Positions 1 through 58,040 of a DNA stretch of 58,040 nt are shown piece after piece. Made by a program: the position numbers and the translations under genes. This DNA is from Acidobacteriota bacterium (GTDB lineage Bacteria > Acidobacteriota > Thermoanaerobaculia > Thermoanaerobaculales > Sulfomarinibacteraceae), in NCBI GenBank assembly GCA_015493585.1, contig WGCW01000132.1, positions 1-58,040 on the forward strand, written 5' to 3'. Each line of letters opens with the position of its first letter. Positions within the stretch are counted from its first letter, which is position 1. Under the pieces are notes generated by a model that was not told the origin of the DNA, did not search any database, and saw nothing but the letters and a program-made list of their open reading frames with translations.

Positions 1-275
1 GATGGGTTATGTGTTGGGGTGGCCCTTGGTACTGTCTGCTGGCCGAGCCGCTGGGCGGTGGCCTAGCTTGAGAATGATATGCCCCCCGGCGCAAGAAAAA
101 CGGGCAGCGAGCGCATGTCCGTAAACGGTTGGGCATCACCATGATGCAATCTGGTATCCGGCGACTCGCTGCCCGTTTTTATTGCGCCGGGGGGCATATC
201 ATTCTCAAGCTAGGCCATCGCCCATCGGCTCGGCCAGCAGACAGTACCAAGGGCCACCCCAACACATAACCCATC
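1..275. repeat. Giant near-perfect inverted repeat (111-nt arms)
   Basis: Positions 1-111 are the reverse complement of 165-275 with 3 mismatches in 111 (left-arm positions 51, 58 and 95) and no gaps; the 53-nt loop is 112-164. The arm reaches the first base of the window, so the element may extend further left. No ORF of recognisable function lies within it. It could be a large palindromic mobile or REP-like element, or a fold-back from an inverted duplication. The mismatches argue against a simple sequencing fold-back but do not exclude an assembly cause. Confidence 0.9.
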
Positions 276-762
276 ATACGGACAGGGGAAGGAAAGGCTT
301 CGTCTCCCCAGAATAACAGGAGAAGGGAAGGCTGCGCTTCTTCAGAATGACACCTCTCCCTGTCATCCTGAGTGGTGCGCCAAGGGCGCGCCGCGAAGGA
401 TCTGGGCGGGGGGGCACGTGCACGAGCCCCTCAAAATCGCGGGAGCGGATGAACGGCCCAGCCTGACCCAAGCGGTTTCGGGCCGAAGGCGCAGGGAACG
501 CGGAGGAGGGAGTCATGTGGGTTTTAGGCGAGGCGGGCTCGGCGCGAGGCTTTCTTGGGGACGGCAGAGACCATGATGGTGCCATCTGAGGTTTGACACG
601 GACGCTGAGGGCCGCTTCATGGCAGGGTTTGAGGCAGGCACTTGCTGGCCGGCGGCATTGCCGCTATGGCCCCCACGATTCACCTCTTTCAGGAGTGGTA
701 ACCCGTTTCTGCCATGGCGCACCATGTCGTACCTCCAGCGGCGATGTCATGTGGCACGTAGC
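276..762. other. Intergenic region with dispersed repeats
   Basis: No convincing gene was found between the left inverted repeat and the end of the NtrC-type gene. About 295-412 holds members of a dispersed repeat family: two inverted partial copies (about 295-325 and 333-352) and one direct copy (about 361-412) reading GTCATCCTGAG, then GCGAAGGATCTGGGCGGG. The same family recurs at 52240-52486. The rest (413-762) holds only short unsupported ORFs; no clear terminator for the minus-strand operon ending at 763 was recognised. Confidence 0.6.
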
Positions 763-2157
763 TCAGGGGGTGTTGTCGTCGAGGCCGTAGTGCTTGATCT
801 TTTCCCAGAGGGTTTTCCGGCTGATGCCGAGGAGGGCTGCGGCGTCGGCGCGCCGGCCCTTGGTGGCGGCCAGGGCGCTGCGGATGACCTGGACTTCGGC
901 CCGCTGCACGGCCTTTTGGAGGGGTTCGACGGGGGCATCGGTTTCCGGGCATGGCCCGCCCTTGGAGCGGCGGCTGATCGCCGGCGGCAGATCGTCGAGG
1001 CCGATCTTTGGTCCGCGGCAGAAGAGGACGGCGCGTTCGACGACGTTACGAAGCTCCCGGACGTTGCCCGGCCATGGATAGACGTCGAACGCCTCCAGAA
1101 CAGTGTCGCTGAACCCCTCGATGTGGCAGTCGCGCTCCCGGGAGAGCTCGTGGAGGAACGCCTGGGCGAGGAGGGGAATGTCCTCGCGCCGTTCCCTCAG
1201 CGGGGGAAGGACGAGGGTAACGGTATTGATCCGGAAGAAGAGGTCGTCGCGGAAGCGGCCACCAGCAACTTCCTCCTCCAGGGGACGCAGCGAGGCTGCG
1301 ACAAAGCGCACGTCGATGTCGATGGTGCGCTGGGAACCGAGGCGCTCGATCTGGCGCTCCTGCAGCACCCTGAGGAGCTTGACCTGGATCGATGGGGGAA
1401 GGTCGCCGATCTCGTCGAGGAAAAGGGTGCCCCCATTGGCGGCCTCGAACCGGCCGATCCGGCGTTGCGTGGCCCCGGTGAACGCGCCCTTCTCGTAGCC
1501 GAAGAGCTCCGATTCGATCAGTGATTCGGGGAGGGATGCGCAGCTCACCCGGATGTAGGGGTTGGCCCGCCGCGGGGAGTTGTAGTGGATCGCCGAGGCG
1601 ACAAGCTCCTTGCCCGTTCCACTCTCCCCCTGGATCAGGACACTGGCATCGGAGTTGGCAACGATCTTGATGAGCTCGAAGATTCGCTGCATTTCCTTGC
1701 TCTTGCCGATGATGTTGGAAAACGAGAACCGCCGCTCCAGCTGTTCCTGGAGCTGAATATTCCGTTCCTTGAGCTGGCGGGTCGAGCAGATCGTGTTGAC
1801 ACGAACGAGGAGCTGCGCGATGGAGAACGGCTTGGTGATGAAATCCGCGGCGCCGTGCCGCATGGCATCAACGGCCTTTTCGACCGTGCCGTAGGCCGTG
1901 ATGATCACGACGGTGGTGTTCGGCGAGATCGACTTGACCTGTTGCAGGACTTCCATGCCCCCCATACGGGGCATGACGAGATCGGCGAGGACCAGCGTGT
2001 GGAGGTACCGTTTGAACAGGGCCACGCCCTTGACGCCATCCTCGGCCTGATCGACGATCCAGCCTTCCTTCTCGAGCGCGTCGCTCATCGTGATCCTGAG
2101 GAGCGGCTCATCCTCGACGATCAAGAGGCGGCCGCCACACGGTGTTTCGGTCGTCAT
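763..2157 (-). CDS. NtrC-family sigma54-dependent response regulator
   Basis: 464 aa in the classic NtrC order. An N-terminal receiver (about 1-125) has the acidic pair E15/D16 and likely phospho-acceptor D59 (LADLVMP). A central AAA+ domain (about 145-385) carries Walker A GESGTGKE and the sigma54-contact loop GAFTGA, with the DEIGDLP box. A C-terminal Fis-type HTH ends in the [20 protein letters not shown] segment. Its ATG overlaps the kinase stop as ATGA, so the two form a cognate pair. It is the last gene of the dsrMKJOP operon and the only sigma54 activator in the window, making it the prime candidate for the four sigma54 promoters upstream. That link is inference. Confidence 0.95.
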
Positions 2158-3620
2158 CCTTCACCTCGCTCGCCGGTTCCGTCCTTGGGTAAGACCACTC
2201 GCATCGTCGTGCCGTGACCCTCCCGGCTTTCAACCTCGATCCGGCCCCCGTGAGCCTGCACGATGCGGTGGCTCACGGCCAGTCCGAGACCCGTGCCCTT
2301 TCCGTGCTTCTGCGTCGTGAAGAACGGATCGAAGATCCGGTTCCGGATCTCGTCCGGGATCCCCACACCAGTGTCGCACACATCGACCGTCACGTTGGCA
2401 CCCACGGTTCGCGTTCTGATCGTCAGGAGTCCGCCTTCGGGCATGGCGTTGACCGCGTTGAGCACGAGGTTCAAAAGGAGTTGCTCCATCTGGAAATGAT
2501 CGGCGATCACTGTTGCTCCTTGCGGATCGAGCTCGAGACGAACCCGGATGTTCTCCCTGTGAAGCTGATAGGTGACGAGCTCAAGCACGTGTGTCACGCT
2601 GTGATTCAGCGGGGTTGGAGTAGGGCGGAGCTTCCGGGGACGGGAAAACTCGAGAAGGTTGTGAACCGTTTTTTCGATCCGTTTGAGACCGTCGTGGATC
2701 AGGCCGAGATACCGGTTGCGGAGCTCGGTGTCGTCGGGATTGGCGGCGAGGCTGTCAACACAGTTCATGATCCCCGCGAGCGGGTTGTTGACCTCGTGGG
2801 CCACGCCGGCAGCCAGGGTCCCGACCGCCGCCATCTTCTCCGTGTGAGCGAGCTGCGCCGCGTGGATCCGTGCCGCCTCCTGCGCTTGTTGCAGCTCGTC
2901 CATCATGCTGTTGAACACGCGGGCCAGCTCTCCAACCTCGTCGCTCCGGCTCTCATCGGCGCGGATAGAAAGCTCACCGGCACCTGCGCGTTTCATCGTT
3001 GCATTCAGGGCAAGGATCGGCCTGATCAGCGATTCGACGTAGATGGCCGTGACGATGGAGTTCCCAACGATCAGCAGGAACGCGACGAGCAGGGCTCTCT
3101 TGGCGATCACCTTCATGGTCGCTTCGACCGGAACCAGCGAGAACCCTGCGGCGAGCGTGCCGATCGGGCCGGTGCGCGTCACCAGCGGCATGCGGACCTC
3201 GAGAACCCGCTGGCCATCGGTATCGAGGATCGCATGCATGTGCACCGCGAAGGGACGGATGTCGGGTGCCCGGGGGAACGATTCGCCGAGCAGCCGGTGA
3301 CGGTTCGATGAGATGACACGGCCCCGGCGGTCGCAGACGATGACGTACTTGAGGAGGTCCCGGTTATGCCGGATTACCTCGGCGATCAAGCGGTTCGTGG
3401 CCGTGATCCAGGTTGTGTCTGCCTTGCCCGTCCAGGGCAGGACCTCGGCCAGGGGGACGGCCAGACCTTCGGTGATACTCCTCGCACGCCGTTCGACCGC
3501 GGCGTACCGTGCGGCCCGGGCGTGATTGATCCAGACGCCGACGACGAGGCTCGCCGTGATGACGATGACGGTGTTCGAGTAGAGGAAAAACTTGGTCCGG
3601 AGGCCGAGCCGGATCATCAT
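2154..3620 (-). CDS. Membrane sensor histidine kinase
   Basis: About 488 aa from the ATG-ATG pair at 3620. An in-frame GTG start at 3662 is possible and neither has a strong ribosome binding site. An N-terminal membrane segment (about residues 10-30), an extracytoplasmic sensor of roughly 150 aa and a second membrane segment are followed by a HAMP-like linker, the H-box [14 protein letters not shown], and an HATPase domain with N box, DTGVGIP and GKGTGLGL. The NtrB-like kinase core fits partnership with the overlapping NtrC-type regulator. The periplasmic ligand is unknown; a sulfur species would suit the operon, but nothing in the sequence identifies it. Confidence 0.9.
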
Positions 3621-3704
3621 CGCCCCCGGTGAGCCGGCGGCGGGCGGTGGTGCCCCCGGCACCGCGCGCGGGTACCGTCCCGGCTCCGCTTTTCCCGCGC
3701 CAGG

Positions 3705-5501
3705 TCAGCTGGCCTGGGGAAGCTCACGGCAGATCCGCTCTCGCCACGCATCCTCATGTGCACCCTCCTCGATCAACTCGACCTTCCGCCATCCATGGTC
3801 CCGGGCGCGCGACGCCGCAGCCGGGTTGAGGCACCACGCTGTGACGGTGGCCGGCCACGTTTCACCGCCACGTTCGTCTTCGAGGAGCTCCACCTCGGCC
3901 GCGGAGGTGATAAGACAATCGGTGAGGGGCAGGGCGGACAGGGCCACCCGTGCGGCCGGGGTCAGGGGCAGCGGAACCGTGATGACCTCCGCGCCCATCC
4001 GTTCCAAAATTTTTCCGCCATGGCTGGCCGTTTCAGGAACCATGAAGCGCCTTCCCGTCAGTGGCAGTTGACACCTCCAGTTTAACCGGTCCGAGTACTG
4101 GACCGTGGACCCGATGACGAAGAGGGCCGGTGGACGGATTCCGCTCTCTCGTGCCGCCGCAGCCAGGGTGCCGAGGGTCGCACGGACCTGACGTTGTGCA
4201 GACGTGCTTCCCCGCTCGATCAGGGCGGCTGGAGTTGAAGGATTCATTCCGGCATCGATCAGTGCGCGAGTGGTTTTTGGGAGCGAGCTGACGCCCATGA
4301 ATCCGACGATTGTGGCATGCGGGTTCTGAGCCAAGAGGTCCCATCTCACCTGTGGGCCGTTGGGTTTTGCGCATTCGTGAGCGGTCAGGAAGGTTACGGA
4401 GACCGCTTTGTTCCGGCAGGTGACGGGAATGCCAGCCGCCGCGGGCGCCGCGAGGCCGGCGCTGACTCCGGGGACGATCTCAAACGGGATGCCGGCCTCG
4501 GCAAGGGCAAGCGCTTCTTCACCACCCCTGCCGAAGATGAACGGGTCGCCACCCTTGAGGCGAACCACCCGCTTACCGCGCCGGGCCAGGCGGATGAGGA
4601 GCGCGTTGATCTCTGGCTGGGGGACCGGATGGCTCCCGGGTCTCTTCCCAACGGCGTGGAGCGTCATCGACGGCGGCAGGTTGGGCGGAAGGGCTGGCGC
4701 AGCCAGACGGTCATAGACGACGGCATCCGCCTCGATGAGCCGCTCGTAGCCCCGCAGTGTCAGCAGACCGGGGCAGCCTGGACCGGCACCGACGAGGGAG
4801 ACGAACCCGGGATGAGAAGCGTCCCGTGGGGGCGGCTCGCCGGCGGCGGCCGGCGTGATGACCCGCGCCCGCTCCGGGACGCTGTGATCGAGGATGTTGC
4901 TGAGCTCCTTCGTTGCTGGAACCCGGACGGTCATGTTGTGGGCATCGACGGACGCCTCGAAGAAGCGGTCGTACAGGAGCTCGCGGCGGGCATGGCTGGA
5001 CGTCAGCGCGCGGACCTGGTCGCGGAAGCGGCGGGCGGCGTCGATCCACTCCGCCCATTCGGGCCCGAAACGGTCGTCGAAGAGCTTCCGGAGACGGCGG
5101 ATCGCGAACGGTGCCGTTCCGGCTGAGGCAAGGGCAATCCGGAGCGGGCCCCGGCGGATGACGGCGGGGAGATGGAACGTGCAGAGCTCGGGATCGTCGG
5201 CAACGTTGACCCAGATTCCCCGTTCTTGGGCCTCGTTGGAGATTTGCCTGTTGACATCCCGGTCGTTCGTCGCGGCGAAGACGAGCGCGTAGCCCGCCGT
5301 GTCGCCCGGACGGTACGGCCGTGAGAGCAGGATGATGTCACCTTTTCGCGCGAGGCGGACCAACGCGTCGACGGCGCGAGGAGCGACGACCGTGACCTGC
5401 GCGCCTTCGGCAAGGAGCCCGTCGACCTTCCGCAGGGCGACACCACCCCCGCCGGCGACGAGGCATCGTTTGTCTTGGAGGGCAAGCATCGCGGCAAACA
5501 T
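3705..5501 (-). CDS. Siroheme synthase fusion: precorrin-2 dehydrogenase + SUMT (CobA) + HemD-like tail
   Basis: 598 aa. Residues 1 to about 205 resemble the NAD-binding precorrin-2 dehydrogenase/ferrochelatase module (LVAGGGGVALRKVDGLL). About 230-475 is an S-adenosylmethionine uroporphyrinogen-III methyltransferase, with VGAGPGCPGLLTLRG and RLKGGDPFIFGRGGEE. About 480-598 resembles a shortened uroporphyrinogen-III synthase (LTGRRFMVPE, GAEVITVPLPL), roughly half the usual HemD length. It supplies siroheme, the prosthetic group of DsrAB, which explains its place in the dsrMKJOP operon. The GGGAGG ribosome binding site lies in the end of hemA. Whether the HemD-like tail is active is doubtful. 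Confidence 0.88.
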   Translation of the reverse strand: MFAAMLALQDKRCLVAGGGGVALRKVDGLLAEGAQVTVVAPRAVDALVRLARKGDIILLSRPYRPGDTAGYALVFAATNDRDVNRQISNEAQERGIWVNVADDPELCTFHLPAVIRRGPLRIALASAGTAPFAIRRLRKLFDDRFGPEWAEWIDAARRFRDQVRALTSSHARRELLYDRFFEASVDAHNMTVRVPATKELSNILDHSVPERARVITPAAAGEPPPRDASHPGFVSLVGAGPGCPGLLTLRGYERLIEADAVVYDRLAAPALPPNLPPSMTLHAVGKRPGSHPVPQPEINALLIRLARRGKRVVRLKGGDPFIFGRGGEEALALAEAGIPFEIVPGVSAGLAAPAAAGIPVTCRNKAVSVTFLTAHECAKPNGPQVRWDLLAQNPHATIVGFMGVSSLPKTTRALIDAGMNPSTPAALIERGSTSAQRQVRATLGTLAAAARESGIRPPALFVIGSTVQYSDRLNWRCQLPLTGRRFMVPETASHGGKILERMGAEVITVPLPLTPAARVALSALPLTDCLITSAAEVELLEDERGGETWPATVTAWCLNPAAASRARDHGWRKVELIEEGAHEDAWRERICRELPQAS

Positions 5502-5504
5502 CGT

Positions 5505-6575
5505 TCACCTCCCGGATCTGGCCGTTGACCTCGTCGAGGCCGTGGCCGCCTTCTTGTGGGTGGCCGGTGGGGTATCGCATCGGGCGGCCCAGCGCATCAG
5601 TGCTTCGAGCTCCTGCTCAACGATCTGCTCGACGGCGCCGATCGAGCCGCGCCGCCGCCTGTGTTGTGCCTTTAGGTACGCCTCCAGCGTGGAGATATCG
5701 GCGGTCACGAGATTGCCGATGGGCCGCTCGGGCGGCTGGAGATTCCGGGGCACCGAGAGGTCCACGGCAATCAGCGGGGTTGTTCTGCCAGCCACGGTGT
5801 CCTTCAAGGTTTCGAGATCGAGGACTGGGCTGCCGGCGCTCGTCGCAATGATGACCCCTCCGGCGGTCCCGAGGATGCGGGACCGCCAAGCCCATGGAAC
5901 GGCCTCTCCTCGGACGGAGCGGGCGAGCTCCTCGGCACGAGGAAACGTCCGGTTGGCGACGAGGATTCGCGCCGCGCCCCGTTTCTTGAGCCGCGAGGCG
6001 GCACGCCGGGCCATCTCCCCCGCGCCGAGCACGAGGATGGAAATATCGTGCAACCCGCCGGCCGCTTCACAGATGAACGAGACCGCAGCACCCGCCAGGG
6101 ATCTGCACCCCTGTTGAATCGGCGTCTCACTGCGTGCCCGCTTGCCTGTCCGGAAGGCTGCGTGAAACAGGCGATGCAGCACGGGACCGGGCAGGTGCTG
6201 TGAGCACGCATCGCGGTACGCGGACCGGAGCTGTCCCAGAATCTGGTCCTCCCCAAGGACCGCCGATTCGAGGCCGGCAGCCGTTCTCAAGAGATGCCGT
6301 CCCGCGTCGGCGCCGGTTCGGATCGTGATTTCCTTGCGCTGAAGCTCCCCATTGAGCCAGCGGCGGCACAGCTCGGCGCCTTGGGCTGCGCGAGCCCCTT
6401 CGACGTAGAGCTCGACCCGGTGGCAGGTGACGACTTCGACGACGCCCGCGGTACCGGCCGTGAGGACCGCAGCGGGCGTGGCGTGGGCCGCGGCACGATG
6501 CGCCCGCTCCAGGAGGGCCAAGCCGGCGTCGTGGTGGTCCACACCGATCTGGAGGATGGGGAACGTATCACTCAT
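5505..6575 (-). CDS. hemA: Glutamyl-tRNA reductase (short form)
   Basis: 356 aa against the usual 410-430. It catalyses NADPH-dependent reduction of glutamyl-tRNA to glutamate-1-semialdehyde, the first step of C5 tetrapyrrole synthesis. Nucleophile Cys51 lies in VVTCHRVELY, followed by the ESAVLGEDQILGQL segment and the NADPH fold VLGAGEMARRA. The C-terminal dimerisation region is largely missing and is replaced by a short basic tail. It starts 8 nt inside the upstream oxidoreductase gene and sits just before the siroheme synthase fusion, so the operon carries its own tetrapyrrole supply for siroheme. Confidence 0.9.
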   Translation of the reverse strand: MSDTFPILQIGVDHHDAGLALLERAHRAAAHATPAAVLTAGTAGVVEVVTCHRVELYVEGARAAQGAELCRRWLNGELQRKEITIRTGADAGRHLLRTAAGLESAVLGEDQILGQLRSAYRDACSQHLPGPVLHRLFHAAFRTGKRARSETPIQQGCRSLAGAAVSFICEAAGGLHDISILVLGAGEMARRAASRLKKRGAARILVANRTFPRAEELARSVRGEAVPWAWRSRILGTAGGVIIATSAGSPVLDLETLKDTVAGRTTPLIAVDLSVPRNLQPPERPIGNLVTADISTLEAYLKAQHRRRRGSIGAVEQIVEQELEALMRWAARCDTPPATHKKAATASTRSTARSGR

Positions 6576-8280
6576 GGGAATGTTCTCCCAGCCCAGCGGC
6601 CACGCGCCAGATCATGCCACCGCCGAGGTAGCGGGCGGCGAGGCCAGCGGTCTTGAGCCAGCGGACGGCTTCAGCGGACCGTGTTCCGCGTTCGCACACG
6701 ACGCTCCAGGGACGGTTGCCGCCGAGCTCTGCCAGACGTCCCCTCAGCTCGCCAAACGGGATCGCCATGACATCGACGCCGGCCAGAGGGTGAATGCGCC
6801 GTTCGGAAGGTTCTCTCACGTCGAGCACGGCATACCCGTCCAACGGAGCCAAGGGAGAGAGCGGCTCGACCCCCTCGTCGCAATCCTGAGCCACGAAGGC
6901 GGCCACCCCGAGCGGATCGAGTGCGGGCGCGAACGGCGGGGCGTAGGCGTGCTCGAGCCTGGCGAGTTGATCGACCGTGGTTCGCTGGAGAAGGATTTGC
7001 GTCGCAACGTCGATTCGTTTGACGACGTCCCCGGTACCAGCCGCCGCCACGCCGAGGAGCTCCCTCGACGCCGGATCGAAGACGATCTCGATGTGGATGT
7101 CATCAGTTTCCGGCCAGTAGTGAGCCCTGTCTTCGGCTGTCAGCCAGATCGCCTTCGGGTTGAGGCCGCACTTTTGAGCCATGGTTGCCGAGCATCCGGT
7201 GGCGGCGACGGTCAGATCGAAGATCTTCACGGCTATCACCCCGGCGGCGGGACCGAATCGATCTGGAACGCCCGCCAGAATGTTGGCAAGGACGCGCCCC
7301 TGCCGGTTTGCGAGGGATCCCAGGGGGAGGTGCACGGGGTCCCCGGTGACGGCGTGCCGGACCTCGGCACAATCTCCAGCGGCCCACACATGAGGGGCGG
7401 ATGTTGCCAGATTCTGGTCGACGGCGATGGCGCCGCTCCGGCCGATGGCGACTCCCGCTGCGGCTGCAAGCTCGACGGCGGGCTCGACTCCGGTTGCGAC
7501 GACGATGATGTCCGCGTTCACCGTGTGGTCACCCGCCTCGATCTGGACCCCTGCGTCACGGCTGGCCACCGACCGCACCGGGCTGTTACAAAGGACGGTG
7601 ACGCCTTGCCTGCGAAGCTCGGCGGCCACGAGAGCTCCCACTTCGCGATCGACGATGGCGGGCAGGGGCCATGGGGCAGCCTCAATCAGGGTGACGTCCA
7701 CGTCCCAGAGGGAACGAAACGCTTCGGCAAGCTCGCATCCGACGGCGCCGGCACCGGCGATGGCGACGTGCTCGAGTTTGCCGTGGATCAAAAGCTCCTT
7801 CAGCTCGCGCATGTCACGTCGCGTGTGGAACGTCCGGACCAGTGGCCCAGCAGCAACCCCGGAGAGGTTGCGGGGACGGGCCCCGGTCGCCAGGACGAGC
7901 TCATCCCACCGGAGCGTCTTGACGGTTGTTCCCGATTCGACCGTCAGCTCATGGGAGACCGGATCGAGTGCTATGGCGCGCCAGCCGGTGAGCATCTGGA
8001 GCCCTTTGACCTCCTCGAAGAAGGCCGTATCCCGGAGCGCGCCCCAGCTGGTACGCCGCAGGTCGTCCGGGTCATCGATGTCCCCGGAGAGCGCGTAGGG
8101 AAGCCCGCACGCGGCATCCGAGAAAATCTCACGTTGCTCGACGACGATGACCTGCCAGCGGGGCCGGAGGCGTTTCAGCCGTGCGGCACAGCGCAGTCCG
8201 GCCGCCGAGGCCCCGACGACCACGATCCGGTGGCCCGTTGCCCCCGGGAATGGGGCTGGCTCATCAGCCTGACGGGTCAC
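6568..8280 (-). CDS. CoA-disulfide reductase / NAD(P)H sulfur oxidoreductase with C-terminal rhodanese domain
   Basis: 570 aa, GTG start overlapping the dsrP stop as GTGA. Residues about 17-450 form a two-dinucleotide flavoprotein (VVVGASAAGLRCA for FAD, IAGAGAVGCELAEAF for NAD(P)H) with redox Cys58 in SDAACGLPY, the signature of CoA-disulfide reductases. Residues about 460-565 are a rhodanese domain with Cys529 in VVCERGTRS. This architecture is known for CoA-dependent NAD(P)H polysulfide/sulfur reductases. Placement directly after dsrP suggests handling of sulfane sulfur or CoA/protein persulfides alongside DsrC trisulfide chemistry. Substrate and direction are inferred. Confidence 0.87.
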   Translation of the reverse strand: MTRQADEPAPFPGATGHRIVVVGASAAGLRCAARLKRLRPRWQVIVVEQREIFSDAACGLPYALSGDIDDPDDLRRTSWGALRDTAFFEEVKGLQMLTGWRAIALDPVSHELTVESGTTVKTLRWDELVLATGARPRNLSGVAAGPLVRTFHTRRDMRELKELLIHGKLEHVAIAGAGAVGCELAEAFRSLWDVDVTLIEAAPWPLPAIVDREVGALVAAELRRQGVTVLCNSPVRSVASRDAGVQIEAGDHTVNADIIVVATGVEPAVELAAAAGVAIGRSGAIAVDQNLATSAPHVWAAGDCAEVRHAVTGDPVHLPLGSLANRQGRVLANILAGVPDRFGPAAGVIAVKIFDLTVAATGCSATMAQKCGLNPKAIWLTAEDRAHYWPETDDIHIEIVFDPASRELLGVAAAGTGDVVKRIDVATQILLQRTTVDQLARLEHAYAPPFAPALDPLGVAAFVAQDCDEGVEPLSPLAPLDGYAVLDVREPSERRIHPLAGVDVMAIPFGELRGRLAELGGNRPWSVVCERGTRSAEAVRWLKTAGLAARYLGGGMIWRVAAGLGEHSHE

Positions 8281-9434
8281 CCTTCCATCTCCTCACGGAC
8301 GCCGATCGCGATCTTGTAGAGGATCGTGATCAGGAAGAGCCCAACGGCGTACACTCCGGCGCTGATCAGCAGCTCGGGAATCGTCGGTGAGTATTCGGTG
8401 ATGTGGCCCAGAGGGTTGGGAATGAAGCCGGCGACGATCATGATCAGGCCCTTCTCGATCCAGATCCCGGCGATGCCGAGCACACAGGCGGCGACGAGCG
8501 TTGTGACCTTGCGGCGAGTCCTGGGGCTGATCAGGAGCACGAGCGAGAGCACCGAGAGACCGGCCGACGTCCACATCCACGGCACGAGGCGGGCGTGCCC
8601 GGCGAGGCCGGTGAAGAGATAGCGGAAATGTTCCAGCTCGTCCGGGACCCGGCTGTAGAGCGGGGTGAAGAGCTCGACGAGAATGAAGAAGATGTTGATC
8701 GCCATCGCGTAGGTCACGATCTCGGCGAGCTTGAAGATGGCCTCGAGCCCGACGTCGTACGTGGAGACTCGGCGGAGGATGAGGCAGAGAAGGATCAGGA
8801 GCGCGGGGCCGGAGGCAAAGGCCGAGGCGAGGAAACGGGGCGCCATCAGAGCGGTGAGCCAGTAGGGCCGGGCCGCCAGACCGCAGAGGATGAAGGCCGT
8901 CACGGTATGGATGCTGACTGCCCACGGAATCGAGAGGTAGATGACAGGTTTGATCCATCGCGGCGGGGCTTCACCGCGCCGCTCGGCGAGGAGGGTCACC
9001 CGGGTGATGATGACGTTGATCAGAAGGTAGCCGTTGAGCACGATCATATCCCAGAAGAGGATCGAATGGGGTGTCGGATGAAAGAGGATGTTGAGCATCC
9101 GTTGAGGTTGTCCGAGATCGACGACGATGAAGAGCAGGCACATACTGACCGCCGAGACGGCCAGGAGCTCTCCGAGGATCGTCATGCGCGCGAACACCTT
9201 GAAGTTGTGAAGGTAGTACGGCAGAACGACCATGACGGCGGATGCCGCGACGCCGACGAGGAAGGTGAACTGGGCGATGTAGAACCCCCAGCTCACGTCC
9301 CGGGACATGCCGGTGATGCCTAGACCCGTTTCCAGCTGCTTGAGGTAACAGAGGCCGCCGGTGAGCATGACCAGCGCGAGGAACAGGATCCAGATCCAGT
9401 ACGTTCGATTGCCGGAAAGCGCTTTTTCAAGCAT
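8277..9434 (-). CDS. dsrP: DsrP, NrfD-family quinone-interacting membrane subunit
   Basis: 385 aa from the ATG at 9434 (GAGGTG upstream); an in-frame extension to 9539 runs into dsrO and is rejected. It is a polytopic membrane protein with about ten hydrophobic segments of the NrfD type. It is the integral membrane partner of the Fe-S protein DsrO and triheme DsrJ in the DsrMKJOP complex, which passes electrons between menaquinone and the cytoplasmic DsrC trisulfide. It lies 7 bp after dsrO and overlaps the next gene. Confidence 0.94.
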   Translation of the reverse strand: MLEKALSGNRTYWIWILFLALVMLTGGLCYLKQLETGLGITGMSRDVSWGFYIAQFTFLVGVAASAVMVVLPYYLHNFKVFARMTILGELLAVSAVSMCLLFIVVDLGQPQRMLNILFHPTPHSILFWDMIVLNGYLLINVIITRVTLLAERRGEAPPRWIKPVIYLSIPWAVSIHTVTAFILCGLAARPYWLTALMAPRFLASAFASGPALLILLCLILRRVSTYDVGLEAIFKLAEIVTYAMAINIFFILVELFTPLYSRVPDELEHFRYLFTGLAGHARLVPWMWTSAGLSVLSLVLLISPRTRRKVTTLVAACVLGIAGIWIEKGLIMIVAGFIPNPLGHITEYSPTIPELLISAGVYAVGLFLITILYKIAIGVREEMEG

Positions 9435-9441
9435 GCGCACC

Positions 9442-10218
9442 TCACACCAGGTAGTAGACCTGCGGCTCGGTGCCGAGGCTGGGCTTCCGCCGGATCGAGA
9501 TCCTCTCATCGAGGAGCTTCCGGACGGGTGCGTGCTCATCGGCGAGGTCGCCGAAGGTCAGCGCTTGGTAGGGACATGCCTCAACACACAACGGCGGCTT
9601 GCCGATGGCGAGCCGCTCCTGACACAGGTCGCATTTTTCAACGACGCCTCGCTCGCGCGTTGGAAAGTCCGGGTTGATGTGCGTGATGTACGGCCGCGGG
9701 TCAACCCAGTTAAAGCTTCGGGATCCGTAGGGACAGGCGGCCATGCAGTACCGGCACCCAATGCAGCGGTGCCAGTCCATCATCACGACGCCGTCCTCCC
9801 GCTTCCACGTTGCCTGGGTTGGGCACACCCGTACGCATGGCGGGTTGTCGCAGTGGTTGCACAGCAGGAGGACGGGCCCGGCAGCGAGCTCTGGCTTGAT
9901 GAATGGCGTTTTCTTCGACGGGAAGGCGTTGTCGAACGGCTCTTCCCAGATCCACTTGATCTCGTGACGGGGGTCGGGAATCTGCGGGATGTTGTGGGCC
10001 GTGTTGCAAGCATCGATGCAGGCGTGGCAACCGGGATGCTGGCGGCAGACCGCAAGGTCCACGACCATGGCCCAGCGCTTTCCGTGGAGGGCATGCGAGG
10101 GTACCGGCTCGGGACCGGCTTGATGCCCCTGATCGATCGCCGGGAGGGCCGTTGCGCCGGCTGTGCCCGCCGCAATCAACCCCGCCAGCTTGAAAAAGCC
10201 CCTGCGGTCCAGGCTCAT
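9442..10218 (-). CDS. dsrO: DsrO, periplasmic Tat-exported ferredoxin-like subunit
   Basis: 258 aa from the ATG at 10218, overlapping the dsrJ stop as ATGA. The N-terminus SLDRRGFFKLAGLIAAG is a twin-arginine-like export signal, placing it in the periplasm. Several four-Cys ferredoxin motifs follow (CNHCDNPPCVRVCP, CIGCRYCMAACPYG, CDLCQERL with CVEACP), typical of HybA/DsrO proteins binding multiple [4Fe-4S] clusters. It connects DsrJ haems to DsrP. The 23-codon upstream extension lies inside dsrJ and lacks a signal sequence, so it is rejected. Confidence 0.95.
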   Translation of the reverse strand: MSLDRRGFFKLAGLIAAGTAGATALPAIDQGHQAGPEPVPSHALHGKRWAMVVDLAVCRQHPGCHACIDACNTAHNIPQIPDPRHEIKWIWEEPFDNAFPSKKTPFIKPELAAGPVLLLCNHCDNPPCVRVCPTQATWKREDGVVMMDWHRCIGCRYCMAACPYGSRSFNWVDPRPYITHINPDFPTRERGVVEKCDLCQERLAIGKPPLCVEACPYQALTFGDLADEHAPVRKLLDERISIRRKPSLGTEPQVYYLV

Positions 10219-10601
10219 TGTGCGCCTCCCTTCGGCGCCACGTGGCAGTTCCAGCAGTAGGGGGTTACACCCATGTACCCGTGGCAACGGTCACAGAATT
10301 GCTTCTTGTCGCGGTGACAGCCGAGGCACGTCCCGGTGAGGCTTCGAACGTACCGTTGGCCGTTCGAGTTGGTGAAGACGCGGTTGGCGTGGCGAACGGC
10401 CAGATCACGCCACCGGTTGAGCAGCTCCATGTGCGTCGCTCGCATCACCGGCGTCGCCTCGACACAACGCGTGTATCCCTTTGGGAGCTCCAGCTTCGGT
10501 GCGGCCGATGACGTGCCGTTGGCCACATTCAGCCAGAATGGAAAGGTGACCACGGCCAGGAAGAGCACCAAACCGGGAACGATCTTGCCGGCGTCATACA
10601 T
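10215..10601 (-). CDS. dsrJ: DsrJ, periplasmic triheme cytochrome c
   Basis: 128 aa from the ATG at 10601 (GGAGG nine bases upstream); a GTG two codons earlier is less well spaced. One N-terminal hydrophobic segment (about 8-28) acts as a signal/anchor. Three CXXCH haem motifs (CLGCH, CDRCH, CWNCH) lie in the C-terminal half, as in DsrJ of the DsrMKJOP complex. It overlaps the end of dsrK by 8 nt and dsrO by 4, indicating translational coupling. Confidence 0.94.
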   Translation of the reverse strand: MYDAGKIVPGLVLFLAVVTFPFWLNVANGTSSAAPKLELPKGYTRCVEATPVMRATHMELLNRWRDLAVRHANRVFTNSNGQRYVRSLTGTCLGCHRDKKQFCDRCHGYMGVTPYCWNCHVAPKGGAQ

Positions 10602-12213
10602 CGTCACTCACCTCCCCTTCGCCGTGCAGGGGCTCACCCCGGAGGTTCGTCGTACGCTCGTTTTCGCCGTCGATCACCAGGGCGTTTCCAATGAGCTCAT
10701 GAATCCCGGAGACGCGCACGCCCGGGACCCAGAAGTCCATCAAAGTCGGGAGCACGGCACGGTCGATGGCGCAGATACAGGTGAGGAGGTTGACCCGGTG
10801 TTGCTCGTGCACGTACTTGACGGCGTTGGCCCGGGGTAGCCCGCCCCTCATGCGCATGTCGATGTTTTCGTCGTTGCCGAGCCCGGCGCCAGCTCCACAG
10901 CAAAATGTCTGTTCCCGGATGGTATTTTCGGGCATCTCATAGAAGTGGTTGACGGCGTGTTTGAGCAGGTATCTGGGCTCTTCCAGAAGCCCCATGGCCC
11001 GGGCGGGGTTGCAGGCATCATGGTAGGTCACCCGCGCCCAGTCGTTCCGGGAGGGGTCCAGCTTGAGCTTCCCGTGGTGGATGAGATCCGCGGTGAACTC
11101 ACATATGTGGACCATCTTCGTCGAAGCGGCATTTTCGAAGACGGTTCCCGTGACCGGTGAACGGGGAACCTCCAGGAAATCCGCAGGACCGTTCATCGTG
11201 TCCATGTACTGATTGACGACGCGCCACATGTGGCCACATTCGCCGCCGAGGATCCACTTCACACCGAGCCGCTTCGCTTCGGCGTACATCTTGTAGTTCA
11301 ACCGCTTGGCCGTGTCTCGCGAGAGGAAGAGGCCGAAGTTTCCGCCCTCCGACGCGTATGCGCTCAAGGTGTAGTCCAGGCCGAGATACTTAAAGAGCAG
11401 CATGTATCCCATGAAGGTGTAGATGCCAGGGTCGGCGAAGTAGTCCGCCGACGGCATGATGAACAGGATCTCAGCGCCTTTCTTGTTGATCGGCGGGTCA
11501 ACATGGATCCCGGTGATGTCCTCGAGCTCCTCGCACAGGAATTCGACATTGTCCTTGAACGTATGTGGCTGGATGCCGAGGTGATTGCCGGTCCGCTGGC
11601 AGTTGGCCACCGGCTCGACGATCCAGTTGATGTTGATTCCCAGAAGGTTGAGCAGCTCGCGGGCGGCCATGGTGATCTCGGCCGTGTCAATCCCGTACGG
11701 GCAGAAGACTGAGCATCTCCGGCATTCGGTGCACTGGTAGAAGTAGTAGAACCACTCCTTGATGACATCGATGGTCAGCGCCCGTCCCCCGGCGGCGCGG
11801 CCGAGGATCTTGCCGGCCGTGGTGAAGTCCTTACGATAGACGGAGCGGAGCAGCTCGGCCCTGAGCACGGGCATGTTCTTTGGATCGCCGGAACCGATGA
11901 AGAAGTGGCACTTGTCAGCGCAGGCACCGCAGCGGACGCAACAGTCCATGAAGATCCGCAGGGAACGGTATTTCGTCAACAGGTCCTTGAACCCCCTGTG
12001 AACGATCTCCTGCCAGTTGGGAGGCAGTTTCCAATCCTCATCGGTGGGAGACCACTCCCTCGGGTTTGGCAGGCCGAGGTACTCGAGGCTCTTGACGCCT
12101 CCGGGGTAGGACCACGTGCCCCGGCGCGCCTCGAAGTCGATCGAGGGGTCCATCCAGTCGTGCTTCGGCGGATGGTAGTGAATCTGGAGGAGCTCTTCGG
12201 GAGTCTTGCTCAT
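10594..12213 (-). CDS. dsrK: DsrK, catalytic Fe-S subunit (HdrD-like)
   Basis: 539 aa. Two ferredoxin-type motifs (CVRCGACADKCHFF and CTECRRCSVFCPYG) precede two CCG-type domains, visible as GGECGHMWR and FCCGAGAGLG with downstream cysteines. This is the HdrD-like cytoplasmic subunit of DsrMKJOP, which binds a special [4Fe-4S] cluster and reduces the DsrC trisulfide with electrons from DsrM. Its start codon shares one base with the dsrM stop (TGATG). Two shorter paralogues occur in the window at 24832 and 28806. Confidence 0.96.
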   Translation of the reverse strand: MSKTPEELLQIHYHPPKHDWMDPSIDFEARRGTWSYPGGVKSLEYLGLPNPREWSPTDEDWKLPPNWQEIVHRGFKDLLTKYRSLRIFMDCCVRCGACADKCHFFIGSGDPKNMPVLRAELLRSVYRKDFTTAGKILGRAAGGRALTIDVIKEWFYYFYQCTECRRCSVFCPYGIDTAEITMAARELLNLLGININWIVEPVANCQRTGNHLGIQPHTFKDNVEFLCEELEDITGIHVDPPINKKGAEILFIMPSADYFADPGIYTFMGYMLLFKYLGLDYTLSAYASEGGNFGLFLSRDTAKRLNYKMYAEAKRLGVKWILGGECGHMWRVVNQYMDTMNGPADFLEVPRSPVTGTVFENAASTKMVHICEFTADLIHHGKLKLDPSRNDWARVTYHDACNPARAMGLLEEPRYLLKHAVNHFYEMPENTIREQTFCCGAGAGLGNDENIDMRMRGGLPRANAVKYVHEQHRVNLLTCICAIDRAVLPTLMDFWVPGVRVSGIHELIGNALVIDGENERTTNLRGEPLHGEGEVSDDV

Positions 12214-13202
12214 CAGTCATCGCCCTCCATAGGAATTCCGGCGGCCTTGAGCTTGTCGTGGAACTCCTCCTCCCACTCCGCGTAGGTGTGGACGGGAACC
12301 GGGTGATTCCACGGGTTGATATGGCGGCGTGCGCGGTTGTTGTTCGGGAGATTTCGCGTTGGGCTCAGGAAGACTCCGCCCACGTGCATGAGCTTGGAAA
12401 ACGGAATGTAGGCGATCAGGCTCGACACCAGGAACAGATGGATGAAAAAGAGCGGCGAGAGACCGTGCGGGACCGTTGGATGGAAAACGGTCAAGCTGAG
12501 CGCCAACTCCTTGACGGCGGTCAGATCCACCTTGTCCACATAGCGCATGAGGATGCCGGTGATGGCGATTCCAAGGATCAAAAGGAGCGGGAAGAAGTCG
12601 GCGGGAAGGGAGACGTACCGGACGAGCGGGTTGAAGAGACGGCGCCCCAGCAGGTAGAGGAGCGCTCCGAGGATCAGCACGTCCGTGATCAGCAGCGTAG
12701 GGACCAGAAGCTGGAAAACCCCGTCAAGAGCGGAGAGGAGCTGGATCGAACGGGGGATCGGCTGGAGGAAGAACCTGAGATGTCTCAGCACGATGACGAG
12801 CAGACTCCAGTGAAACGCCAGCGCGCCGAGCCACAACACTTTGTCCGGCTGGTACACCAGCCGCTGTTTCGGTGTCAGGACCGATCGTGTGTTCCGGAAC
12901 AGCGACCGGAAGAGGAGTATCTCCAGCGCCATACGTCCGGCCACCTGCCACGATGTGAACGGGCTCTCGAGCCGCTGCTGGCGAATCCAGGGGAGGGAGC
13001 GCTGCTGGCCACAGACGGAGGGGATCTTGAACGGAACGGGGACCCGCGCCCAGGCAAGGATGTGGAGCGTGATGCCCAAGAGAAACACGGCGAGGGCGAG
13101 GTAGGGCACGGCAACGGCAAACACGGCAGGAATGAGCGCGGCGCCACCCCACGCGATCGCGATGAGCAACAGGACGACGGTCAGAGCTTGGACCGCTCTC
13201 AT
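12213..13202 (-). CDS. dsrM: DsrM, cytochrome b membrane subunit (NarI-like)
   Basis: 329 aa from the ATG at 13202, preceded by AAAGGAG; the longer reading frame to 13403 runs through the upstream gene and is rejected. Multiple hydrophobic segments carry candidate haem-b histidines (LAFHWSLLVIVLRHLRF, FFIHLFLVSSLIAYIPFSKLMH). It is the menaquinol-facing cytochrome b partner of DsrK. The start overlaps the stop of the RsbRD-like gene as ATGA. Confidence 0.94.
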   Translation of the reverse strand: MRAVQALTVVLLLIAIAWGGAALIPAVFAVAVPYLALAVFLLGITLHILAWARVPVPFKIPSVCGQQRSLPWIRQQRLESPFTSWQVAGRMALEILLFRSLFRNTRSVLTPKQRLVYQPDKVLWLGALAFHWSLLVIVLRHLRFFLQPIPRSIQLLSALDGVFQLLVPTLLITDVLILGALLYLLGRRLFNPLVRYVSLPADFFPLLLILGIAITGILMRYVDKVDLTAVKELALSLTVFHPTVPHGLSPLFFIHLFLVSSLIAYIPFSKLMHVGGVFLSPTRNLPNNNRARRHINPWNHPVPVHTYAEWEEEFHDKLKAAGIPMEGDD

Positions 13203-13744
13203 CTTCTCGGATGCTCCTTTCGGCCAGTTCCGTGCATTCCGGATGGGCTCACCGGAAGTCCGCGCTGACGTTTGAGCCGGGCCGAGGCGTTCCAGCGGTC
13301 CTGCTCGGCGAGCCGGATTGTGAAGAGCTGCTCGCGACACTGCATAAACACATCGAAGGCTTCCAGCGCCAGGCCGTCGATCCTCTCGTCGAGCTCGAGC
13401 CATGCACGTGCATCCTTCGCGACGAGCTCACCGGCCACGTCCGTAATGGCCTGCTTGAGAAGAAAGACGAATGACACTGCAGCGGACGCGGTGAAGTCCT
13501 GCACACTGCGAATACGGACGATCTGGTCGAGGGCTTCGGCGGTGTGCTCGCTTCGTCCCGTGACGACGCTGTCGAGCAGCGTCGCCGTGGCTTGGCGGAT
13601 CGCAAACCCCACGGGGTTGGCGAACTGGTCTTTTTCCCGGGATAGGAAGCCGCTCGCGTCAGAGGGGTAGGTGGCAAAGATGAGCTCGATCCATCGCCTT
13701 CGAATGTCGTCGAGCATCGGCGTGAGCTGAGTTTGAAGCGACAT
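13199..13744 (-). CDS. RsbRD N-terminal-domain-like protein preceding dsrM
   Basis: 181 aa from the ATG at 13744 (GGGAGGG upstream). A mostly alpha-helical soluble protein whose sequence (WIELIFATYPSDASGFL, QFANPVGFAIRQ, VRIRSVQDFTASAAVSFVF) matches the RsbT co-antagonist RsbRD N-terminal type often found just upstream of dsrMKJOP in sulfate reducers. In stressosome proteins this globin-like fold senses signals; here the function is unknown. It is the first gene of U4, 20 bases below the predicted sigma54 transcription start, and is translationally coupled to dsrM. Confidence 0.8.
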   Translation of the reverse strand: MSLQTQLTPMLDDIRRRWIELIFATYPSDASGFLSREKDQFANPVGFAIRQATATLLDSVVTGRSEHTAEALDQIVRIRSVQDFTASAAVSFVFLLKQAITDVAGELVAKDARAWLELDERIDGLALEAFDVFMQCREQLFTIRLAEQDRWNASARLKRQRGLPVSPSGMHGTGRKEHPRR

Positions 13745-13775
13745 CACGAGGTCCCTCCCTTGCTCCTGAGATCGT

Positions 13776-13791
13776 TGCAACAGGTGTACCA
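13776..13791 (-). promoter_or_regulatory. Predicted sigma54 promoter of the RsbRD-dsrMKJOP operon (U4)
   Basis: On the minus strand TGGTAC-ACCTG-TTGCA matches the -24/-12 consensus TGGCAC-N5-TTGCA with one change in the -24 box and correct spacing. Predicted start near 13764 gives a 20-nt leader that carries the ribosome binding site. A GTTAC palindrome lies about 130 bp upstream of the start. Confidence 0.85.
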
Positions 13792-13884
13792 GGGTGGTGC
13801 TCCTGGCGCCGATGACCGGGCGCTTCGTGATCTGTTGCAGCTACGGGCTTTGAGAAGATGACGGTGCTCTCCCCCTGTTCCTGT

Positions 13885-13902
13885 TGTTACAATTTCGTAA
13901 CA
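13885..13902. promoter_or_regulatory. Palindromic operator, U4 copy
   Basis: TGTTAC-AATTTC-GTAACA is a perfect 6+6 palindrome with a 6-bp spacer. It is centred about 130 bp upstream of the predicted sigma54 start of U4, in the gap between dsrC and the RsbRD-like gene. It shares the GTTAC-N6-GTAAC core with the copies at 21444, 26408 and 31486, suggesting an enhancer-type activator site. Confidence 0.8.
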
Positions 13903-13982
13903 GCCGTTTCTCTGCACGAACGACGCCTCCACCGTTTGCAAGCGTGGCGAGCGGAGCTGGCCTGGGCCTTTGGACCGTGTGG

Positions 13983-14300
13983 TCAGACGCAGCCGGTGGG
14001 TTTTGGGAGGCCGGCGACCTTGCACGCGCCCTTTGCAGGTCCGGAAGGGAACAGATCGTAGATCTCCTTGAGCTTGAATCCGGTTTCCTTGCAGAGTTTC
14101 CGGATCATTGGAGCCACCCCGAACTGGAGGTAGTACTCCCGCAGATAGTTGACGACCTTCCAGTGGGCTTCGGTGAGGTCTTCGACGCCTTCGGTTGTCG
14201 CGAGGGCCTTGGCGACCTCTTCATTCCACTGCTCCGGTTCCAGCATGAAGCCGTCTTCGTCGACATCGATGGTCACATCTCCTTGCGTAAACTTGGGCAT
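13983..14300 (-). CDS. dsrC: DsrC sulfur-carrier protein
   Basis: 105 aa. It has the conserved C-terminal arm GACKVAGLPKPTGCV with both redox cysteines, Cys93 and the penultimate Cys104, so it is a true DsrC rather than a single-Cys TusE type. DsrC takes sulfur from sulfite bound at DsrAB as a trisulfide between these cysteines, which DsrMKJOP then reduces. GGGAGG at the end of the upstream TPR gene supplies the ribosome binding site. It is the last gene of the dsrAB unit; a separate promoter for it was not seen. Confidence 0.97.
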   Translation of the reverse strand: MPKFTQGDVTIDVDEDGFMLEPEQWNEEVAKALATTEGVEDLTEAHWKVVNYLREYYLQFGVAPMIRKLCKETGFKLKEIYDLFPSGPAKGACKVAGLPKPTGCV

Positions 14301-14303
14301 ACG

Positions 14304-14891
14304 TTATTCCTCCCTTGATCTTCCTGAGACCGGAATCTCAGATGGTTGTCTTTGCGAGGCCTTTGCCTCGCGGCGGTTTTCTTCCTCGTGGAGCTTCTTG
14401 AGAAACTCGGGAACGGGGCGGTGACCCAACGCCATGGCGTGAGCGAGCTCGAGGCGGGACTCCTCAACCCTGTCCAGGGCCAGGAGGCCAACGGCAAGGT
14501 AGTAATGAGCTGCGCCATTTTCCGGGTCGTGCTCGAGCACACGGCGGTTCGCACGCACGAGACCTTCGGCGTCTCCAAGGTAGAGATACGCCTGGCCGAG
14601 GTTGTAGTGGGCGATAGGCACGTCATCCCTGAGCTGGACCGCCCGGCGTGTGGCCTCGAGCGCTCCCTGAAAATCCCACTGGAGGAGCCGCGCGCCCCCG
14701 AGGTTGACCCATGCCTCGACAAAATCGGGTTTGAGCTCAACGGCCCGCTGGAACTCGCTGGCAGCCCTCTTGACGTATCCGCGCTTGTTGTAGGCAAGCC
14801 CAAGGTTGTAGTGGGCCGCTGCCGATAGTGGCCGTTCCTGGACGTGCCGCTCGCATCTGGAGATCCGTTCTCGAATGGTCTCAAGGGTCAT
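14304..14891 (-). CDS. TPR-repeat protein in the dsr operon
   Basis: 195 aa from the third in-frame ATG at 14891, which has the best spacing from AAAGGA (ATGs at 14900 and 14897 lie too close). Several tandem tetratricopeptide repeats are visible, such as AAAHYNLGLAYNKRGYVKRA, EAWVNLGGARLLQWDFQGAL, PIAHYNLGQAYLYLGDAEGL and AAHYYLAVGLLALDRVEES. No signal peptide or membrane segment, so probably a cytoplasmic scaffold. It lies 3 bp before dsrC and is likely translationally coupled to it; a role in DsrC or DsrAB assembly is inference. Confidence 0.85.
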   Translation of the reverse strand: MTLETIRERISRCERHVQERPLSAAAHYNLGLAYNKRGYVKRAASEFQRAVELKPDFVEAWVNLGGARLLQWDFQGALEATRRAVQLRDDVPIAHYNLGQAYLYLGDAEGLVRANRRVLEHDPENGAAHYYLAVGLLALDRVEESRLELAHAMALGHRPVPEFLKKLHEEENRREAKASQRQPSEIPVSGRSREE

Positions 14892-14917
14892 GGTCATCAT
14901 CCTTTCTTAAGGCGCGT

Positions 14918-16321
14918 TCATGCCGGGGCCGTGGCAGCACGCTGGCGGAGGGCGCAAAACGTTCGTGCCGCCGTGAGGAGCCCGTCTGCCCACGGCGTAG
15001 CGCCGAGAGCATGGATGTGTGTGTATGACGCCCAAACCTGGTCACGGACGATGGCATCGCGGTGGGAACCGGCGCCGGCGCCCCGGTCCAAGCTCAGAAC
15101 CGTTCGATGCCTGTCCGCACCCCCGATAAGGCGCGAGTAATGAAACTCGTGGCCGTGGATCATTGTGCCGGGAGGGAAGAACGGGTTGGGCGCGTCGACG
15201 ACGCCGGAGGTGTATCCGTGGCCCTGTGGGCGAGCCGTTTGTTCGACGACGAGATCGAGGGCGCCGGCCATTGGGTACGAGGCACCGCCGACGATCAGCT
15301 CACGGGCGAGCAGCATCAAGCCGCCGCACTCGGCGTAAACCGGCAGTTGGGCAGCCGCAGCCTTCCGCACGCCTTGCATCCGGACCCGTGCCGCGGCGAT
15401 TTTGGCTGCAACGGTCTCGGGGAACCCGCCGCCGATGTAGAGAGCGTCCAGGCCGCCGGGGAGCGGCCGGTTGTCCAACGGTGAGAGGAAGACGAGCCTT
15501 GCTCCGCCCCCTTCGAGCGCCTCGAGATTCTCCGGATAGAAGAACGAGAAGACACGGTCCCGGAAGACGCCGATGGTCACGGGAGCGCCTGGCGGGAGCG
15601 GAGGCGCCGGCCGAAGCTCAACCGGTGCGGCCGAACGGGCGAGCGCTGCGACGGCTTCGAGATCGACGTGATCCCGGACGATACGCGCTGCCCGCTCCAG
15701 GGTACGCTCGCTGTTGGGGTGTTCCTGAGCCGTGACGAGGCCAAGGTGCCGGCCAGGAAGCGGGTCGTGGGCGTCGAGCCTTGGGATAGCACCGAGAACC
15801 GGGATCCCGGCGGTTCCGGCGATGGCATCCCGGATGACCCGTTCCTGCCGCGTGGTGGCTACCCTGTTCAGGACGGCGCCGCCGATGTTGAGAGCGGGAT
15901 CGACCGACTGGCAGCCGCGGACGAGAGCCGCTGCGGTTCGGGTCATCTTCGTGACGTCGAGGACGAGGAGGACGGGAGCTCCAAGGAACTTGGCGATCTG
16001 AGCGGTCGACGATCCCCCCTCGACGTCGGAGCCGTCGAAAAGCCCCCTGTTTCCTTCGATGACGAGGACCTCCGCGGGGAGGGAACGAGCCACTGCCTCT
16101 TCGATTCCGGTGATCCCTGTCAGGAACGAGTCCAGGTTCCGGGCGGTCCGCGCTGCGGCAGCGCCGAGCCAACCGGCGTCGATGTAGTCCGGGCCCTTTT
16201 TGAACGGTGCGACCACGATTCCGTCTTGCACCAAGGCTCGAATCAGGCCGATCGAGACGAGCGTCTTGCCGCTATCGCCGGCCAGTCCCGCAACAACGAT
16301 CCGGGGCGTGCCAAGCCTCAT
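14918..16321 (-). CDS. dsrN: DsrN, siroheme amidase (cobyrinate a,c-diamide synthase family)
   Basis: 467 aa from the ATG at 16321 (GAGG upstream, inside the dsrL end); the longer frame to 16831 is a readthrough into dsrL. The N-terminal P-loop/BioD-like domain has GLAGDSGKTLVSIGL and FKKGPDYIDAGWL. The C-terminal glutamine-amidotransferase domain has GGGFPE and the nucleophile in YAECGGLMLL. CbiA/CobB-family DsrN proteins in dsr clusters are thought to amidate siroheme to sirohydrochlorin amide for DsrAB. It lies between dsrL and the TPR gene. Confidence 0.93.
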   Translation of the reverse strand: MRLGTPRIVVAGLAGDSGKTLVSIGLIRALVQDGIVVAPFKKGPDYIDAGWLGAAAARTARNLDSFLTGITGIEEAVARSLPAEVLVIEGNRGLFDGSDVEGGSSTAQIAKFLGAPVLLVLDVTKMTRTAAALVRGCQSVDPALNIGGAVLNRVATTRQERVIRDAIAGTAGIPVLGAIPRLDAHDPLPGRHLGLVTAQEHPNSERTLERAARIVRDHVDLEAVAALARSAAPVELRPAPPLPPGAPVTIGVFRDRVFSFFYPENLEALEGGGARLVFLSPLDNRPLPGGLDALYIGGGFPETVAAKIAAARVRMQGVRKAAAAQLPVYAECGGLMLLARELIVGGASYPMAGALDLVVEQTARPQGHGYTSGVVDAPNPFFPPGTMIHGHEFHYSRLIGGADRHRTVLSLDRGAGAGSHRDAIVRDQVWASYTHIHALGATPWADGLLTAARTFCALRQRAATAPA

Positions 16322-16331
16322 GAGCCGATCC

Positions 16332-18074
16332 TCATTCCCCTTCGATATACCCGCAGGGACACACCTCCCAGCACTTCTTGCATCCATCGCAGGTTGCCAG
16401 GTTGATCGTGTAGTAGAACCCGGGCCGCGGGTCGGCGGCTTTCTTGAAACAGTTGTTCTGACAGTACATCCAGCAGCTCTCGCAGTTGAAGCACAACCCG
16501 CAGGAGAAACAACGGGTGGCTTCTTCGATCGCCTGTTCGCGCGTGATACCGCGATCGGCCTCTTCGAACGGATGCTGTAGACGTTCCTCGGGCGACAGGA
16601 TGCTTCGTTGAGCCGGTGGCTTCGCCTCGTAGAAATCGAGCACGATCCGGTCTGGCCCGATCGGCGGCCGGGCATCGGGTGCCGGTAGCTCCGTTCCCCG
16701 TAACGAGGCATGGATCGACTCCGCGGCCCGGCGCCCCTGGCCGATGGAGATCGTGGCGAGCCCGAGGCCCAGGGTATCGCCCCCCGCCCAAACCCCCTCG
16801 ACGGCGGTACGCCCCCAGTCGTCGGTCTCAAGCCATGAACCGTCGCTGGGCAGGCGGGTGCCGAGCGATTCCCAGTCCGGTTGCTGACTGACGGCCATGA
16901 TCACTGCGGTGCAGGGCAGCTCGAAGGTGTCGCCTTCGATCGGAACGGGCCGCCGGCGTCCGGACTCGTCCGGCTCGCCGAGCTCCATCCGTTGCACGAT
17001 CATGCCGGTGACAGCTCCGTCTGCGTTCCGGAGGATCTTGATCGGAGCGGCGAGAAACTCGATGCCGATATCTTCTTCCAGAGCCTCGTCGATCTCACGA
17101 TCGATGGCCGGCATCTCGGCCCGTGTCCGGCGGTACAGGATGGTGGCTCGTGCACCCATCCGGCGCGAAACCGCCGCAGAATCGGCCGTGAGACGTTTGG
17201 AAACCCGCGCAGCGTCTACGGCGGTGTCGCCGCCACCGATGATGACAACGTTGTCGCCAAGATCGACCGGTTCCCCGGCATTGATGCGCCGCAGAAATTC
17301 GGTGCCAGTGTAGACACCAGGTCCGTCTTCCCCCGGGATCCCCATCTTGCGGCCCTTGTGGGCGCCGATCGCCAGGTAAACTGCGGAAAAACTGGAACGG
17401 ATCTCGTCGAGGGAGATGTCCTTTCCAACCGTCGTGCCGCACTTGAGATCGACGCCGAGGTCAAGGATCCGCCCGATTTCGGCATCGAGCGTGGCACGGG
17501 GCAGCCGGTATTCCGGAATCCCGTAGCGCAGCATCCCGCCAGGTTTTGGAAGGGCCTCGAAAATTGTGACACCGTATCCCCGCCGTGCAAGCTGATAGGC
17601 GACAGAGAGCCCGGAAGGACCTGCGCCGATGACAGCGATTTTCTCGTTATACGGTCCATCGGCGTTGAGGCGCGGGAGCTTGAGCTTCCGCTCCAGCCCC
17701 CAGTCACCGATGAAGCGCTCGACCGAGTTGATGGCAACGGCACCGTCCTTGGCCGTGCGGTTACACTCGCTTTCGCAGGGATGCGGGCATACCCTTCCCA
17801 TGACTGCTGGAAACGGGTTCGTGGCAACCTCGATCTCCCAGGCCCGGTCGCACGCCTCTTCGAGTGTCAGCCCGAGCTTGTCCCGCTGTGCGATCATGCC
17901 GAGCCACCCGCGGATATCATTCCCCGAGGGGCAATGGCCGGTGCAGGGCGGGAGCTTCTCGACGTACTGCGGCCGCAGGGGAGAGATCTCAGACCCGGAT
18001 CCTCCGCCGGAGGTGGTCAGCCGGGCCATGCGGCTGGCGGATCTCTTCCCGCTCTTTTTCTTCAGCAGCGCCAT
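16332..18074 (-). CDS. dsrL: DsrL, Fe-S flavoprotein NAD(P)H:DsrAB oxidoreductase
   Basis: 580 aa. The N-terminal Fe-S domain (CTGHCPSGNDIRGW, CPHPCESECNR) is followed by a GltD-like flavoprotein with FAD site VIGAGPSGLSVAYQLA and NAD(P)H site VIIGGGDTAVDAARV. The extended C-terminal region is cysteine-rich (CFSCGLCFNCESC, then CDGCKKCWEVCPCG), the feature that separates DsrL from ordinary GltD. DsrL links pyridine nucleotides to DsrAB; in sulfur oxidisers it works with reverse DsrAB, and related forms occur in reducers and disproportionators. GGGAGG precedes the ATG. Co-occurrence with dsrD suggests reductive use, driven by NAD(P)H. Confidence 0.93.
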   Translation of the reverse strand: MALLKKKSGKRSASRMARLTTSGGGSGSEISPLRPQYVEKLPPCTGHCPSGNDIRGWLGMIAQRDKLGLTLEEACDRAWEIEVATNPFPAVMGRVCPHPCESECNRTAKDGAVAINSVERFIGDWGLERKLKLPRLNADGPYNEKIAVIGAGPSGLSVAYQLARRGYGVTIFEALPKPGGMLRYGIPEYRLPRATLDAEIGRILDLGVDLKCGTTVGKDISLDEIRSSFSAVYLAIGAHKGRKMGIPGEDGPGVYTGTEFLRRINAGEPVDLGDNVVIIGGGDTAVDAARVSKRLTADSAAVSRRMGARATILYRRTRAEMPAIDREIDEALEEDIGIEFLAAPIKILRNADGAVTGMIVQRMELGEPDESGRRRPVPIEGDTFELPCTAVIMAVSQQPDWESLGTRLPSDGSWLETDDWGRTAVEGVWAGGDTLGLGLATISIGQGRRAAESIHASLRGTELPAPDARPPIGPDRIVLDFYEAKPPAQRSILSPEERLQHPFEEADRGITREQAIEEATRCFSCGLCFNCESCWMYCQNNCFKKAADPRPGFYYTINLATCDGCKKCWEVCPCGYIEGE

Positions 18075-18111
18075 GGTGTTGCCTCCCAGTCACTCCATCG
18101 ATCGCCCATCA

Positions 18112-18555
18112 CTAGGCGTAGGGATACAGCTTTTGCTTGAACTCCTCGAGCTGGCCGAGGATGTGATCGTGCTTCTCCTCGTCGGTGATCAGGTAGTCGA
18201 GCAGCGCCCTCTGGACGAAGAAGCGGCATTCCCCCTTGAGCTCTTTCGCCAGCTCGATCGTTTCCCGCTCGACCTTGTCGTGAGCCTTGATCGCGTCCCA
18301 GACCTCTCCGAGCTCCTCCGGGGTCAGCTGCACGGGAGTCGTCGTCAGGCTGTCGATGATGAACTGTTGCACACGATGATGTTGAACGGAATCGTTCCGG
18401 ATGATCTCCATGAACTGGCGGATGAGGAGATTGTTGGTTTTCTCCATGATCTCGGCGGTCGTTTCGATCGCCTCGCGTTCGAGCTTCTGCCATGTCCGCA
18501 GCATGGTGACCATGCGTTTGATCCGCTCGGGACCCGTTACCTTATCCTTCGCCAT
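18112..18555 (-). CDS. Ferritin-like diiron-type four-helix protein in the dsr operon
   Basis: 147 aa, almost wholly alpha-helical, with paired E...H elements (KLEREAIETTAEIMEK, NDSVQHHRVQQF, KVERETIELAKE, DEEKHDHILGQ) as expected for a rubrerythrin/ferritin-like diiron bundle. No rubredoxin domain is present. It is co-transcribed between dsrD and dsrL, and its AAAGGAG sits just after a strong hairpin. The role is unknown; protection of DsrAB Fe-S/siroheme centres from oxygen or iron supply are possibilities. A second ferritin-like protein follows the Mbx-like operon at 42738. Confidence 0.78.
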   Translation of the reverse strand: MAKDKVTGPERIKRMVTMLRTWQKLEREAIETTAEIMEKTNNLLIRQFMEIIRNDSVQHHRVQQFIIDSLTTTPVQLTPEELGEVWDAIKAHDKVERETIELAKELKGECRFFVQRALLDYLITDEEKHDHILGQLEEFKQKLYPYA

Positions 18556-18582
18556 GCGATCTCTCCTTTCCTGCGGTCTCGC

Positions 18583-18608
18583 AGGGGGCCGGGGGCGCCC
18601 GGCCCCCT
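18583..18608 (-). promoter_or_regulatory. Strong intra-operon hairpin after dsrD
   Basis: Positions 18584-18593 and 18598-18607 form a perfect 10-bp all-GC stem, extendable by an A-T pair, with a 4-nt loop. It lies in the 65-bp gap between dsrD and the ferritin-like gene. No T-tract follows on the minus strand, so it is better read as an RNA-processing or 3'-end stabilising hairpin that would raise dsrABD transcript over downstream genes than as a full terminator. Confidence 0.65.
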
Positions 18609-18620
18609 CCTTCTCTTGCC

Positions 18621-18869
18621 TCAGCCGCCGCCTTCGTTCTCAGGCGGGAGCGTGATGAATGAACCGCCGAAATAGCTGTAGATGCAACGTCCAGAATCGA
18701 TCAGTTGGCGGATGGCGAGCTTGCACAGTTTCTTGTCCACGGCATCCGCGCCGAACTTCTCGATCATGGCCTTGGTGAGATCCATGGCCTTGAGATTCTT
18801 CTTGCCATGCGTTGCCTTCACCAGGTCGAACATTGCGTTTGCGACCTCATCTACGGTGGGTTGGCCCAT
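18621..18869 (-). CDS. dsrD: DsrD, small winged-helix partner of DsrAB
   Basis: 82 aa, the usual DsrD length, with the conserved FDLVKATHGKKNLKAMDL start region and the C-terminal RCIYSYFGGSFITLP. DsrD proteins have a winged-helix fold and act as activators of sulfite reduction by DsrAB; they are a marker of the reductive pathway. TAGGAGG precedes the ATG. It follows dsrB by 9 bp, giving the canonical dsrABD order. Confidence 0.95.
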   Translation of the reverse strand: MGQPTVDEVANAMFDLVKATHGKKNLKAMDLTKAMIEKFGADAVDKKLCKLAIRQLIDSGRCIYSYFGGSFITLPPENEGGG

Positions 18870-18878
18870 GATTTCCTC

Positions 18879-19955
18879 CTAGTGCCGCAACTGGGTCGTG
18901 CGCATGTAGGTCTCACCGGCATGCTTGAAGTCGTCGATGTGGTACTTGGTGAACGGAATACCGGTCAGCTTGAAGAACTGCGGCCATCCGATGCGCTCGA
19001 TCCACTCGCCGACGCGCTCGTGTTTACGGGCATGTTTGGCGTAGACGTTGACGATGTTGACGACCGCTTCGACGACCTCCGGCCAGCGCGGCGGGTTGTT
19101 GGGAATGAATGGAATGACGAGCTTGGAGAACATCGGGGTGTGACGCGCATTGGAAACCTTGCCGCCGACCCAGATGGAGATGCCATCCGTTTCCGCATTG
19201 TTGATCTGCATGGCTGGGCAGACCGTGTAGCAATTACCACAGAACATGCACTGGCTTTCATCGACCTCAACCGAGGGATCCCCCTCCCAGGTGGCCGGCC
19301 GGATGGCGCCGGTGGGACAAGAGGAGACAAGGGTTGGGATCTCGCAGAGCTTTGGGAGATTCTCGTGGTCGATACGTGGGGGCTTCCGGTGGAGGCCAAG
19401 GACCGAGATGTCGGAACAGTGGACCGCCCCGCACATGTTGAGGCAGCACGCGAACGCGATGCGGAGCTTGGCCGGAAGATCCATGTTGACGAAATGCGGG
19501 TAGAGCTCATCCATGATCGACTTGACCACGCCGGAGGCATCGGTGGCCGAGGAGTGGCAGTGGACCCAGCCTTGGGTGTGCACGATCGATGAGATCGAGT
19601 TTCCGGTGCCGCCGACGGGGAAGCCCATCTTGTGCAGATCGGCTTTGAGCGGTTCGATATTTTCTTTCTTTGTCAGAAGGAACTCGACGTTGTGGCGGCT
19701 CGTCCAGCGGAGGTATCCGTCACAGTACGTGTCGGCGAGATCGGCAAAGGCGCGGATCGTGACGATGCTCAACAGACGTGGCGTTCCGGCGCGAACGGTG
19801 TACAGTTTGTCGCCGGATTCGGCCACGTGCACCATGACGCCCGGTTCGGGGATCTCGTGATACGCCCACTTGCCGTAGTTCTTCTTGATGATGGGCGCGA
19901 GAAATTGATGAAAATCCGGAGGACCTATATCGGTCTTTCTCTCTGCAACTGCCAT
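18879..19955 (-). CDS. dsrB: DsrB, dissimilatory sulfite reductase beta subunit
   Basis: 358 aa. Sulfite-reductase fold with siroheme/[4Fe-4S] region cysteines ([28 protein letters not shown]) and an inserted ferredoxin domain ([14 protein letters not shown] with upstream SSCPTGAI). The C-terminus is well conserved ([26 protein letters not shown]). It forms the alpha2beta2 enzyme with DsrA that reduces sulfite and loads sulfur on DsrC. AAAGGAG lies before the ATG, with a 15-bp gap after dsrA. Confidence 0.98.
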
Positions 19956-19970
19956 GACGTCTCCTTTCCC

Positions 19971-21167
19971 TTACGCGTCTTCCTCTTCTTCGAGCTCGTC
20001 CTCGAAGAAGATGTAGGGGTTCGTGCGAGGGTGGGCGACCATCTCAGGGATCGGATCAAGTCCAATCTCCTCGAGGAAGTTGCCGAGCCCGACCCTCTGG
20101 ATGAACTCGCCAACACGCTCGCGGTTCTTGCCGTATTCACCCCAGAAGTCCCAGATCGCCTCTGCCAGTTCCTTGATGTCGTCGTACGGAGGTTTCATCT
20201 CCAGGAATGGAACGAACACCGTGGCCAGGAGCGCGCCGCCAATGATCGGTGCCTTGGCGCCGATGAGGATCGTGGCGCCACGTTCCTTGCCCGGCCTCAA
20301 CGCCTTGGGCATCACGTTGATGCAATGCATGCACTTGACGCAGTTTGCGTTGTCGATCGTCAGTTTCGTACCGTCCCAGGCCATGCACTGGGTTGGGCAC
20401 ATCTGGCAGACCTCGTGTTCGATGTCCGTTCCGTTTGCGGCGTACTCGCGGACCTTCTCCTGGTCGATCTGGATGTTGTCCTTCCACACCCCGATGACCG
20501 ACATGTCAGAGCGGGCGATCGAGGCGACGCAATCGTTGGGGCATCCGGAGAATTTGAACTTGAACTTGTAGGGGAATGCCGGGCGGTGCAGCTCATCCTG
20601 GTAGGTGTGGGTAATGTCGTTGCAGGCATCGAGCGTGTCGTAACACGCCCACTCGCAGCGGGCCGGTCCGACGCACGCCGAGGGAGTCCGGACGTCCGAT
20701 CCCGAGCCACCGAGATCGAAGCCATGCTCGGTCAGATCTCTGAAGCAAGGTTCCAGCTCCTCGGTCTTCGAACCGAGGAAAATGATGTCGCCCGTGGAGC
20801 CGTGCATGTTGGTCAGACCCGAGCCGTGGCGTTCCCAGATGTCGCACAGGGTTCTAAGGATGTCGGAGGTGTAGAACCAGCCGGAAGGCTGGTTAACGCG
20901 GTAGGTGTGGAATGCCGCCACCTCGGGATACTCTTCCGGAAGGTCCGAGTAGCGGCCGATGATGCCACCGCCGTACCCCATGACGCCGACCAAACCGCCG
21001 TGCTTCCAGTGACTGATCTTGTCCTCGTAGGATCGCTCGACCTGACCAAGGGTGTCGCGTGCCATGGCGTTCGTCTCGGCGCTCTTTTCAATCTCGCGCA
21101 CGAAGCTTGGCCACGGACCCTTTTTCAGCTCGTCCAGCAAGGGGGTTGCTCGTTTCTTTTCACTCAT
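19971..21167 (-). CDS. dsrA: DsrA, dissimilatory sulfite reductase alpha subunit
   Basis: 398 aa from the ATG at 21167 (GAAAGGAG upstream); the frame continues to 21422 but that part is leader and includes the promoter. Siroheme-[4Fe-4S] ligands appear as [13 protein letters not shown] and [11 protein letters not shown], and the ferredoxin insert as CQMCPTQC and CVKCMHC. It is the catalytic subunit reducing sulfite with siroheme. It is first in U3, with an approximately 158-nt predicted leader below a consensus sigma54 promoter. The acidic C-terminal tail is ordinary for DsrA. Confidence 0.98.
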
Positions 21168-21325
21168 GGCTGCTCCTTTCATGATGCATGGTTGTCGTTT
21201 TCTGGAAGACCGTCTTGCGGGAGGCACCATCGGCGCCGTGGTCACGGGACCGGCGCGAGTCGTTCCCAGATGGTGCTGGGAATCTCCAATGGATGTTCGT
21301 GTCAGATGCCACGAGCCAACCTCCG
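21168..21325 (-). promoter_or_regulatory. Long structured 5' leader of dsrAB
   Basis: The predicted start near 21325 leaves about 158 nt before the dsrA ATG. Positions 21263-21282 form a perfect 7-bp stem with a 6-nt loop. The loop sequence is complementary to 21224-21229, so loop pairing or an alternative hairpin is possible. A second 6-bp stem (GCGCCG/CGGCGC around 21233-21256) lies between. The structure is suggestive only. Confidence 0.4.
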
Positions 21326-21336
21326 TTGGGGAGGGT

Positions 21337-21352
21337 TGCAACCCACGTGCCA
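21337..21352 (-). promoter_or_regulatory. Predicted sigma54 promoter of the dsrAB operon (U3)
   Basis: Minus strand TGGCAC-GTGGG-TTGCA is an exact match to the -24/-12 consensus with correct spacing. The predicted start is near 21325. A 7+7 palindromic operator is centred about 128 bp upstream of the start. Confidence 0.9.
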
Positions 21353-21443
21353 CGCGGGGGAGGGGGAGCGGTGTTGGAAAGGTATTGAGATTCAATGGGT
21401 TGCATGGAGCACTTTCTGTCATGACCGGGTGTGGGGAGGCGAC

Positions 21444-21463
21444 CCGTTACGAAACAGTAACGG
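21444..21463. promoter_or_regulatory. Palindromic operator, dsrAB (U3) copy
   Basis: CCGTTAC-GAAACA-GTAACGG is a perfect 7+7 palindrome with a 6-bp spacer, just beyond the end of the NrfD-cytochrome gene. It shares its arms exactly with the copy at 31486 and its core with those at 13885 and 26408. Confidence 0.85.
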
Positions 21464-21477
21464 TCGTCCCGGGCGCT

Positions 21478-23304
21478 TCACATCGGCGGGGCGGGCGTGG
21501 TCCGTGGCCTGGCACGCGATCTGAGAACCTCAATACCGTGCGGAACCGGCGTACGGTGGCATGTGGCGCAGCGGAACAGGTCCGGTTTTTTCCACTTCGG
21601 GTTCTTGGCTTCCTTGCGGTGGCACGCGATGCATAAGGTGTGGGCCGCCTTGCGATACCCTGGTGCATCGATGGAGTCGAATTTTGTGACCACCGTGTTT
21701 GAGGTCATCATGTCTGTGCGATGGCAGAACGAACAGGGCCGGACTGAACGTGCCGAGGCGGGAAGGCCGGCCGGGTGACACTGTTCGCACGATGAGTTTC
21801 CTCCGAGGACCTTGATGTGATGGCTGTGATGAAAGATCTTCGTCGGGAGATACATGTCCCGGTGGCACGAGCTGCAAGGGGTTCCGGTATCCCCGGGACG
21901 GTGGAGGTGATGGCAGGTTGCGCAGGCCTTCTGCCCCAGACGCTTGATATGGTCCGCATGGGGGAAATGCACCGTTCCGGTTGGATATCCGAGGAGGAGA
22001 ACATTCTTGCCCCGTGCGCGTTGGACGGACGTTGACCGGACGAGAGGGTGCCATGGAGTCAGCGCCAGTCCGAGAATTGCGGCGAGGACGAAGAGCAGAG
22101 AATAGGTCCGGCGTGGACCGAATGTCAGGTCGCCGGCCCACGGTTGGCCAGGCCGTGGAAGCTGAAAGATCTGGAGCCGCCGCAGGTTTTGAACCTCGGA
22201 GAAGAGGCCGGATCTCACCGGTTCATGTTCGTGCATCCACAGGAACGCCAGTACCATGGCCGAAATCAATCCAAAGCTGACCGCAAACTCCGTCCAGGCC
22301 GGGAAGTAATGGCTGTCGGTCGCCCAGATCATGGCGATCCCCGAGGCGTTGAGACGGTTGAAAACGATCCCAAGGATGCAGAGCGACGAGCCAATCCACA
22401 GAACCCAGGGCTGCCGCCTCCAGCGGCTCGCAGCGAACAGGAGGATGGGAATCAGGCAGCTGGCAAGGATCTCTCCGAAAAACATCCAGCTCGCGAGGTT
22501 GCCGCGTCCGATCAGGCCGAGCTTGCCGTGCCGGCACATGTCGCCGAGACGGAAAATGAGGTAGAAGGACAGAACCATGACGAGGTACCGGGCCAGGCCG
22601 GCCAGCATCTCGATCCGGTGGGGGCGCAGGTAGAGCCAATCGACGAGCAAGGTGACGAAGATGACCGCGGCGAGCCCGCACGCAATGGCGGACACAAAGA
22701 AGAGCTCGGGAAGACTCGGGGTGTACCACAGGGCGTTGAGCCGTTCGGGCATGATCAAGAAGAGCGTTCCAAGGGTGGACTGGTGGAGGGTTGAAATCAT
22801 GATGCCGAGGATGACGGCGGGCAGCTGGAGCTTGAGGGCGAGGCGGTAGAGGCCGTGAAAATGGGTCAGCTCGAGGACGGTCGGCGCGAATTCGATGAGA
22901 AGGACGTTGAGATAGAGCATCACACACCACGCCACCTCGAAGAGGGGGGAGTGTGGATTCCAGAATACGATGGGTCCCCAGATTTTCCATGGCATGCCGA
23001 TCTCGTAAAACAGCGAGATGGCCGCGCCGGAGTAGGCGCACAGGGCAATCAAGACAGCGCATCGGGCGACCGGGTGGTACTTTTCGCCATGGAACACATG
23101 GGCAATCGCCGCAAGGACGAACCCGCCGGCACCGATGGCGATCCCCGCAAAGACATTGAGCCCCTTCCACAGGCCCCATGGTGTGACATCGGAGAGGGCG
23201 GTGACGACTCCCAAGCCCCGCAACAGGCGGACCCCAATCAGAGCGGCCCCCATGCCGAAGAGGAACCACAGAACTCCCTTGAAGATGCCAAGACGCCGGG
23301 TCAT
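21478..23304 (-). CDS. NrfD-family membrane protein fused to a hexahaem cytochrome c (HmcC-HmcA-like)
   Basis: 608 aa. Residues 1 to about 390 form a polytopic NrfD/HmcC-like domain with roughly eight to ten hydrophobic segments. An extra hydrophobic segment (about 405-425) then leads to a tail with six CXXCH motifs (CATCH, CSSCH, CEQCH, CSFCH, CIACH, CATCH) and additional His pairs (HHSHH) of cytochrome c3 style. In known Hmc/Nrf systems the NrfD and cytochrome subunits are separate. Here the fusion would place the haems in the periplasm next to the quinone-interacting domain. It overlaps the ferredoxin gene as ATGA and ends U2. Confidence 0.88.
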   Translation of the reverse strand: MTRRLGIFKGVLWFLFGMGAALIGVRLLRGLGVVTALSDVTPWGLWKGLNVFAGIAIGAGGFVLAAIAHVFHGEKYHPVARCAVLIALCAYSGAAISLFYEIGMPWKIWGPIVFWNPHSPLFEVAWCVMLYLNVLLIEFAPTVLELTHFHGLYRLALKLQLPAVILGIMISTLHQSTLGTLFLIMPERLNALWYTPSLPELFFVSAIACGLAAVIFVTLLVDWLYLRPHRIEMLAGLARYLVMVLSFYLIFRLGDMCRHGKLGLIGRGNLASWMFFGEILASCLIPILLFAASRWRRQPWVLWIGSSLCILGIVFNRLNASGIAMIWATDSHYFPAWTEFAVSFGLISAMVLAFLWMHEHEPVRSGLFSEVQNLRRLQIFQLPRPGQPWAGDLTFGPRRTYSLLFVLAAILGLALTPWHPLVRSTSVQRARGKNVLLLGYPTGTVHFPHADHIKRLGQKACATCHHLHRPGDTGTPCSSCHRDMYLPTKIFHHSHHIKVLGGNSSCEQCHPAGLPASARSVRPCSFCHRTDMMTSNTVVTKFDSIDAPGYRKAAHTLCIACHRKEAKNPKWKKPDLFRCATCHRTPVPHGIEVLRSRARPRTTPAPPM

Positions 23305-24113
23305 GATTCGTCCTCTCCCTCGTCGGTGTTTGAAAGACGCCCGGCTGACTGCTCACGCTGGAGGCGCATGCGTCGTTCGATCACCCACCAGATACTTCCC
23401 ATGACAGCCCCCATTCCCAGAAACTCATACGGCACCATCTTCAGAACGTCCCAGGTGGTGGTGGGCAGATCGACGCCGGACAGCTTCTCCGGATTCGTCC
23501 AGCCGAGGAACGACAGGTCGACGTGCGAGATGTAGAGCACGGACGTCCCCCCGACCTCGTGCTCGCCCCATACGTGTTGGATGTACTTCTTCGGTTCTGC
23601 CTTGAGGCGGCGATGGGCCTCCGCGAGCATCTCCTCACGCGTTCCGAAGATCGTGGCTTCTTTTGGACAGGCGGTGACACAGGCGGGCTTGTCGATTTCA
23701 CCGGATCTGATCTTGTCGTAGCAGAGGGTGCATTTCCGGATCGATGGAATGGCAAGATCCCATGTAAACCTGACGACTCCATAGGGACAGGTCATCATGC
23801 AGTAGCGGCACCCGATGCAACGGTCCCCGTCCCAGATGACCGGGCCTTCCGGCGTTTTTTGCAGGGCACCGACGGGACAGACGGAGACGCATGCGGGCTC
23901 GAGGCAATGCCGGCACTGTTTCTTGACGAAGACGCCTCCTGGCCGCCTGATGATGCTGGTCCAACGGTTCGAGCTCAGGCCATCCGTGGCCGTCTCGATC
24001 CGCGGCGGCGGGACGTCAGGAGTGAGCTTGTGGAGTTTCTGGCACGCCGCGACACATTCCTCGCACCCAATACACTTGGTGACGTCGTTCAGAATGGCGA
24101 AGCTCGATCTCAT
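23301..24113 (-). CDS. HmcB/DsrO-like multi-cluster ferredoxin with C-terminal membrane anchor
   Basis: 270 aa. Cysteine motifs CIGCEECVAACQ, CRHCLEPACVSVCP and CIGCRYCMTCPYG, plus CTLC and CVTACP, indicate about four [4Fe-4S] clusters of the HybA/HmcB type. No Tat or Sec signal is visible at the N-terminus, unlike DsrO. A hydrophobic segment near residues 230-250 (FLGMGAVMGSIWWVIE) may anchor it. It lies between the NarI-like and NrfD-cytochrome genes with overlapping ends, so it should pass electrons to the NrfD-cytochrome protein. Which side of the membrane it faces is uncertain. Confidence 0.85.
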   Translation of the reverse strand: MRSSFAILNDVTKCIGCEECVAACQKLHKLTPDVPPPRIETATDGLSSNRWTSIIRRPGGVFVKKQCRHCLEPACVSVCPVGALQKTPEGPVIWDGDRCIGCRYCMMTCPYGVVRFTWDLAIPSIRKCTLCYDKIRSGEIDKPACVTACPKEATIFGTREEMLAEAHRRLKAEPKKYIQHVWGEHEVGGTSVLYISHVDLSFLGWTNPEKLSGVDLPTTTWDVLKMVPYEFLGMGAVMGSIWWVIERRMRLQREQSAGRLSNTDEGEDES

Positions 24114-24817
24114 ACGCCCTCCTCACCCTTGCCGAGCGTGGCCCGCACCCGTTCTCCGGACCCGGGTGGGAACCTCCAGCCAAGCTCGGTCGAAGGCTGG
24201 GAAACCCAGAAAAGAACGATATGAACGAGTTTAGAGAACGGGACGATCATCAGTAGCAGCTCAGCCGAAAGAAGGTGAAAGAGATACATGACCTGAGCAT
24301 TGATGGGGTTCAAGAACGGATGAGCGACGAAGAACCCCGTCACGCACGGAAACGCGCACAGGATCGGCAGGAGCCAGTCCTGGGGCTGACTCAATCTACG
24401 CGAGGCTTGGTGGCCGAGCCGCATCAGGAGGAGTGCGGCGGCCGCCGAGACCGTCATGACCGTCAACCAATCAGCGAGCGCAGGAGGCAGCGTCCACCAG
24501 CCGATTCCAAAACTCTCGCGCCAGATGGCGACGTGGCCCGCCAAAAAAACTGGGACGGAGATGATCCCGACGTGGAACAGGAACGAAATGAAGTTGTACG
24601 TGATGCGTTCCTTTCTCCGCAGATACCGCCAGGGGAGGAGCCACTCGAGGTTTCGGCGAATCGCCAGCTTCCAGGGAACGACCTGGTCGCCGGCCCGGTG
24701 GAACGCCCAGGAGATTTCCCAAACCTGGAGAAGGCCCTGCCTGATGAGCCCGAGCAACATCGTCAGCAGCGCAATCTTGAGGAGCGGGCCACGGGCAAAG
24801 GCAATCCATGCATCCAT
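24110..24817 (-). CDS. NarI/HmcE-like cytochrome b membrane subunit
   Basis: 235 aa with about five hydrophobic segments and candidate haem-b histidines (FLFHVGIISVPVFLAGHVAIW, MYLFHLLSAELLLMIVPFSKLVHIVLF). The final motif FSKLVH matches the NarI/DsrM/HmcE pattern. It lies 14 bp after the DsrK-like gene, as dsrM and dsrK pair in DsrMK, but in inverted order. It probably oxidises or reduces menaquinone in exchange with the Fe-S subunit. Confidence 0.83.
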   Translation of the reverse strand: MDAWIAFARGPLLKIALLTMLLGLIRQGLLQVWEISWAFHRAGDQVVPWKLAIRRNLEWLLPWRYLRRKERITYNFISFLFHVGIISVPVFLAGHVAIWRESFGIGWWTLPPALADWLTVMTVSAAAALLLMRLGHQASRRLSQPQDWLLPILCAFPCVTGFFVAHPFLNPINAQVMYLFHLLSAELLLMIVPFSKLVHIVLFWVSQPSTELGWRFPPGSGERVRATLGKGEEGV

Positions 24818-24831
24818 GGTGATCCCTCCTT

Positions 24832-26265
24832 CTAATCCAGGATCAACGCTCTGTAGATCAGGTCGTGGAGGCCAACGACCTCGACGTCGCTCAGGCCGTT
24901 GTCTTCACAAACCTCTCGAAGCTGTTTCTTGCAATTTGCGCAGGGTGCCACCACGTAGTGGGCACCGGTGGCGCGGATCTGCTCGGCCTTCTTGACACCC
25001 GTGACGCCCGTCCGGTAGGGGCGGATCTCATCGACGGACACCGTTCCGCCACCCCCACCACAACAGAGGTTCCAGACCCCGTGGGGCTCCATCTCCACGA
25101 AGTCGGAGCAAAACGCTCGCAGGAGCTCCCTGGGTTGCTCAATGATCCAGCCGGTCCGCGCGATGTTGCACGGATCGTGATAGGTCACCCGCTCATCGAT
25201 GGCGCCGGGACGCAGGCGGATCTTCCCGTCCTTCCAGGCTCGCCATGTGTATTCCATGATATTGACCACTGGCGGGGCTTTCTTGCCCCCACCGAAGGTT
25301 TTCATGAACGCCTTGGCCGACCGGGATGCATGCCCGCATTCACCGATCAGAATCTTCTGGGCCCCAAGTCTCTTCAACTGGTCGACTTCCAGCCGCAGGC
25401 ACTTTTCCAGGACCCAGTCGTTGTAGAACAGTCCATAATTAATCCCGTCGAGGAACTGGGAGCTGATCGTCCACCTGTTCTGATCGCCGGCAGCGTAGAA
25501 CACTGTGGCAATTCCCATCAGCGTTTCAGCCTCCATCAGATAGTCGGAAACGGGTGCGAAGAACAGGAACTCAGCTCCCTCATGGTCAACTGGGAATGTG
25601 AGGTCGATGCCCTTGTCGTCCTTGATCTCTTCCTCAAGGAACTCCAGCGTGTCCTTGATCGCGGCCCACGGGATTGCGGAGGTGTTATGGGTTGCACCTT
25701 CGAGTTGCTCGCGGGTCGAGATCACCAGGGCCCGCGGGACGAGGCCGATCTCGGAGAGGACGTAGCGGGCGATATGGGTAACCAACCCGTGGTCGATTCC
25801 GAGCGGGCACTCGAGCGAGCATCTTCTGCATGCCGTGCAGTGGTAGTAACTTTCGGCCATCTCCAGGATCAGGTCGTCGGTCAGGTACGGCGTTCCCTTG
25901 AGATGGCCTTCGACGATCCCGCGGAGAGTGAAGTGGCGCCGGTAGGCCTCGAGGAGAAGGTTGGAACGGTAGCAGGGCACATCCTTCGGATCGTGGGTTT
26001 GCTGGTAGATTTGGCAGGCGCACGAACAATTGGCGCAGCGGGCGGGGATCCGGGCGTAGTTATCGATCACCTGGCGGTAATTTGTATGCTGAAGCACCGC
26101 CGCGAACGCTTCCAAGAAACGTCTGGGCAAGTCATCCGGCACGCGGTCCTTCTCGATGATATAGCTCAACCGCTCCTGGATCTTCTCCGGGGTCAGCTTT
26201 GGTTGGGAGAGCTTCGCAAGGAGTGCCGGTGAGAGTTGCGGGAGGGACTGTGAATGGACCTGCAT
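24832..26265 (-). CDS. DsrK/HmcF-like Fe-S oxidoreductase (HdrD family), paralogue 2
   Basis: 477 aa from the ATG at 26265 (GGAGG upstream); the longer frame to 26337 runs into the promoter and is rejected. Ferredoxin-like motifs (CANCSCACQIYQ, CTACRRCSLECPLG) and two CCG-type domains (IGECGHASRS, LCCGGGGGTV, CANCKKQ) are visible. The family contains the cytoplasmic catalytic subunits of Dsr, Hmc, Tmc and Qrc-like complexes. It is the first gene of U2 and forms a candidate transmembrane redox module with the following three genes. Confidence 0.9.
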   Translation of the reverse strand: MQVHSQSLPQLSPALLAKLSQPKLTPEKIQERLSYIIEKDRVPDDLPRRFLEAFAAVLQHTNYRQVIDNYARIPARCANCSCACQIYQQTHDPKDVPCYRSNLLLEAYRRHFTLRGIVEGHLKGTPYLTDDLILEMAESYYHCTACRRCSLECPLGIDHGLVTHIARYVLSEIGLVPRALVISTREQLEGATHNTSAIPWAAIKDTLEFLEEEIKDDKGIDLTFPVDHEGAEFLFFAPVSDYLMEAETLMGIATVFYAAGDQNRWTISSQFLDGINYGLFYNDWVLEKCLRLEVDQLKRLGAQKILIGECGHASRSAKAFMKTFGGGKKAPPVVNIMEYTWRAWKDGKIRLRPGAIDERVTYHDPCNIARTGWIIEQPRELLRAFCSDFVEMEPHGVWNLCCGGGGGTVSVDEIRPYRTGVTGVKKAEQIRATGAHYVVAPCANCKKQLREVCEDNGLSDVEVVGLHDLIYRALILD

Positions 26266-26320
26266 CGCATCCTCCGTCGCGTGGGTGAGCGCGAGAGCCG
26301 TTCCAGGCTTATAAAGGGAG

Positions 26321-26336
26321 AGCAATCTCCGTGCCA
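26321..26336 (-). promoter_or_regulatory. Predicted sigma54 promoter of U2 (Hmc-like operon)
   Basis: Minus strand TGGCAC-GGAGA-TTGCT matches the sigma54 consensus with correct spacing. The predicted start near 26309 gives a leader of about 44 nt to the start codon at 26265. A palindromic operator is centred about 107 bp upstream of the start. Confidence 0.88.
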
Positions 26337-26407
26337 CGGGAACCGGGGCGGAACCGGCGGTGGAGCCGTGTTTTCACATATTGGAGCGATCACGCAACCA
26401 TCATGTG

Positions 26408-26425
26408 TGTTACATCAGCGTAACG
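26408..26425. promoter_or_regulatory. Palindromic operator, U2 copy
   Basis: TGTTAC-ATCAGC-GTAACG keeps the GTTAC-N6-GTAAC core, with the outermost base pair mismatched. It overlaps the last codons of the upstream histidine kinase gene (stop at 26415), so the regulatory site is embedded in coding sequence. Confidence 0.75.
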
Positions 26426-27527
26426 GACCGTGTTCCACCCGCGTACCCGTCGCAAAGCCGGCGGCGTCGCGCGCGCCGGACGAGAACGGCAGAATGATCG
26501 TGAAAACGGTCCCGGCTCCCTCTTCTGAAAGTACTGTGATCTGGCCCCGATGGGCGCACACCACGCGGTAAACGACGAGCAGGCCGAGACCGGTACCATT
26601 GGACCCCTTCGTCGTGAACATCTCCTCGAAAACTGAGCCGCACAGGCGCTCGGGAATCCCTGGACCATTGTCCGCCACTTCCAGGTGAAGCTGCCCTCCG
26701 GCCTCGAGCAGGGCCTTGACGCTGATCCAGTGGTGTTCCTTCTCCGTATCGAAACGACAGGCGTCGAGTGCGTTGGCGATCAGGTTGATCATCAGACGGT
26801 GGATCCCATCGGCATCCAGCCAGCCTTCCCGGACCCGCGGATCAAGCTCGACGAGGATCTCGGTTCCCTCGTTTGCCGCGCGTGCCCTGTAAAGCTCGAT
26901 CGCTTCACAGACGACTGACCGGGCATCAATCTGGGCGGCCTCCGGCTCCCGTTCCCTCGAACAGAAGAGCTGGTCCCGTGAAAGTCTGGCAACACGGGCC
27001 GTGTTGCGCCGGACCATCTCCCATCCTTCCTTGAGGAGATGGGAATCGCCAGTGGCCATCGCTTCGTCGACGACGAAGACGCCGCCCTCGAGTCCGGTGA
27101 GAATGTTCTTGATGTCATGAGCCATCCCGGCCATGGCCCGCCCGAGCAGCACCAGCTCTTGTTGTTCAGCGATGGTCCGTGAGATGTCGGTCATGACCTC
27201 CATTCCACCGGCAATCCCTCCGTCCCGGCCAGGGATCGGGGCCGTTTGGACTGCCACGTGGAGCACCTCGTCGTTCCGGGTGCGGACGACCTCCTCGCTT
27301 TCATGGACAGTGCCGTCGGTGAACGTTCGAGCCATCGGGCAGCCCAGACAGACTTCGGTGCGCCCCTTGTAGGCTTCAAAGCAGCGCAGCCCCACACAAT
27401 CGCCAAATAGCCGGCGGAACGTCTCGTTGACCCGGACGATCCGGTAGTCCCGGTTCTGGATGGAAATGACGCTCGGCACGAGGTCAAATAGCTGGCTCAT
27501 GTCCAGTCCGATCCCCACCTCCTTCAC
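26415..27527 (-). CDS. PAS-domain histidine kinase with cysteine-rich PAS
   Basis: 370 aa, soluble. The N-terminal PAS domain (about 10-115) contains several cysteines (GDCVGLRCFEAY, EVCLGCPMART), a pattern often seen in redox-responsive PAS domains of anaerobes. The kinase core has H-box MAGMAHDIKNILTGL, N box and GPGIP/GTGLGLLV. It lies just downstream of a lone receiver protein and so is its likely partner. No DNA-binding output is encoded beside it. It ends U1, and its 3' end overlaps the U2 operator. Confidence 0.88.
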   Translation of the reverse strand: MKEVGIGLDMSQLFDLVPSVISIQNRDYRIVRVNETFRRLFGDCVGLRCFEAYKGRTEVCLGCPMARTFTDGTVHESEEVVRTRNDEVLHVAVQTAPIPGRDGGIAGGMEVMTDISRTIAEQQELVLLGRAMAGMAHDIKNILTGLEGGVFVVDEAMATGDSHLLKEGWEMVRRNTARVARLSRDQLFCSREREPEAAQIDARSVVCEAIELYRARAANEGTEILVELDPRVREGWLDADGIHRLMINLIANALDACRFDTEKEHHWISVKALLEAGGQLHLEVADNGPGIPERLCGSVFEEMFTTKGSNGTGLGLLVVYRVVCAHRGQITVLSEEGAGTVFTIILPFSSGARDAAGFATGTRVEHGPLR

Positions 27528-27552
27528 TTTGGACTCCCTTCCTTCACCCGGT

Positions 27553-27942
27553 TCAGGGTCCTCCCCCGGCTCCCGTCAGCCGCTTGGCGAGCTTCACAAG
27601 CTCCTCCCGGTGCGGTGGCTTCTCCACGAACGCCTCCGGCGGTCGTACGCCCTCAAAGTCTTGGGCAAAGAACGTACGGTATTGAGAGAGGCCGGTGAGA
27701 ATGACAACTGGAACCGTTTCCAAGTCTGGATCCTTTTTCAGACGCCTGTACAGCATGATGCCGGTTCGCTTTGGCATCATGATATCGACGAAGATCAGGT
27801 CCGGATGGCTCTCCCTGGCCACGCTCAGAGCTTCCTCGCCGTCACGAGCAGTGAGGATGGAGTATCCCTCTTTTGTGAAGAGTGTCTTGAGGTAGGTTCG
27901 GATGTCTTGTTCGTCGTCTACGATGAGAATCGTCGCACTCAT
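27553..27942 (-). CDS. Stand-alone response-regulator receiver protein
   Basis: 129 aa, a single CheY-like receiver with DDE (ILIVDDEQD), a phospho-acceptor Asp in FVDIMMPKRTG and the conserved Lys in VEKPPHREE. No output domain is present. It overlaps the HEAT-repeat gene by 4 nt. Receiver proteins occur in the hmc operon of Desulfovibrio (Rrf1), so control of the redox complex by phosphorylation or protein-protein contact is plausible here, perhaps through the HEAT protein. Confidence 0.88.
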   Translation of the reverse strand: MSATILIVDDEQDIRTYLKTLFTKEGYSILTARDGEEALSVARESHPDLIFVDIMMPKRTGIMLYRRLKKDPDLETVPVVILTGLSQYRTFFAQDFEGVRPPEAFVEKPPHREELVKLAKRLTGAGGGP

Positions 27943-28793
27943 GGTGCCTCCCTTCGGCTCCCGGCGAGGAATGCGGCGGCCTCGCTACGTATCCGCGGAT
28001 CGGGGTCGGACTCCGCAAGCTCGGCGAGGGCATCGCCGCTGATCGATTGGGTCGGAATCAGCCCATGCAGCGCCTCCAGCCGAATGGCAGGTTTCGCGTG
28101 TTTGAGCTGGCGGGTGAGAATCTCGGTGGCTCTCTCTCCTGCTTCGCCGCCGCCTGCCACGAGCTTGGCAAGGGCACGAACGGCGGCCAGGGAGTCGCGA
28201 AATGCGCCGAGCATTTCCACAACGAGCAGAGGATCGTGGCCAGCAAGAATCCGGTCGATCCGTCCTCTTCTGGACTGTGAGGCCGCCTCATGTTGGAGAC
28301 GCCGCCGAAGATCTGGATCGGAGAGCTTCTCGATCGCCGTTCGGCGCAGGCCTGGCTCACGAATCGTCTCGAGGAGCTCGAGGAGAAGGCCTTGATCGGC
28401 AAACATGTTGATGGCGATTCGGCGTGCCGTGAGGCTCTGGCGAACGTCTCCTGCGATCTGCGTCAGGACAGCCTGGTCCCGGATTCCCTCGAAGCAGGCC
28501 AACATGAGATCGGGATGTTTGCGGCGGCGCATGATGTCGGCCAGGAGACGGGGATTCTGGATCCGTCTGACGGCCTTGAGCCTGGCATCGATGTACTCTC
28601 CCTGCAGTGCCACGGTGCGCAGGCCGGTTTCGCTGGGGATCCGTTCGACAGTCAGGAGTCGGACCTCAAGGTCCGGGTCGTGGCTTGCCAACGCGACGAG
28701 CGTTGTTTCATCGGTCAGGGTTTTGACTGCCTCCCTGCGGACGGCAGGGTTCGCGCTTCGGTAGCCGGATCTGAAAAGCGTGGCAAGACCCAT
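27939..28793 (-). CDS. HEAT-repeat-like helical protein
   Basis: 284 aa built from repeated helical pairs (ANPAVRREAVKTLTD, DPDLEVRLLTVERI, HAKPAIRLEALHGLI, DPDPRIRSEAAAFLA), the pattern of HEAT/PBS-lyase-like repeats. No catalytic motif, signal peptide or membrane segment is seen. It lies between the DsrK-like gene and the receiver, overlapping the receiver. A scaffold or adaptor linking the two-component pair to the redox complex is a reasonable guess only. Confidence 0.75.
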   Translation of the reverse strand: MGLATLFRSGYRSANPAVRREAVKTLTDETTLVALASHDPDLEVRLLTVERIPSETGLRTVALQGEYIDARLKAVRRIQNPRLLADIMRRRKHPDLMLACFEGIRDQAVLTQIAGDVRQSLTARRIAINMFADQGLLLELLETIREPGLRRTAIEKLSDPDLRRRLQHEAASQSRRGRIDRILAGHDPLLVVEMLGAFRDSLAAVRALAKLVAGGGEAGERATEILTRQLKHAKPAIRLEALHGLIPTQSISGDALAELAESDPDPRIRSEAAAFLAGSRREAP

Positions 28794-28805
28794 GACAGTG
28801 CTCCC

Positions 28806-30416
28806 TTAGTGGAAATCCCAGTCGATGAACCCCTCGCGCACGTCGACCATGGCGTTGACAACGAGCTCGACGAGGCCTCCGTACAGCATCCCGGTGCGTT
28901 CCCACGCCTGGTAGTAGCTGAGAAGATCGCGCATCTGCCCCTTGCAGTTGGAGCAGGGGGCGCACACGTACTTCTTCGTCTCGGGCTCGATACTGTCGGA
29001 AAAGGCTTCGAGAAGCTGTCGGAACTTCAGGCGTCCGGAAACCTTGGCCTTCCAGGATGGGAAGTTGAGAGACTGGCAGACGGCGAATCCGGATCCGCCC
29101 CCGCAGCAGTAGTTGTTGACTCCGTGGGGTTCCATCTCGCGGAAACGAGGTGCGATCTTCCTGAGGATGTTGCGCTGAGGCTGGATGATCCCCATTGAGC
29201 GTGTGATGTTGCATGGGTCATGGAGAGTGACCGGGAAGTCGTTGCGCGAAGGATCGAGCAGAATCTTCTCGTTGAGGACGAGATCCTCGAGCACGACGAG
29301 GCAGCTTTCCGAGCGCACCCGGAGCTCGTCCGGGATGAGCCGGTCGGCGACCGGCATGATGGCCTTGTGAGCATGGCCGCACTCGCCGACCATAATCTTC
29401 TTCACGCCGAGCTTTTTGGCGACCTCGTAGTGCTTCAGCGCCACGCGAGCGTACTGAACGTCGTCGTAGAAGAGGCCGTAGTTGACGGAATCGTAGCCAA
29501 CGAGCTCGGAGGAGAGGGTCCAGCTGATGCCGGCAAGGGTAAGAATGATGGCAAACGCCTGCAAATTCTCCGGCCAGGACAGGAACTCTCCGGCATTGTG
29601 CATGACCAGATACTCCGCCCCCTCCACGTCGAACGGGATCTTGATATTGATGCCCGTCTTTTCAAGGATGTCCTCTTCGGCGAATTCCATGACGTCCATA
29701 AGTCCGGCGGGGTTGAGGCCGGTCGAGGATCCAACCGTGAGCTGTTTGACGGTACCCTTCTCATGGAGCTCAGGCATGGCGATGCCAAGCTCCTGACTGA
29801 AGAGCTTGCGGATCTCGCGTGTGATGAGGCCGTTGTCGATGCCGACCGGACACGCTTGGGCGCAGCGCCGGCAGAGCGTGCAGCGGTAGGAGAGCTCGGC
29901 CAGCTTCACCAGGGTGTCCCAGCTGAGCTCGATATCATTGCCGCGGAGCGTCGGGAATACGTGGCCGCCTGGCTTGATGTAGCGGTCGACGATCTTACGC
30001 AGCATTTCCGCCCGGAAGGTTGGGCGATAGATCTCCATCCTTCCGGAGCCGGTGAAGATAGGGCAGGCCTCGGCGCACGTCTGACATTTGACGCAGTTGT
30101 CCATGGACAGGAGGAGTGGTTGCAGGAAGGTCCAGTTATTTTCACGGGTGAGCAACTTCTTCAACCCCTCGAGGAACTTCGCCACGAGCCGTTCCCGCGC
30201 TTCGTCGCTTGGAGGCACCGGAATCTGGGCTGCGCACACCCCGTCCGGCCCGGACTCGATTCGGCTCGCCTGGTCGTTACTCAAGCCGGGGATCGGCTCG
30301 TCGTGCCAATCCTCGTACGGAAAGGGCAGAGGAATCAGTTGATCAACGTCGACGGTCTCGTCTGCGGCGAGGAACATCTCCAGGTCCTTGAGAGGTTGAA
30401 TGGTGGCCTTCTGCAT
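28806..30416 (-). CDS. DsrK/TmcB-like Fe-S oxidoreductase (HdrD family), paralogue 3
   Basis: 536 aa. Ferredoxin motifs CVKCQTCAEACPIF and CTLCRRCAQACPVG precede two CCG-type domains (VGECGHAHKA, YCCGGGSGFAV, CAPCSNCKGQ). Length and domain order match DsrK, TmcB and HmcF. Its ATG overlaps the stop of the cytochrome b gene as ATGA, giving a DsrMK/TmcCB-like pair. No periplasmic cytochrome is encoded in this unit, so this pair may exchange electrons only between menaquinone and a cytoplasmic partner. Confidence 0.9.
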   Translation of the reverse strand: MQKATIQPLKDLEMFLAADETVDVDQLIPLPFPYEDWHDEPIPGLSNDQASRIESGPDGVCAAQIPVPPSDEARERLVAKFLEGLKKLLTRENNWTFLQPLLLSMDNCVKCQTCAEACPIFTGSGRMEIYRPTFRAEMLRKIVDRYIKPGGHVFPTLRGNDIELSWDTLVKLAELSYRCTLCRRCAQACPVGIDNGLITREIRKLFSQELGIAMPELHEKGTVKQLTVGSSTGLNPAGLMDVMEFAEEDILEKTGINIKIPFDVEGAEYLVMHNAGEFLSWPENLQAFAIILTLAGISWTLSSELVGYDSVNYGLFYDDVQYARVALKHYEVAKKLGVKKIMVGECGHAHKAIMPVADRLIPDELRVRSESCLVVLEDLVLNEKILLDPSRNDFPVTLHDPCNITRSMGIIQPQRNILRKIAPRFREMEPHGVNNYCCGGGSGFAVCQSLNFPSWKAKVSGRLKFRQLLEAFSDSIEPETKKYVCAPCSNCKGQMRDLLSYYQAWERTGMLYGGLVELVVNAMVDVREGFIDWDFH

Positions 30417-31318
30417 CAGTCCGTGTCCTTTCCAGGAGCATCAGGCATGGAGGCTGCCACCTGGCCCCAGGTCGATCCAGTCTGAACGTGGTCAGCCGAC
30501 CATTCCACGCGATAGTCGAGGGCGGATTGGAGACGGCGTGCCATGCGTGTGTCCTCCGTGCGGGGTGCGTCGTCCCAGCGGACCTTGTGGTACGTGAAAT
30601 ATTTGGCTGCAAAGTGAATCATTTTGGTAAAGGGCAGGTAGGCGATGAAAAGCCCACCCACGGCGATTTGGATGCCCAGTAATAGTGTGACGGCGGCATG
30701 GCGCCCGGTAGCCAGGGAAGCCAAGAGAGAGGCAGCGCCCGTAACGCCGGATTGGCTCGAAGCCACCGCCGTGCTCAAGGCGCCAAAGATCGCAAGGAGG
30801 CCGAGATTTACGCGGTCCAGCGGACTGGTGTAAAGAGCCAGCTCCCGGTCGGTGATGCGCAGAAAGAGCAGCCCTGCAGCGCCGATCAGGAGGAGGCCAC
30901 CACCTCCCAAACCTGCTGCCTGAAGGAGGAAGGTAAGGGGGCGCCAAGCAAGACCGGCTGAGAGTGGGATCATGACCAGAGTCGTCACGGCTAAGAGGTA
31001 GAGACCCCAGTGGAACGGTAATGATCTCAGCCACAAACGCCGGTTGTTCCTCAGGACAGCCTTGAGAAATATGATCTCTTCAGCCATTGCGAGTACTTCT
31101 CCGGCGAGGCTGCGGCGCTGGGGGTGCGCCCACCAGTTGAGCTCTTCCATGTATGATCCGCCATGTTCACGCCTGGCCGCCGGCTCGTGGGCGACCGGAT
31201 AGAGATCCCACCTGAGGTGAACCGGGGTCAACGCGTAGCGGAGAATCCGCCAGGTACACCCTACGATAAAGATGCCCAACGAGCATCCAACCCATGTCAT
31301 CAGGACCGTTTCCGCCAT
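30416..31318 (-). CDS. DsrM/TmcC-like cytochrome b membrane subunit
   Basis: 300 aa from the ATG at 31318, which has GGGGAGG at good spacing; a frame extending to 31420 crosses the promoter and is rejected. It has five or more hydrophobic segments with candidate haem-b histidines (SLPFHWGLYLLAV, AYLPFTKMIHFAAKYFTYH), as in NarI/DsrM. It is the first gene of U1, with a 35-nt predicted leader below a sigma54 promoter. Confidence 0.86.
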   Translation of the reverse strand: MAETVLMTWVGCSLGIFIVGCTWRILRYALTPVHLRWDLYPVAHEPAARREHGGSYMEELNWWAHPQRRSLAGEVLAMAEEIIFLKAVLRNNRRLWLRSLPFHWGLYLLAVTTLVMIPLSAGLAWRPLTFLLQAAGLGGGGLLLIGAAGLLFLRITDRELALYTSPLDRVNLGLLAIFGALSTAVASSQSGVTGAASLLASLATGRHAAVTLLLGIQIAVGGLFIAYLPFTKMIHFAAKYFTYHKVRWDDAPRTEDTRMARRLQSALDYRVEWSADHVQTGSTWGQVAASMPDAPGKDTD

Positions 31319-31364
31319 GCCACCTCCCCGATCGTGGGTGGTTTTCTTCTCAATGGTTCTATTG

Positions 31365-31380
31365 TGCAATATTGGTACCA
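31365..31380 (-). promoter_or_regulatory. Predicted sigma54 promoter of U1
   Basis: Minus strand TGGTAC-CAATA-TTGCA is the same TGGTAC variant used at 13776, with correct spacing. The predicted start is near 31353. The shared operator is centred about 142 bp upstream of the start. Confidence 0.85.
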
Positions 31381-31485
31381 GAACGCCACACACGTGAGAA
31401 AGGATGTCCATGGCTGCCATCTGAGGCCGTTGCTGGGCTTACAGGCCAAGCTCTCAAAAGAGGGCTTACATGAGGAGCACGATCC

Positions 31486-31505
31486 CCGTTACCGGACTGT
31501 AACGG
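31486..31505. promoter_or_regulatory. Palindromic operator, U1 copy
   Basis: CCGTTAC-CGGACT-GTAACGG is a perfect 7+7 palindrome, with arms identical to the dsrAB copy but a different spacer. It lies between the divergent units, so it could also affect the ArsR/Mbx-like operon. Confidence 0.85.
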
Positions 31506-31657
31506 TTTGCCCGGAGATCGTGACATGGATGCGCAACGGCGGGCTCCTGATGTGGGGAGGTGCGAAGCACGGGCTGCAAGGAGTTGGCAATAACAGGAAC
31601 TGTTGTAAAATAAGGGTGTTGGAGGAGGGTGTGAAAAAACTTTGAAACAGGGGTTGC

Positions 31658-31671
31658 GTGAATCTCTTCAC
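31658..31671. promoter_or_regulatory. Candidate ArsR autoregulatory inverted repeat
   Basis: GTGAA-TCTC-TTCAC is a perfect 5+5 repeat directly upstream of a TATATT box (31675-31680) and about 20 bp before the arsR-like start codon. The position suits autorepression, but such a short repeat could be chance. Confidence 0.35.
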
Positions 31672-31691
31672 AAGTATATTCTGATTTAGTA

Positions 31692-32042
31692 ATGGGAAGG
31701 TTGACCCGTATTTCCGCGACCGGTCCCGCGCTGCATGACGGAGATTGCAGCACCATTCGTGATTTTGTCGTTTTGTTTGCCAACCGCTTGAGACTCAAGC
31801 TTTTATGTCGTCTTGCGGAGGGTCCGGCGTGCGTGCACGAGCTGGTTGAAGCAACCGGCGACAAGCAGTCGAACGTTTCGCAACAACTGAAAATCCTTCA
31901 CGAAGCCGACTTTGTGAAACGGCGCCGGGTGGGAGCCCGGGTATACTACGAAATCGATGATCCGGTCACCGTTGAGGTACTGGATTTTCTGGTGTCAGCG
32001 GCACAGCGTCCGCGCGGATGGCAACCCCATCAAGTCAGCTGA
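31692..32042 (+). CDS. ArsR-family winged-helix transcriptional regulator
   Basis: 116 aa, with the ArsR HTH core (FANRLRLKLLCRLAEGPACVHELVEATGDKQSNVSQQLKIL split over residues 29-70) and wing VGARVYYEID. Cysteines 19, 39 and 47 are present; the ELCVCDL metal motif of ArsR is replaced by ACVHEL, so the inducer (metal, sulfide or redox) cannot be told. The ATG lacks a clear ribosome binding site and the -10-like box is only about 12 bp away, suggesting a leaderless message. It lies 12 bp before the first mrp-type gene and likely controls that operon. Confidence 0.87.
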   Translation: MGRLTRISATGPALHDGDCSTIRDFVVLFANRLRLKLLCRLAEGPACVHELVEATGDKQSNVSQQLKILHEADFVKRRRVGARVYYEIDDPVTVEVLDFLVSAAQRPRGWQPHQVS

Positions 32043-32054
32043 GGAGAATTCCCA

Positions 32055-32555
32055 ATGCAGCGTCTTCCTTCAATTCTGATCGCTATTGGACCGCTCTGGC
32101 TGTTGTGGATCGCCCTGACGGGCAGCACCGATCCGGAGGAGCTGGTGGCGGGCGGCATTGTCGCGGTGCTGGTGGCGGTGCTCGCTGGAGGCGAGCCGTT
32201 CAGCCCGGCCAGTCTGAAGATCTTTCAGCCCCGCCGTTTTGCGTACGCGCTGGCGTACATTCCCTACATGATCTGGGCGATCATCGTGGCGAACTTCGAT
32301 GTGGCCCGCCGGGTGATCGCTCCGAAGATGCCGATCCGCCCCGGGATCGTGACGGTGAAGACCAAGCTCAAGACGCCGGTGGGACGGCTGGCGCTGGCCA
32401 ATTCCATCACGTTGACCCCGGGGACACTGACTGTCGATATCTGCGGGGATGAGCTGTGTATCCACTGGATCTACGTTGCGCACGAGGACATTGAAGGCGC
32501 GACCCGGGAAATCGTGGAAGGTTTCGAAAAGTACCTGGAGGTGATCTTTGGCTAA
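32055..32555 (+). CDS. MrpE/MbxA-like membrane subunit
   Basis: 166 aa, MnhE family: two or three N-terminal hydrophobic segments, then the conserved LKIFQPRRFAYALAYIPYMIW and a cytoplasmic domain with TPVGRLALANSITLTPGTLTVDI. MrpE-type subunits belong to Mrp antiporters and to the ion-pumping arm of Mbh/Mbx complexes. The GAGGAG ribosome binding site follows the arsR-like stop. First structural gene of the Mbx-like operon. Confidence 0.9.
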   Translation: MQRLPSILIAIGPLWLLWIALTGSTDPEELVAGGIVAVLVAVLAGGEPFSPASLKIFQPRRFAYALAYIPYMIWAIIVANFDVARRVIAPKMPIRPGIVTVKTKLKTPVGRLALANSITLTPGTLTVDICGDELCIHWIYVAHEDIEGATREIVEGFEKYLEVIFG

Positions 32556-32808
32556 TCTACTGCTCGAGCTTGCCCTCGCCATCGGCGCTGCTGGGACATT
32601 GTTGGCCGTCGTCCGTTTGGTCAAGGGGCCGCGGGCCGCAAGCCGTGCCGTGGCACTCGATGTTTTGACACTGATCACGATGCCGATGATGGCCGCCTAC
32701 GGGCTCTACGCCGGCCGTCAGATTTACCTCGATGTTGCGCTCGTCTACGGCATTCTCTCGTTCCTCGGCGTGACCGCGCTGGCACGGTATGCCGACCGGG
32801 GGGTGTGA
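32548..32808 (+). CDS. MrpF/MbxB-like membrane subunit
   Basis: 86 aa with three hydrophobic segments, matching MnhF/MrpF (LVKGPRAASRAVALDVLTLI, VYGILSFLGVTALARY). It overlaps the MrpE-like gene by 8 nt. Small membrane subunit of the ion-translocating arm. Confidence 0.9.
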   Translation: MANLLLELALAIGAAGTLLAVVRLVKGPRAASRAVALDVLTLITMPMMAAYGLYAGRQIYLDVALVYGILSFLGVTALARYADRGV

Positions 32809-32809
32809 C

Positions 32810-33154
32810 ATGGTGCATCACATCGTTGGAGCGGTCTTCGTGCTGATCGGTGCGCTCTTCCTCTTCCTGGGTGCCCTTGGGATCGTGCGCATGCCCGATC
32901 TGTACAACCGGATGCAGACCGGAACGAAGGCGACGACCCTTGGCAACGTGTTGACGATGCTCGGACTGGGCATCATGCACCCTGCCTGGCTGTTGAAGCT
33001 GACGCTCATCGCCCTCTTCGTGCTCTTCACCAATCCGATCTCATCTCATGCGCTGGCCCGCGCCGCCCACCGGGTCGGTGTGCCCATGACGCCACTGACT
33101 GTGAAGGACACGCTCAAGGACAAGAAGCCGGTCGTGAAGGAGGCCGAGGTATGA
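32810..33154 (+). CDS. MrpG/MbxC-like membrane subunit
   Basis: 114 aa from the ATG at 32810, 1 bp after the MrpF-like stop. MnhG family: three hydrophobic segments with FLGALGIVRMPDLYNRMQ and KATTLGNVLTMLGLG. An ATG-like start at 32789 lies inside the preceding gene and is less likely. Confidence 0.9.
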   Translation: MVHHIVGAVFVLIGALFLFLGALGIVRMPDLYNRMQTGTKATTLGNVLTMLGLGIMHPAWLLKLTLIALFVLFTNPISSHALARAAHRVGVPMTPLTVKDTLKDKKPVVKEAEV

Positions 33155-33417
33155 ACATTGTGACGTGGCTGAATCTGGTTGACCTCCTCGTCTGTCTGGT
33201 CGTCATCATCTCGGCCATCGGTGCCGCCGTCCACAGAAACCTGCTTGCAGCGACGGTGTTTGCCGGTGTCGTCAGTTTGGCAATCTCGTTCCTCTTCCTC
33301 AGGCTTGCAGCCCCCGATGTTGCGATGACCGAGGCGGCCATTGGGGCCGGGCTTTCGACAGTCATCTTCCTGATCGCCGTGCGGCGGACCGAAGAAGTCG
33401 AGGGGAAAGACCAATGA
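33151..33417 (+). CDS. MbxD-like subunit (DUF4040 / MrpA C-terminal part)
   Basis: 88 aa with three hydrophobic segments and the conserved APDVAMTEAAIGAGLSTVIFL of MbhD/MrpA-C proteins. It overlaps its neighbours by 4 nt on each side. In Mbh/Mbx complexes this subunit lines part of the Mrp-type ion path. Confidence 0.88.
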   Translation: MNIVTWLNLVDLLVCLVVIISAIGAAVHRNLLAATVFAGVVSLAISFLFLRLAAPDVAMTEAAIGAGLSTVIFLIAVRRTEEVEGKDQ

Positions 33418-34115
33418 AACAGATTATTTCCATCATCGCCATTGTCACGATCGGCTTTGTGCTATGGCAGCTGGTTCCGATCGCGATGCCGTCCGGTTTT
33501 GGGGCCGTGACCCATCATTACGTCGCCGATGGCCTCAAGGATAACGGTGGATCGAACCTCGTGACCTCGATTGTTGTCAACTATCGTGGCTTTGACACGT
33601 TGGGCGAGGTGACCGTACTGTTCCTCTCGGTCAGCGGGGCGGCGTTCGTGCTGCGCCGCCGGTCCGGCCTGGAGGTTCAAGAACCCGTTCCCGCCAGTGA
33701 GATCGTGCAGACCGGCGCCCGGATGCTGTTTGCGCCGATCGTGGTCTTTGGCGCGTACATCTTCGTCCACGGTCACCTGACACCTGGCGGGGGGTTTCAG
33801 GGTGGCGCGGTCATCGCCTCCGGCGTACTGCTCCTGTTGCTGGCCAATCGTGACCGCGCGCTCCCGCACGGACTCTTGAGCTGGGTCGAGTCATTATCCG
33901 GGTTTGGGTTCGTCCTGGCGGGTTTAGCCGGTTTGATCGTGGCTGGCTCGTTTCTCGCCAACAAGGGGGTGCTCCCCCTGGGTCAGTGGAACCGGCTGGT
34001 TTCGGCGGGCGTCATTCCGATCATCTACATCTTGATCGGGCTCAAGGTCGGATCCGAGCTCTCGGTGTTGCTCGACGTCATGGTGCACGCCGCCGGTGAC
34101 GAGGAGGCAAACTGA
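33414..34115 (+). CDS. MrpB/MbxF-like subunit with extra N-terminal part (E+F type)
   Basis: 233 aa, longer than a plain MrpB. Residues 1 to about 90 resemble the MbhE/MrpA-terminal segment (NYRGFDTLGEVTVLFLSVSGAAF). About 100-225 is MnhB-like, with the signature VFGAYIFVHGHLTPGGGFQGGAV. It therefore appears to combine two Mrp subunits that are separate in Mbh. It overlaps the next gene by one base. Confidence 0.88.
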   Translation: MKQIISIIAIVTIGFVLWQLVPIAMPSGFGAVTHHYVADGLKDNGGSNLVTSIVVNYRGFDTLGEVTVLFLSVSGAAFVLRRRSGLEVQEPVPASEIVQTGARMLFAPIVVFGAYIFVHGHLTPGGGFQGGAVIASGVLLLLLANRDRALPHGLLSWVESLSGFGFVLAGLAGLIVAGSFLANKGVLPLGQWNRLVSAGVIPIIYILIGLKVGSELSVLLDVMVHAAGDEEAN

Positions 34116-34498
34116 TGATGGCGGGAAACGAACTGTACGTCGCGACGGGGCTGATCGTCATCCTGATCGGATTTGCCACCGTTCTTGTCAAACGCAACCT
34201 GCTGAAGATCGTCATCGGCTTCTCGCTGATCGATAGCGGGACGAACCTGCTGATCGTCGCGCTGGGCTTCTATCCTGGCAGGACGGCGCCGATCGTCAAT
34301 AACCCGGACATGCTGGCAAACCGGGCATCCCTTCTGGTGAACACGGCAAAAGTCGTCGATCCGGTGCCGCAAGCGCTCGTGCTCACCGCGATCGTGATCG
34401 GCGTCGGCGTCACGGCGCTGATGCTCGCGTACGTTGTCCGGCTCTACGCAACTGGAAAGACCCTTGATGTTCGTCAGTTCGGGAGGATGAAGTGGTAA
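34115..34498 (+). CDS. MrpC/MbxG-like (NuoK-like) membrane subunit
   Basis: 127 aa, three hydrophobic segments, NuoK/MnhC family (LVKRNLLKIVIGFSLIDSGTNLL, DPVPQALVLTAIVIGVGVTAL). It overlaps the large antiporter gene by 7 nt. Part of the ion-pumping membrane arm. Confidence 0.9.
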   Translation: MMAGNELYVATGLIVILIGFATVLVKRNLLKIVIGFSLIDSGTNLLIVALGFYPGRTAPIVNNPDMLANRASLLVNTAKVVDPVPQALVLTAIVIGVGVTALMLAYVVRLYATGKTLDVRQFGRMKW

Positions 34499-37400
34499 AT
34501 CCGATTCTGCTCATTGGCGTTCCCCTGGCGGTTGCATTCCTCCTGCCCCTGGTGGACATGTTGGGGCGCCGGACCGCCCGTGCGGTCCACCTGCTGACGC
34601 TGGCCTTCGAGCTTTTCGTGGCAGGCGAATGGCTGGTGCAGTTTCTCCACGGTGCCGCCGCGGTCAACATCATCACCGGTGGCTGGGCTCCCCCGATCGG
34701 CATCAATCTGCGCCTCGGTCCGCTGGAAGCGGCGCTGGTCTGCCTGGCGGCGCTGACCGGGATCGGCTCGGCGTTGTACCTGGCCCATCACGAAGAGGTT
34801 GGGAGCCTGAGAGGGCTCGTGATCCAGCTGCTCCTGGTTACCGGTGCAATCGGTCTAATCATGACCCGGGACGTGTTCAACACCTTTGTCTTCTTAGAGA
34901 TCAGCGGCATCGGCACCTACTCGATCGTCATTTTCGGGAAGGAACGGTCCGCGCTCGAGGCCGGTTTCAAGTACATCGCCTTAGGAGGCGCGGCCTCGAC
35001 ATTCTTCCTGCTCGGCGTCGCCTTCCTCTACAAGATCACGGGGACACTAAACCTCGACGACATGATTCACAAGCTCCCGATGGCCGTCGTCGCTGGGACA
35101 GGGACCGTGCTCCTGCTTTTGATGGTTGGCATCATGTCCGAGCTCAAGCTGTTTCCGCTCAACGGTCCGGCGATCGATCTGTACGACGGCGTGGAACCTG
35201 GGGTGATGGCGCTGATCGTCGGGACGACGGTCAACGCGCTCTTCTTCGTCTTCTGGAAGATTTCAGCCCTCTATACGGGACCGGCATGGGCGGCGATGTT
35301 TGCCTCAGTGGGCATGACCACCTTCCTCGTCTGTAACGTGCTGGCGATTCGTCAGACGAGGGTCCGGAGGATGCTGGGCTACTCCTCCTCGGCCCAGATT
35401 GGTTTGCTCGTCTTCTTGGTTCCGTTTGTCAAGTCGGGCGAGGTTGCGCTGTCTGCCATCGCGCTGCTGCTGGTCAACCACACGTTTGCAAAGGCCGGGC
35501 TGCTCTGGCTGGCCGGGACCCACGGCGGCGAGAAGATCAAGGAGTGGAAGGGGGCGTTCTCCGATTCGCTGGCTCTCCGGATTGCACTGGCCACGTTCGT
35601 CCTGGCCATGACGGGCCTTCCGCCGTTTCCCGGTTTCTGGGGCAAGTGGCAGGCGCTGGTCGGCCTGGCTCAGCACGGCCATGGATGGTGGATCGGTGCA
35701 GTGCTCGTTGGTTCGCTCTTTGAATTCGTGTACTACTTCGGGTGGCTGAAAGAAGCGCTGACGCCGGCTGAAACGGTTCCGCGCGGTGCCGTTGGATCAC
35801 CGCTCAGCGAAGTCTTCGGATCGCTCCTCTACGCGGGTCTGGCGATTGCGCTCGGTGCGAAAGTGCTGATGCAGGTGTGGGGCGGGTTCAAGACGCCAGC
35901 GATCTTCCTGGGAGCGGCTGGCTTCGTGCTGCTCTTCATCCGGGCGCTCCCTGAACGCTTCAAGGCGGCGTTGACACTTGTCGCTGTCGCCTGGGTGGCG
36001 TGGGGTGTTTTCGCCGGAGCTCGCGCCTGCCCGCTGTGGGACATTCGCGGCTTCTTCCTCGTCATGGTGCTCTTTGGCGCATTCGTGATTTCAGTCGCCG
36101 GCCTTGGGATCCCGGCTGAGCGTGGAAGCTTCTGGGGGCTGTTCCTGATCCTGGTTGGTTCCATCATCGGCATCCTCTACTCCAGCTCGCTGCTCGGGTT
36201 CTTCGCGGGCTGGGAGCTGATGACATGGTCGAGCTACCTGCTGGTCAGCCAGGGCCGGCATGGCCCGAAGGCTGGTTACCTCTACATGCTCTTTGCAGCC
36301 GCTGCCGGCCTGCTCGTGCTCGGTGGCATGATGGTGGCCGAGAGTGCAGGTGTGACGACGCTGGCCGCCCTGGTTTCGCTCTCGGGCGGCGTGGCGCTCG
36401 CGGCGTGGGGGCTGCTGGCTGTTGGATTCGCCGTCAAGGTTGCCTCGTGGGGCGCGCACATCTGGGCGCCCGGCGCGTACGCCGAATCTCCAGATCTCTT
36501 CACGCCGTTCCTGTCCGGGGTGATCTCCAAGATTCCCATTTTCGGGCTTGCCGCTGTCGTCGCCAGGATCGCGGCTCCCTCCGTGGCGACGGCGATCAGC
36601 TCGATCAGCGTCGCTCACATCCTTGGATGGGTTGGGGGGCTGACGGCGTTTGGGATGACCCTGCTCGCCGTCTTCCAGGAAGACATGAAGAAGCTGCTGG
36701 CGTATTCCTCCGTTGGCCAGGTCGGGTACGTGGTTCTGGCGATGGCGCTCCTGACGCCGCTGGGGTGGACCGCCGCGCTCTACTACGCCGTCAATCACTT
36801 CCTGTTCAAAGGGCTGCTCTTCCTCGCGATCGCTGGGGTGATCTACCGTACCGGAGTGCGGACATTCGCAGATACCGGTGGCCTGATCAAACGGATGCCG
36901 CTCTCCTTCATTGCCGTTCTGATCGGCATCATCGCGCTGGCCGGGGTGCCGCCGCTGTCGGGCTTTGCGGGCAAGTGGCTCCTGTATGAAGCGTTGATGG
37001 ACAAGGGGTGGCTCTTCCTGACGGCGTTCATGATGCTGGCGTCGGTGATGGCGTTTCTCTACTGCTTCCGCCTGATCCACTCGATCTTCCTCGGACAGTT
37101 GAAGGACAAGGACCGTAACGTCCGGGAAGCGCCGTGGCCGCTGTTACTGGCTGAGCTTCTGATGGTGATTCCCATCCTGGCCCTGTCCGTACGGCCCCAA
37201 CTGTTGATCGAGCCGCTCCAGCACCTCGTCACCGGCGTCTTCGGCGTGCCGGGCGTCCGGTTCGCCAGCGCGGCGACGATGACGACGCATTTCGGGTATT
37301 TCAACGCGGCCGCCATGATGGCGCTGGTCGTCGTGCTGTTCCTCGTCCTGCTGTTCATCCTGCTGACGGTGGGGCCAAAGCCGACGAAGGTTAAGCAGCT

Positions 37401-37656
37401 CGACATCGTGTATGCGGCCGAGGTGCCGCCCTCGCCCGAGGAGCTCCAGTACGCGTGGGCGTTCTACCGGCCGTATGAGCGGGCGTTCGCCCCGCTGCTC
37501 AAGGCGCGGGTCACGGCGTTTTGGCACGGTGTCGTCGACGTTGTCGAGGGGGTCGCGGAGGCCGGGCGCCGTTTCTACACGGGCAATGCCCAGACGTACG
37601 TGCTCTATTCGGTGCTCTTTATTCTCGTGCTCGCCGCCTTTGGCCTGGCGAGGTAG
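34492..37656 (+). CDS. Fused double antiporter-like subunit (MbxH-MbxH')
   Basis: 1054 aa, roughly twice a normal MrpD/NuoN-type protein. Domain 1 (about 1-490) keeps the antiporter residues E136 (FVFLEISGIG), K219 (MSELKLFPLNG) and K334 (NHTFAKAGLLW). Domain 2 (about 520-950) repeats them as E575 (FAGWELMTW), K649 (AVKVASWGAHIWAPGAY) and K773 (NHFLFKGLLF). A C-terminal extension ends in one more membrane segment. Archaeal Mbx/Mbs operons carry two separate antiporter genes, H and H', at this position. Both halves look functional, so the complex should have two ion channels. GTG start. Confidence 0.9.
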   Translation: MVNPILLIGVPLAVAFLLPLVDMLGRRTARAVHLLTLAFELFVAGEWLVQFLHGAAAVNIITGGWAPPIGINLRLGPLEAALVCLAALTGIGSALYLAHHEEVGSLRGLVIQLLLVTGAIGLIMTRDVFNTFVFLEISGIGTYSIVIFGKERSALEAGFKYIALGGAASTFFLLGVAFLYKITGTLNLDDMIHKLPMAVVAGTGTVLLLLMVGIMSELKLFPLNGPAIDLYDGVEPGVMALIVGTTVNALFFVFWKISALYTGPAWAAMFASVGMTTFLVCNVLAIRQTRVRRMLGYSSSAQIGLLVFLVPFVKSGEVALSAIALLLVNHTFAKAGLLWLAGTHGGEKIKEWKGAFSDSLALRIALATFVLAMTGLPPFPGFWGKWQALVGLAQHGHGWWIGAVLVGSLFEFVYYFGWLKEALTPAETVPRGAVGSPLSEVFGSLLYAGLAIALGAKVLMQVWGGFKTPAIFLGAAGFVLLFIRALPERFKAALTLVAVAWVAWGVFAGARACPLWDIRGFFLVMVLFGAFVISVAGLGIPAERGSFWGLFLILVGSIIGILYSSSLLGFFAGWELMTWSSYLLVSQGRHGPKAGYLYMLFAAAAGLLVLGGMMVAESAGVTTLAALVSLSGGVALAAWGLLAVGFAVKVASWGAHIWAPGAYAESPDLFTPFLSGVISKIPIFGLAAVVARIAAPSVATAISSISVAHILGWVGGLTAFGMTLLAVFQEDMKKLLAYSSVGQVGYVVLAMALLTPLGWTAALYYAVNHFLFKGLLFLAIAGVIYRTGVRTFADTGGLIKRMPLSFIAVLIGIIALAGVPPLSGFAGKWLLYEALMDKGWLFLTAFMMLASVMAFLYCFRLIHSIFLGQLKDKDRNVREAPWPLLLAELLMVIPILALSVRPQLLIEPLQHLVTGVFGVPGVRFASAATMTTHFGYFNAAAMMALVVVLFLVLLFILLTVGPKPTKVKQLDIVYAAEVPPSPEELQYAWAFYRPYERAFAPLLKARVTAFWHGVVDVVEGVAEAGRRFYTGNAQTYVLYSVLFILVLAAFGLAR

Positions 37657-37665
37657 GAGGGGTTC

Positions 37666-38577
37666 ATGCCGTTAGGTATCAAAATCGCCTGGTCGTTTCT
37701 GGGCGTCCTCGTGGCAATCGCCTATGGGCTTGTGATTGCAGGAATCATCCGGAAGGTGATGGCCCGGATCCAGGGCCGCATCGGGCCGCCGGTTTGGCAG
37801 CAGTTCATCGACCTCGGCAAGGTCATCTTCCAACGGACGGCGACCCGTCACGGTTGGATGTTCTACCTCGCCCCGATCTTCAGGGCTGGGGGCGGCATCG
37901 GCCTGTACCTGCTGATTCCGGTCGTCATCGGTGTGCCGGCTCTCTCGAACTTCTCCTTCAACGGCGATCTGCTGCTCGTCATGTACTTCATCTTCTTTGG
38001 CTCGCTGGGCATGGCGCTTGGGGCCGCGGATTCCGGGCATCCTCACTCGCCGATCGGGATCTCGCGTGGTCTGTCGCAGATGACCGCGTACGAGCTGCCG
38101 TTCGCCCTCGCCATGGTGGCGCTGGCCGCGCAGGTGCACTCGTTCTCGATCCACGACATCATCATGGCGCAGCAGGGCGGGATCCTGCACTGGAACCTCT
38201 TCGCGAATCCGCTGGCGGCGATTGCGGCGTTCATCGCGTTCCTCGGCATGAACATGTACGCGCCGTTCAATATCGTCGGGGCTCCGCAGGAGATCCCCGT
38301 TGGTCCTCCAACGGAGTACAACTCGATCTTCCTGTCGTTGATGATGAGCGGGCGGGCGATCCTGGCCGTCGCCAAGATCGTGCTCTACATGGACCTGTTC
38401 CTCGGTGGAGCCCACAGCATCTTGGCCGCGTTCGTCAAGACGATCATCATCTATTTCTGGTCGGTGTTCGTTGGCGCCGTCTTTCCCCGGTTCAGAACGG
38501 AGCAGGCCGTCCGCTTCTTCCTCGGCTGGCCGACCGTCGCCGGCATCGCTGGCGTGCTCCTGGTCCTGATCCGGTAG
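37666..38577 (+). CDS. NuoH-like membrane anchor subunit (MbxM)
   Basis: 303 aa with about eight hydrophobic segments, NuoH/HyfC family (RIQGRIGPPVWQQFIDLGKVIFQR, SRGLSQMTAYELPFALAMV, NIVGAPQEIPVGP). It anchors the peripheral J-K-L-N module to the membrane arm. Its place before J, rather than after L, is the Mbx/Mbs order and not the Mbh hydrogenase order. AGGAGG precedes the ATG. Confidence 0.92.
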   Translation: MPLGIKIAWSFLGVLVAIAYGLVIAGIIRKVMARIQGRIGPPVWQQFIDLGKVIFQRTATRHGWMFYLAPIFRAGGGIGLYLLIPVVIGVPALSNFSFNGDLLLVMYFIFFGSLGMALGAADSGHPHSPIGISRGLSQMTAYELPFALAMVALAAQVHSFSIHDIIMAQQGGILHWNLFANPLAAIAAFIAFLGMNMYAPFNIVGAPQEIPVGPPTEYNSIFLSLMMSGRAILAVAKIVLYMDLFLGGAHSILAAFVKTIIIYFWSVFVGAVFPRFRTEQAVRFFLGWPTVAGIAGVLLVLIR

Positions 38578-38586
38578 GAGGCATGC

Positions 38587-39237
38587 ATGGATAACAAACC
38601 GAAGTCCACGTTACCGGTGCTCGTCGAGCCTCCCAAGGGCGCACAGCCTCACGGCCCCCTGGGGCACGGCTACTTCCTCGGCGAGACGAAACGGCAGCAG
38701 GCCCTGCCCATGCGGGAATCGCTGGCGAAGATCAAGAACTGGTTCCGGGCCAACTCGTTGTGGGTGATGGCGTACGGCACGGGGTGCGGCGGGATCGAGC
38801 TGCGTCCTCTGACGACGGCGCGGTTCGACTTCGAGCGGTTTGGGATGGCGATGCGCCCAACGCCGCGGCAGTCGAACGTGATCATCATCTCCGGCTACCT
38901 CGCGGTCAAGTCGCTCAAGCGGGTGATCCGTGCCTACGAGCAGATGCCGAGTCCGAAGTGGGTCGTTGGCCTCGGCTCGTGCACGATCAACGGTGGCATG
39001 TACTGGGACTCGTACAACACGATCAACCGGCTCGATCTCTACGTGCCGGTCGATATCTACATCGCGGGTTGCATGCCGCGGCCCGAGGCGTTGCTGGCCG
39101 GTTTTGGCGAGCTGATGAAGATGATCAAGCGGGGCGAGGCCAACGGGTGGAACCACTACCTCGAGAACTTCGACTGGTACAAGGAAAACCAGAAGAAGGT
39201 GATCAACGACTGGAACATGCCCGATTACAACTGGTAG
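38587..39237 (+). CDS. NuoB-like Fe-S subunit (MbxJ)
   Basis: 216 aa. The core matches NuoB/small hydrogenase subunits, with Cys ligands in GTGCGGIELRP, GLGSCTINGGMY and AGCMPRPEALLAG for a single proximal [4Fe-4S] cluster. The first motif has one Cys followed by GGIE instead of the CC of NuoB. The N-terminal 50 residues are an extension beyond the core. It pairs with the L subunit to form the interface where the terminal acceptor or quinone-like site would lie. Confidence 0.9.
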   Translation: MDNKPKSTLPVLVEPPKGAQPHGPLGHGYFLGETKRQQALPMRESLAKIKNWFRANSLWVMAYGTGCGGIELRPLTTARFDFERFGMAMRPTPRQSNVIIISGYLAVKSLKRVIRAYEQMPSPKWVVGLGSCTINGGMYWDSYNTINRLDLYVPVDIYIAGCMPRPEALLAGFGELMKMIKRGEANGWNHYLENFDWYKENQKKVINDWNMPDYNW

Positions 39238-39243
39238 GTCATC

Positions 39244-39789
39244 ATGATGCACATTCTTGACGAAATCCGGGAACGGTTTGGGGCCGAGTGGCAGAACGAG
39301 CAGCGCCCCGATCTCCTTCAGATCGGTGTGCAGGCCAAAACGATTGTGCCGCTGCTAACCTGGCTCAAGGCGCATACACCGTTCGTCCAGCTCACACATC
39401 TCTCCGCGGTCGACTGGATCGAGGATGGCGAATTCCAGTTGACCTACCTGCTGACCGATCCGAAGGCGCACGTTTCGTTGATGGTGTGCACCCGGATCGA
39501 TCGTGAGCAGGCCGAGGCGGAATCGATCCATGCGTTGTGGCCGCAGGCGGTGACGTACGAGCAGGAGATCAACGAGATGTTTGGCATCCACTTCCCGGGT
39601 AGCCCCCGGCAAGGCGTGCCGTTCATTCTCGAAGGCTGGAACGATATTCCTCCGATGCGGCGCGACTTCGACACCGTGGCCTACATGAATTCGCACCACC
39701 CGTCGCGCCCGGGCCGGGAGCACACCGATCCGCGGGCGTACATCGGCAAGGTTTTCGGTGAGAGGGGGTATCTCCATGACGACGACTGA
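39244..39789 (+). CDS. NuoC-like subunit (MbxK)
   Basis: 181 aa, NuoC 30-kDa family (PFVQLTHLSAVDWIEDGEFQ, SIHALWPQAVTYEQEINEMFGIHFPG). No cofactor motifs, as expected for this structural subunit. The start is at 39244 or the adjoining ATG at 39247. Its end overlaps the L gene by about 14 nt. Confidence 0.9.
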   Translation: MMHILDEIRERFGAEWQNEQRPDLLQIGVQAKTIVPLLTWLKAHTPFVQLTHLSAVDWIEDGEFQLTYLLTDPKAHVSLMVCTRIDREQAEAESIHALWPQAVTYEQEINEMFGIHFPGSPRQGVPFILEGWNDIPPMRRDFDTVAYMNSHHPSRPGREHTDPRAYIGKVFGERGYLHDDD

Positions 39790-40906
39790 GACGGCTGAGC
39801 TGAGACGGCGGGTCCAACTCTGGTTTGGACCTCAGCATCCTGGCATCACCGGGAACATGTCGGTGCAGGCCTGGCTCGAGGGAGATACCCTGACGGCGGG
39901 CGTGACCCACGTCGGTTACCTCCACCGCGGGTTCGAGAAGCTGATGGAACGCCGGCGCTACATCCAGTCGTTCCCGATCGTGTGCCGGATCTGCGTTCCC
40001 GAGCCCGACACGAACGAGTACCTCCTCGCGGCCGGCTTGGACGAGCTTTCGGGGCTCGCGGCCGAGGTTCCCGAGCGCGGGCGGTGGATCCGGACGCTCG
40101 TGCTTGAGATGTCCCGGCTTCAGATGAACCTGATGACCCTTGGCGGACACATCGGCGCCATGGCGATGGGCGCAGCTCCGAACTGGTTGATCGCCATGCG
40201 TGACTTTGTGCTCGACCGGTTCGAGGAGCTGACGGGCGGGCGTATCTACCACATGTTCATCACGTACGGCGGTGTACGCAGGGACCTGCCCGAGGGGTTC
40301 GCCGAGCGGATGGAAGCGGATCTGGAGGCGATCGAAGAGAAGCTCCCGCTGGTCGATAACGTGATCTTCGATTCGTCGGTCTTCAGGAAGCGCGCGATCG
40401 GCGTTGGCGTCGTTCCCGAGGAGTGGGTCGATGAGATGAGCCTCTCCGGCCCGATCGTGCGTGCGATGGGGATCCCCCGTGACGTGCGCAAGGATTTCCC
40501 GTACGAGAAATATCCGGAGCTCGACTTCGAGGTCGTGACGACCACGGGCTCGGATATCTACGCCCGGGCCTGGGTCCGCCGGCAGGAGATCGCGCAGTCG
40601 ATCGACCTGATCCGCCAGATCCTGCGCAAGATGCCGGAGGGCCCATACTGCGCGAAGCTCCCGAACATGCTGACGTGGACCATCCCCCCCGGCCAGACCT
40701 ACGTCCGGGCGGAGGCGACCCGCGGCGAGATGGGGTACTACGTCGTGACCGACGGATCGGACAAGGTGCGCCGGGTTCACGTGCGCGCCCCATCGTACGT
40801 GCACGGTGTCGCGCTGCTCGAACGGATGATTCCGGGAACGAATATCGCGGACCTCGCACCTCTGATGGTGTCATTCCAGGTTTGTCCGCCCGAGATGGAG
40901 AGGTAG
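39776..40906 (+). CDS. NuoD / large-subunit-like protein (MbxL) with atypical cysteine set
   Basis: 376 aa from the ATG at 39776 with AGAGGGGG upstream. NuoD/[NiFe]-hydrogenase large-subunit fold (FGPQHPGITGNMSVQ, HVGYLHRGFEKLMERR). The N-terminal metal motif is retained as PIVCRICVPEPD, a CXXC. At the C-terminus only one Cys remains (FQVCPPEMER): the second position of the hydrogenase CXXC is Glu. With an incomplete four-Cys set it is unlikely to be a normal hydrogenase, agreeing with Mbx/Mbs sulfane-reductase-type complexes. Confidence 0.9.
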   Translation: MTTTETAELRRRVQLWFGPQHPGITGNMSVQAWLEGDTLTAGVTHVGYLHRGFEKLMERRRYIQSFPIVCRICVPEPDTNEYLLAAGLDELSGLAAEVPERGRWIRTLVLEMSRLQMNLMTLGGHIGAMAMGAAPNWLIAMRDFVLDRFEELTGGRIYHMFITYGGVRRDLPEGFAERMEADLEAIEEKLPLVDNVIFDSSVFRKRAIGVGVVPEEWVDEMSLSGPIVRAMGIPRDVRKDFPYEKYPELDFEVVTTTGSDIYARAWVRRQEIAQSIDLIRQILRKMPEGPYCAKLPNMLTWTIPPGQTYVRAEATRGEMGYYVVTDGSDKVRRVHVRAPSYVHGVALLERMIPGTNIADLAPLMVSFQVCPPEMER

Positions 40907-40915
40907 GAGGCTCGG

Positions 40916-42727
40916 ATGAGCGTCAAACATACGCTGGCACCGTTTTCAGCCTGGTTGCAGGCGTTTTCGAAGCCATTCACGTTGCCCGACAAGCACGGGT
41001 ACCGTGAGGGCGCCGACCGGTACCGCGGCTGGCACATCAACGATACGAAGAAGTGCATCGGCTGCGGGAGCTGCGCCGAGATCTGTCAGAACGTCGCCAT
41101 CGACATGGTCCCGGTCGATGATCCCGTCAAGGGGGATTCTGGCCTGCGCCCCCGGGTCGATTACGGCCGCTGTTGCTGGTGCGCGCTGTGCGTCGATGTC
41201 TGCCCGTCTGGCTCGCTCGGGATGTCCAACGAGTACATCTGGGTCGAGGCGGATGCGGACAAGTTCCGCTACATCCCCGGCGTCGATCCGAAACCGTGGG
41301 ACAACGCCGAGAAGGGTTGGCGGCAGGAGGAAGGGTTCGATCTGGTCGATCACGAGCGGGTGCCGATGCCGATGCTCGATCCTGCCGAGCGGACCAAGAC
41401 CTGGGCAGAGGTTGTCATTGGGTACAGCGAGGAGGAGGCCCGCCAGGAGGCCTCGCGGTGCGTCGAGTGCGGTTTGTGCGTCGCCGCATGCCCGGCTCAC
41501 ATGCACATCCCCGACTACATTGCCGCCATCCGGGACGGCGACGATATTGCAGCGCTCAACATCATCTACGACAACAACCCGATGCCGGAAATGTGCGGCA
41601 AGGTCTGCACGAGGCGGTGCGAGGGTGTCTGCTCGATCGGCGTTCAGGGTGATCCGCTGGCGATCCGCTGGCTCAAGCGGTACGTGACGGAGCAGTTCGA
41701 CGACCTGAAAGATGTCGTGCACGCCGAGGTCGAACGGGTCGGCGAGGGGAAGAAGGTTGCCATCGTCGGTGGCGGACCGTCAGGTGTGACGGTCGCGTAC
41801 TACCTGGCGATCCGCGGGTTCGACGTCACGATCTACGAGGCGTTGCCGCAGCTCGGTGGTGCGACGTTCTTCGGTATTCCGAAGTACCGTTTCCCGATGC
41901 CATCGCTCGAAAAGCAGGTCAAGCTGTTGACCGACTCCGGTGTCAAGATCGTCACCAATCACCGCGTCGAGAAGGATGAGATGCGGCAGCTTGTCAAAGA
42001 CAACGACGCGGTGTTCATCGGAACCGGCTTGATGAAGCCGTACGGCCTCCGGGCGCCGGGCGAGGATCTGCCCGGTGTGATGTATGCGCTCGACATGTTG
42101 CGGGACCATCACATCGGGAAGAAGGTCGATATCACCGGGAAAGTCGTCGTCGTTGGGGGTGGCAACGTCGCAATCGATGCTTCGCGCGTCTCACTGCGGT
42201 TGGGAGCGGAGGTGACCATCGCGTACCGCCGCCGTAAGGTTGATATGCCTGCTGACGACGAGGAGATCGAGGATGCCGAGGCTGAGGGCGTCGAGATCAT
42301 TCCTCAGGCGATCCCGTTGCGGGTCGAGCAAACCGGTGACGGGCGGCTCGACTTCATCTGGGGTCCTGCCGAGATGGTGCAGGAAGAAGAGGGCCGCCGG
42401 CCGCGGCCCAAGCTGATCGAAGGTGTCGAGAACCACATGATCGTCGATCGCGTCATCGTGGCGATTGGTCAGGGTGCCGAGCATAGCTGGATGCCTGAGG
42501 AGATCGCCGAGAAGATCGCGGACAAGCGCGGGTGGATCACCGTCGACGAGAACGGGATGACTGCGTACGAAGGCATCTTCGCCGGTGGCGATCTCGTCAA
42601 CAGCACGGCCGATGCCATCTCGGCGATTGCCGATGGCCTGCGGGCGGTCGTGGGAATCCAGAAATACGCCGGCGTGTTACCCCAAGCCGAGGACGAGGGC
42701 AGTGAGCCCGTCGCGATCGCCAAGTAA
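40916..42727 (+). CDS. Fusion: NuoI/MbxN-like ferredoxin + GltD/NfnL-like NAD(P)H oxidoreductase
   Basis: 603 aa. Residues 1-115 are the NuoI/MbxN-like part with two [4Fe-4S] motifs (C47/50/53/57 and C86/89/92/96). From about 170 a GltD-type module follows: N-terminal Fe-S region (CVECGLCVAACP, CGKVCTRRCEGVCSIG), FAD site VAIVGGGPSGVTVAYYL and NAD(P)H site VVVVGGGNVAIDASRVSLRLG with downstream YRRRKVDMPA. Archaeal MbxN lacks this flavoprotein. The fusion would feed NAD(P)H electrons (or a bifurcated/confurcated mixture with ferredoxin) directly into the membrane complex. AGGAGG precedes the ATG. Confidence 0.92.
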   Translation: MSVKHTLAPFSAWLQAFSKPFTLPDKHGYREGADRYRGWHINDTKKCIGCGSCAEICQNVAIDMVPVDDPVKGDSGLRPRVDYGRCCWCALCVDVCPSGSLGMSNEYIWVEADADKFRYIPGVDPKPWDNAEKGWRQEEGFDLVDHERVPMPMLDPAERTKTWAEVVIGYSEEEARQEASRCVECGLCVAACPAHMHIPDYIAAIRDGDDIAALNIIYDNNPMPEMCGKVCTRRCEGVCSIGVQGDPLAIRWLKRYVTEQFDDLKDVVHAEVERVGEGKKVAIVGGGPSGVTVAYYLAIRGFDVTIYEALPQLGGATFFGIPKYRFPMPSLEKQVKLLTDSGVKIVTNHRVEKDEMRQLVKDNDAVFIGTGLMKPYGLRAPGEDLPGVMYALDMLRDHHIGKKVDITGKVVVVGGGNVAIDASRVSLRLGAEVTIAYRRRKVDMPADDEEIEDAEAEGVEIIPQAIPLRVEQTGDGRLDFIWGPAEMVQEEEGRRPRPKLIEGVENHMIVDRVIVAIGQGAEHSWMPEEIAEKIADKRGWITVDENGMTAYEGIFAGGDLVNSTADAISAIADGLRAVVGIQKYAGVLPQAEDEGSEPVAIAK

Positions 42728-42737
42728 GGGAGAGCCT

Positions 42738-43190
42738 ATGGAGTTCAACTCGGTTCACGACATTTTGGATTTCGCCATTTCAAAGGAACAGGAAGCGCAT
42801 GATCTCTACGTGCATCTTGCGGAGATCGTCTCCCGGCCCGAGCTCAAAAAGACCTTCGGCGAGTTTGCGCAGATGGAGCTGGGCCACCGGACGCGCCTCG
42901 AGAAAATCAAGGCTGGTGAGCTGCCGGGGCTCCCGGATACGGTCGTCCAGGATCTGAAGCTCTCCGATTTTCTCGTTGACGTCAGCCCGCACGCGAACAT
43001 GGATTACCAGGATGCGATCCTCTTCGCGATGAAGGCCGAGAAACGAGCGTACGATCTGTACATCGCTCTCGGTCAGGCAACCTCGGATGCAGGCGTGCGT
43101 CAGGTCTTTGATGGGCTTGCTCAGGAGGAGCTCAAGCACAAGCAGTTCTTCGAGGCAGAGTACGACGACGTCATCCTCGAGGGCAACTGA
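42738..43190 (+). CDS. Ferritin-like/rubrerythrin-type diiron protein
   Basis: 150 aa from the ATG at 42738 (GGGAGAG upstream), 10 bp after the Mbx-like operon and probably part of it. Four-helix diiron features are visible as ISKEQEAHDLYVHLAE, QMELGHRTRLEKI, MKAEKRAYDLYIALG and AQEELKHKQFFE. No rubredoxin tail. Such proteins reduce peroxide or handle iron/oxidative stress. It is a different family member from the one in the dsr operon at 18112. Confidence 0.87.
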   Translation: MEFNSVHDILDFAISKEQEAHDLYVHLAEIVSRPELKKTFGEFAQMELGHRTRLEKIKAGELPGLPDTVVQDLKLSDFLVDVSPHANMDYQDAILFAMKAEKRAYDLYIALGQATSDAGVRQVFDGLAQEELKHKQFFEAEYDDVILEGN

Positions 43191-43248
43191 GGCGATCAGG
43201 AACATACGGATATGAAGTGAGGCCCATGGTGGCCGGGGGAGGTGCTCG

Positions 43249-43671
43249 ATGGCTGATGTCGTAGCGTGTCCCTCCTGCGGGGCAAAGAACCGCGTCGGGA
43301 CGCCACCCGCCGGGAAGACGCCCGCGTGCGGCAAGTGCGGAGCGGCTCTTCCCTGGCTCATCACGGCAACCGATGCGACGTTTGATCGCGAGATCAAGGC
43401 GCCGGTTCCCGTTGTCGTCGACTGCTGGGCACCGTGGTGCGGACCGTGCCGGATGGTGGCGCCGGTTCTCGAAGAGCTCTCCCGTGACCTCGCTGGGAAG
43501 CTCAAGGTCGTCAAGCTCAACGTGGACGAGAATCCCCTGACGGCCGGAAGATTCCGGATCCAGAGCATCCCGACGCTGCTCGTCTTCAAGGGCGGGCTGC
43601 TCGTCGATCAGATCATCGGCGCCATGCCAAAGCAGGCGTTGCTCGCCCGCCTCAATCCGTACCTCAGCTGA
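43249..43671 (+). CDS. Thioredoxin of the TrxC (thioredoxin-2) type
   Basis: 140 aa. The N-terminal zinc-ribbon (CPSCGAKN, CGKCG) is followed by a thioredoxin fold with active site WAPWCGPCRM and cis-Pro region IQSIPTLLVF. It reduces protein disulfides. It follows the ferritin-like gene by 58 bp and may serve redox homeostasis alongside the sulfur operons. Confidence 0.95.
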   Translation: MADVVACPSCGAKNRVGTPPAGKTPACGKCGAALPWLITATDATFDREIKAPVPVVVDCWAPWCGPCRMVAPVLEELSRDLAGKLKVVKLNVDENPLTAGRFRIQSIPTLLVFKGGLLVDQIIGAMPKQALLARLNPYLS

Positions 43672-43712
43672 CCGGCCATTCGTGTCCGGCCCCGGCGCGG
43701 CCTGATTGTGTG

Positions 43713-43737
43713 CCACCTGAGGTGGGAGACTTTTTTT
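43713..43737 (+). terminator. Possible rho-independent terminator after the thioredoxin gene
   Basis: A short stem CCACC-TGA-GGTGG is followed, after five bases, by a run of seven T. The stem is short and not immediately next to the T-run, so this is a weak candidate for the end of the plus-strand Mbx/thioredoxin unit. Confidence 0.4.
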
Positions 43738-43815
43738 CAGACCCAACTTCCCGTAAGGTGGCAGGGACAGGTGGCGTGATCCGATCCCGGCCACGCCAAC
43801 CGGTGGGAGGATTCG

Positions 43816-45546
43816 ATGGCAAAAGCTCGCTCATGGTTTCTCGGTGGCTGTCTCGTGGTCGTGCTCGGTATGGCCTTCATGTTCTTCCTTGGCCGGGCGC
43901 TGGTCGTGCAACATGTCCCAGAAGATGCGATCCTTTCGGTGCGCTTCCGAGGTGCCTTGCCAGAGATCGCGGCGCACGATCCTCTGTCCCGGATGTTTGG
44001 AGAATCGCAGCTCAGCCTCCGGGACGTGCGGCGGGCGTTGGTCCACGCGGCCAGCGATCCACGGATCAAGGGTGTGCGCGTTCGCATCGACCGGTTTGGA
44101 GGCGGCTTTGCCGAAGCTGAGGAGGTGCGGGCCTTGCTTGAGAGGGTGAGCCATGCCGGGAAGTGGACGGCCGCGTACATGGACACCGACGGCGAGTTCG
44201 TCCCGGGAAACCTCGAGTATTTCGTGGCATCGTCCTGTCAAGAGATTTCGATGAACCCGATTGGCGACGTCAACTTGATCGGATTGTCCGCGAGGTCACC
44301 CTTCCTCAGGGGCACGTTCGACAAGCTGGGGATCAAGCCGGAGTTTCTCGGGCGTGGCGATTACAAGACGGCCCGCTTTATGTACACGAAGAAGAAGTTC
44401 ACGCCCGCGCACCGCCAGATGCTGGGCTGGCTCCTCGATTCATTGATGGACCAGCTCGTGCGCGGAGTTGCCGCCAACCGTCACCTGCCACCGGACACGG
44501 TGCGAAGCTTGATCGACCAGGCGCCGCTGCTGGCCCAGGATGCGTTCAAGGCGAAGCTCCTCGATCATCTGGAGGATTGGGACGCCTTTTGCACGCGGCT
44601 CGATGACCGGCAGCACGGGACGGCACGCCCGGTCGGTATTGATACGTACCTGCAACGGATCGGCCGGACCGGATCAGGACCGGAAATTGCTGTCGTCACG
44701 GCGGTCGGTGCCATCATGCGCGGCGAAAGCGGCAAGAGCATGAATCCGCTGCTTGGCGGACAGATCATGGGCTCGGACACGATCGCACGGGCGTGGCGCC
44801 GCGTCCGGAAGGCGCGGGGCATCCGGGCGGCGATCTTCCGGATCGATTCTCCGGGCGGGAGCGCCGTCGCCTCGGAGATCATCCGTCAGGAGATGGCGAA
44901 GACCGCGAAGAAGATCCCGGTCGTCGTGTCGATGTCGAACGTGGCGGGATCGGGAGGGTACTGGATCACCTGCGGAGCGAAGGAGATTGTGGCTGATCCG
45001 GCGACACTGACGGCGTCGATTGGCGTCTTCGCAGGGCACCTCAACTCGGCCGGTTTTTGGACCGGCAAGCTCGGAGTGACGTTCGGGCGGATGGATCGTG
45101 GTGTCAACGCTGATATTTACGGCAGCCTGCAGGATTGGACCGATGAACAACGCGCGATCGTCAACCGGATGCTCGATCACATCTATCACGAGTTCGTCGC
45201 CCGCGTCGCAGCATCGCGGCACATGACGCCGCAGCAGGTTGATGCGATTGGGGAAGGGCGCGTCTTCACCGGCGAGCAGGCGCTGGGCAAGGGGCTCGTT
45301 GACAAGCTGGGCGGTTTCGATGTCGCGTTGGCAGAGGCCAAGCGGCTCGCAGGGATTCCCGCGGCGAGCCGTGTCCGGCTCGTTGACTTCCCGCGTCCCG
45401 TGCCCCTGTGGCAGCGGATGCTCCATCGGAGGACGGACAACGCGGCCGAGCTGCGTGAGGCGCTCGCGGAGATGCAGCGTGTGCTCGATGGGGAAGGGCT
45501 CCAGACGCCGGGTGTCGCCTGGATGCCACCCATCGCCGTTCGCTGA
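43816..45546 (+). CDS. sppA: Signal peptide peptidase SppA (67K type)
   Basis: 576 aa, the long two-domain form. An N-terminal membrane anchor (about 7-28) and a first S49 domain with the likely general-base Lys in FLGRGDYKTARFMY are followed by a second S49 domain with the nucleophile region NVAGSGGYWITCGAKEIVA and TASIGVFAG. It degrades cleaved signal peptides in the membrane. GGGAGGA precedes the ATG. Confidence 0.93.
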   Translation: MAKARSWFLGGCLVVVLGMAFMFFLGRALVVQHVPEDAILSVRFRGALPEIAAHDPLSRMFGESQLSLRDVRRALVHAASDPRIKGVRVRIDRFGGGFAEAEEVRALLERVSHAGKWTAAYMDTDGEFVPGNLEYFVASSCQEISMNPIGDVNLIGLSARSPFLRGTFDKLGIKPEFLGRGDYKTARFMYTKKKFTPAHRQMLGWLLDSLMDQLVRGVAANRHLPPDTVRSLIDQAPLLAQDAFKAKLLDHLEDWDAFCTRLDDRQHGTARPVGIDTYLQRIGRTGSGPEIAVVTAVGAIMRGESGKSMNPLLGGQIMGSDTIARAWRRVRKARGIRAAIFRIDSPGGSAVASEIIRQEMAKTAKKIPVVVSMSNVAGSGGYWITCGAKEIVADPATLTASIGVFAGHLNSAGFWTGKLGVTFGRMDRGVNADIYGSLQDWTDEQRAIVNRMLDHIYHEFVARVAASRHMTPQQVDAIGEGRVFTGEQALGKGLVDKLGGFDVALAEAKRLAGIPAASRVRLVDFPRPVPLWQRMLHRRTDNAAELREALAEMQRVLDGEGLQTPGVAWMPPIAVR

Positions 45547-45554
45547 GCCCCGTG

Positions 45555-46499
45555 ATGGGCACCGGCAAGATTGAGCCCAGTGGCGTTGACGTGCTCCGGC
45601 TCCAAACGTGGGCACGTGGCGAGGCTTCATCTGCCATCTTCGGCACGTCGCGCGTCCGCGAGCTGATGCATGATGAGAGAACCGGCTGGCTGGCCGCAGG
45701 TGTTGTTGCCGCACACCCCGGCCGTTTCAGCGATGATCTCGTGGCGGAAGCCGAAGCGGTTGTTGAGGTGGCTCGCCAGTGGAATCAGCAGGTGCTCGAA
45801 CGGGCCGGGCGGCTCTTCGAATCGTTCGAGGAACTGGGGATCCGGTGGGCGGTGGCTGGCATGCCCCCGGCCTCGGATGCCAGTGGCGTCCGGCTCGACC
45901 CGTTGCGCCTGCTCGTGCATCCGTACGATGCGCCACGTGTACGGGTGAGCGCCGTGGCGCACGGCTGCCGGAGAGCCGGGGAAGGCCGGCTGGCGGTTCG
46001 CTTCCGTTGCGGTGAGCTCAATCTCGTTCTGGAAACGGGGCTGCACCCCCGCGGGTGGGCGCCGCTTCCCCTCTCTCCGTTCCTCGAAACGGCCCAGCAG
46101 CGCGATCAGACCCCGGGGCGGTGGATGACGGATCCGGCGGCATGGGCCGCCCAGCGGCTGAGGGTCGCACGGGATCTGTGGCATCCGGCGAGCGTGGACC
46201 TCGATGAGCTCATGATGCTGATCCAGCTGGGCGCGATGGTGGACGATGAGGACCGTGACGTGTGGAGGCGCTCGGCGGGACGGTGGGGCGTTGGGAAGCT
46301 GTGGCGCCGGTGCGGTGAGCTGGAATCATGGCTCGGTGGTGGGCCTCGCCCGGCGTGGCTCGATCCCATATGTGGAACCGCCCAGGCAGGTTCTGGCGCA
46401 ATCCCGGCTGGCTGGCCGCCGTTTGGCATGGGGCTCGCGTTGCAGGACGGGCCCGGAAGGAAGGTGACCTATCTTGTCAGGCGTCTGATCGGCCGGTGA
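45555..46499 (+). CDS. Uncharacterised protein (possible nucleotidyltransferase-like)
   Basis: About 314 aa from the ATG at 45555; a GTG at 45552 is also possible. The segment WAVAGMPPASDASGVRLDPLRLLVHPYDAPRV faintly resembles the core of nucleotidyltransferase-like families (PF14907 type), though a full catalytic triad is not evident. The rest is helical with many Trp and Arg. No signal peptide. It follows sppA by 8 bp. Function not recognised. Confidence 0.6.
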   Translation: MGTGKIEPSGVDVLRLQTWARGEASSAIFGTSRVRELMHDERTGWLAAGVVAAHPGRFSDDLVAEAEAVVEVARQWNQQVLERAGRLFESFEELGIRWAVAGMPPASDASGVRLDPLRLLVHPYDAPRVRVSAVAHGCRRAGEGRLAVRFRCGELNLVLETGLHPRGWAPLPLSPFLETAQQRDQTPGRWMTDPAAWAAQRLRVARDLWHPASVDLDELMMLIQLGAMVDDEDRDVWRRSAGRWGVGKLWRRCGELESWLGGGPRPAWLDPICGTAQAGSGAIPAGWPPFGMGLALQDGPGRKVTYLVRRLIGR

Positions 46500-46534
46500 C
46501 CGGGGCCGGGCGGCTTGTGCCGGGAAGCGTTGGC

Positions 46535-47008
46535 TCAGCGGTCCGGTCCGACGAGGAGGCGCAGCGTTGCCGTGGCGACCTCATCTCCTCCACGATCCCG
46601 GATCGTGACCCGGGCCTCGTACTCCTTCCGCTCATTGTCCGGCGGAACCGGGCAGATCGCCTCGGACAACAGCGTGCCGCGCGCCTTCTTGAGGAACGCG
46701 ATCTCCATGCCAAGCACGATCGCCCGGGCATCCGCGGGGAGCGACGCCACCATGGCCAGGCTTCCGCTGAGCTCGGCAAGATTCATCTGCGCGGCGGCGT
46801 GGATCGAGCTGAGATGGTTGCGGATCTCCGGCCGGTCCTCGATCTGAATCGAACAGGCACCGGGCTCCAGCTCGAGGATCAGCGGATGAATCGTCCCTGA
46901 GTACGGTGCCGCCTTCGCGATGAAGGCGCTGAACTGCGCTCGCCCTTCCGGGCTCGTCCCCAGCTGCCGCCACGAATCCAAGAGCCCACTGAGATCAACA
47001 TCTGCCAT
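46535..47008 (-). CDS. Hotdog-fold thioesterase-like protein (DUF4442/PaaI type)
   Basis: 157 aa. The sequence RNHLSSIHAAAQMNLAELSGSLAM is characteristic of DUF4442/PaaI hotdog proteins, in which the HxxxxHAxA-like stretch lies at the acyl-CoA site. A role in acyl-CoA hydrolysis is likely, but the substrate is unknown. It is convergent with the preceding gene; neighbours give no further clue. Confidence 0.75.
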   Translation of the reverse strand: MADVDLSGLLDSWRQLGTSPEGRAQFSAFIAKAAPYSGTIHPLILELEPGACSIQIEDRPEIRNHLSSIHAAAQMNLAELSGSLAMVASLPADARAIVLGMEIAFLKKARGTLLSEAICPVPPDNERKEYEARVTIRDRGGDEVATATLRLLVGPDR

Positions 47009-47165
47009 AGCATCCTCCCGTGGTGTCTTTCGCTGAAGTCATCGTACCGGCGTGGGAGATGTCCTGCAAGCGGGATCGGAGGGATGAGCTGCCGTGCCTC
47101 TTCCGGCGATGGCTGGCGACCGTGACCGTCCTCTGGTTCATGTACCGGGAATGCGCGTGGGATGC

Positions 47166-48533
47166 TTAGTTCGTCGTCACCATCAGGTGGAGCGCGGACT
47201 GTCCCATCCTAACCGGCATGTACTCCGCTTCGGAAAGCCCCATGTAGCGGGCGACCGATGACACAACCCGTGAGTACCAGACGGTGGCCGTAACCGTCAG
47301 GGGGCCGGGGGCGATCTCTTTGGGGAGCTCCCAGGTAAAGGTTTCGTTGATGGCTTTGAGCGGCGCCAGGCGGTAGTCCGGCCCGAAGCTGGCCGTGTTC
47401 CACTGGGCGACGGTCATCCGTCCCCTGTCGTCGAGGTAGGGGAGCCGGAAGATTCGGTCGCCTGCAGGCACGTCGCCGTCGCGCTCGAGGCCTGGGAAAT
47501 TCTTGATCCCCTTGATATCCCCAATGTCCTGATATGCCATCGTGCCCGGCGAGGAGATTGTGAGGTTCTCACCCTTGAACCCTTTCCTGTCGACCTTGAT
47601 GTGGTAGACATGGCCGGCGGCGTCGGTGGCGTTGACATCGAGCCAGACAACACGCTCCTCGGCGGAGCCGGAAGGGATCATGTGGCCCGCCTTGATGTTC
47701 ATGACGGTGGCGATGAGCCGCGTCTGCTTGCCGGGACGAACCGTATCCGAGCTGCCGACGATGGCCACCGAAACGGCTCCATTGAGCATGTCTGGCCAGT
47801 GGGCCCCGTGAAAGAGGTGCTGACGGACATCGGGGTGGTGCTGGCCACCGGCATTGGGGGCGCTGTTGCCCGGAGCCGCCGGCATGTGACACTGCTGGCA
47901 GGTGATGCCGGCCCTGCCCTGGGGGCTCCTCTTCCACTCGAGTTGGGTGGCCTTGACCCACATACCCCACGGATCCTTTTCGTTGTGGCAGGTGCCGCAG
48001 AATTCGGTCGAGGCCAGGAAGGGGTTGGCGTGAATTTTATGATATGGGCTCTCCGTCCCGGTGCGGACTCCCTGTTTCGTGTCGCCCGGCTCAATGATGT
48101 AGTTGAAATTGAAAGGGATCTTGCCCTCGAAGCCCGTGATGCTGTGGCACACATCGCACGATACCCCCTCGTTGGCCCGGCTGCCCTCCTCGGGCCGTTT
48201 GGGAGGAATGTCGCCGGCCAAAAACGCCAACGGAGCATGACAGCCGTTACAGCCGGCCTTGACACCGGCAACTTTTGCGAGCTTCTCCGCATGGGGCACG
48301 GCCAGCTCGAAGTACTCGGCCTCGTCCCACTGATGGGTGAAGGACTTGGACATCAGCGACTGGGCGTACTGCTGGGCGATATCGGTGTGACACTGGGCGC
48401 ACACTTCATTCTTCTCGAACCGGCCGTAAGGGATAGTCCCCAGAGCGGCATCACCCACTTTGTGAACGGTTGCCGCGATCATGGTGCCAGCAACGAGGAA
48501 CATAACACCAACGAGAGCCATTCTTCTTCGCAT
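47166..48533 (-). CDS. Secreted pentahaem cytochrome c
   Basis: 455 aa from the ATG at 48533 (GGGAGA upstream) rather than the upstream in-frame start at 48572. The N-terminal RRRMALVGVMFLVAGTMIAA is a signal peptide or anchor. Five CXXCH motifs follow (CAQCH, CNGCH, CDVCH, CGTCH, CQQCH) in the first 230 residues. The C-terminal half is beta-rich without haem motifs. The overall pattern resembles cytochrome c554-like multihaem proteins. Periplasmic electron transfer is expected; the partner is unknown, but the NrfD-hexahaem and DsrJ proteins are candidates. Confidence 0.88.
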   Translation of the reverse strand: MRRRMALVGVMFLVAGTMIAATVHKVGDAALGTIPYGRFEKNEVCAQCHTDIAQQYAQSLMSKSFTHQWDEAEYFELAVPHAEKLAKVAGVKAGCNGCHAPLAFLAGDIPPKRPEEGSRANEGVSCDVCHSITGFEGKIPFNFNYIIEPGDTKQGVRTGTESPYHKIHANPFLASTEFCGTCHNEKDPWGMWVKATQLEWKRSPQGRAGITCQQCHMPAAPGNSAPNAGGQHHPDVRQHLFHGAHWPDMLNGAVSVAIVGSSDTVRPGKQTRLIATVMNIKAGHMIPSGSAEERVVWLDVNATDAAGHVYHIKVDRKGFKGENLTISSPGTMAYQDIGDIKGIKNFPGLERDGDVPAGDRIFRLPYLDDRGRMTVAQWNTASFGPDYRLAPLKAINETFTWELPKEIAPGPLTVTATVWYSRVVSSVARYMGLSEAEYMPVRMGQSALHLMVTTN

Positions 48534-48647
48534 CGTCTTCTCCCTGAAATAAGACCTTTTCTCAATCCGCACTGTGACAAAAGGCAGAGGCTATGTCAAG
48601 AACTTCCGGGATGGCTCGGTTTTCTCTCGTCAGGGTGAGGAGGGTGA

Positions 48648-48659
48648 GATCATATGATC
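48648..48659. promoter_or_regulatory. 12-bp perfect palindrome between divergent genes
   Basis: GATCATATGATC lies between the cytochrome c gene (minus) and the FAD oxidoreductase gene (plus). A site for a regulator is possible, but there is no independent support. Confidence 0.25.
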
Positions 48660-48718
48660 GACAGCGGCCGGGGCCGGGTTAGAATCCGGGAGATGAAACG
48701 GTCGCATACGGTCTTGCG

Positions 48719-49816
48719 ATGACGGACACGATTCGGGTTCTCGGGGCGGGGGTGTCCGGGCTCGGCGCCGCAGCGCTGCTCGCCGGGCGTGGGCATGCCG
48801 TTGAGGTGCGAGACAGGAGGGGTGTCGCGGGAGGCCGGTTCGCCGGCGGTTTCCAGATCCTGGAAAACGGATCGGGGCCGCAAGACGTGCTCGACGAGCT
48901 CGCCGGGATGGGGCTTGAGCCCGCCTGCGAGTTGACTCCGCTTGACCAGGCCGTGCTTCTCGATGCGGACCGGAACCGGTACGAGGTGCACTCCCGCAAG
49001 CCGTACGCTTATCTGATCCGCCGCGGCGGCGGTGAGGGGACGCTGGATGCCTGGCTTGCCGCCGAGGCACGGCGGCGCGGCGTGCGGATCGAGGCGGGAA
49101 CGTCGGGTGATGACTGGATACCGGACATCATCGCGACGGGGCCCGCCAGGGCCGATGGTGTGGCTCGGGAGGTGATCTTTACGACGCCCGATCCCGATCG
49201 GATCGTAGTCCTCTTCGATCCGGCACTGACACCCACCGGATACAGTTACCTGTTCATTCATGACGGGAAAGGAACGATGGGCGCCGCCCAGGTCCGCGGG
49301 ATCCGGCGTCTGCGGGGCAACGCGCGCCGCGCTTTTGCGGCGCTCCTCGATGCATTTCCGGCGCGGATGGAGGATGTCCATGAGCACGTGCAGTTCATGA
49401 GCTTCGGCGCGCCACGCACCCTCCGGGCCCAAGGGCGCTGGTACGCCGGTGAAGCCGCGGGGATCCAGGATTACCTCTTCGGTCTCGGCAACCGGCTGGC
49501 GTTGCGGTCTGCGCGGCTGATCGCCGGAGCGCTCGGCGGCGAGGGGTGGGATGCGGCCGGGTACGAACGCCAGGTCTGGGAGCCGATGCTGGCGTCGATG
49601 CTCGGCCGGGCGGCGTTCGAGCTCGCGGGCGCGGGAACGGTCTCCCGGCTGTGCCGGTGGCTTGCAGGGGGCGATTTCCGCCAGCGGCTGATTGCCCTGC
49701 AACGTCCGTCGGCGGGCAGGCGCGTGCTCGCGCGGATCGTGATGGCGGTGTGGGGGAGCCGGCGGCCCGATCCACGGGTGCCGGTCGCGGCGTGGTCACG
49801 GGGGAGCTCACGATGA
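48719..49816 (+). CDS. FAD-dependent oxidoreductase (geranylgeranyl reductase / desaturase-like)
   Basis: 365 aa. The N-terminal dinucleotide site RVLGAGVSGLGAAALLAGRGHAVEV is followed by DRRGVAGGRFAGG, the pattern of isoprenoid-modifying FAD enzymes. The C-terminal GEAAGIQDYLFGLGNRLALRSARL is the FAD-binding segment of GG-reductase-like proteins. Its stop overlaps the squalene/phytoene synthase start as ATGA, so it probably acts on an isoprenoid chain. Confidence 0.83.
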   Translation: MTDTIRVLGAGVSGLGAAALLAGRGHAVEVRDRRGVAGGRFAGGFQILENGSGPQDVLDELAGMGLEPACELTPLDQAVLLDADRNRYEVHSRKPYAYLIRRGGGEGTLDAWLAAEARRRGVRIEAGTSGDDWIPDIIATGPARADGVAREVIFTTPDPDRIVVLFDPALTPTGYSYLFIHDGKGTMGAAQVRGIRRLRGNARRAFAALLDAFPARMEDVHEHVQFMSFGAPRTLRAQGRWYAGEAAGIQDYLFGLGNRLALRSARLIAGALGGEGWDAAGYERQVWEPMLASMLGRAAFELAGAGTVSRLCRWLAGGDFRQRLIALQRPSAGRRVLARIVMAVWGSRRPDPRVPVAAWSRGSSR

Positions 49817-50673
49817 GCGGGACGGCCGAGGCCCGTGTCCGGCGTTTGACGCACCGCCAGGGGCCGAATTTCTCACTGGGGTTCCGGCGGCTGCCTGCGG
49901 CCAAGCGTCAGGCGGTCTACGCTGCCTACGCTGTCTGCCGCATCGCCGATGACATCGTCGATGAGGCGTCAAACGAAACGCCAGTTGCCGAGACCGAGCG
50001 AAAGCTCGACGCGTGGGAAGCGGAGGTCGAGGCGGCGTACGCCGGGAAGCCGCACGAGACCGCGACACGCGCGTTGGCCGATGTGCTCGGCGAGTTCCCG
50101 ATTCCCAAGGACGCGTTTACTGGCCTCATCGAGGGCTGCCGGTGGGATCTCGTCAAGCACCGGTACGAAACCTTCGCCGAGCTCGAGCGCTACTGCGAGC
50201 TCGTGGCCGTGACGATCTCCGACATTTCGCTGGCGATCTTTGGTGTGGTCGATTCCCGTGCCTCAGAATTCGGACGCTCCCTCGCCATCGCCCTGCAACT
50301 GACCAACGTGTGCCGGGATGTGGGGGAGGATACGGAGCGCGACCGGATCTATTTGCCGCTCGACGAGATGGAGCAGTTCGGTGTGACGCCCGGCGAGATC
50401 CTTGCGAAGCGCCCGTCACCGGCCTTTCGCAGCCTGATGGCGTTCGAGACGAGCCGGGCCCGGGATTATTTCCGGCGGGCGAATCCGCTTCCGGAGTGCA
50501 TCGAACGGGATGCGCGTCTTGCGGTCCGGCTCATGGGCCGGGTGTACGCCACGATCCTCGAACGGATCGCTCGCGAGCCGGGGGCGGTGCTCCACCGCCG
50601 CGTCCGGCTCGGAGCGCTTTCCCGGGCGGGTGTGGTCCTTGCGGGTCTCCTTGGCCGGCCCTTCGTCAGCTGA
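49813..50673 (+). CDS. Squalene/phytoene synthase family protein (HpnD-like)
   Basis: 286 aa from the ATG at 49813; the longer frame to 49546 overlaps the upstream gene and is rejected. Two Asp-rich motifs bind the diphosphate: DDIVDE and DVGEDTERD, with the conserved YCELVAVTISDISLAIFG and RDRIYLPLDEMEQFGV. It condenses two prenyl diphosphates to presqualene/squalene or phytoene. Coupling with the FAD enzyme suggests hopanoid or other triterpenoid/carotenoid synthesis. Confidence 0.9.
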   Translation: MSGTAEARVRRLTHRQGPNFSLGFRRLPAAKRQAVYAAYAVCRIADDIVDEASNETPVAETERKLDAWEAEVEAAYAGKPHETATRALADVLGEFPIPKDAFTGLIEGCRWDLVKHRYETFAELERYCELVAVTISDISLAIFGVVDSRASEFGRSLAIALQLTNVCRDVGEDTERDRIYLPLDEMEQFGVTPGEILAKRPSPAFRSLMAFETSRARDYFRRANPLPECIERDARLAVRLMGRVYATILERIAREPGAVLHRRVRLGALSRAGVVLAGLLGRPFVS

Positions 50674-50751
50674 TGCAGTTGCGTCACACGGCAAGGACGC
50701 GTATGCTGCCTGTCCCGCCGAGAGGCGGAATCTCCCCGGAGGGAATGTTTC

Positions 50752-51600
50752 ATGACGTTTGAACGGCTTCAGAAAATCATTGCAAAAAGTGGCATGTGCT
50801 CGCGCCGCGATGCCGAGGACTTGATCCGGCAGGGTGCCGTGACGGTCAACGGGAAGGTCGCTCATCTCGGGCAGAAGGCCGATCCGGCGGCCGACCACAT
50901 CAAGGTGCACGGGAAACGTCTTCCCCGGCCAGAGCCTCTGCGTTACATCCTCTTGTACAAACCGCGTGGTGTGATGACAACCTGCGAGGACCCCGAGGAG
51001 CGCGCGACGGTCGTTGACCTGATCAAGGGCAAGGTGAAGGAGCGGGTCTTTCCCGTGGGGCGGCTCGACTTCAACTCCGAGGGACTGCTCATCCTGACCA
51101 ACGACGGTGACCTGGCCGCCCGGATCACGCATCCGCGCTACGGTCTGATCAAGACGTACCTCGCAAAGGTCCGTGGTGACCTGTCAGAAGCCGAGGTCGA
51201 GAAGATCCGCCGCGGTGTGCGGGTTGAGGGCGCGCTCGTCCGGCCGCGGTCGATTCGCCGTGAGCGGGTAACGCCCCGGGCGGGCAACAGCTGGTGGAGA
51301 ATCGAAGTTGGAGAGGGCCGGACCCACGAGGTACGCGAGATGTTCTTCCGGGCGGGACATCCGGTCCAGCGGTTGCGCCGCGTGGCGATCGGGCCGCTTG
51401 AGGATTCCGCGCTCGGTCCCGGAGACTTTCGTGAGCTTCTGCCGTCGGAGGTGACGGCGCTTCGGCGGGCCGCCACAACCCGGTCCGGAGGCCGGGGTGG
51501 CCGTGGCACCGGCCCGGCGTCAGGTTCCCAACGCCGTCGGGGACGGGAAGGCGGCCGGGCAGGTGGAGGGACCAAAACGCCCCGGTCCGCCGGACGGTAA
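50752..51600 (+). CDS. rluB: 23S rRNA pseudouridine synthase, RluB/RsuA family
   Basis: 282 aa. N-terminal S4 RNA-binding domain (LQKIIAKSGMCSRRDAEDLI) and catalytic core with GRLDFNSEGLLILTNDGDLA (the catalytic Asp lies in GRLD). The C-terminal 45 residues are a Gly/Arg-rich basic tail, probably RNA-binding. It isomerises a specific uridine in rRNA. RluB versus RsuA specificity is not resolved by sequence alone; the tail favours RluB. Confidence 0.9.
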   Translation: MTFERLQKIIAKSGMCSRRDAEDLIRQGAVTVNGKVAHLGQKADPAADHIKVHGKRLPRPEPLRYILLYKPRGVMTTCEDPEERATVVDLIKGKVKERVFPVGRLDFNSEGLLILTNDGDLAARITHPRYGLIKTYLAKVRGDLSEAEVEKIRRGVRVEGALVRPRSIRRERVTPRAGNSWWRIEVGEGRTHEVREMFFRAGHPVQRLRRVAIGPLEDSALGPGDFRELLPSEVTALRRAATTRSGGRGGRGTGPASGSQRRRGREGGRAGGGTKTPRSAGR

Positions 51601-51993
51601 GCATCCCACCCTCCGGCGCGTCCGCGTTCAATGTCAGGAAGAGGTACGTCTCACGGGGTGACTTCGGCACGATTGACCGGTTCGAGGTTGTTGCGCAGTG
51701 CGGAACCCGTGTGATTCCAGCGGATACGGCCACAGTCCAAGCACGTTCACCCCAACGCCAAGGCAACCGGTCGCGGGGAGAGCACCCGAGGGCGCGCGGG
51801 CTTCAGTCCGCATCGTGCGCTCAACGCGTTCTGGTACAAAAAGATGCGGACTGAAGTCCGCGCTCCAAGGCTGCCTCCGGCCGACGGGGCACAGCGCAAT
51901 AACCTTGGTTCGAGCATGATTTGACGGATAAAGACCGTGCTGGTAGCATCCGCGCGACTTCGCGGCCGCATGGCCGCTGATGAGGGAAAAACG
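51601..51993. other. Intergenic region with a short inverted repeat
   Basis: About 390 bp with no supported gene. It contains an inverted repeat in which 51794-51813 mirrors 51844-51863 around the core CTTCAGTCCGCAT/ATGCGGACTGAAG, a type of dispersed palindromic element common in high-GC genomes. Confidence 0.5.
51794..51863. repeat. Inverted repeat element
   Basis: Arms 51794-51813 and 51844-51863 are inverted copies with the core TTCAGTCCGCAT and its complement, with 30 bp between. It could form a stem-loop. No transposase is nearby. Confidence 0.7.
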
Positions 51994-52185
51994 ATGAGCC
52001 TTCTGACAAAAATCAAGAGCGTCCTTGCTGCCCAAACGCCCCCCGCCGACCTCAATCTCGGCCGGAATGATCCGTGCTGGTGTGGCAGCGGCTTGAAGTA
52101 CAAGCAGTGCCACCTGCGCTCGGATGAGCGTAAACGGTCGGCCAAGCGAGCTGCGGCGCGCCCCGCTGCACCTGGGATGTTTTGA
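51994..52185 (+). CDS. SEC-C motif small protein
   Basis: 63 aa from the ATG at 51994 (GAGGG upstream); an in-frame ATG at 51937 is possible but less well placed. Residues [18 protein letters not shown] form the SEC-C zinc motif (CXCX8CH) found at the SecA C-terminus and in many small proteins. It ends with a basic stretch. A metal-binding or translocation-associated role is guessed from the motif. Confidence 0.75.
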
Positions 52186-52740
52186 CGTTCGAGCTCGCCT
52201 TTCTTCTCGTACTGACCGTCCCAAGAACAAAATCTTCCGGTCCCCCACCCAGATCCTTCGCGGCGCGCCTTTGGCACACCACTCAGGATGACAGGGGGAG
52301 CTGTCATTCTGAGGAGGGGCAGCCTTCCCTCCATTGTCATTCTGAGGAGGCGAAGCCGACGAAGAATCTGGGCGGGGGGAGGCCATCGCTTCTTCCTGCC
52401 CGTACCGGCCGTTTCGAGCACGAAAGCTTCATGCCCCCCACCCAGATCCTTCATGGCGCGCCTTTGGCGCACCACTCAGGATGACATTGAGGGGAGCGTT
52501 CCGATATTCAACATCCCTAACTTTGCCTGACTCAAGATCCATCTGGAAGAGGCAACCGCGGAGGTTAGCTCTCAGATACCCCATTCTCTCCGCGCTCCCA
52601 GCGTGCCCCGTGTGAGACCTCATGGGTGGATGGGGGAAGGAAGATGTGGGAGCGTCGCGCAACCTGTGCTCAACCTGGGGAGACGAGAGGCTGAACAGAT
52701 GGCTGCCTGCCACCTTTACCAGGCCGCGATCGTGTTTCGG
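52186..52740. other. Intergenic region rich in dispersed repeats
   Basis: 555 bp without a supported gene. The repeat cluster is at about 52240-52486; the remainder (52487-52740) shows no recognisable gene or RNA. Confidence 0.6.
52240..52486. repeat. Cluster of dispersed GTCATTCTGAG/GAATCTGGGCGGGG repeats
   Basis: Three near-complete copies: two inverted (about 52242-52292 and 52435-52486) share CCCACCCAGATCCTTC and CACTCAGGATGACA; one direct (about 52336-52380) reads GTCATTCTGAGGAGGCGAAG then AAGAATCTGGGCGG. A partial copy lies near 52302. The same family is seen at 295-412. They look like a non-autonomous intergenic repeat family spread through the genome. Confidence 0.8.
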
Positions 52741-55161
52741 TCATTTGATCAGGGTCTGTTTTTGGGTCAGGCGCTCGTTGGCAACCTCGACGGCTTCCGG
52801 GGTTGGCATCGGCTCGCCTGGGCGTGGCGTGTAGAAAGGCTCCTGGAATGGCCATGGCAGGTCGATGATCTCGTGCCATTTGTCGGAGCATGATTTCGTG
52901 GGCTCGGTTCCGTCGAGGAAGGCTTCGAGAACGACTTTCGGGCACGATGGAATGGCTCTCAGGCCGGTGTACCAGTCGACAGGGGTGAAGACGACTCCGG
53001 CAGGTACTGGGAAGTTCTCCTTCCGTGTTGCCGGGTCGAGCGTATCCAGGTATGCCTTCATGAAGCTCATCCAAATCGGAAGAGCCGCCCGTGCGCCGGT
53101 CATACGGTTGGCGATCGTCTTCTTCAGATCGCGCCCGACCCACACGCCGACGGTCAGCCGGGGCGAAAAGCCGACGAACCACGCATCGGTGTAGGCGTTC
53201 GTCGTTCCGGTCTTTCCGGCGAGGTTGGCGTCGAGGCTGGCCGCGGCGCGTCCCGTGCCTTCGAGCACGACTCCGCGCAACACATGAACCAGCAGGTACG
53301 TCACGGGAGGTGGCATCGCCGGCTCGAGATCGGGGAAGTTCCGTTCGAGCACTTTGCCGTCCTGGTCCTTGACTTCGGTCACCATCAGCGGTTTCGGCGT
53401 CACCCCAAGGTTGGCGAACCCTGCGTACGCCCGGACGAGGTCAATCAGCCGAACCTCGAGCGCGCCGAGTGCAAGCGTCGCGTACGGGTGCAGGGGCGTG
53501 GTGATCCCGAACTTCCGGGCGGTCGTGATGACGTTTTGAGGCCCCACGAGCTGCTCGAGCTTGACCGCGGTCGCATTGAAGCTGAGCTCGAGGGCGCGCC
53601 GTAACGTGGTGATGCCGTGGTATTCGCCGTGATAGTTCTTCGGACAGTAGGTCAGCTGGCCGGTTGCGTCCGGCAGGAGGAACGGCGCATCGAAGAGGGT
53701 GTCGGCCGGGGTATAGCCCTGCTGAAAGGCCGTCAGGTAGACGAACGGTTTGAAGGCGGACCCGCACTGGCGCTTCGCTTGGATTGCGCGGTTGAACTCA
53801 CTTGTGTGGAAATCGAAGCCTCCAACCATCGCACGAATGGCGCCGGTCCGGTTGTCCATCGCCACGAGGGCCGCTTCAAGGCTTGGAATCTGCAGGAGCT
53901 CGACCGGCATGGGAGTCTGTGGGTCTTCTGGAATGACCTGCGGAAGGCGGACGAGCGTCAGATCTCCCGGATGGAGGATGCGCTTGAGTGAGCGGGTGTG
54001 GGTCCATGCGGCGCCGGCAAGATCGAGGCGGCCGGTTCTCCCCGCGATCCGGAAGGTCGCGTGCCTCCGGCCGACGTGCAGCGCGACCGCCTCGACCATC
54101 GCGCCAGGTGTTAGCTGGAGGTCGTTCCACGACGGTGGGGAGAACGCATCGGGGCTCGAGGCCCGCCCTTCTCTGACGACGTTTTCTGGCTTCCGGTAGC
54201 CAAGCGACATGTCAAGTTTGACGAGCTCTTCCCGCACGGCATGCTCAGCGGCGCGCTGGAGTGTGGGATCGAGCGTGGTTTGCACTTGCAGCCCCCCGGA
54301 ATAGAGCTCATCGGTTCCGTATGTTTGTTCGAGCCTTTGACGCACGGTTTCCACGAAGTAGGCGCCGGTATCGATGCGTTGCTTGTGAAGCGAGACGCCG
54401 AGCGGTTCGTTGATGGCGGCACGGTAGGCCTCGGGCGTGATGAACTTGAGGTCCAGCATACGTTTGAGCACGTAGTTACGCCGATGGGTCGCGCCAGTGG
54501 GGTTTCGAATGGGCGACCACCGGCGTTCGGGATTCTGGATCATGCCGGCCAGGAGCGCTGCTTGAGCGAGGTCGATATCCCGGGCAGATTTTCCAAAGTA
54601 CAGCCGTGAGGCCGCTTCGACGCCGTAGGCACCCTGGCCGAGGTACACCATATTGGCGTAGAGCGCCAGAATCTGGTCCTTGCTCAGCCGTTTCTCGATG
54701 TCGATAGCCAGGAGCATCTCCTTCAGCTTCCGTTTGATGGTGCGTTGGTGCATGCCGAAGTACGTGCGAGCCAGCTGCTGCGTCAGGGTCGAGGCGCCCC
54801 CCCGCGCGCCTAACCGGCCCTTGAGGATGCTGTAGACGACGGCCCGGAAGATGGCGGCAGGATCGATCCCACCGTGGTGGTAGAAATCGGCATCTTCCGT
54901 TGCGACGATCGCGAGCTTGAGCTGGTTGGGGATCTCCTCAGGTTTGAGGACGATCCTGCGCTGCACTGAGAAACTTGCGAGCGGCGTCTGATCGTCGGCC
55001 AGGACGATGGTTGTGCTCGCAGGACGGTAATTGGTCAGCTTGTCGACCTGAGGGATATGCAACATCTGAGCGAGCCCCCAGCCGAGCAGGGCGCCAACGA
55101 CGCAGCCAATGACGGCAGTCCAGATGAGGCGGGTGAGGAAGCGTACGGTTCGTTCGTTCAC
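52741..55161 (-). CDS. mrcA: Penicillin-binding protein 1A (bifunctional peptidoglycan synthase)
   Basis: 806 aa, GTG start. An N-terminal membrane anchor (about 9-29) is followed by a GT51 glycosyltransferase domain (EDADFYHHGGIDPAAI, GASTLTQQLARTYFG) and a transpeptidase domain with the SXXK motif GSAFKPFVY, SXN motif LSFNATAVKL and KTGTTNAYTDAWFVG. It polymerises and cross-links peptidoglycan. It is divergent from folK with only a 50-bp gap. Confidence 0.95.
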   Translation of the reverse strand: MNERTVRFLTRLIWTAVIGCVVGALLGWGLAQMLHIPQVDKLTNYRPASTTIVLADDQTPLASFSVQRRIVLKPEEIPNQLKLAIVATEDADFYHHGGIDPAAIFRAVVYSILKGRLGARGGASTLTQQLARTYFGMHQRTIKRKLKEMLLAIDIEKRLSKDQILALYANMVYLGQGAYGVEAASRLYFGKSARDIDLAQAALLAGMIQNPERRWSPIRNPTGATHRRNYVLKRMLDLKFITPEAYRAAINEPLGVSLHKQRIDTGAYFVETVRQRLEQTYGTDELYSGGLQVQTTLDPTLQRAAEHAVREELVKLDMSLGYRKPENVVREGRASSPDAFSPPSWNDLQLTPGAMVEAVALHVGRRHATFRIAGRTGRLDLAGAAWTHTRSLKRILHPGDLTLVRLPQVIPEDPQTPMPVELLQIPSLEAALVAMDNRTGAIRAMVGGFDFHTSEFNRAIQAKRQCGSAFKPFVYLTAFQQGYTPADTLFDAPFLLPDATGQLTYCPKNYHGEYHGITTLRRALELSFNATAVKLEQLVGPQNVITTARKFGITTPLHPYATLALGALEVRLIDLVRAYAGFANLGVTPKPLMVTEVKDQDGKVLERNFPDLEPAMPPPVTYLLVHVLRGVVLEGTGRAAASLDANLAGKTGTTNAYTDAWFVGFSPRLTVGVWVGRDLKKTIANRMTGARAALPIWMSFMKAYLDTLDPATRKENFPVPAGVVFTPVDWYTGLRAIPSCPKVVLEAFLDGTEPTKSCSDKWHEIIDLPWPFQEPFYTPRPGEPMPTPEAVEVANERLTQKQTLIK

Positions 55162-55211
55162 GGTGATAGGGTAGCAGACAGTGCGAGGGCCGTCGCATCG
55201 GGGAGGTTGAG

Positions 55212-55757
55212 GTGAGAGTGCTCATCGGTCTCGGTGGCAACATTGGAAATCCGCCGGACGCGTTCGTGCGCGCGTTGCAAGGGCTGGAGCTCGCTGGAGT
55301 TACAGTCGAATCGGTTTCCCCGCTCTACCGTTCCCGTCCGGCCGGGCCTGTTCAGCCCGATTACTGGAACCAGGCTGCCATCGTCGTGGCGTCCGGGGGG
55401 CTGCTCGCGCTGCTCGATTTCTGTCAGCGGCTGGAGGCGGCCGCGGGGCGCGACCGGGCGCACGAGCTTCACTGGGGCCCACGGCCGCTCGACCTTGATC
55501 TTCTCCTGGCAGAGGCTGCCGTACACCGCGGCCCCCGGCTCACCCTCCCGCACCCGCTGTTGCATCAACGTGCGTTTGCGCTCGTTCCGGCCGCTGCGAT
55601 CGCGCCGTACTGGGTTCACCCAATTGCCGGCGCGACCGTGGCGCAGCTGGCACGCGCCGTGTTCGAGGCCGACCCTGGGGCCGTGTGGGAAGCGGAAACA
55701 CCGGTTCGGGGCGGCGTCTTCCCAGGGGCCGGCTCACCGGCGCATGATGAATCGTGA
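55212..55757 (+). CDS. folK: 2-amino-4-hydroxy-6-hydroxymethyldihydropteridine pyrophosphokinase
   Basis: 181 aa, GTG start with GGGAGG. Conserved HPPK sequence: LIGLGGNIGNP at the N-terminus, SPLYRSRPAGPVQPDYWNQA, then GRDRAHELHWGPRPLDLDLLL and LPHPLLHQRAFALVPAA. It transfers pyrophosphate from ATP in folate synthesis. Confidence 0.94.
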   Translation: MRVLIGLGGNIGNPPDAFVRALQGLELAGVTVESVSPLYRSRPAGPVQPDYWNQAAIVVASGGLLALLDFCQRLEAAAGRDRAHELHWGPRPLDLDLLLAEAAVHRGPRLTLPHPLLHQRAFALVPAAAIAPYWVHPIAGATVAQLARAVFEADPGAVWEAETPVRGGVFPGAGSPAHDES

Positions 55758-55939
55758 TGGGCTATGCGGTTCCCCGCTGCCGATTGTGGCGGCCGGGCTG
55801 ACGTGAGTGGGAAAGGATCCTTCCCGCATCGCTCCGCAAACCGCCCACCTCTCTCCACGTCCGGCGCCGGTTGCGGGCGGCCAGGAGCAGGGCTCGTAAA
55901 GTGAGCGATTCTCTCAGGCGATCTGCGCACGTTCACGCT

Positions 55940-56130
55940 GCCTCCTGGGGAGGCAGGCGATCGACGGGAAGACGGCGCTGATTGTCACGCACCGGCTGAC
56001 GGCGGCCCTCCACGCCGATGTCATCTTTCTGATGCACGCCGGCCGGATCATCGAATCCGGGACCCACGAGGAGCTGCTCGCCCGGGGCGGCCGCTACGCC
56101 GAGGCCTGGCACCGCGGTGTGACTGGTTGA
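55940..56130 (+). pseudogene. C-terminal remnant of an ABC exporter ATPase
   Basis: In frame with the stop at 56128-56130, the translation reads KTALIVTHRLTAALHADVIF, then GRIIESGTHEELLARGG and RYAEAW. This is the H-loop and C-terminal end of a multidrug-type ABC transporter ATPase. No start codon, Walker A or signature motif lies upstream; 55758-55939 does not continue the protein. It is a decayed or deletion-truncated gene. Confidence 0.8.
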
Positions 56131-56275
56131 ACCCCTCCCTCGACTGCCGCGGCGAACGAGTGAGGACGCGACCGGAGCTGTTGGGTGGCTGGGAGAGGTC
56201 ATGCGGGCCTATCCGTTTGGTCAGCGATCAGCATAGGTGTATGATATTCAGGTCAACCCCGAGGAGGTTTGCCCA

Positions 56276-58040
56276 ATGCGCTTACATCATCGTCTCATTC
56301 TTCTCGCGTTTGCGATCGTGGTCTCGGCCGGGTTTGCGGCGGCACGTGAGCCGTTTACGGCGTACACGTCTCTTCGGACCCAGGCGCCGCAAGCGACCGG
56401 GGGGCCGGACCATTTTGGCTATACCTGGGACGATTCGGAGCCCTACCAATGGATCGATGCAACGGGGGGGACTGCACTGAATCTTCATACCGGCGCCGAC
56501 GCGTACGTGTCGGTTAACCTTCCTTTCGGGTTCACCTATTACGGAGCGTCGAGCAACCGGGTCATTGTTCACTACGACGGATGTGCTCTCTTCCAGGCAA
56601 ATTCTTGGCCCGCCTACCTTGCGTACCCAAGATCTCTACCTTCGCCCACGGAGCCGAACACCATAGTGACGCCGTACTGGTCACATTTTGAGGACAACAG
56701 CGGGACGGTGTACGCCCTGAGCGGTGGCACGGCGCCTGACCGCTGGGAGGTGATCGAGTGGAACGGAATGCGGGACTACTCGGATCCGTCGTCGGCCTAT
56801 ACCTTTGAGGCTGTTTTCCACGAAAACGGGGACATCACCTTTCAGTATCAGAACATGACGTACGGCAGCTCATCCTGGAGAGCCGTGACGGGGATCGAGG
56901 ACAGTACGGGCTATGACGGCCTGATGTATCAGGATGGAAGCCACATTTCGGCGGGGACGGCGATTCGCTTCATCCGGCCGGCGCCTGCTGTTCGTGCATT
57001 TGTGTATCCACCTACGGTCGGTTCGTTCGTCGCGATGGGATTGCCTCAGCAACTTGTGACGAACTATTTCGGCCCCAAAGTCTTCAACTCGGGCGAGCTC
57101 GGCAGCGATACCTACGATCTGACGGTTAACTCAGCGTGGAACGTAACGCTGGACGGTGAGAGCGATACCAACGGCAACGGCATCCCTGATACGGGCACGC
57201 TCGAACAGCAGCAGTCGAGGACAATTTACGTAGATGTTGATGCTCCTGCAACGCCTGCAGCGTCGAATACAACGGTCTTGACGGCAACGTCATCGCTCGA
57301 TCCATCGGTCTCGGACCAGGTGACCATCCAGGCGGCGGTCCCAGCTCGTTTCATGGAGGCTCACGGCCGCTACCGGATGCTGCGCATTGCGACACCTTCC
57401 GGGACGACCGACATTGCGGTCCCGGTTCCGGACGAGTACGGCTATGCAATGCCAACGGTGCTCGAGCTGGGCAACGGAAACCTCTTGTATACATGGACTC
57501 AAGAGGCTGACAGCGGCAACAACTATGTTGACAGGATTTACTGTGAGATCCTTGACCGTGCGGGTCACGTCGTGGTGGACGGGTTCCGCGTTGATCCCAG
57601 TGACGATGATACGTACCGGACGTTCATCTGGGATGTTGCGACGGCGGAAAGCCCGGACGGCCATGTTGGGATTGTCTGGCATCAGGACCGGTACGACAGC
57701 TCGTACAATGAAAATGACAATGTCTACTTTGCGGTGATCGATGAAACCGGGCAGGTGCTCGTGCCAGCGGTCAACGTCACCAACAATGCAGCGTTTGGGC
57801 AAGATGGTGACATCGGAGTCCCTTTCATCCGCTATACGAAAATCGCAGCGACCGGCGACAACCGGTTCGTGCTCGCCTGGCAAGAGGATTCGACCCAGAG
57901 CGCCGGGGCAGAGGAAAATGTTTACACCGCCATCTATGACACCGCTGGGACGGAGATTCAAGGGATCGTCAACCGCAGCGGCGTCGCTGCAGGCACGGGG
58001 AGCGGTTTTTCACCCGGTATTGGCGAGTTGTCCGGAAATC
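56276..58040 (+). CDS. Large secreted protein, 3' end beyond the window
   Basis: At least 588 aa, open to the window end without a stop. GAGGAGGT precedes the ATG. A signal peptide is visible (LHHRLILLAFAIVVSAGFAA, residues 3-22). An N-terminal beta-rich domain (about 40-235; FGFTYYGASSNRVIVHYDG, FHENGDITFQYQNM) resembles modules in secreted proteins of anaerobes. Then come an immunoglobulin-like stretch with SDTNGNGIPDTG and repeated WxxD/E-type beta-propeller-like units (LLYTWTQE, HVGIVWHQD, FVLAWQED). Cell-surface or extracellular; function unknown. Confidence 0.75.
   Translation, partial: MRLHHRLILLAFAIVVSAGFAAAREPFTAYTSLRTQAPQATGGPDHFGYTWDDSEPYQWIDATGGTALNLHTGADAYVSVNLPFGFTYYGASSNRVIVHYDGCALFQANSWPAYLAYPRSLPSPTEPNTIVTPYWSHFEDNSGTVYALSGGTAPDRWEVIEWNGMRDYSDPSSAYTFEAVFHENGDITFQYQNMTYGSSSWRAVTGIEDSTGYDGLMYQDGSHISAGTAIRFIRPAPAVRAFVYPPTVGSFVAMGLPQQLVTNYFGPKVFNSGELGSDTYDLTVNSAWNVTLDGESDTNGNGIPDTGTLEQQQSRTIYVDVDAPATPAASNTTVLTATSSLDPSVSDQVTIQAAVPARFMEAHGRYRMLRIATPSGTTDIAVPVPDEYGYAMPTVLELGNGNLLYTWTQEADSGNNYVDRIYCEILDRAGHVVVDGFRVDPSDDDTYRTFIWDVATAESPDGHVGIVWHQDRYDSSYNENDNVYFAVIDETGQVLVPAVNVTNNAAFGQDGDIGVPFIRYTKIAATGDNRFVLAWQEDSTQSAGAEENVYTAIYDTAGTEIQGIVNRSGVAAGTGSGFSPGIGELSGN

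Follow-up and report, generated by a model that had tools for sequence, protein, structure and literature searches.

The last gene of a 12-gene operon in the window (that is, the whole 58,040-nt stretch of DNA that was analysed) encodes a two-cluster, MbsN/NuoI-like ferredoxin that is continuous with a complete flavoprotein of the GltD/NfnL type, at what appears to be the electron entry point of an MBS-like ion pump. We propose, with a probability of about 60%, that the encoded complex is an ion-translocating NADP(H):sulfane oxidoreductase of the MBS/MBX type, and that it is probably reversible. This proposal builds on direct observations of the fusion, the operon, an MBS-type catalytic site, an NADP(H)-type motif, their conservation, and a single origin within the sample.

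A ferredoxin subunit fused to a flavoprotein

The fusion is a 603-aa ORF that starts with ATG and has no internal stop (Table 1). Pfam places a Fer4 dicluster domain at residues ~43–99, the two-cluster Fer4_20 domain at 160–262 and Pyr_redox_2 at 279–574, in line with an earlier note on this DNA that had read the gene as a NuoI/MbxN-like ferredoxin joined to a full FAD/NAD(P)H module. Among solved structures, residues 7–127 are best matched by MbsN (6u8y_N, 86.6 bits, above every NuoI chain), and residues 146–585 by NfnL proteins. The AlphaFold model of the fusion is confident (pLDDT 87.8, pTM 0.83), and its residues 142–589 align with NfnL at a Z score of 46 and 2.0 Å over 444 residues. In a VIA-align structure comparison, which barely tested the N-terminal domain, no NuoI/MbsN match to that domain was listed; its identity as MbsN rests on the sequence match to 6u8y_N.

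The earlier note had named a frameshift, by which a sequence error spuriously joined two genes, as something that would undo its reading. Conservation rules out this and an assembly error alike, and we give such an artefact next to no probability: homologues with 39–94% identity are continuous single ORFs across many unrelated assemblies (51 non-redundant continuous fusions, from many phyla), all 17 cysteines of the fusion are kept in nearly all of them, and the 16 expected cluster ligands (the Cys of four cluster motifs) are present in 39 of 39 aligned fusions. We found nothing in its support. Moreover, NCBIfam includes a model that spans the whole fusion (NF010590/PRK13984, ‘putative oxidoreductase’), which carries no function annotation. 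The window's protein matches this model end to end (1.6e-178, 594.6 bits) at a score below its cut-off of 946 bits, and is best described as a divergent relative or subgroup of PRK13984 that shares its architecture.

Two further NuoB/NuoD/NuoI sets occur in the same genome, both with a stand-alone NuoI, so within this genome the fusion is specific to the MBS-type complex. A NuoB–NuoCD–NuoI set of this genome (L061, 8978–11680) has no membrane subunits alongside it within 20 kb.

Table 1. Features of the window, with the basis for each assignment
Feature	Coordinates	Strand	Basis or remarks
DsrK	10594..12213		True DsrK, 730 bits
DsrL-2 type protein	16332..18074	−	PRK12771 577.7 bits against a cut-off of 516; YRR present
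DsrK/TmcB/HmcF-like protein	24832..26337		Inside an Hmc-like cluster
Further DsrK-like paralogue	28806..30416		Judged by eye
ArsR/SmtB-type regulator	31692..32042	+	Just 5′ of the operon; NF033788 75.8 bits
MbsA, mrpE-like	32055..32555	+	Pfam MNHE; best solved match 6u8y_A 161.6 bits, next 78.2
MbsB, mrpF-like	32548..32808	+	By order; position and homologues in conserved operon
MbsC, mrpG-like	32789..33154	+	By order; position and homologues in conserved operon
MbsD, MbhD-type	33151..33417	+	Pfam MbhD 1.2e-21
MbsE, mrpB-like	33414..34115	+	Best solved match 6u8y_E 167.5 bits, next 67.5
MbsG, mrpC-like	34115..34498	+	By order; position and homologues in conserved operon
MbsH + MbsH′, antiporter-like pump subunits, one 1054-aa gene	34492..37656	+	N half resembles 6u8y_H; C half resembles 6u8y_X (MbsH′) up to the C-terminus
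MbsM, NuoH-like membrane anchor	37666..38577	+	Best solved match 6u8y_M 138 bits, next 62
MbsJ, NuoB-like	38587..39237	+	Best solved match 6u8y_J 227.5 bits, next 142.5; three-Cys proximal cluster C67, C132, C162
MbsK, NuoC-like	39244..39789	+	Best solved match 6u8y_K 68.7 bits, next 37.4
MbsL, NuoD-like	39758..40906	+	Best solved match 6u8y_L 304 bits, Nqo4 213; C85/C385 counterparts present, quinone residues missing
Fusion	40916..42727	+	MbsN/NuoI two-[4Fe-4S] ferredoxin ~1–140; Fer4_20 160–262; FAD/NADP(H) module 279–585
Rubrerythrin-like protein	42739..43190	+	Pfam Rubrerythrin; directly 3′ of the fusion

An operon in MBS order

The 12 genes follow one another in the order mrpE, mrpF, mrpG, mbhD, mrpB, mrpC, MbsH-MbsH′, nuoH, nuoB, nuoC, nuoD and fusion, with intergenic gaps of −32 to +9 nt from mrpE through to the fusion. 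The MBS of Pyrococcus furiosus (6u8y) is the best match for each of the nine subunits that were compared, namely A, E, H, H′, M, J, K, L and the N portion of the fusion, a ranking made within the MBS/MBH/complex I/Mrp superfamily of solved structures; the identities of B, C, D and G come from Pfam/NCBIfam or from position. The 13-subunit complement A-B-C-D-E-G-H-H′-M-J-K-L-N is thus present in MBS order, as the earlier note had it (an Mbx/Mbs arrangement with the fusion last); unlike in P. furiosus, MbsH and MbsH′ are a single gene. Many relatives also have the single gene and others have two (L065, for example); in L062, from the same genus, the MbsH-MbsH′ match breaks at residue 657/662.

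The earlier note had proposed a database search for the fusion beside Mbx/Mbs genes. The same operon is present at every fusion locus with enough flanking sequence, in all large branches of the tree and in an essentially constant order. The loci were collected through the fusion, so this conservation is counted among fusion carriers only. At L031/L075, mbhD and mrpG have exchanged places.

A catalytic site of the MBS type

In MBS, the catalytic proximal cluster has three Cys ligands, a fourth Cys (C25) being out of reach, and two further Cys are left over from the old [NiFe] site (PMC7684303). Each of these features has a counterpart here. Aligned to MbsJ, the three Cys of the proximal cluster are invariant (39/39; motif TGCGGIE), the position of C25 is taken by Gly in 34 sequences and by Cys in five (n=39), and the second Cys of complex I is missing from 38 of the 39 NuoB-like sequences. 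Among 50 NuoD-like sequences, the position of Nqo4 H38 is T, E or N and never His, that of Y87 is Val, and the counterparts of MbsL C85 and C385 are C79 (in 48) and C376 (in 44); an extra C76 is present in 43. Judged by these residues, the catalytic site is MBS-like.

Three other classes of complex were considered and rejected. Plain complex I is ruled out: the quinone residues are absent, and the operon has no NuoEFG gene. For a Group 4 [NiFe] hydrogenase the Cys set is incomplete, the second Cys of the C-terminal pair being replaced (CPPE). Of an Nfn bifurcating transhydrogenase there is the L-type half alone; no NfnS-like gene was seen in the operon. By every core feature tested, the complex is of the MBS/MBX kind, with the entry subunit as the sole exception: MBS/MBX has a stand-alone MbsN, and in every carrier found here this protein is fused to a flavoprotein. 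Because a stand-alone MbsN marks the archaeal type of complex, and not the catalytic core, we consider the complex to be a variant and not a plain MBS. The core of the earlier note is thereby upheld, namely that a Mbx/Mbs-type, complex-I-like pump carries, on its ferredoxin subunit, a flavoprotein unrelated to NuoEFG; the module is of the GltD/NfnL type.

Nucleotide specificity and the electron donor

Of 39 aligned fusions, 38 carry the motif YRR at residues 437–439, and the two glycine motifs for dinucleotide binding are intact. NfnB holds NADP by its phosphate through the YRR residues, and among DsrL proteins those with YRR use NADP(H) whereas those without it prefer NAD(H) (PMC7596348). Given the conservation of YRR, and its use in NfnB and DsrL, the nucleotide of the fusion is likely to be NADP(H).

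Another residue of interest is Lys254, which in all fusions occupies the position of the Glu or Gln that we take (in part from PMC7596348) to be a cluster ligand in NfnL and DPD. We had regarded this Glu-to-Lys change as proof against electron bifurcation, an argument that we dropped: NfnABC (9n5u) is bifurcating and likewise has a Lys where NfnL has its ligand, so Lys254 decides the matter neither way.

These observations bear on a different reading, in which ferredoxin remains the donor to the pump while the GltD/NfnL module shuttles electrons back and forth between NADP(H) and ferredoxin, or else bifurcates or confurcates them as Nfn does. The closest solved structure to the flavin half is indeed a bifurcating subunit, NfnL; archaeal MBS uses ferredoxin (PMC7684303), and the published model of the Thermotoga maritima complex assumes it (PMC9431562). 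However, no NfnS-like partner gene was seen in the operon, there is no evident route from the flavin to a second acceptor, and the invariant Lys254 also speaks against bifurcation, if weakly, in view of NfnABC; we consider this alternative somewhat unlikely. Ferredoxin may nevertheless be a co-donor to the NADP(H):sulfane oxidoreductase that we favour: its docking face may remain usable, and NADPH need not be the only donor.

Proposed electron route and energetics

We infer an electron route, a substrate, an ion coupling and a direction of flow from the simplest path that the parts present would allow: NADPH to FAD, through the clusters, to MbsJ and on to sulfane sulfur. NADPH would pass a hydride to the FAD of the GltD/NfnL-like module, from which single electrons would travel via the two [4Fe-4S] clusters of the flavin module, and then via the pair in the fused MbsN-like ferredoxin domain, before reaching the three-Cys proximal cluster of MbsJ; there, the S–S bonds of sulfane or polysulfide would be cut, with coupling to ion translocation via MbsM, MbsH′ and MbsH. 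Fermenters would run the complex forward; sulfur oxidizers may run it backward, such that the ion gradient generates NADPH from sulfide or persulfide.

The potential of NADPH is −320 mV under standard conditions and ~−370 mV in cells, while those of S0/HS− and polysulfide are −270 and −260 mV. From these potentials, electron transfer from NADPH to polysulfide yields 10–21 kJ per electron pair, or about one ion at 180 mV; with ferredoxin as donor, the same calculation gives ~2.3 ions. This yield, a modest one for a type of pump that in MBS runs on ferredoxin, counts against our main reading. That it amounts to only about one ion per electron pair also makes a reversible enzyme plausible.

The link to sulfur and the direction of flow

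The earlier note had connected the complex to the dsr genes beside it, and one part of that connection survives. We found no match to dsr queries upstream of the operon in L062 (same genus) or L063; adjacency is lost even within the genus, so the dsr genes of the window look like chance neighbours, and we rejected a specific tie to that operon. What holds is co-occurrence across genomes: dsrA is present in 15 of 15 gammaproteobacterial carriers tested and in three of four carriers of the window's order. Among 321 Gammaproteobacteria, dsrA is found in 14/14 carriers versus 88/307 non-carriers (Fisher p 5.6e-8, a value that ignores the carriers' shared ancestry and so overstates the evidence, although at least two separate fusion clades are involved); this association speaks for our main reading. 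Beyond Acidobacteriota and Gammaproteobacteria, by contrast, no tested carrier has dsrA, a point against it.

The window also encodes a DsrL-2 type protein, the GltD-type core and YRR motif of which resemble those of the fusion; the likeness of the core had been recognized in the earlier note. Unlike the fusion, it has an extra ferredoxin domain at its C-terminus. DsrL is the soluble partner of DsrAB. Sulfur reduction in the window organism may possibly draw on two entry points for NADPH.

That note had NAD(P)H feeding sulfur reduction, which describes one direction only: the energetics, together with the distribution among sulfur oxidizers, leave the reverse open. Indeed, the reverse mode might be the main job of the complex, the ion-motive force lifting electrons that sulfide or persulfide gives up at the proximal cluster onto NADP+, as a quinone-independent source of NADPH. 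In addition to the dsrA in every gammaproteobacterial carrier tested, 12 of those 15 have a RuBisCO-family gene; the uphill step from about −270 to −370 mV costs ~19 kJ per pair, payable by one to two ions; and DsrL-type enzymes run both ways with NAD(P)(H) (PMC7596348). On the other hand, fermenters such as T. maritima, in which mbxA is up with sulfur (PMC9431562), point to reduction, and there is no RuBisCO match in the window organism or its relatives. We think it unlikely that reverse flow is the principal function. A division by lifestyle, whereby the complex is reversed in sulfur oxidizers to provide quinone-free NADPH for carbon fixation, and is a forward-running, NADPH-fed sulfur-reducing pump in fermenters, strikes us as rather improbable.

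It is also conceivable that the same complex acts on another sulfur substrate, such as an organic trisulfide, a DsrC-type trisulfide or glutathione persulfide, and not on free polysulfide. MBS reduces dimethyl trisulfide in vitro (PMC7684303), an acceptor of higher potential would fit a multi-channel pump, and the co-occurrence with dsrA in Gammaproteobacteria agrees with such a role; yet many carriers are without dsrA, and the substrate of the chamber is unreadable from sequence. We regard this substitution for the sulfane or polysulfide of our main reading as quite doubtful.

Flanking genes

The ArsR/SmtB-type regulator occupies the same place in L013, L015, L017 and L040 (the window's clade), in which its three Cys (near the N-terminus, in LCRL and in ACV) are kept. 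It is only weakly similar to BigR (41 bits, where the cut-off is 155), so we do not consider it a proven sulfur sensor; it could be a persulfide sensor. A gene for Rex, the NADH/NAD+ sensor, lies just upstream of the operon at ~10 loci from Fermentibacterota and part of Acidobacteriota (among them L066 3077–3703, L067 15015–15641, L068 3638–4279, L069 2960–3580 and L073 2613–3260), and a TetR-type protein is encoded just upstream in the clade close to the PRK13984 model. The presence of Rex beside the operon counts in favour of our main reading. That Rex, ArsR and TetR differ by clade amounts to repeated exchange of regulators around one operon.

A rubrerythrin-like gene also follows the fusion at L013, L015, L017, L040, L031, L045 and the gammaproteobacterial L085–L088, and is kept in the window's clade and both gammaproteobacterial clades; perhaps its product shields an exposed cluster from oxygen.

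Relation to known systems

With the MBS of P. furiosus (6u8y; PMC7684303) the window's complex shares the set and order of subunits, the three-Cys proximal cluster and the loss of quinone residues. The two differ at the entry point: the MbsN of P. furiosus stands alone and is fed by ferredoxin, whereas that of the window continues into an NADP(H) flavoprotein of 440 residues. The flavin half in turn resembles NfnL/NfnB and GltD (37–40% identity, Z of 44–46 to NfnL, YRR, Fer4_20), from which it differs in having no NfnS or GltB partner, in being joined to the ferredoxin subunit of an ion pump, and in its Lys254 at the Glu ligand position.

The usual view of complex I is that a hydrogenase/MBS-like core gained NuoEFG as its NADH dehydrogenase module. 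A GltD/NfnL-type flavoprotein, unrelated to NuoEFG and joined to an MBS-type pump at that same point of entry, would be a parallel solution, and through it sulfur oxidizers may gain a quinone-free route to NADPH.

The MBX of T. maritima has been described as a ferredoxin-dependent homologue of MBS (PMC9431562, PMC2246101), and neither of these papers mentions an NAD(P)H module; the T. maritima protein above the PRK13984 cut-off has the same fused architecture as that of the window. The fusion therefore bears on the electron donor of bacterial MBX, which is ferredoxin in published models, and this can be tested in cultured T. maritima. The earlier note had asked whether the fusion was a common and already characterised subunit. 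Common it is, with an existing NCBIfam model, yet in the literature that we found it is apparently uncharacterised: no functional characterisation of PRK13984 or TM1217 came to light in a search that was incomplete for MBX reviews, where an earlier remark is possible.

Distribution and origin of the fusion

The fusion is not peculiar to the window organism: besides the NCBIfam model and T. maritima, a single contig scan returned full-length fusions from Acidobacteriota, Krumholzibacteriia, Planctomycetota, Aminicenantes, Cloacimonadota, Fermentibacteria, Flavobacteriales, Bacteroidales, Calditrichia, Spirochaetales, Chitinispirillaceae and Gammaproteobacteria. By genome, the fusion is borne by 42/125 Cloacimonadota, 17/42 Fermentibacterota, 14/321 Gammaproteobacteria, 2/345 Bacteroidota and 9/247 Acidobacteriota (for the last, only matches reaching the ferredoxin half were counted), a few of the fusions in these counts being cut by contig ends. 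The protein of T. maritima was the only one among the control genomes to exceed the PRK13984 cut-off, and its fused architecture is read from that profile score.

A tree built on the GltD part places 49 fusions on one side of a branch with support of 100/99, and 14 unfused relatives on the other. Since the fusions are all on one side, the joining event would have happened once within the sampled tree, and the fusion apparently then spread across many phyla. Within the window's order, an MBS-type NuoD is present in only four of 37 genomes, a patchiness suggestive of horizontal transfer or loss. The fusion is present in two to four copies in some genomes: in several of Fermentibacterota and Cloacimonadota (G321, G323, G326, G327, G1049 and G1056) these copies fall into clearly different score classes, perhaps one for each direction or substrate.
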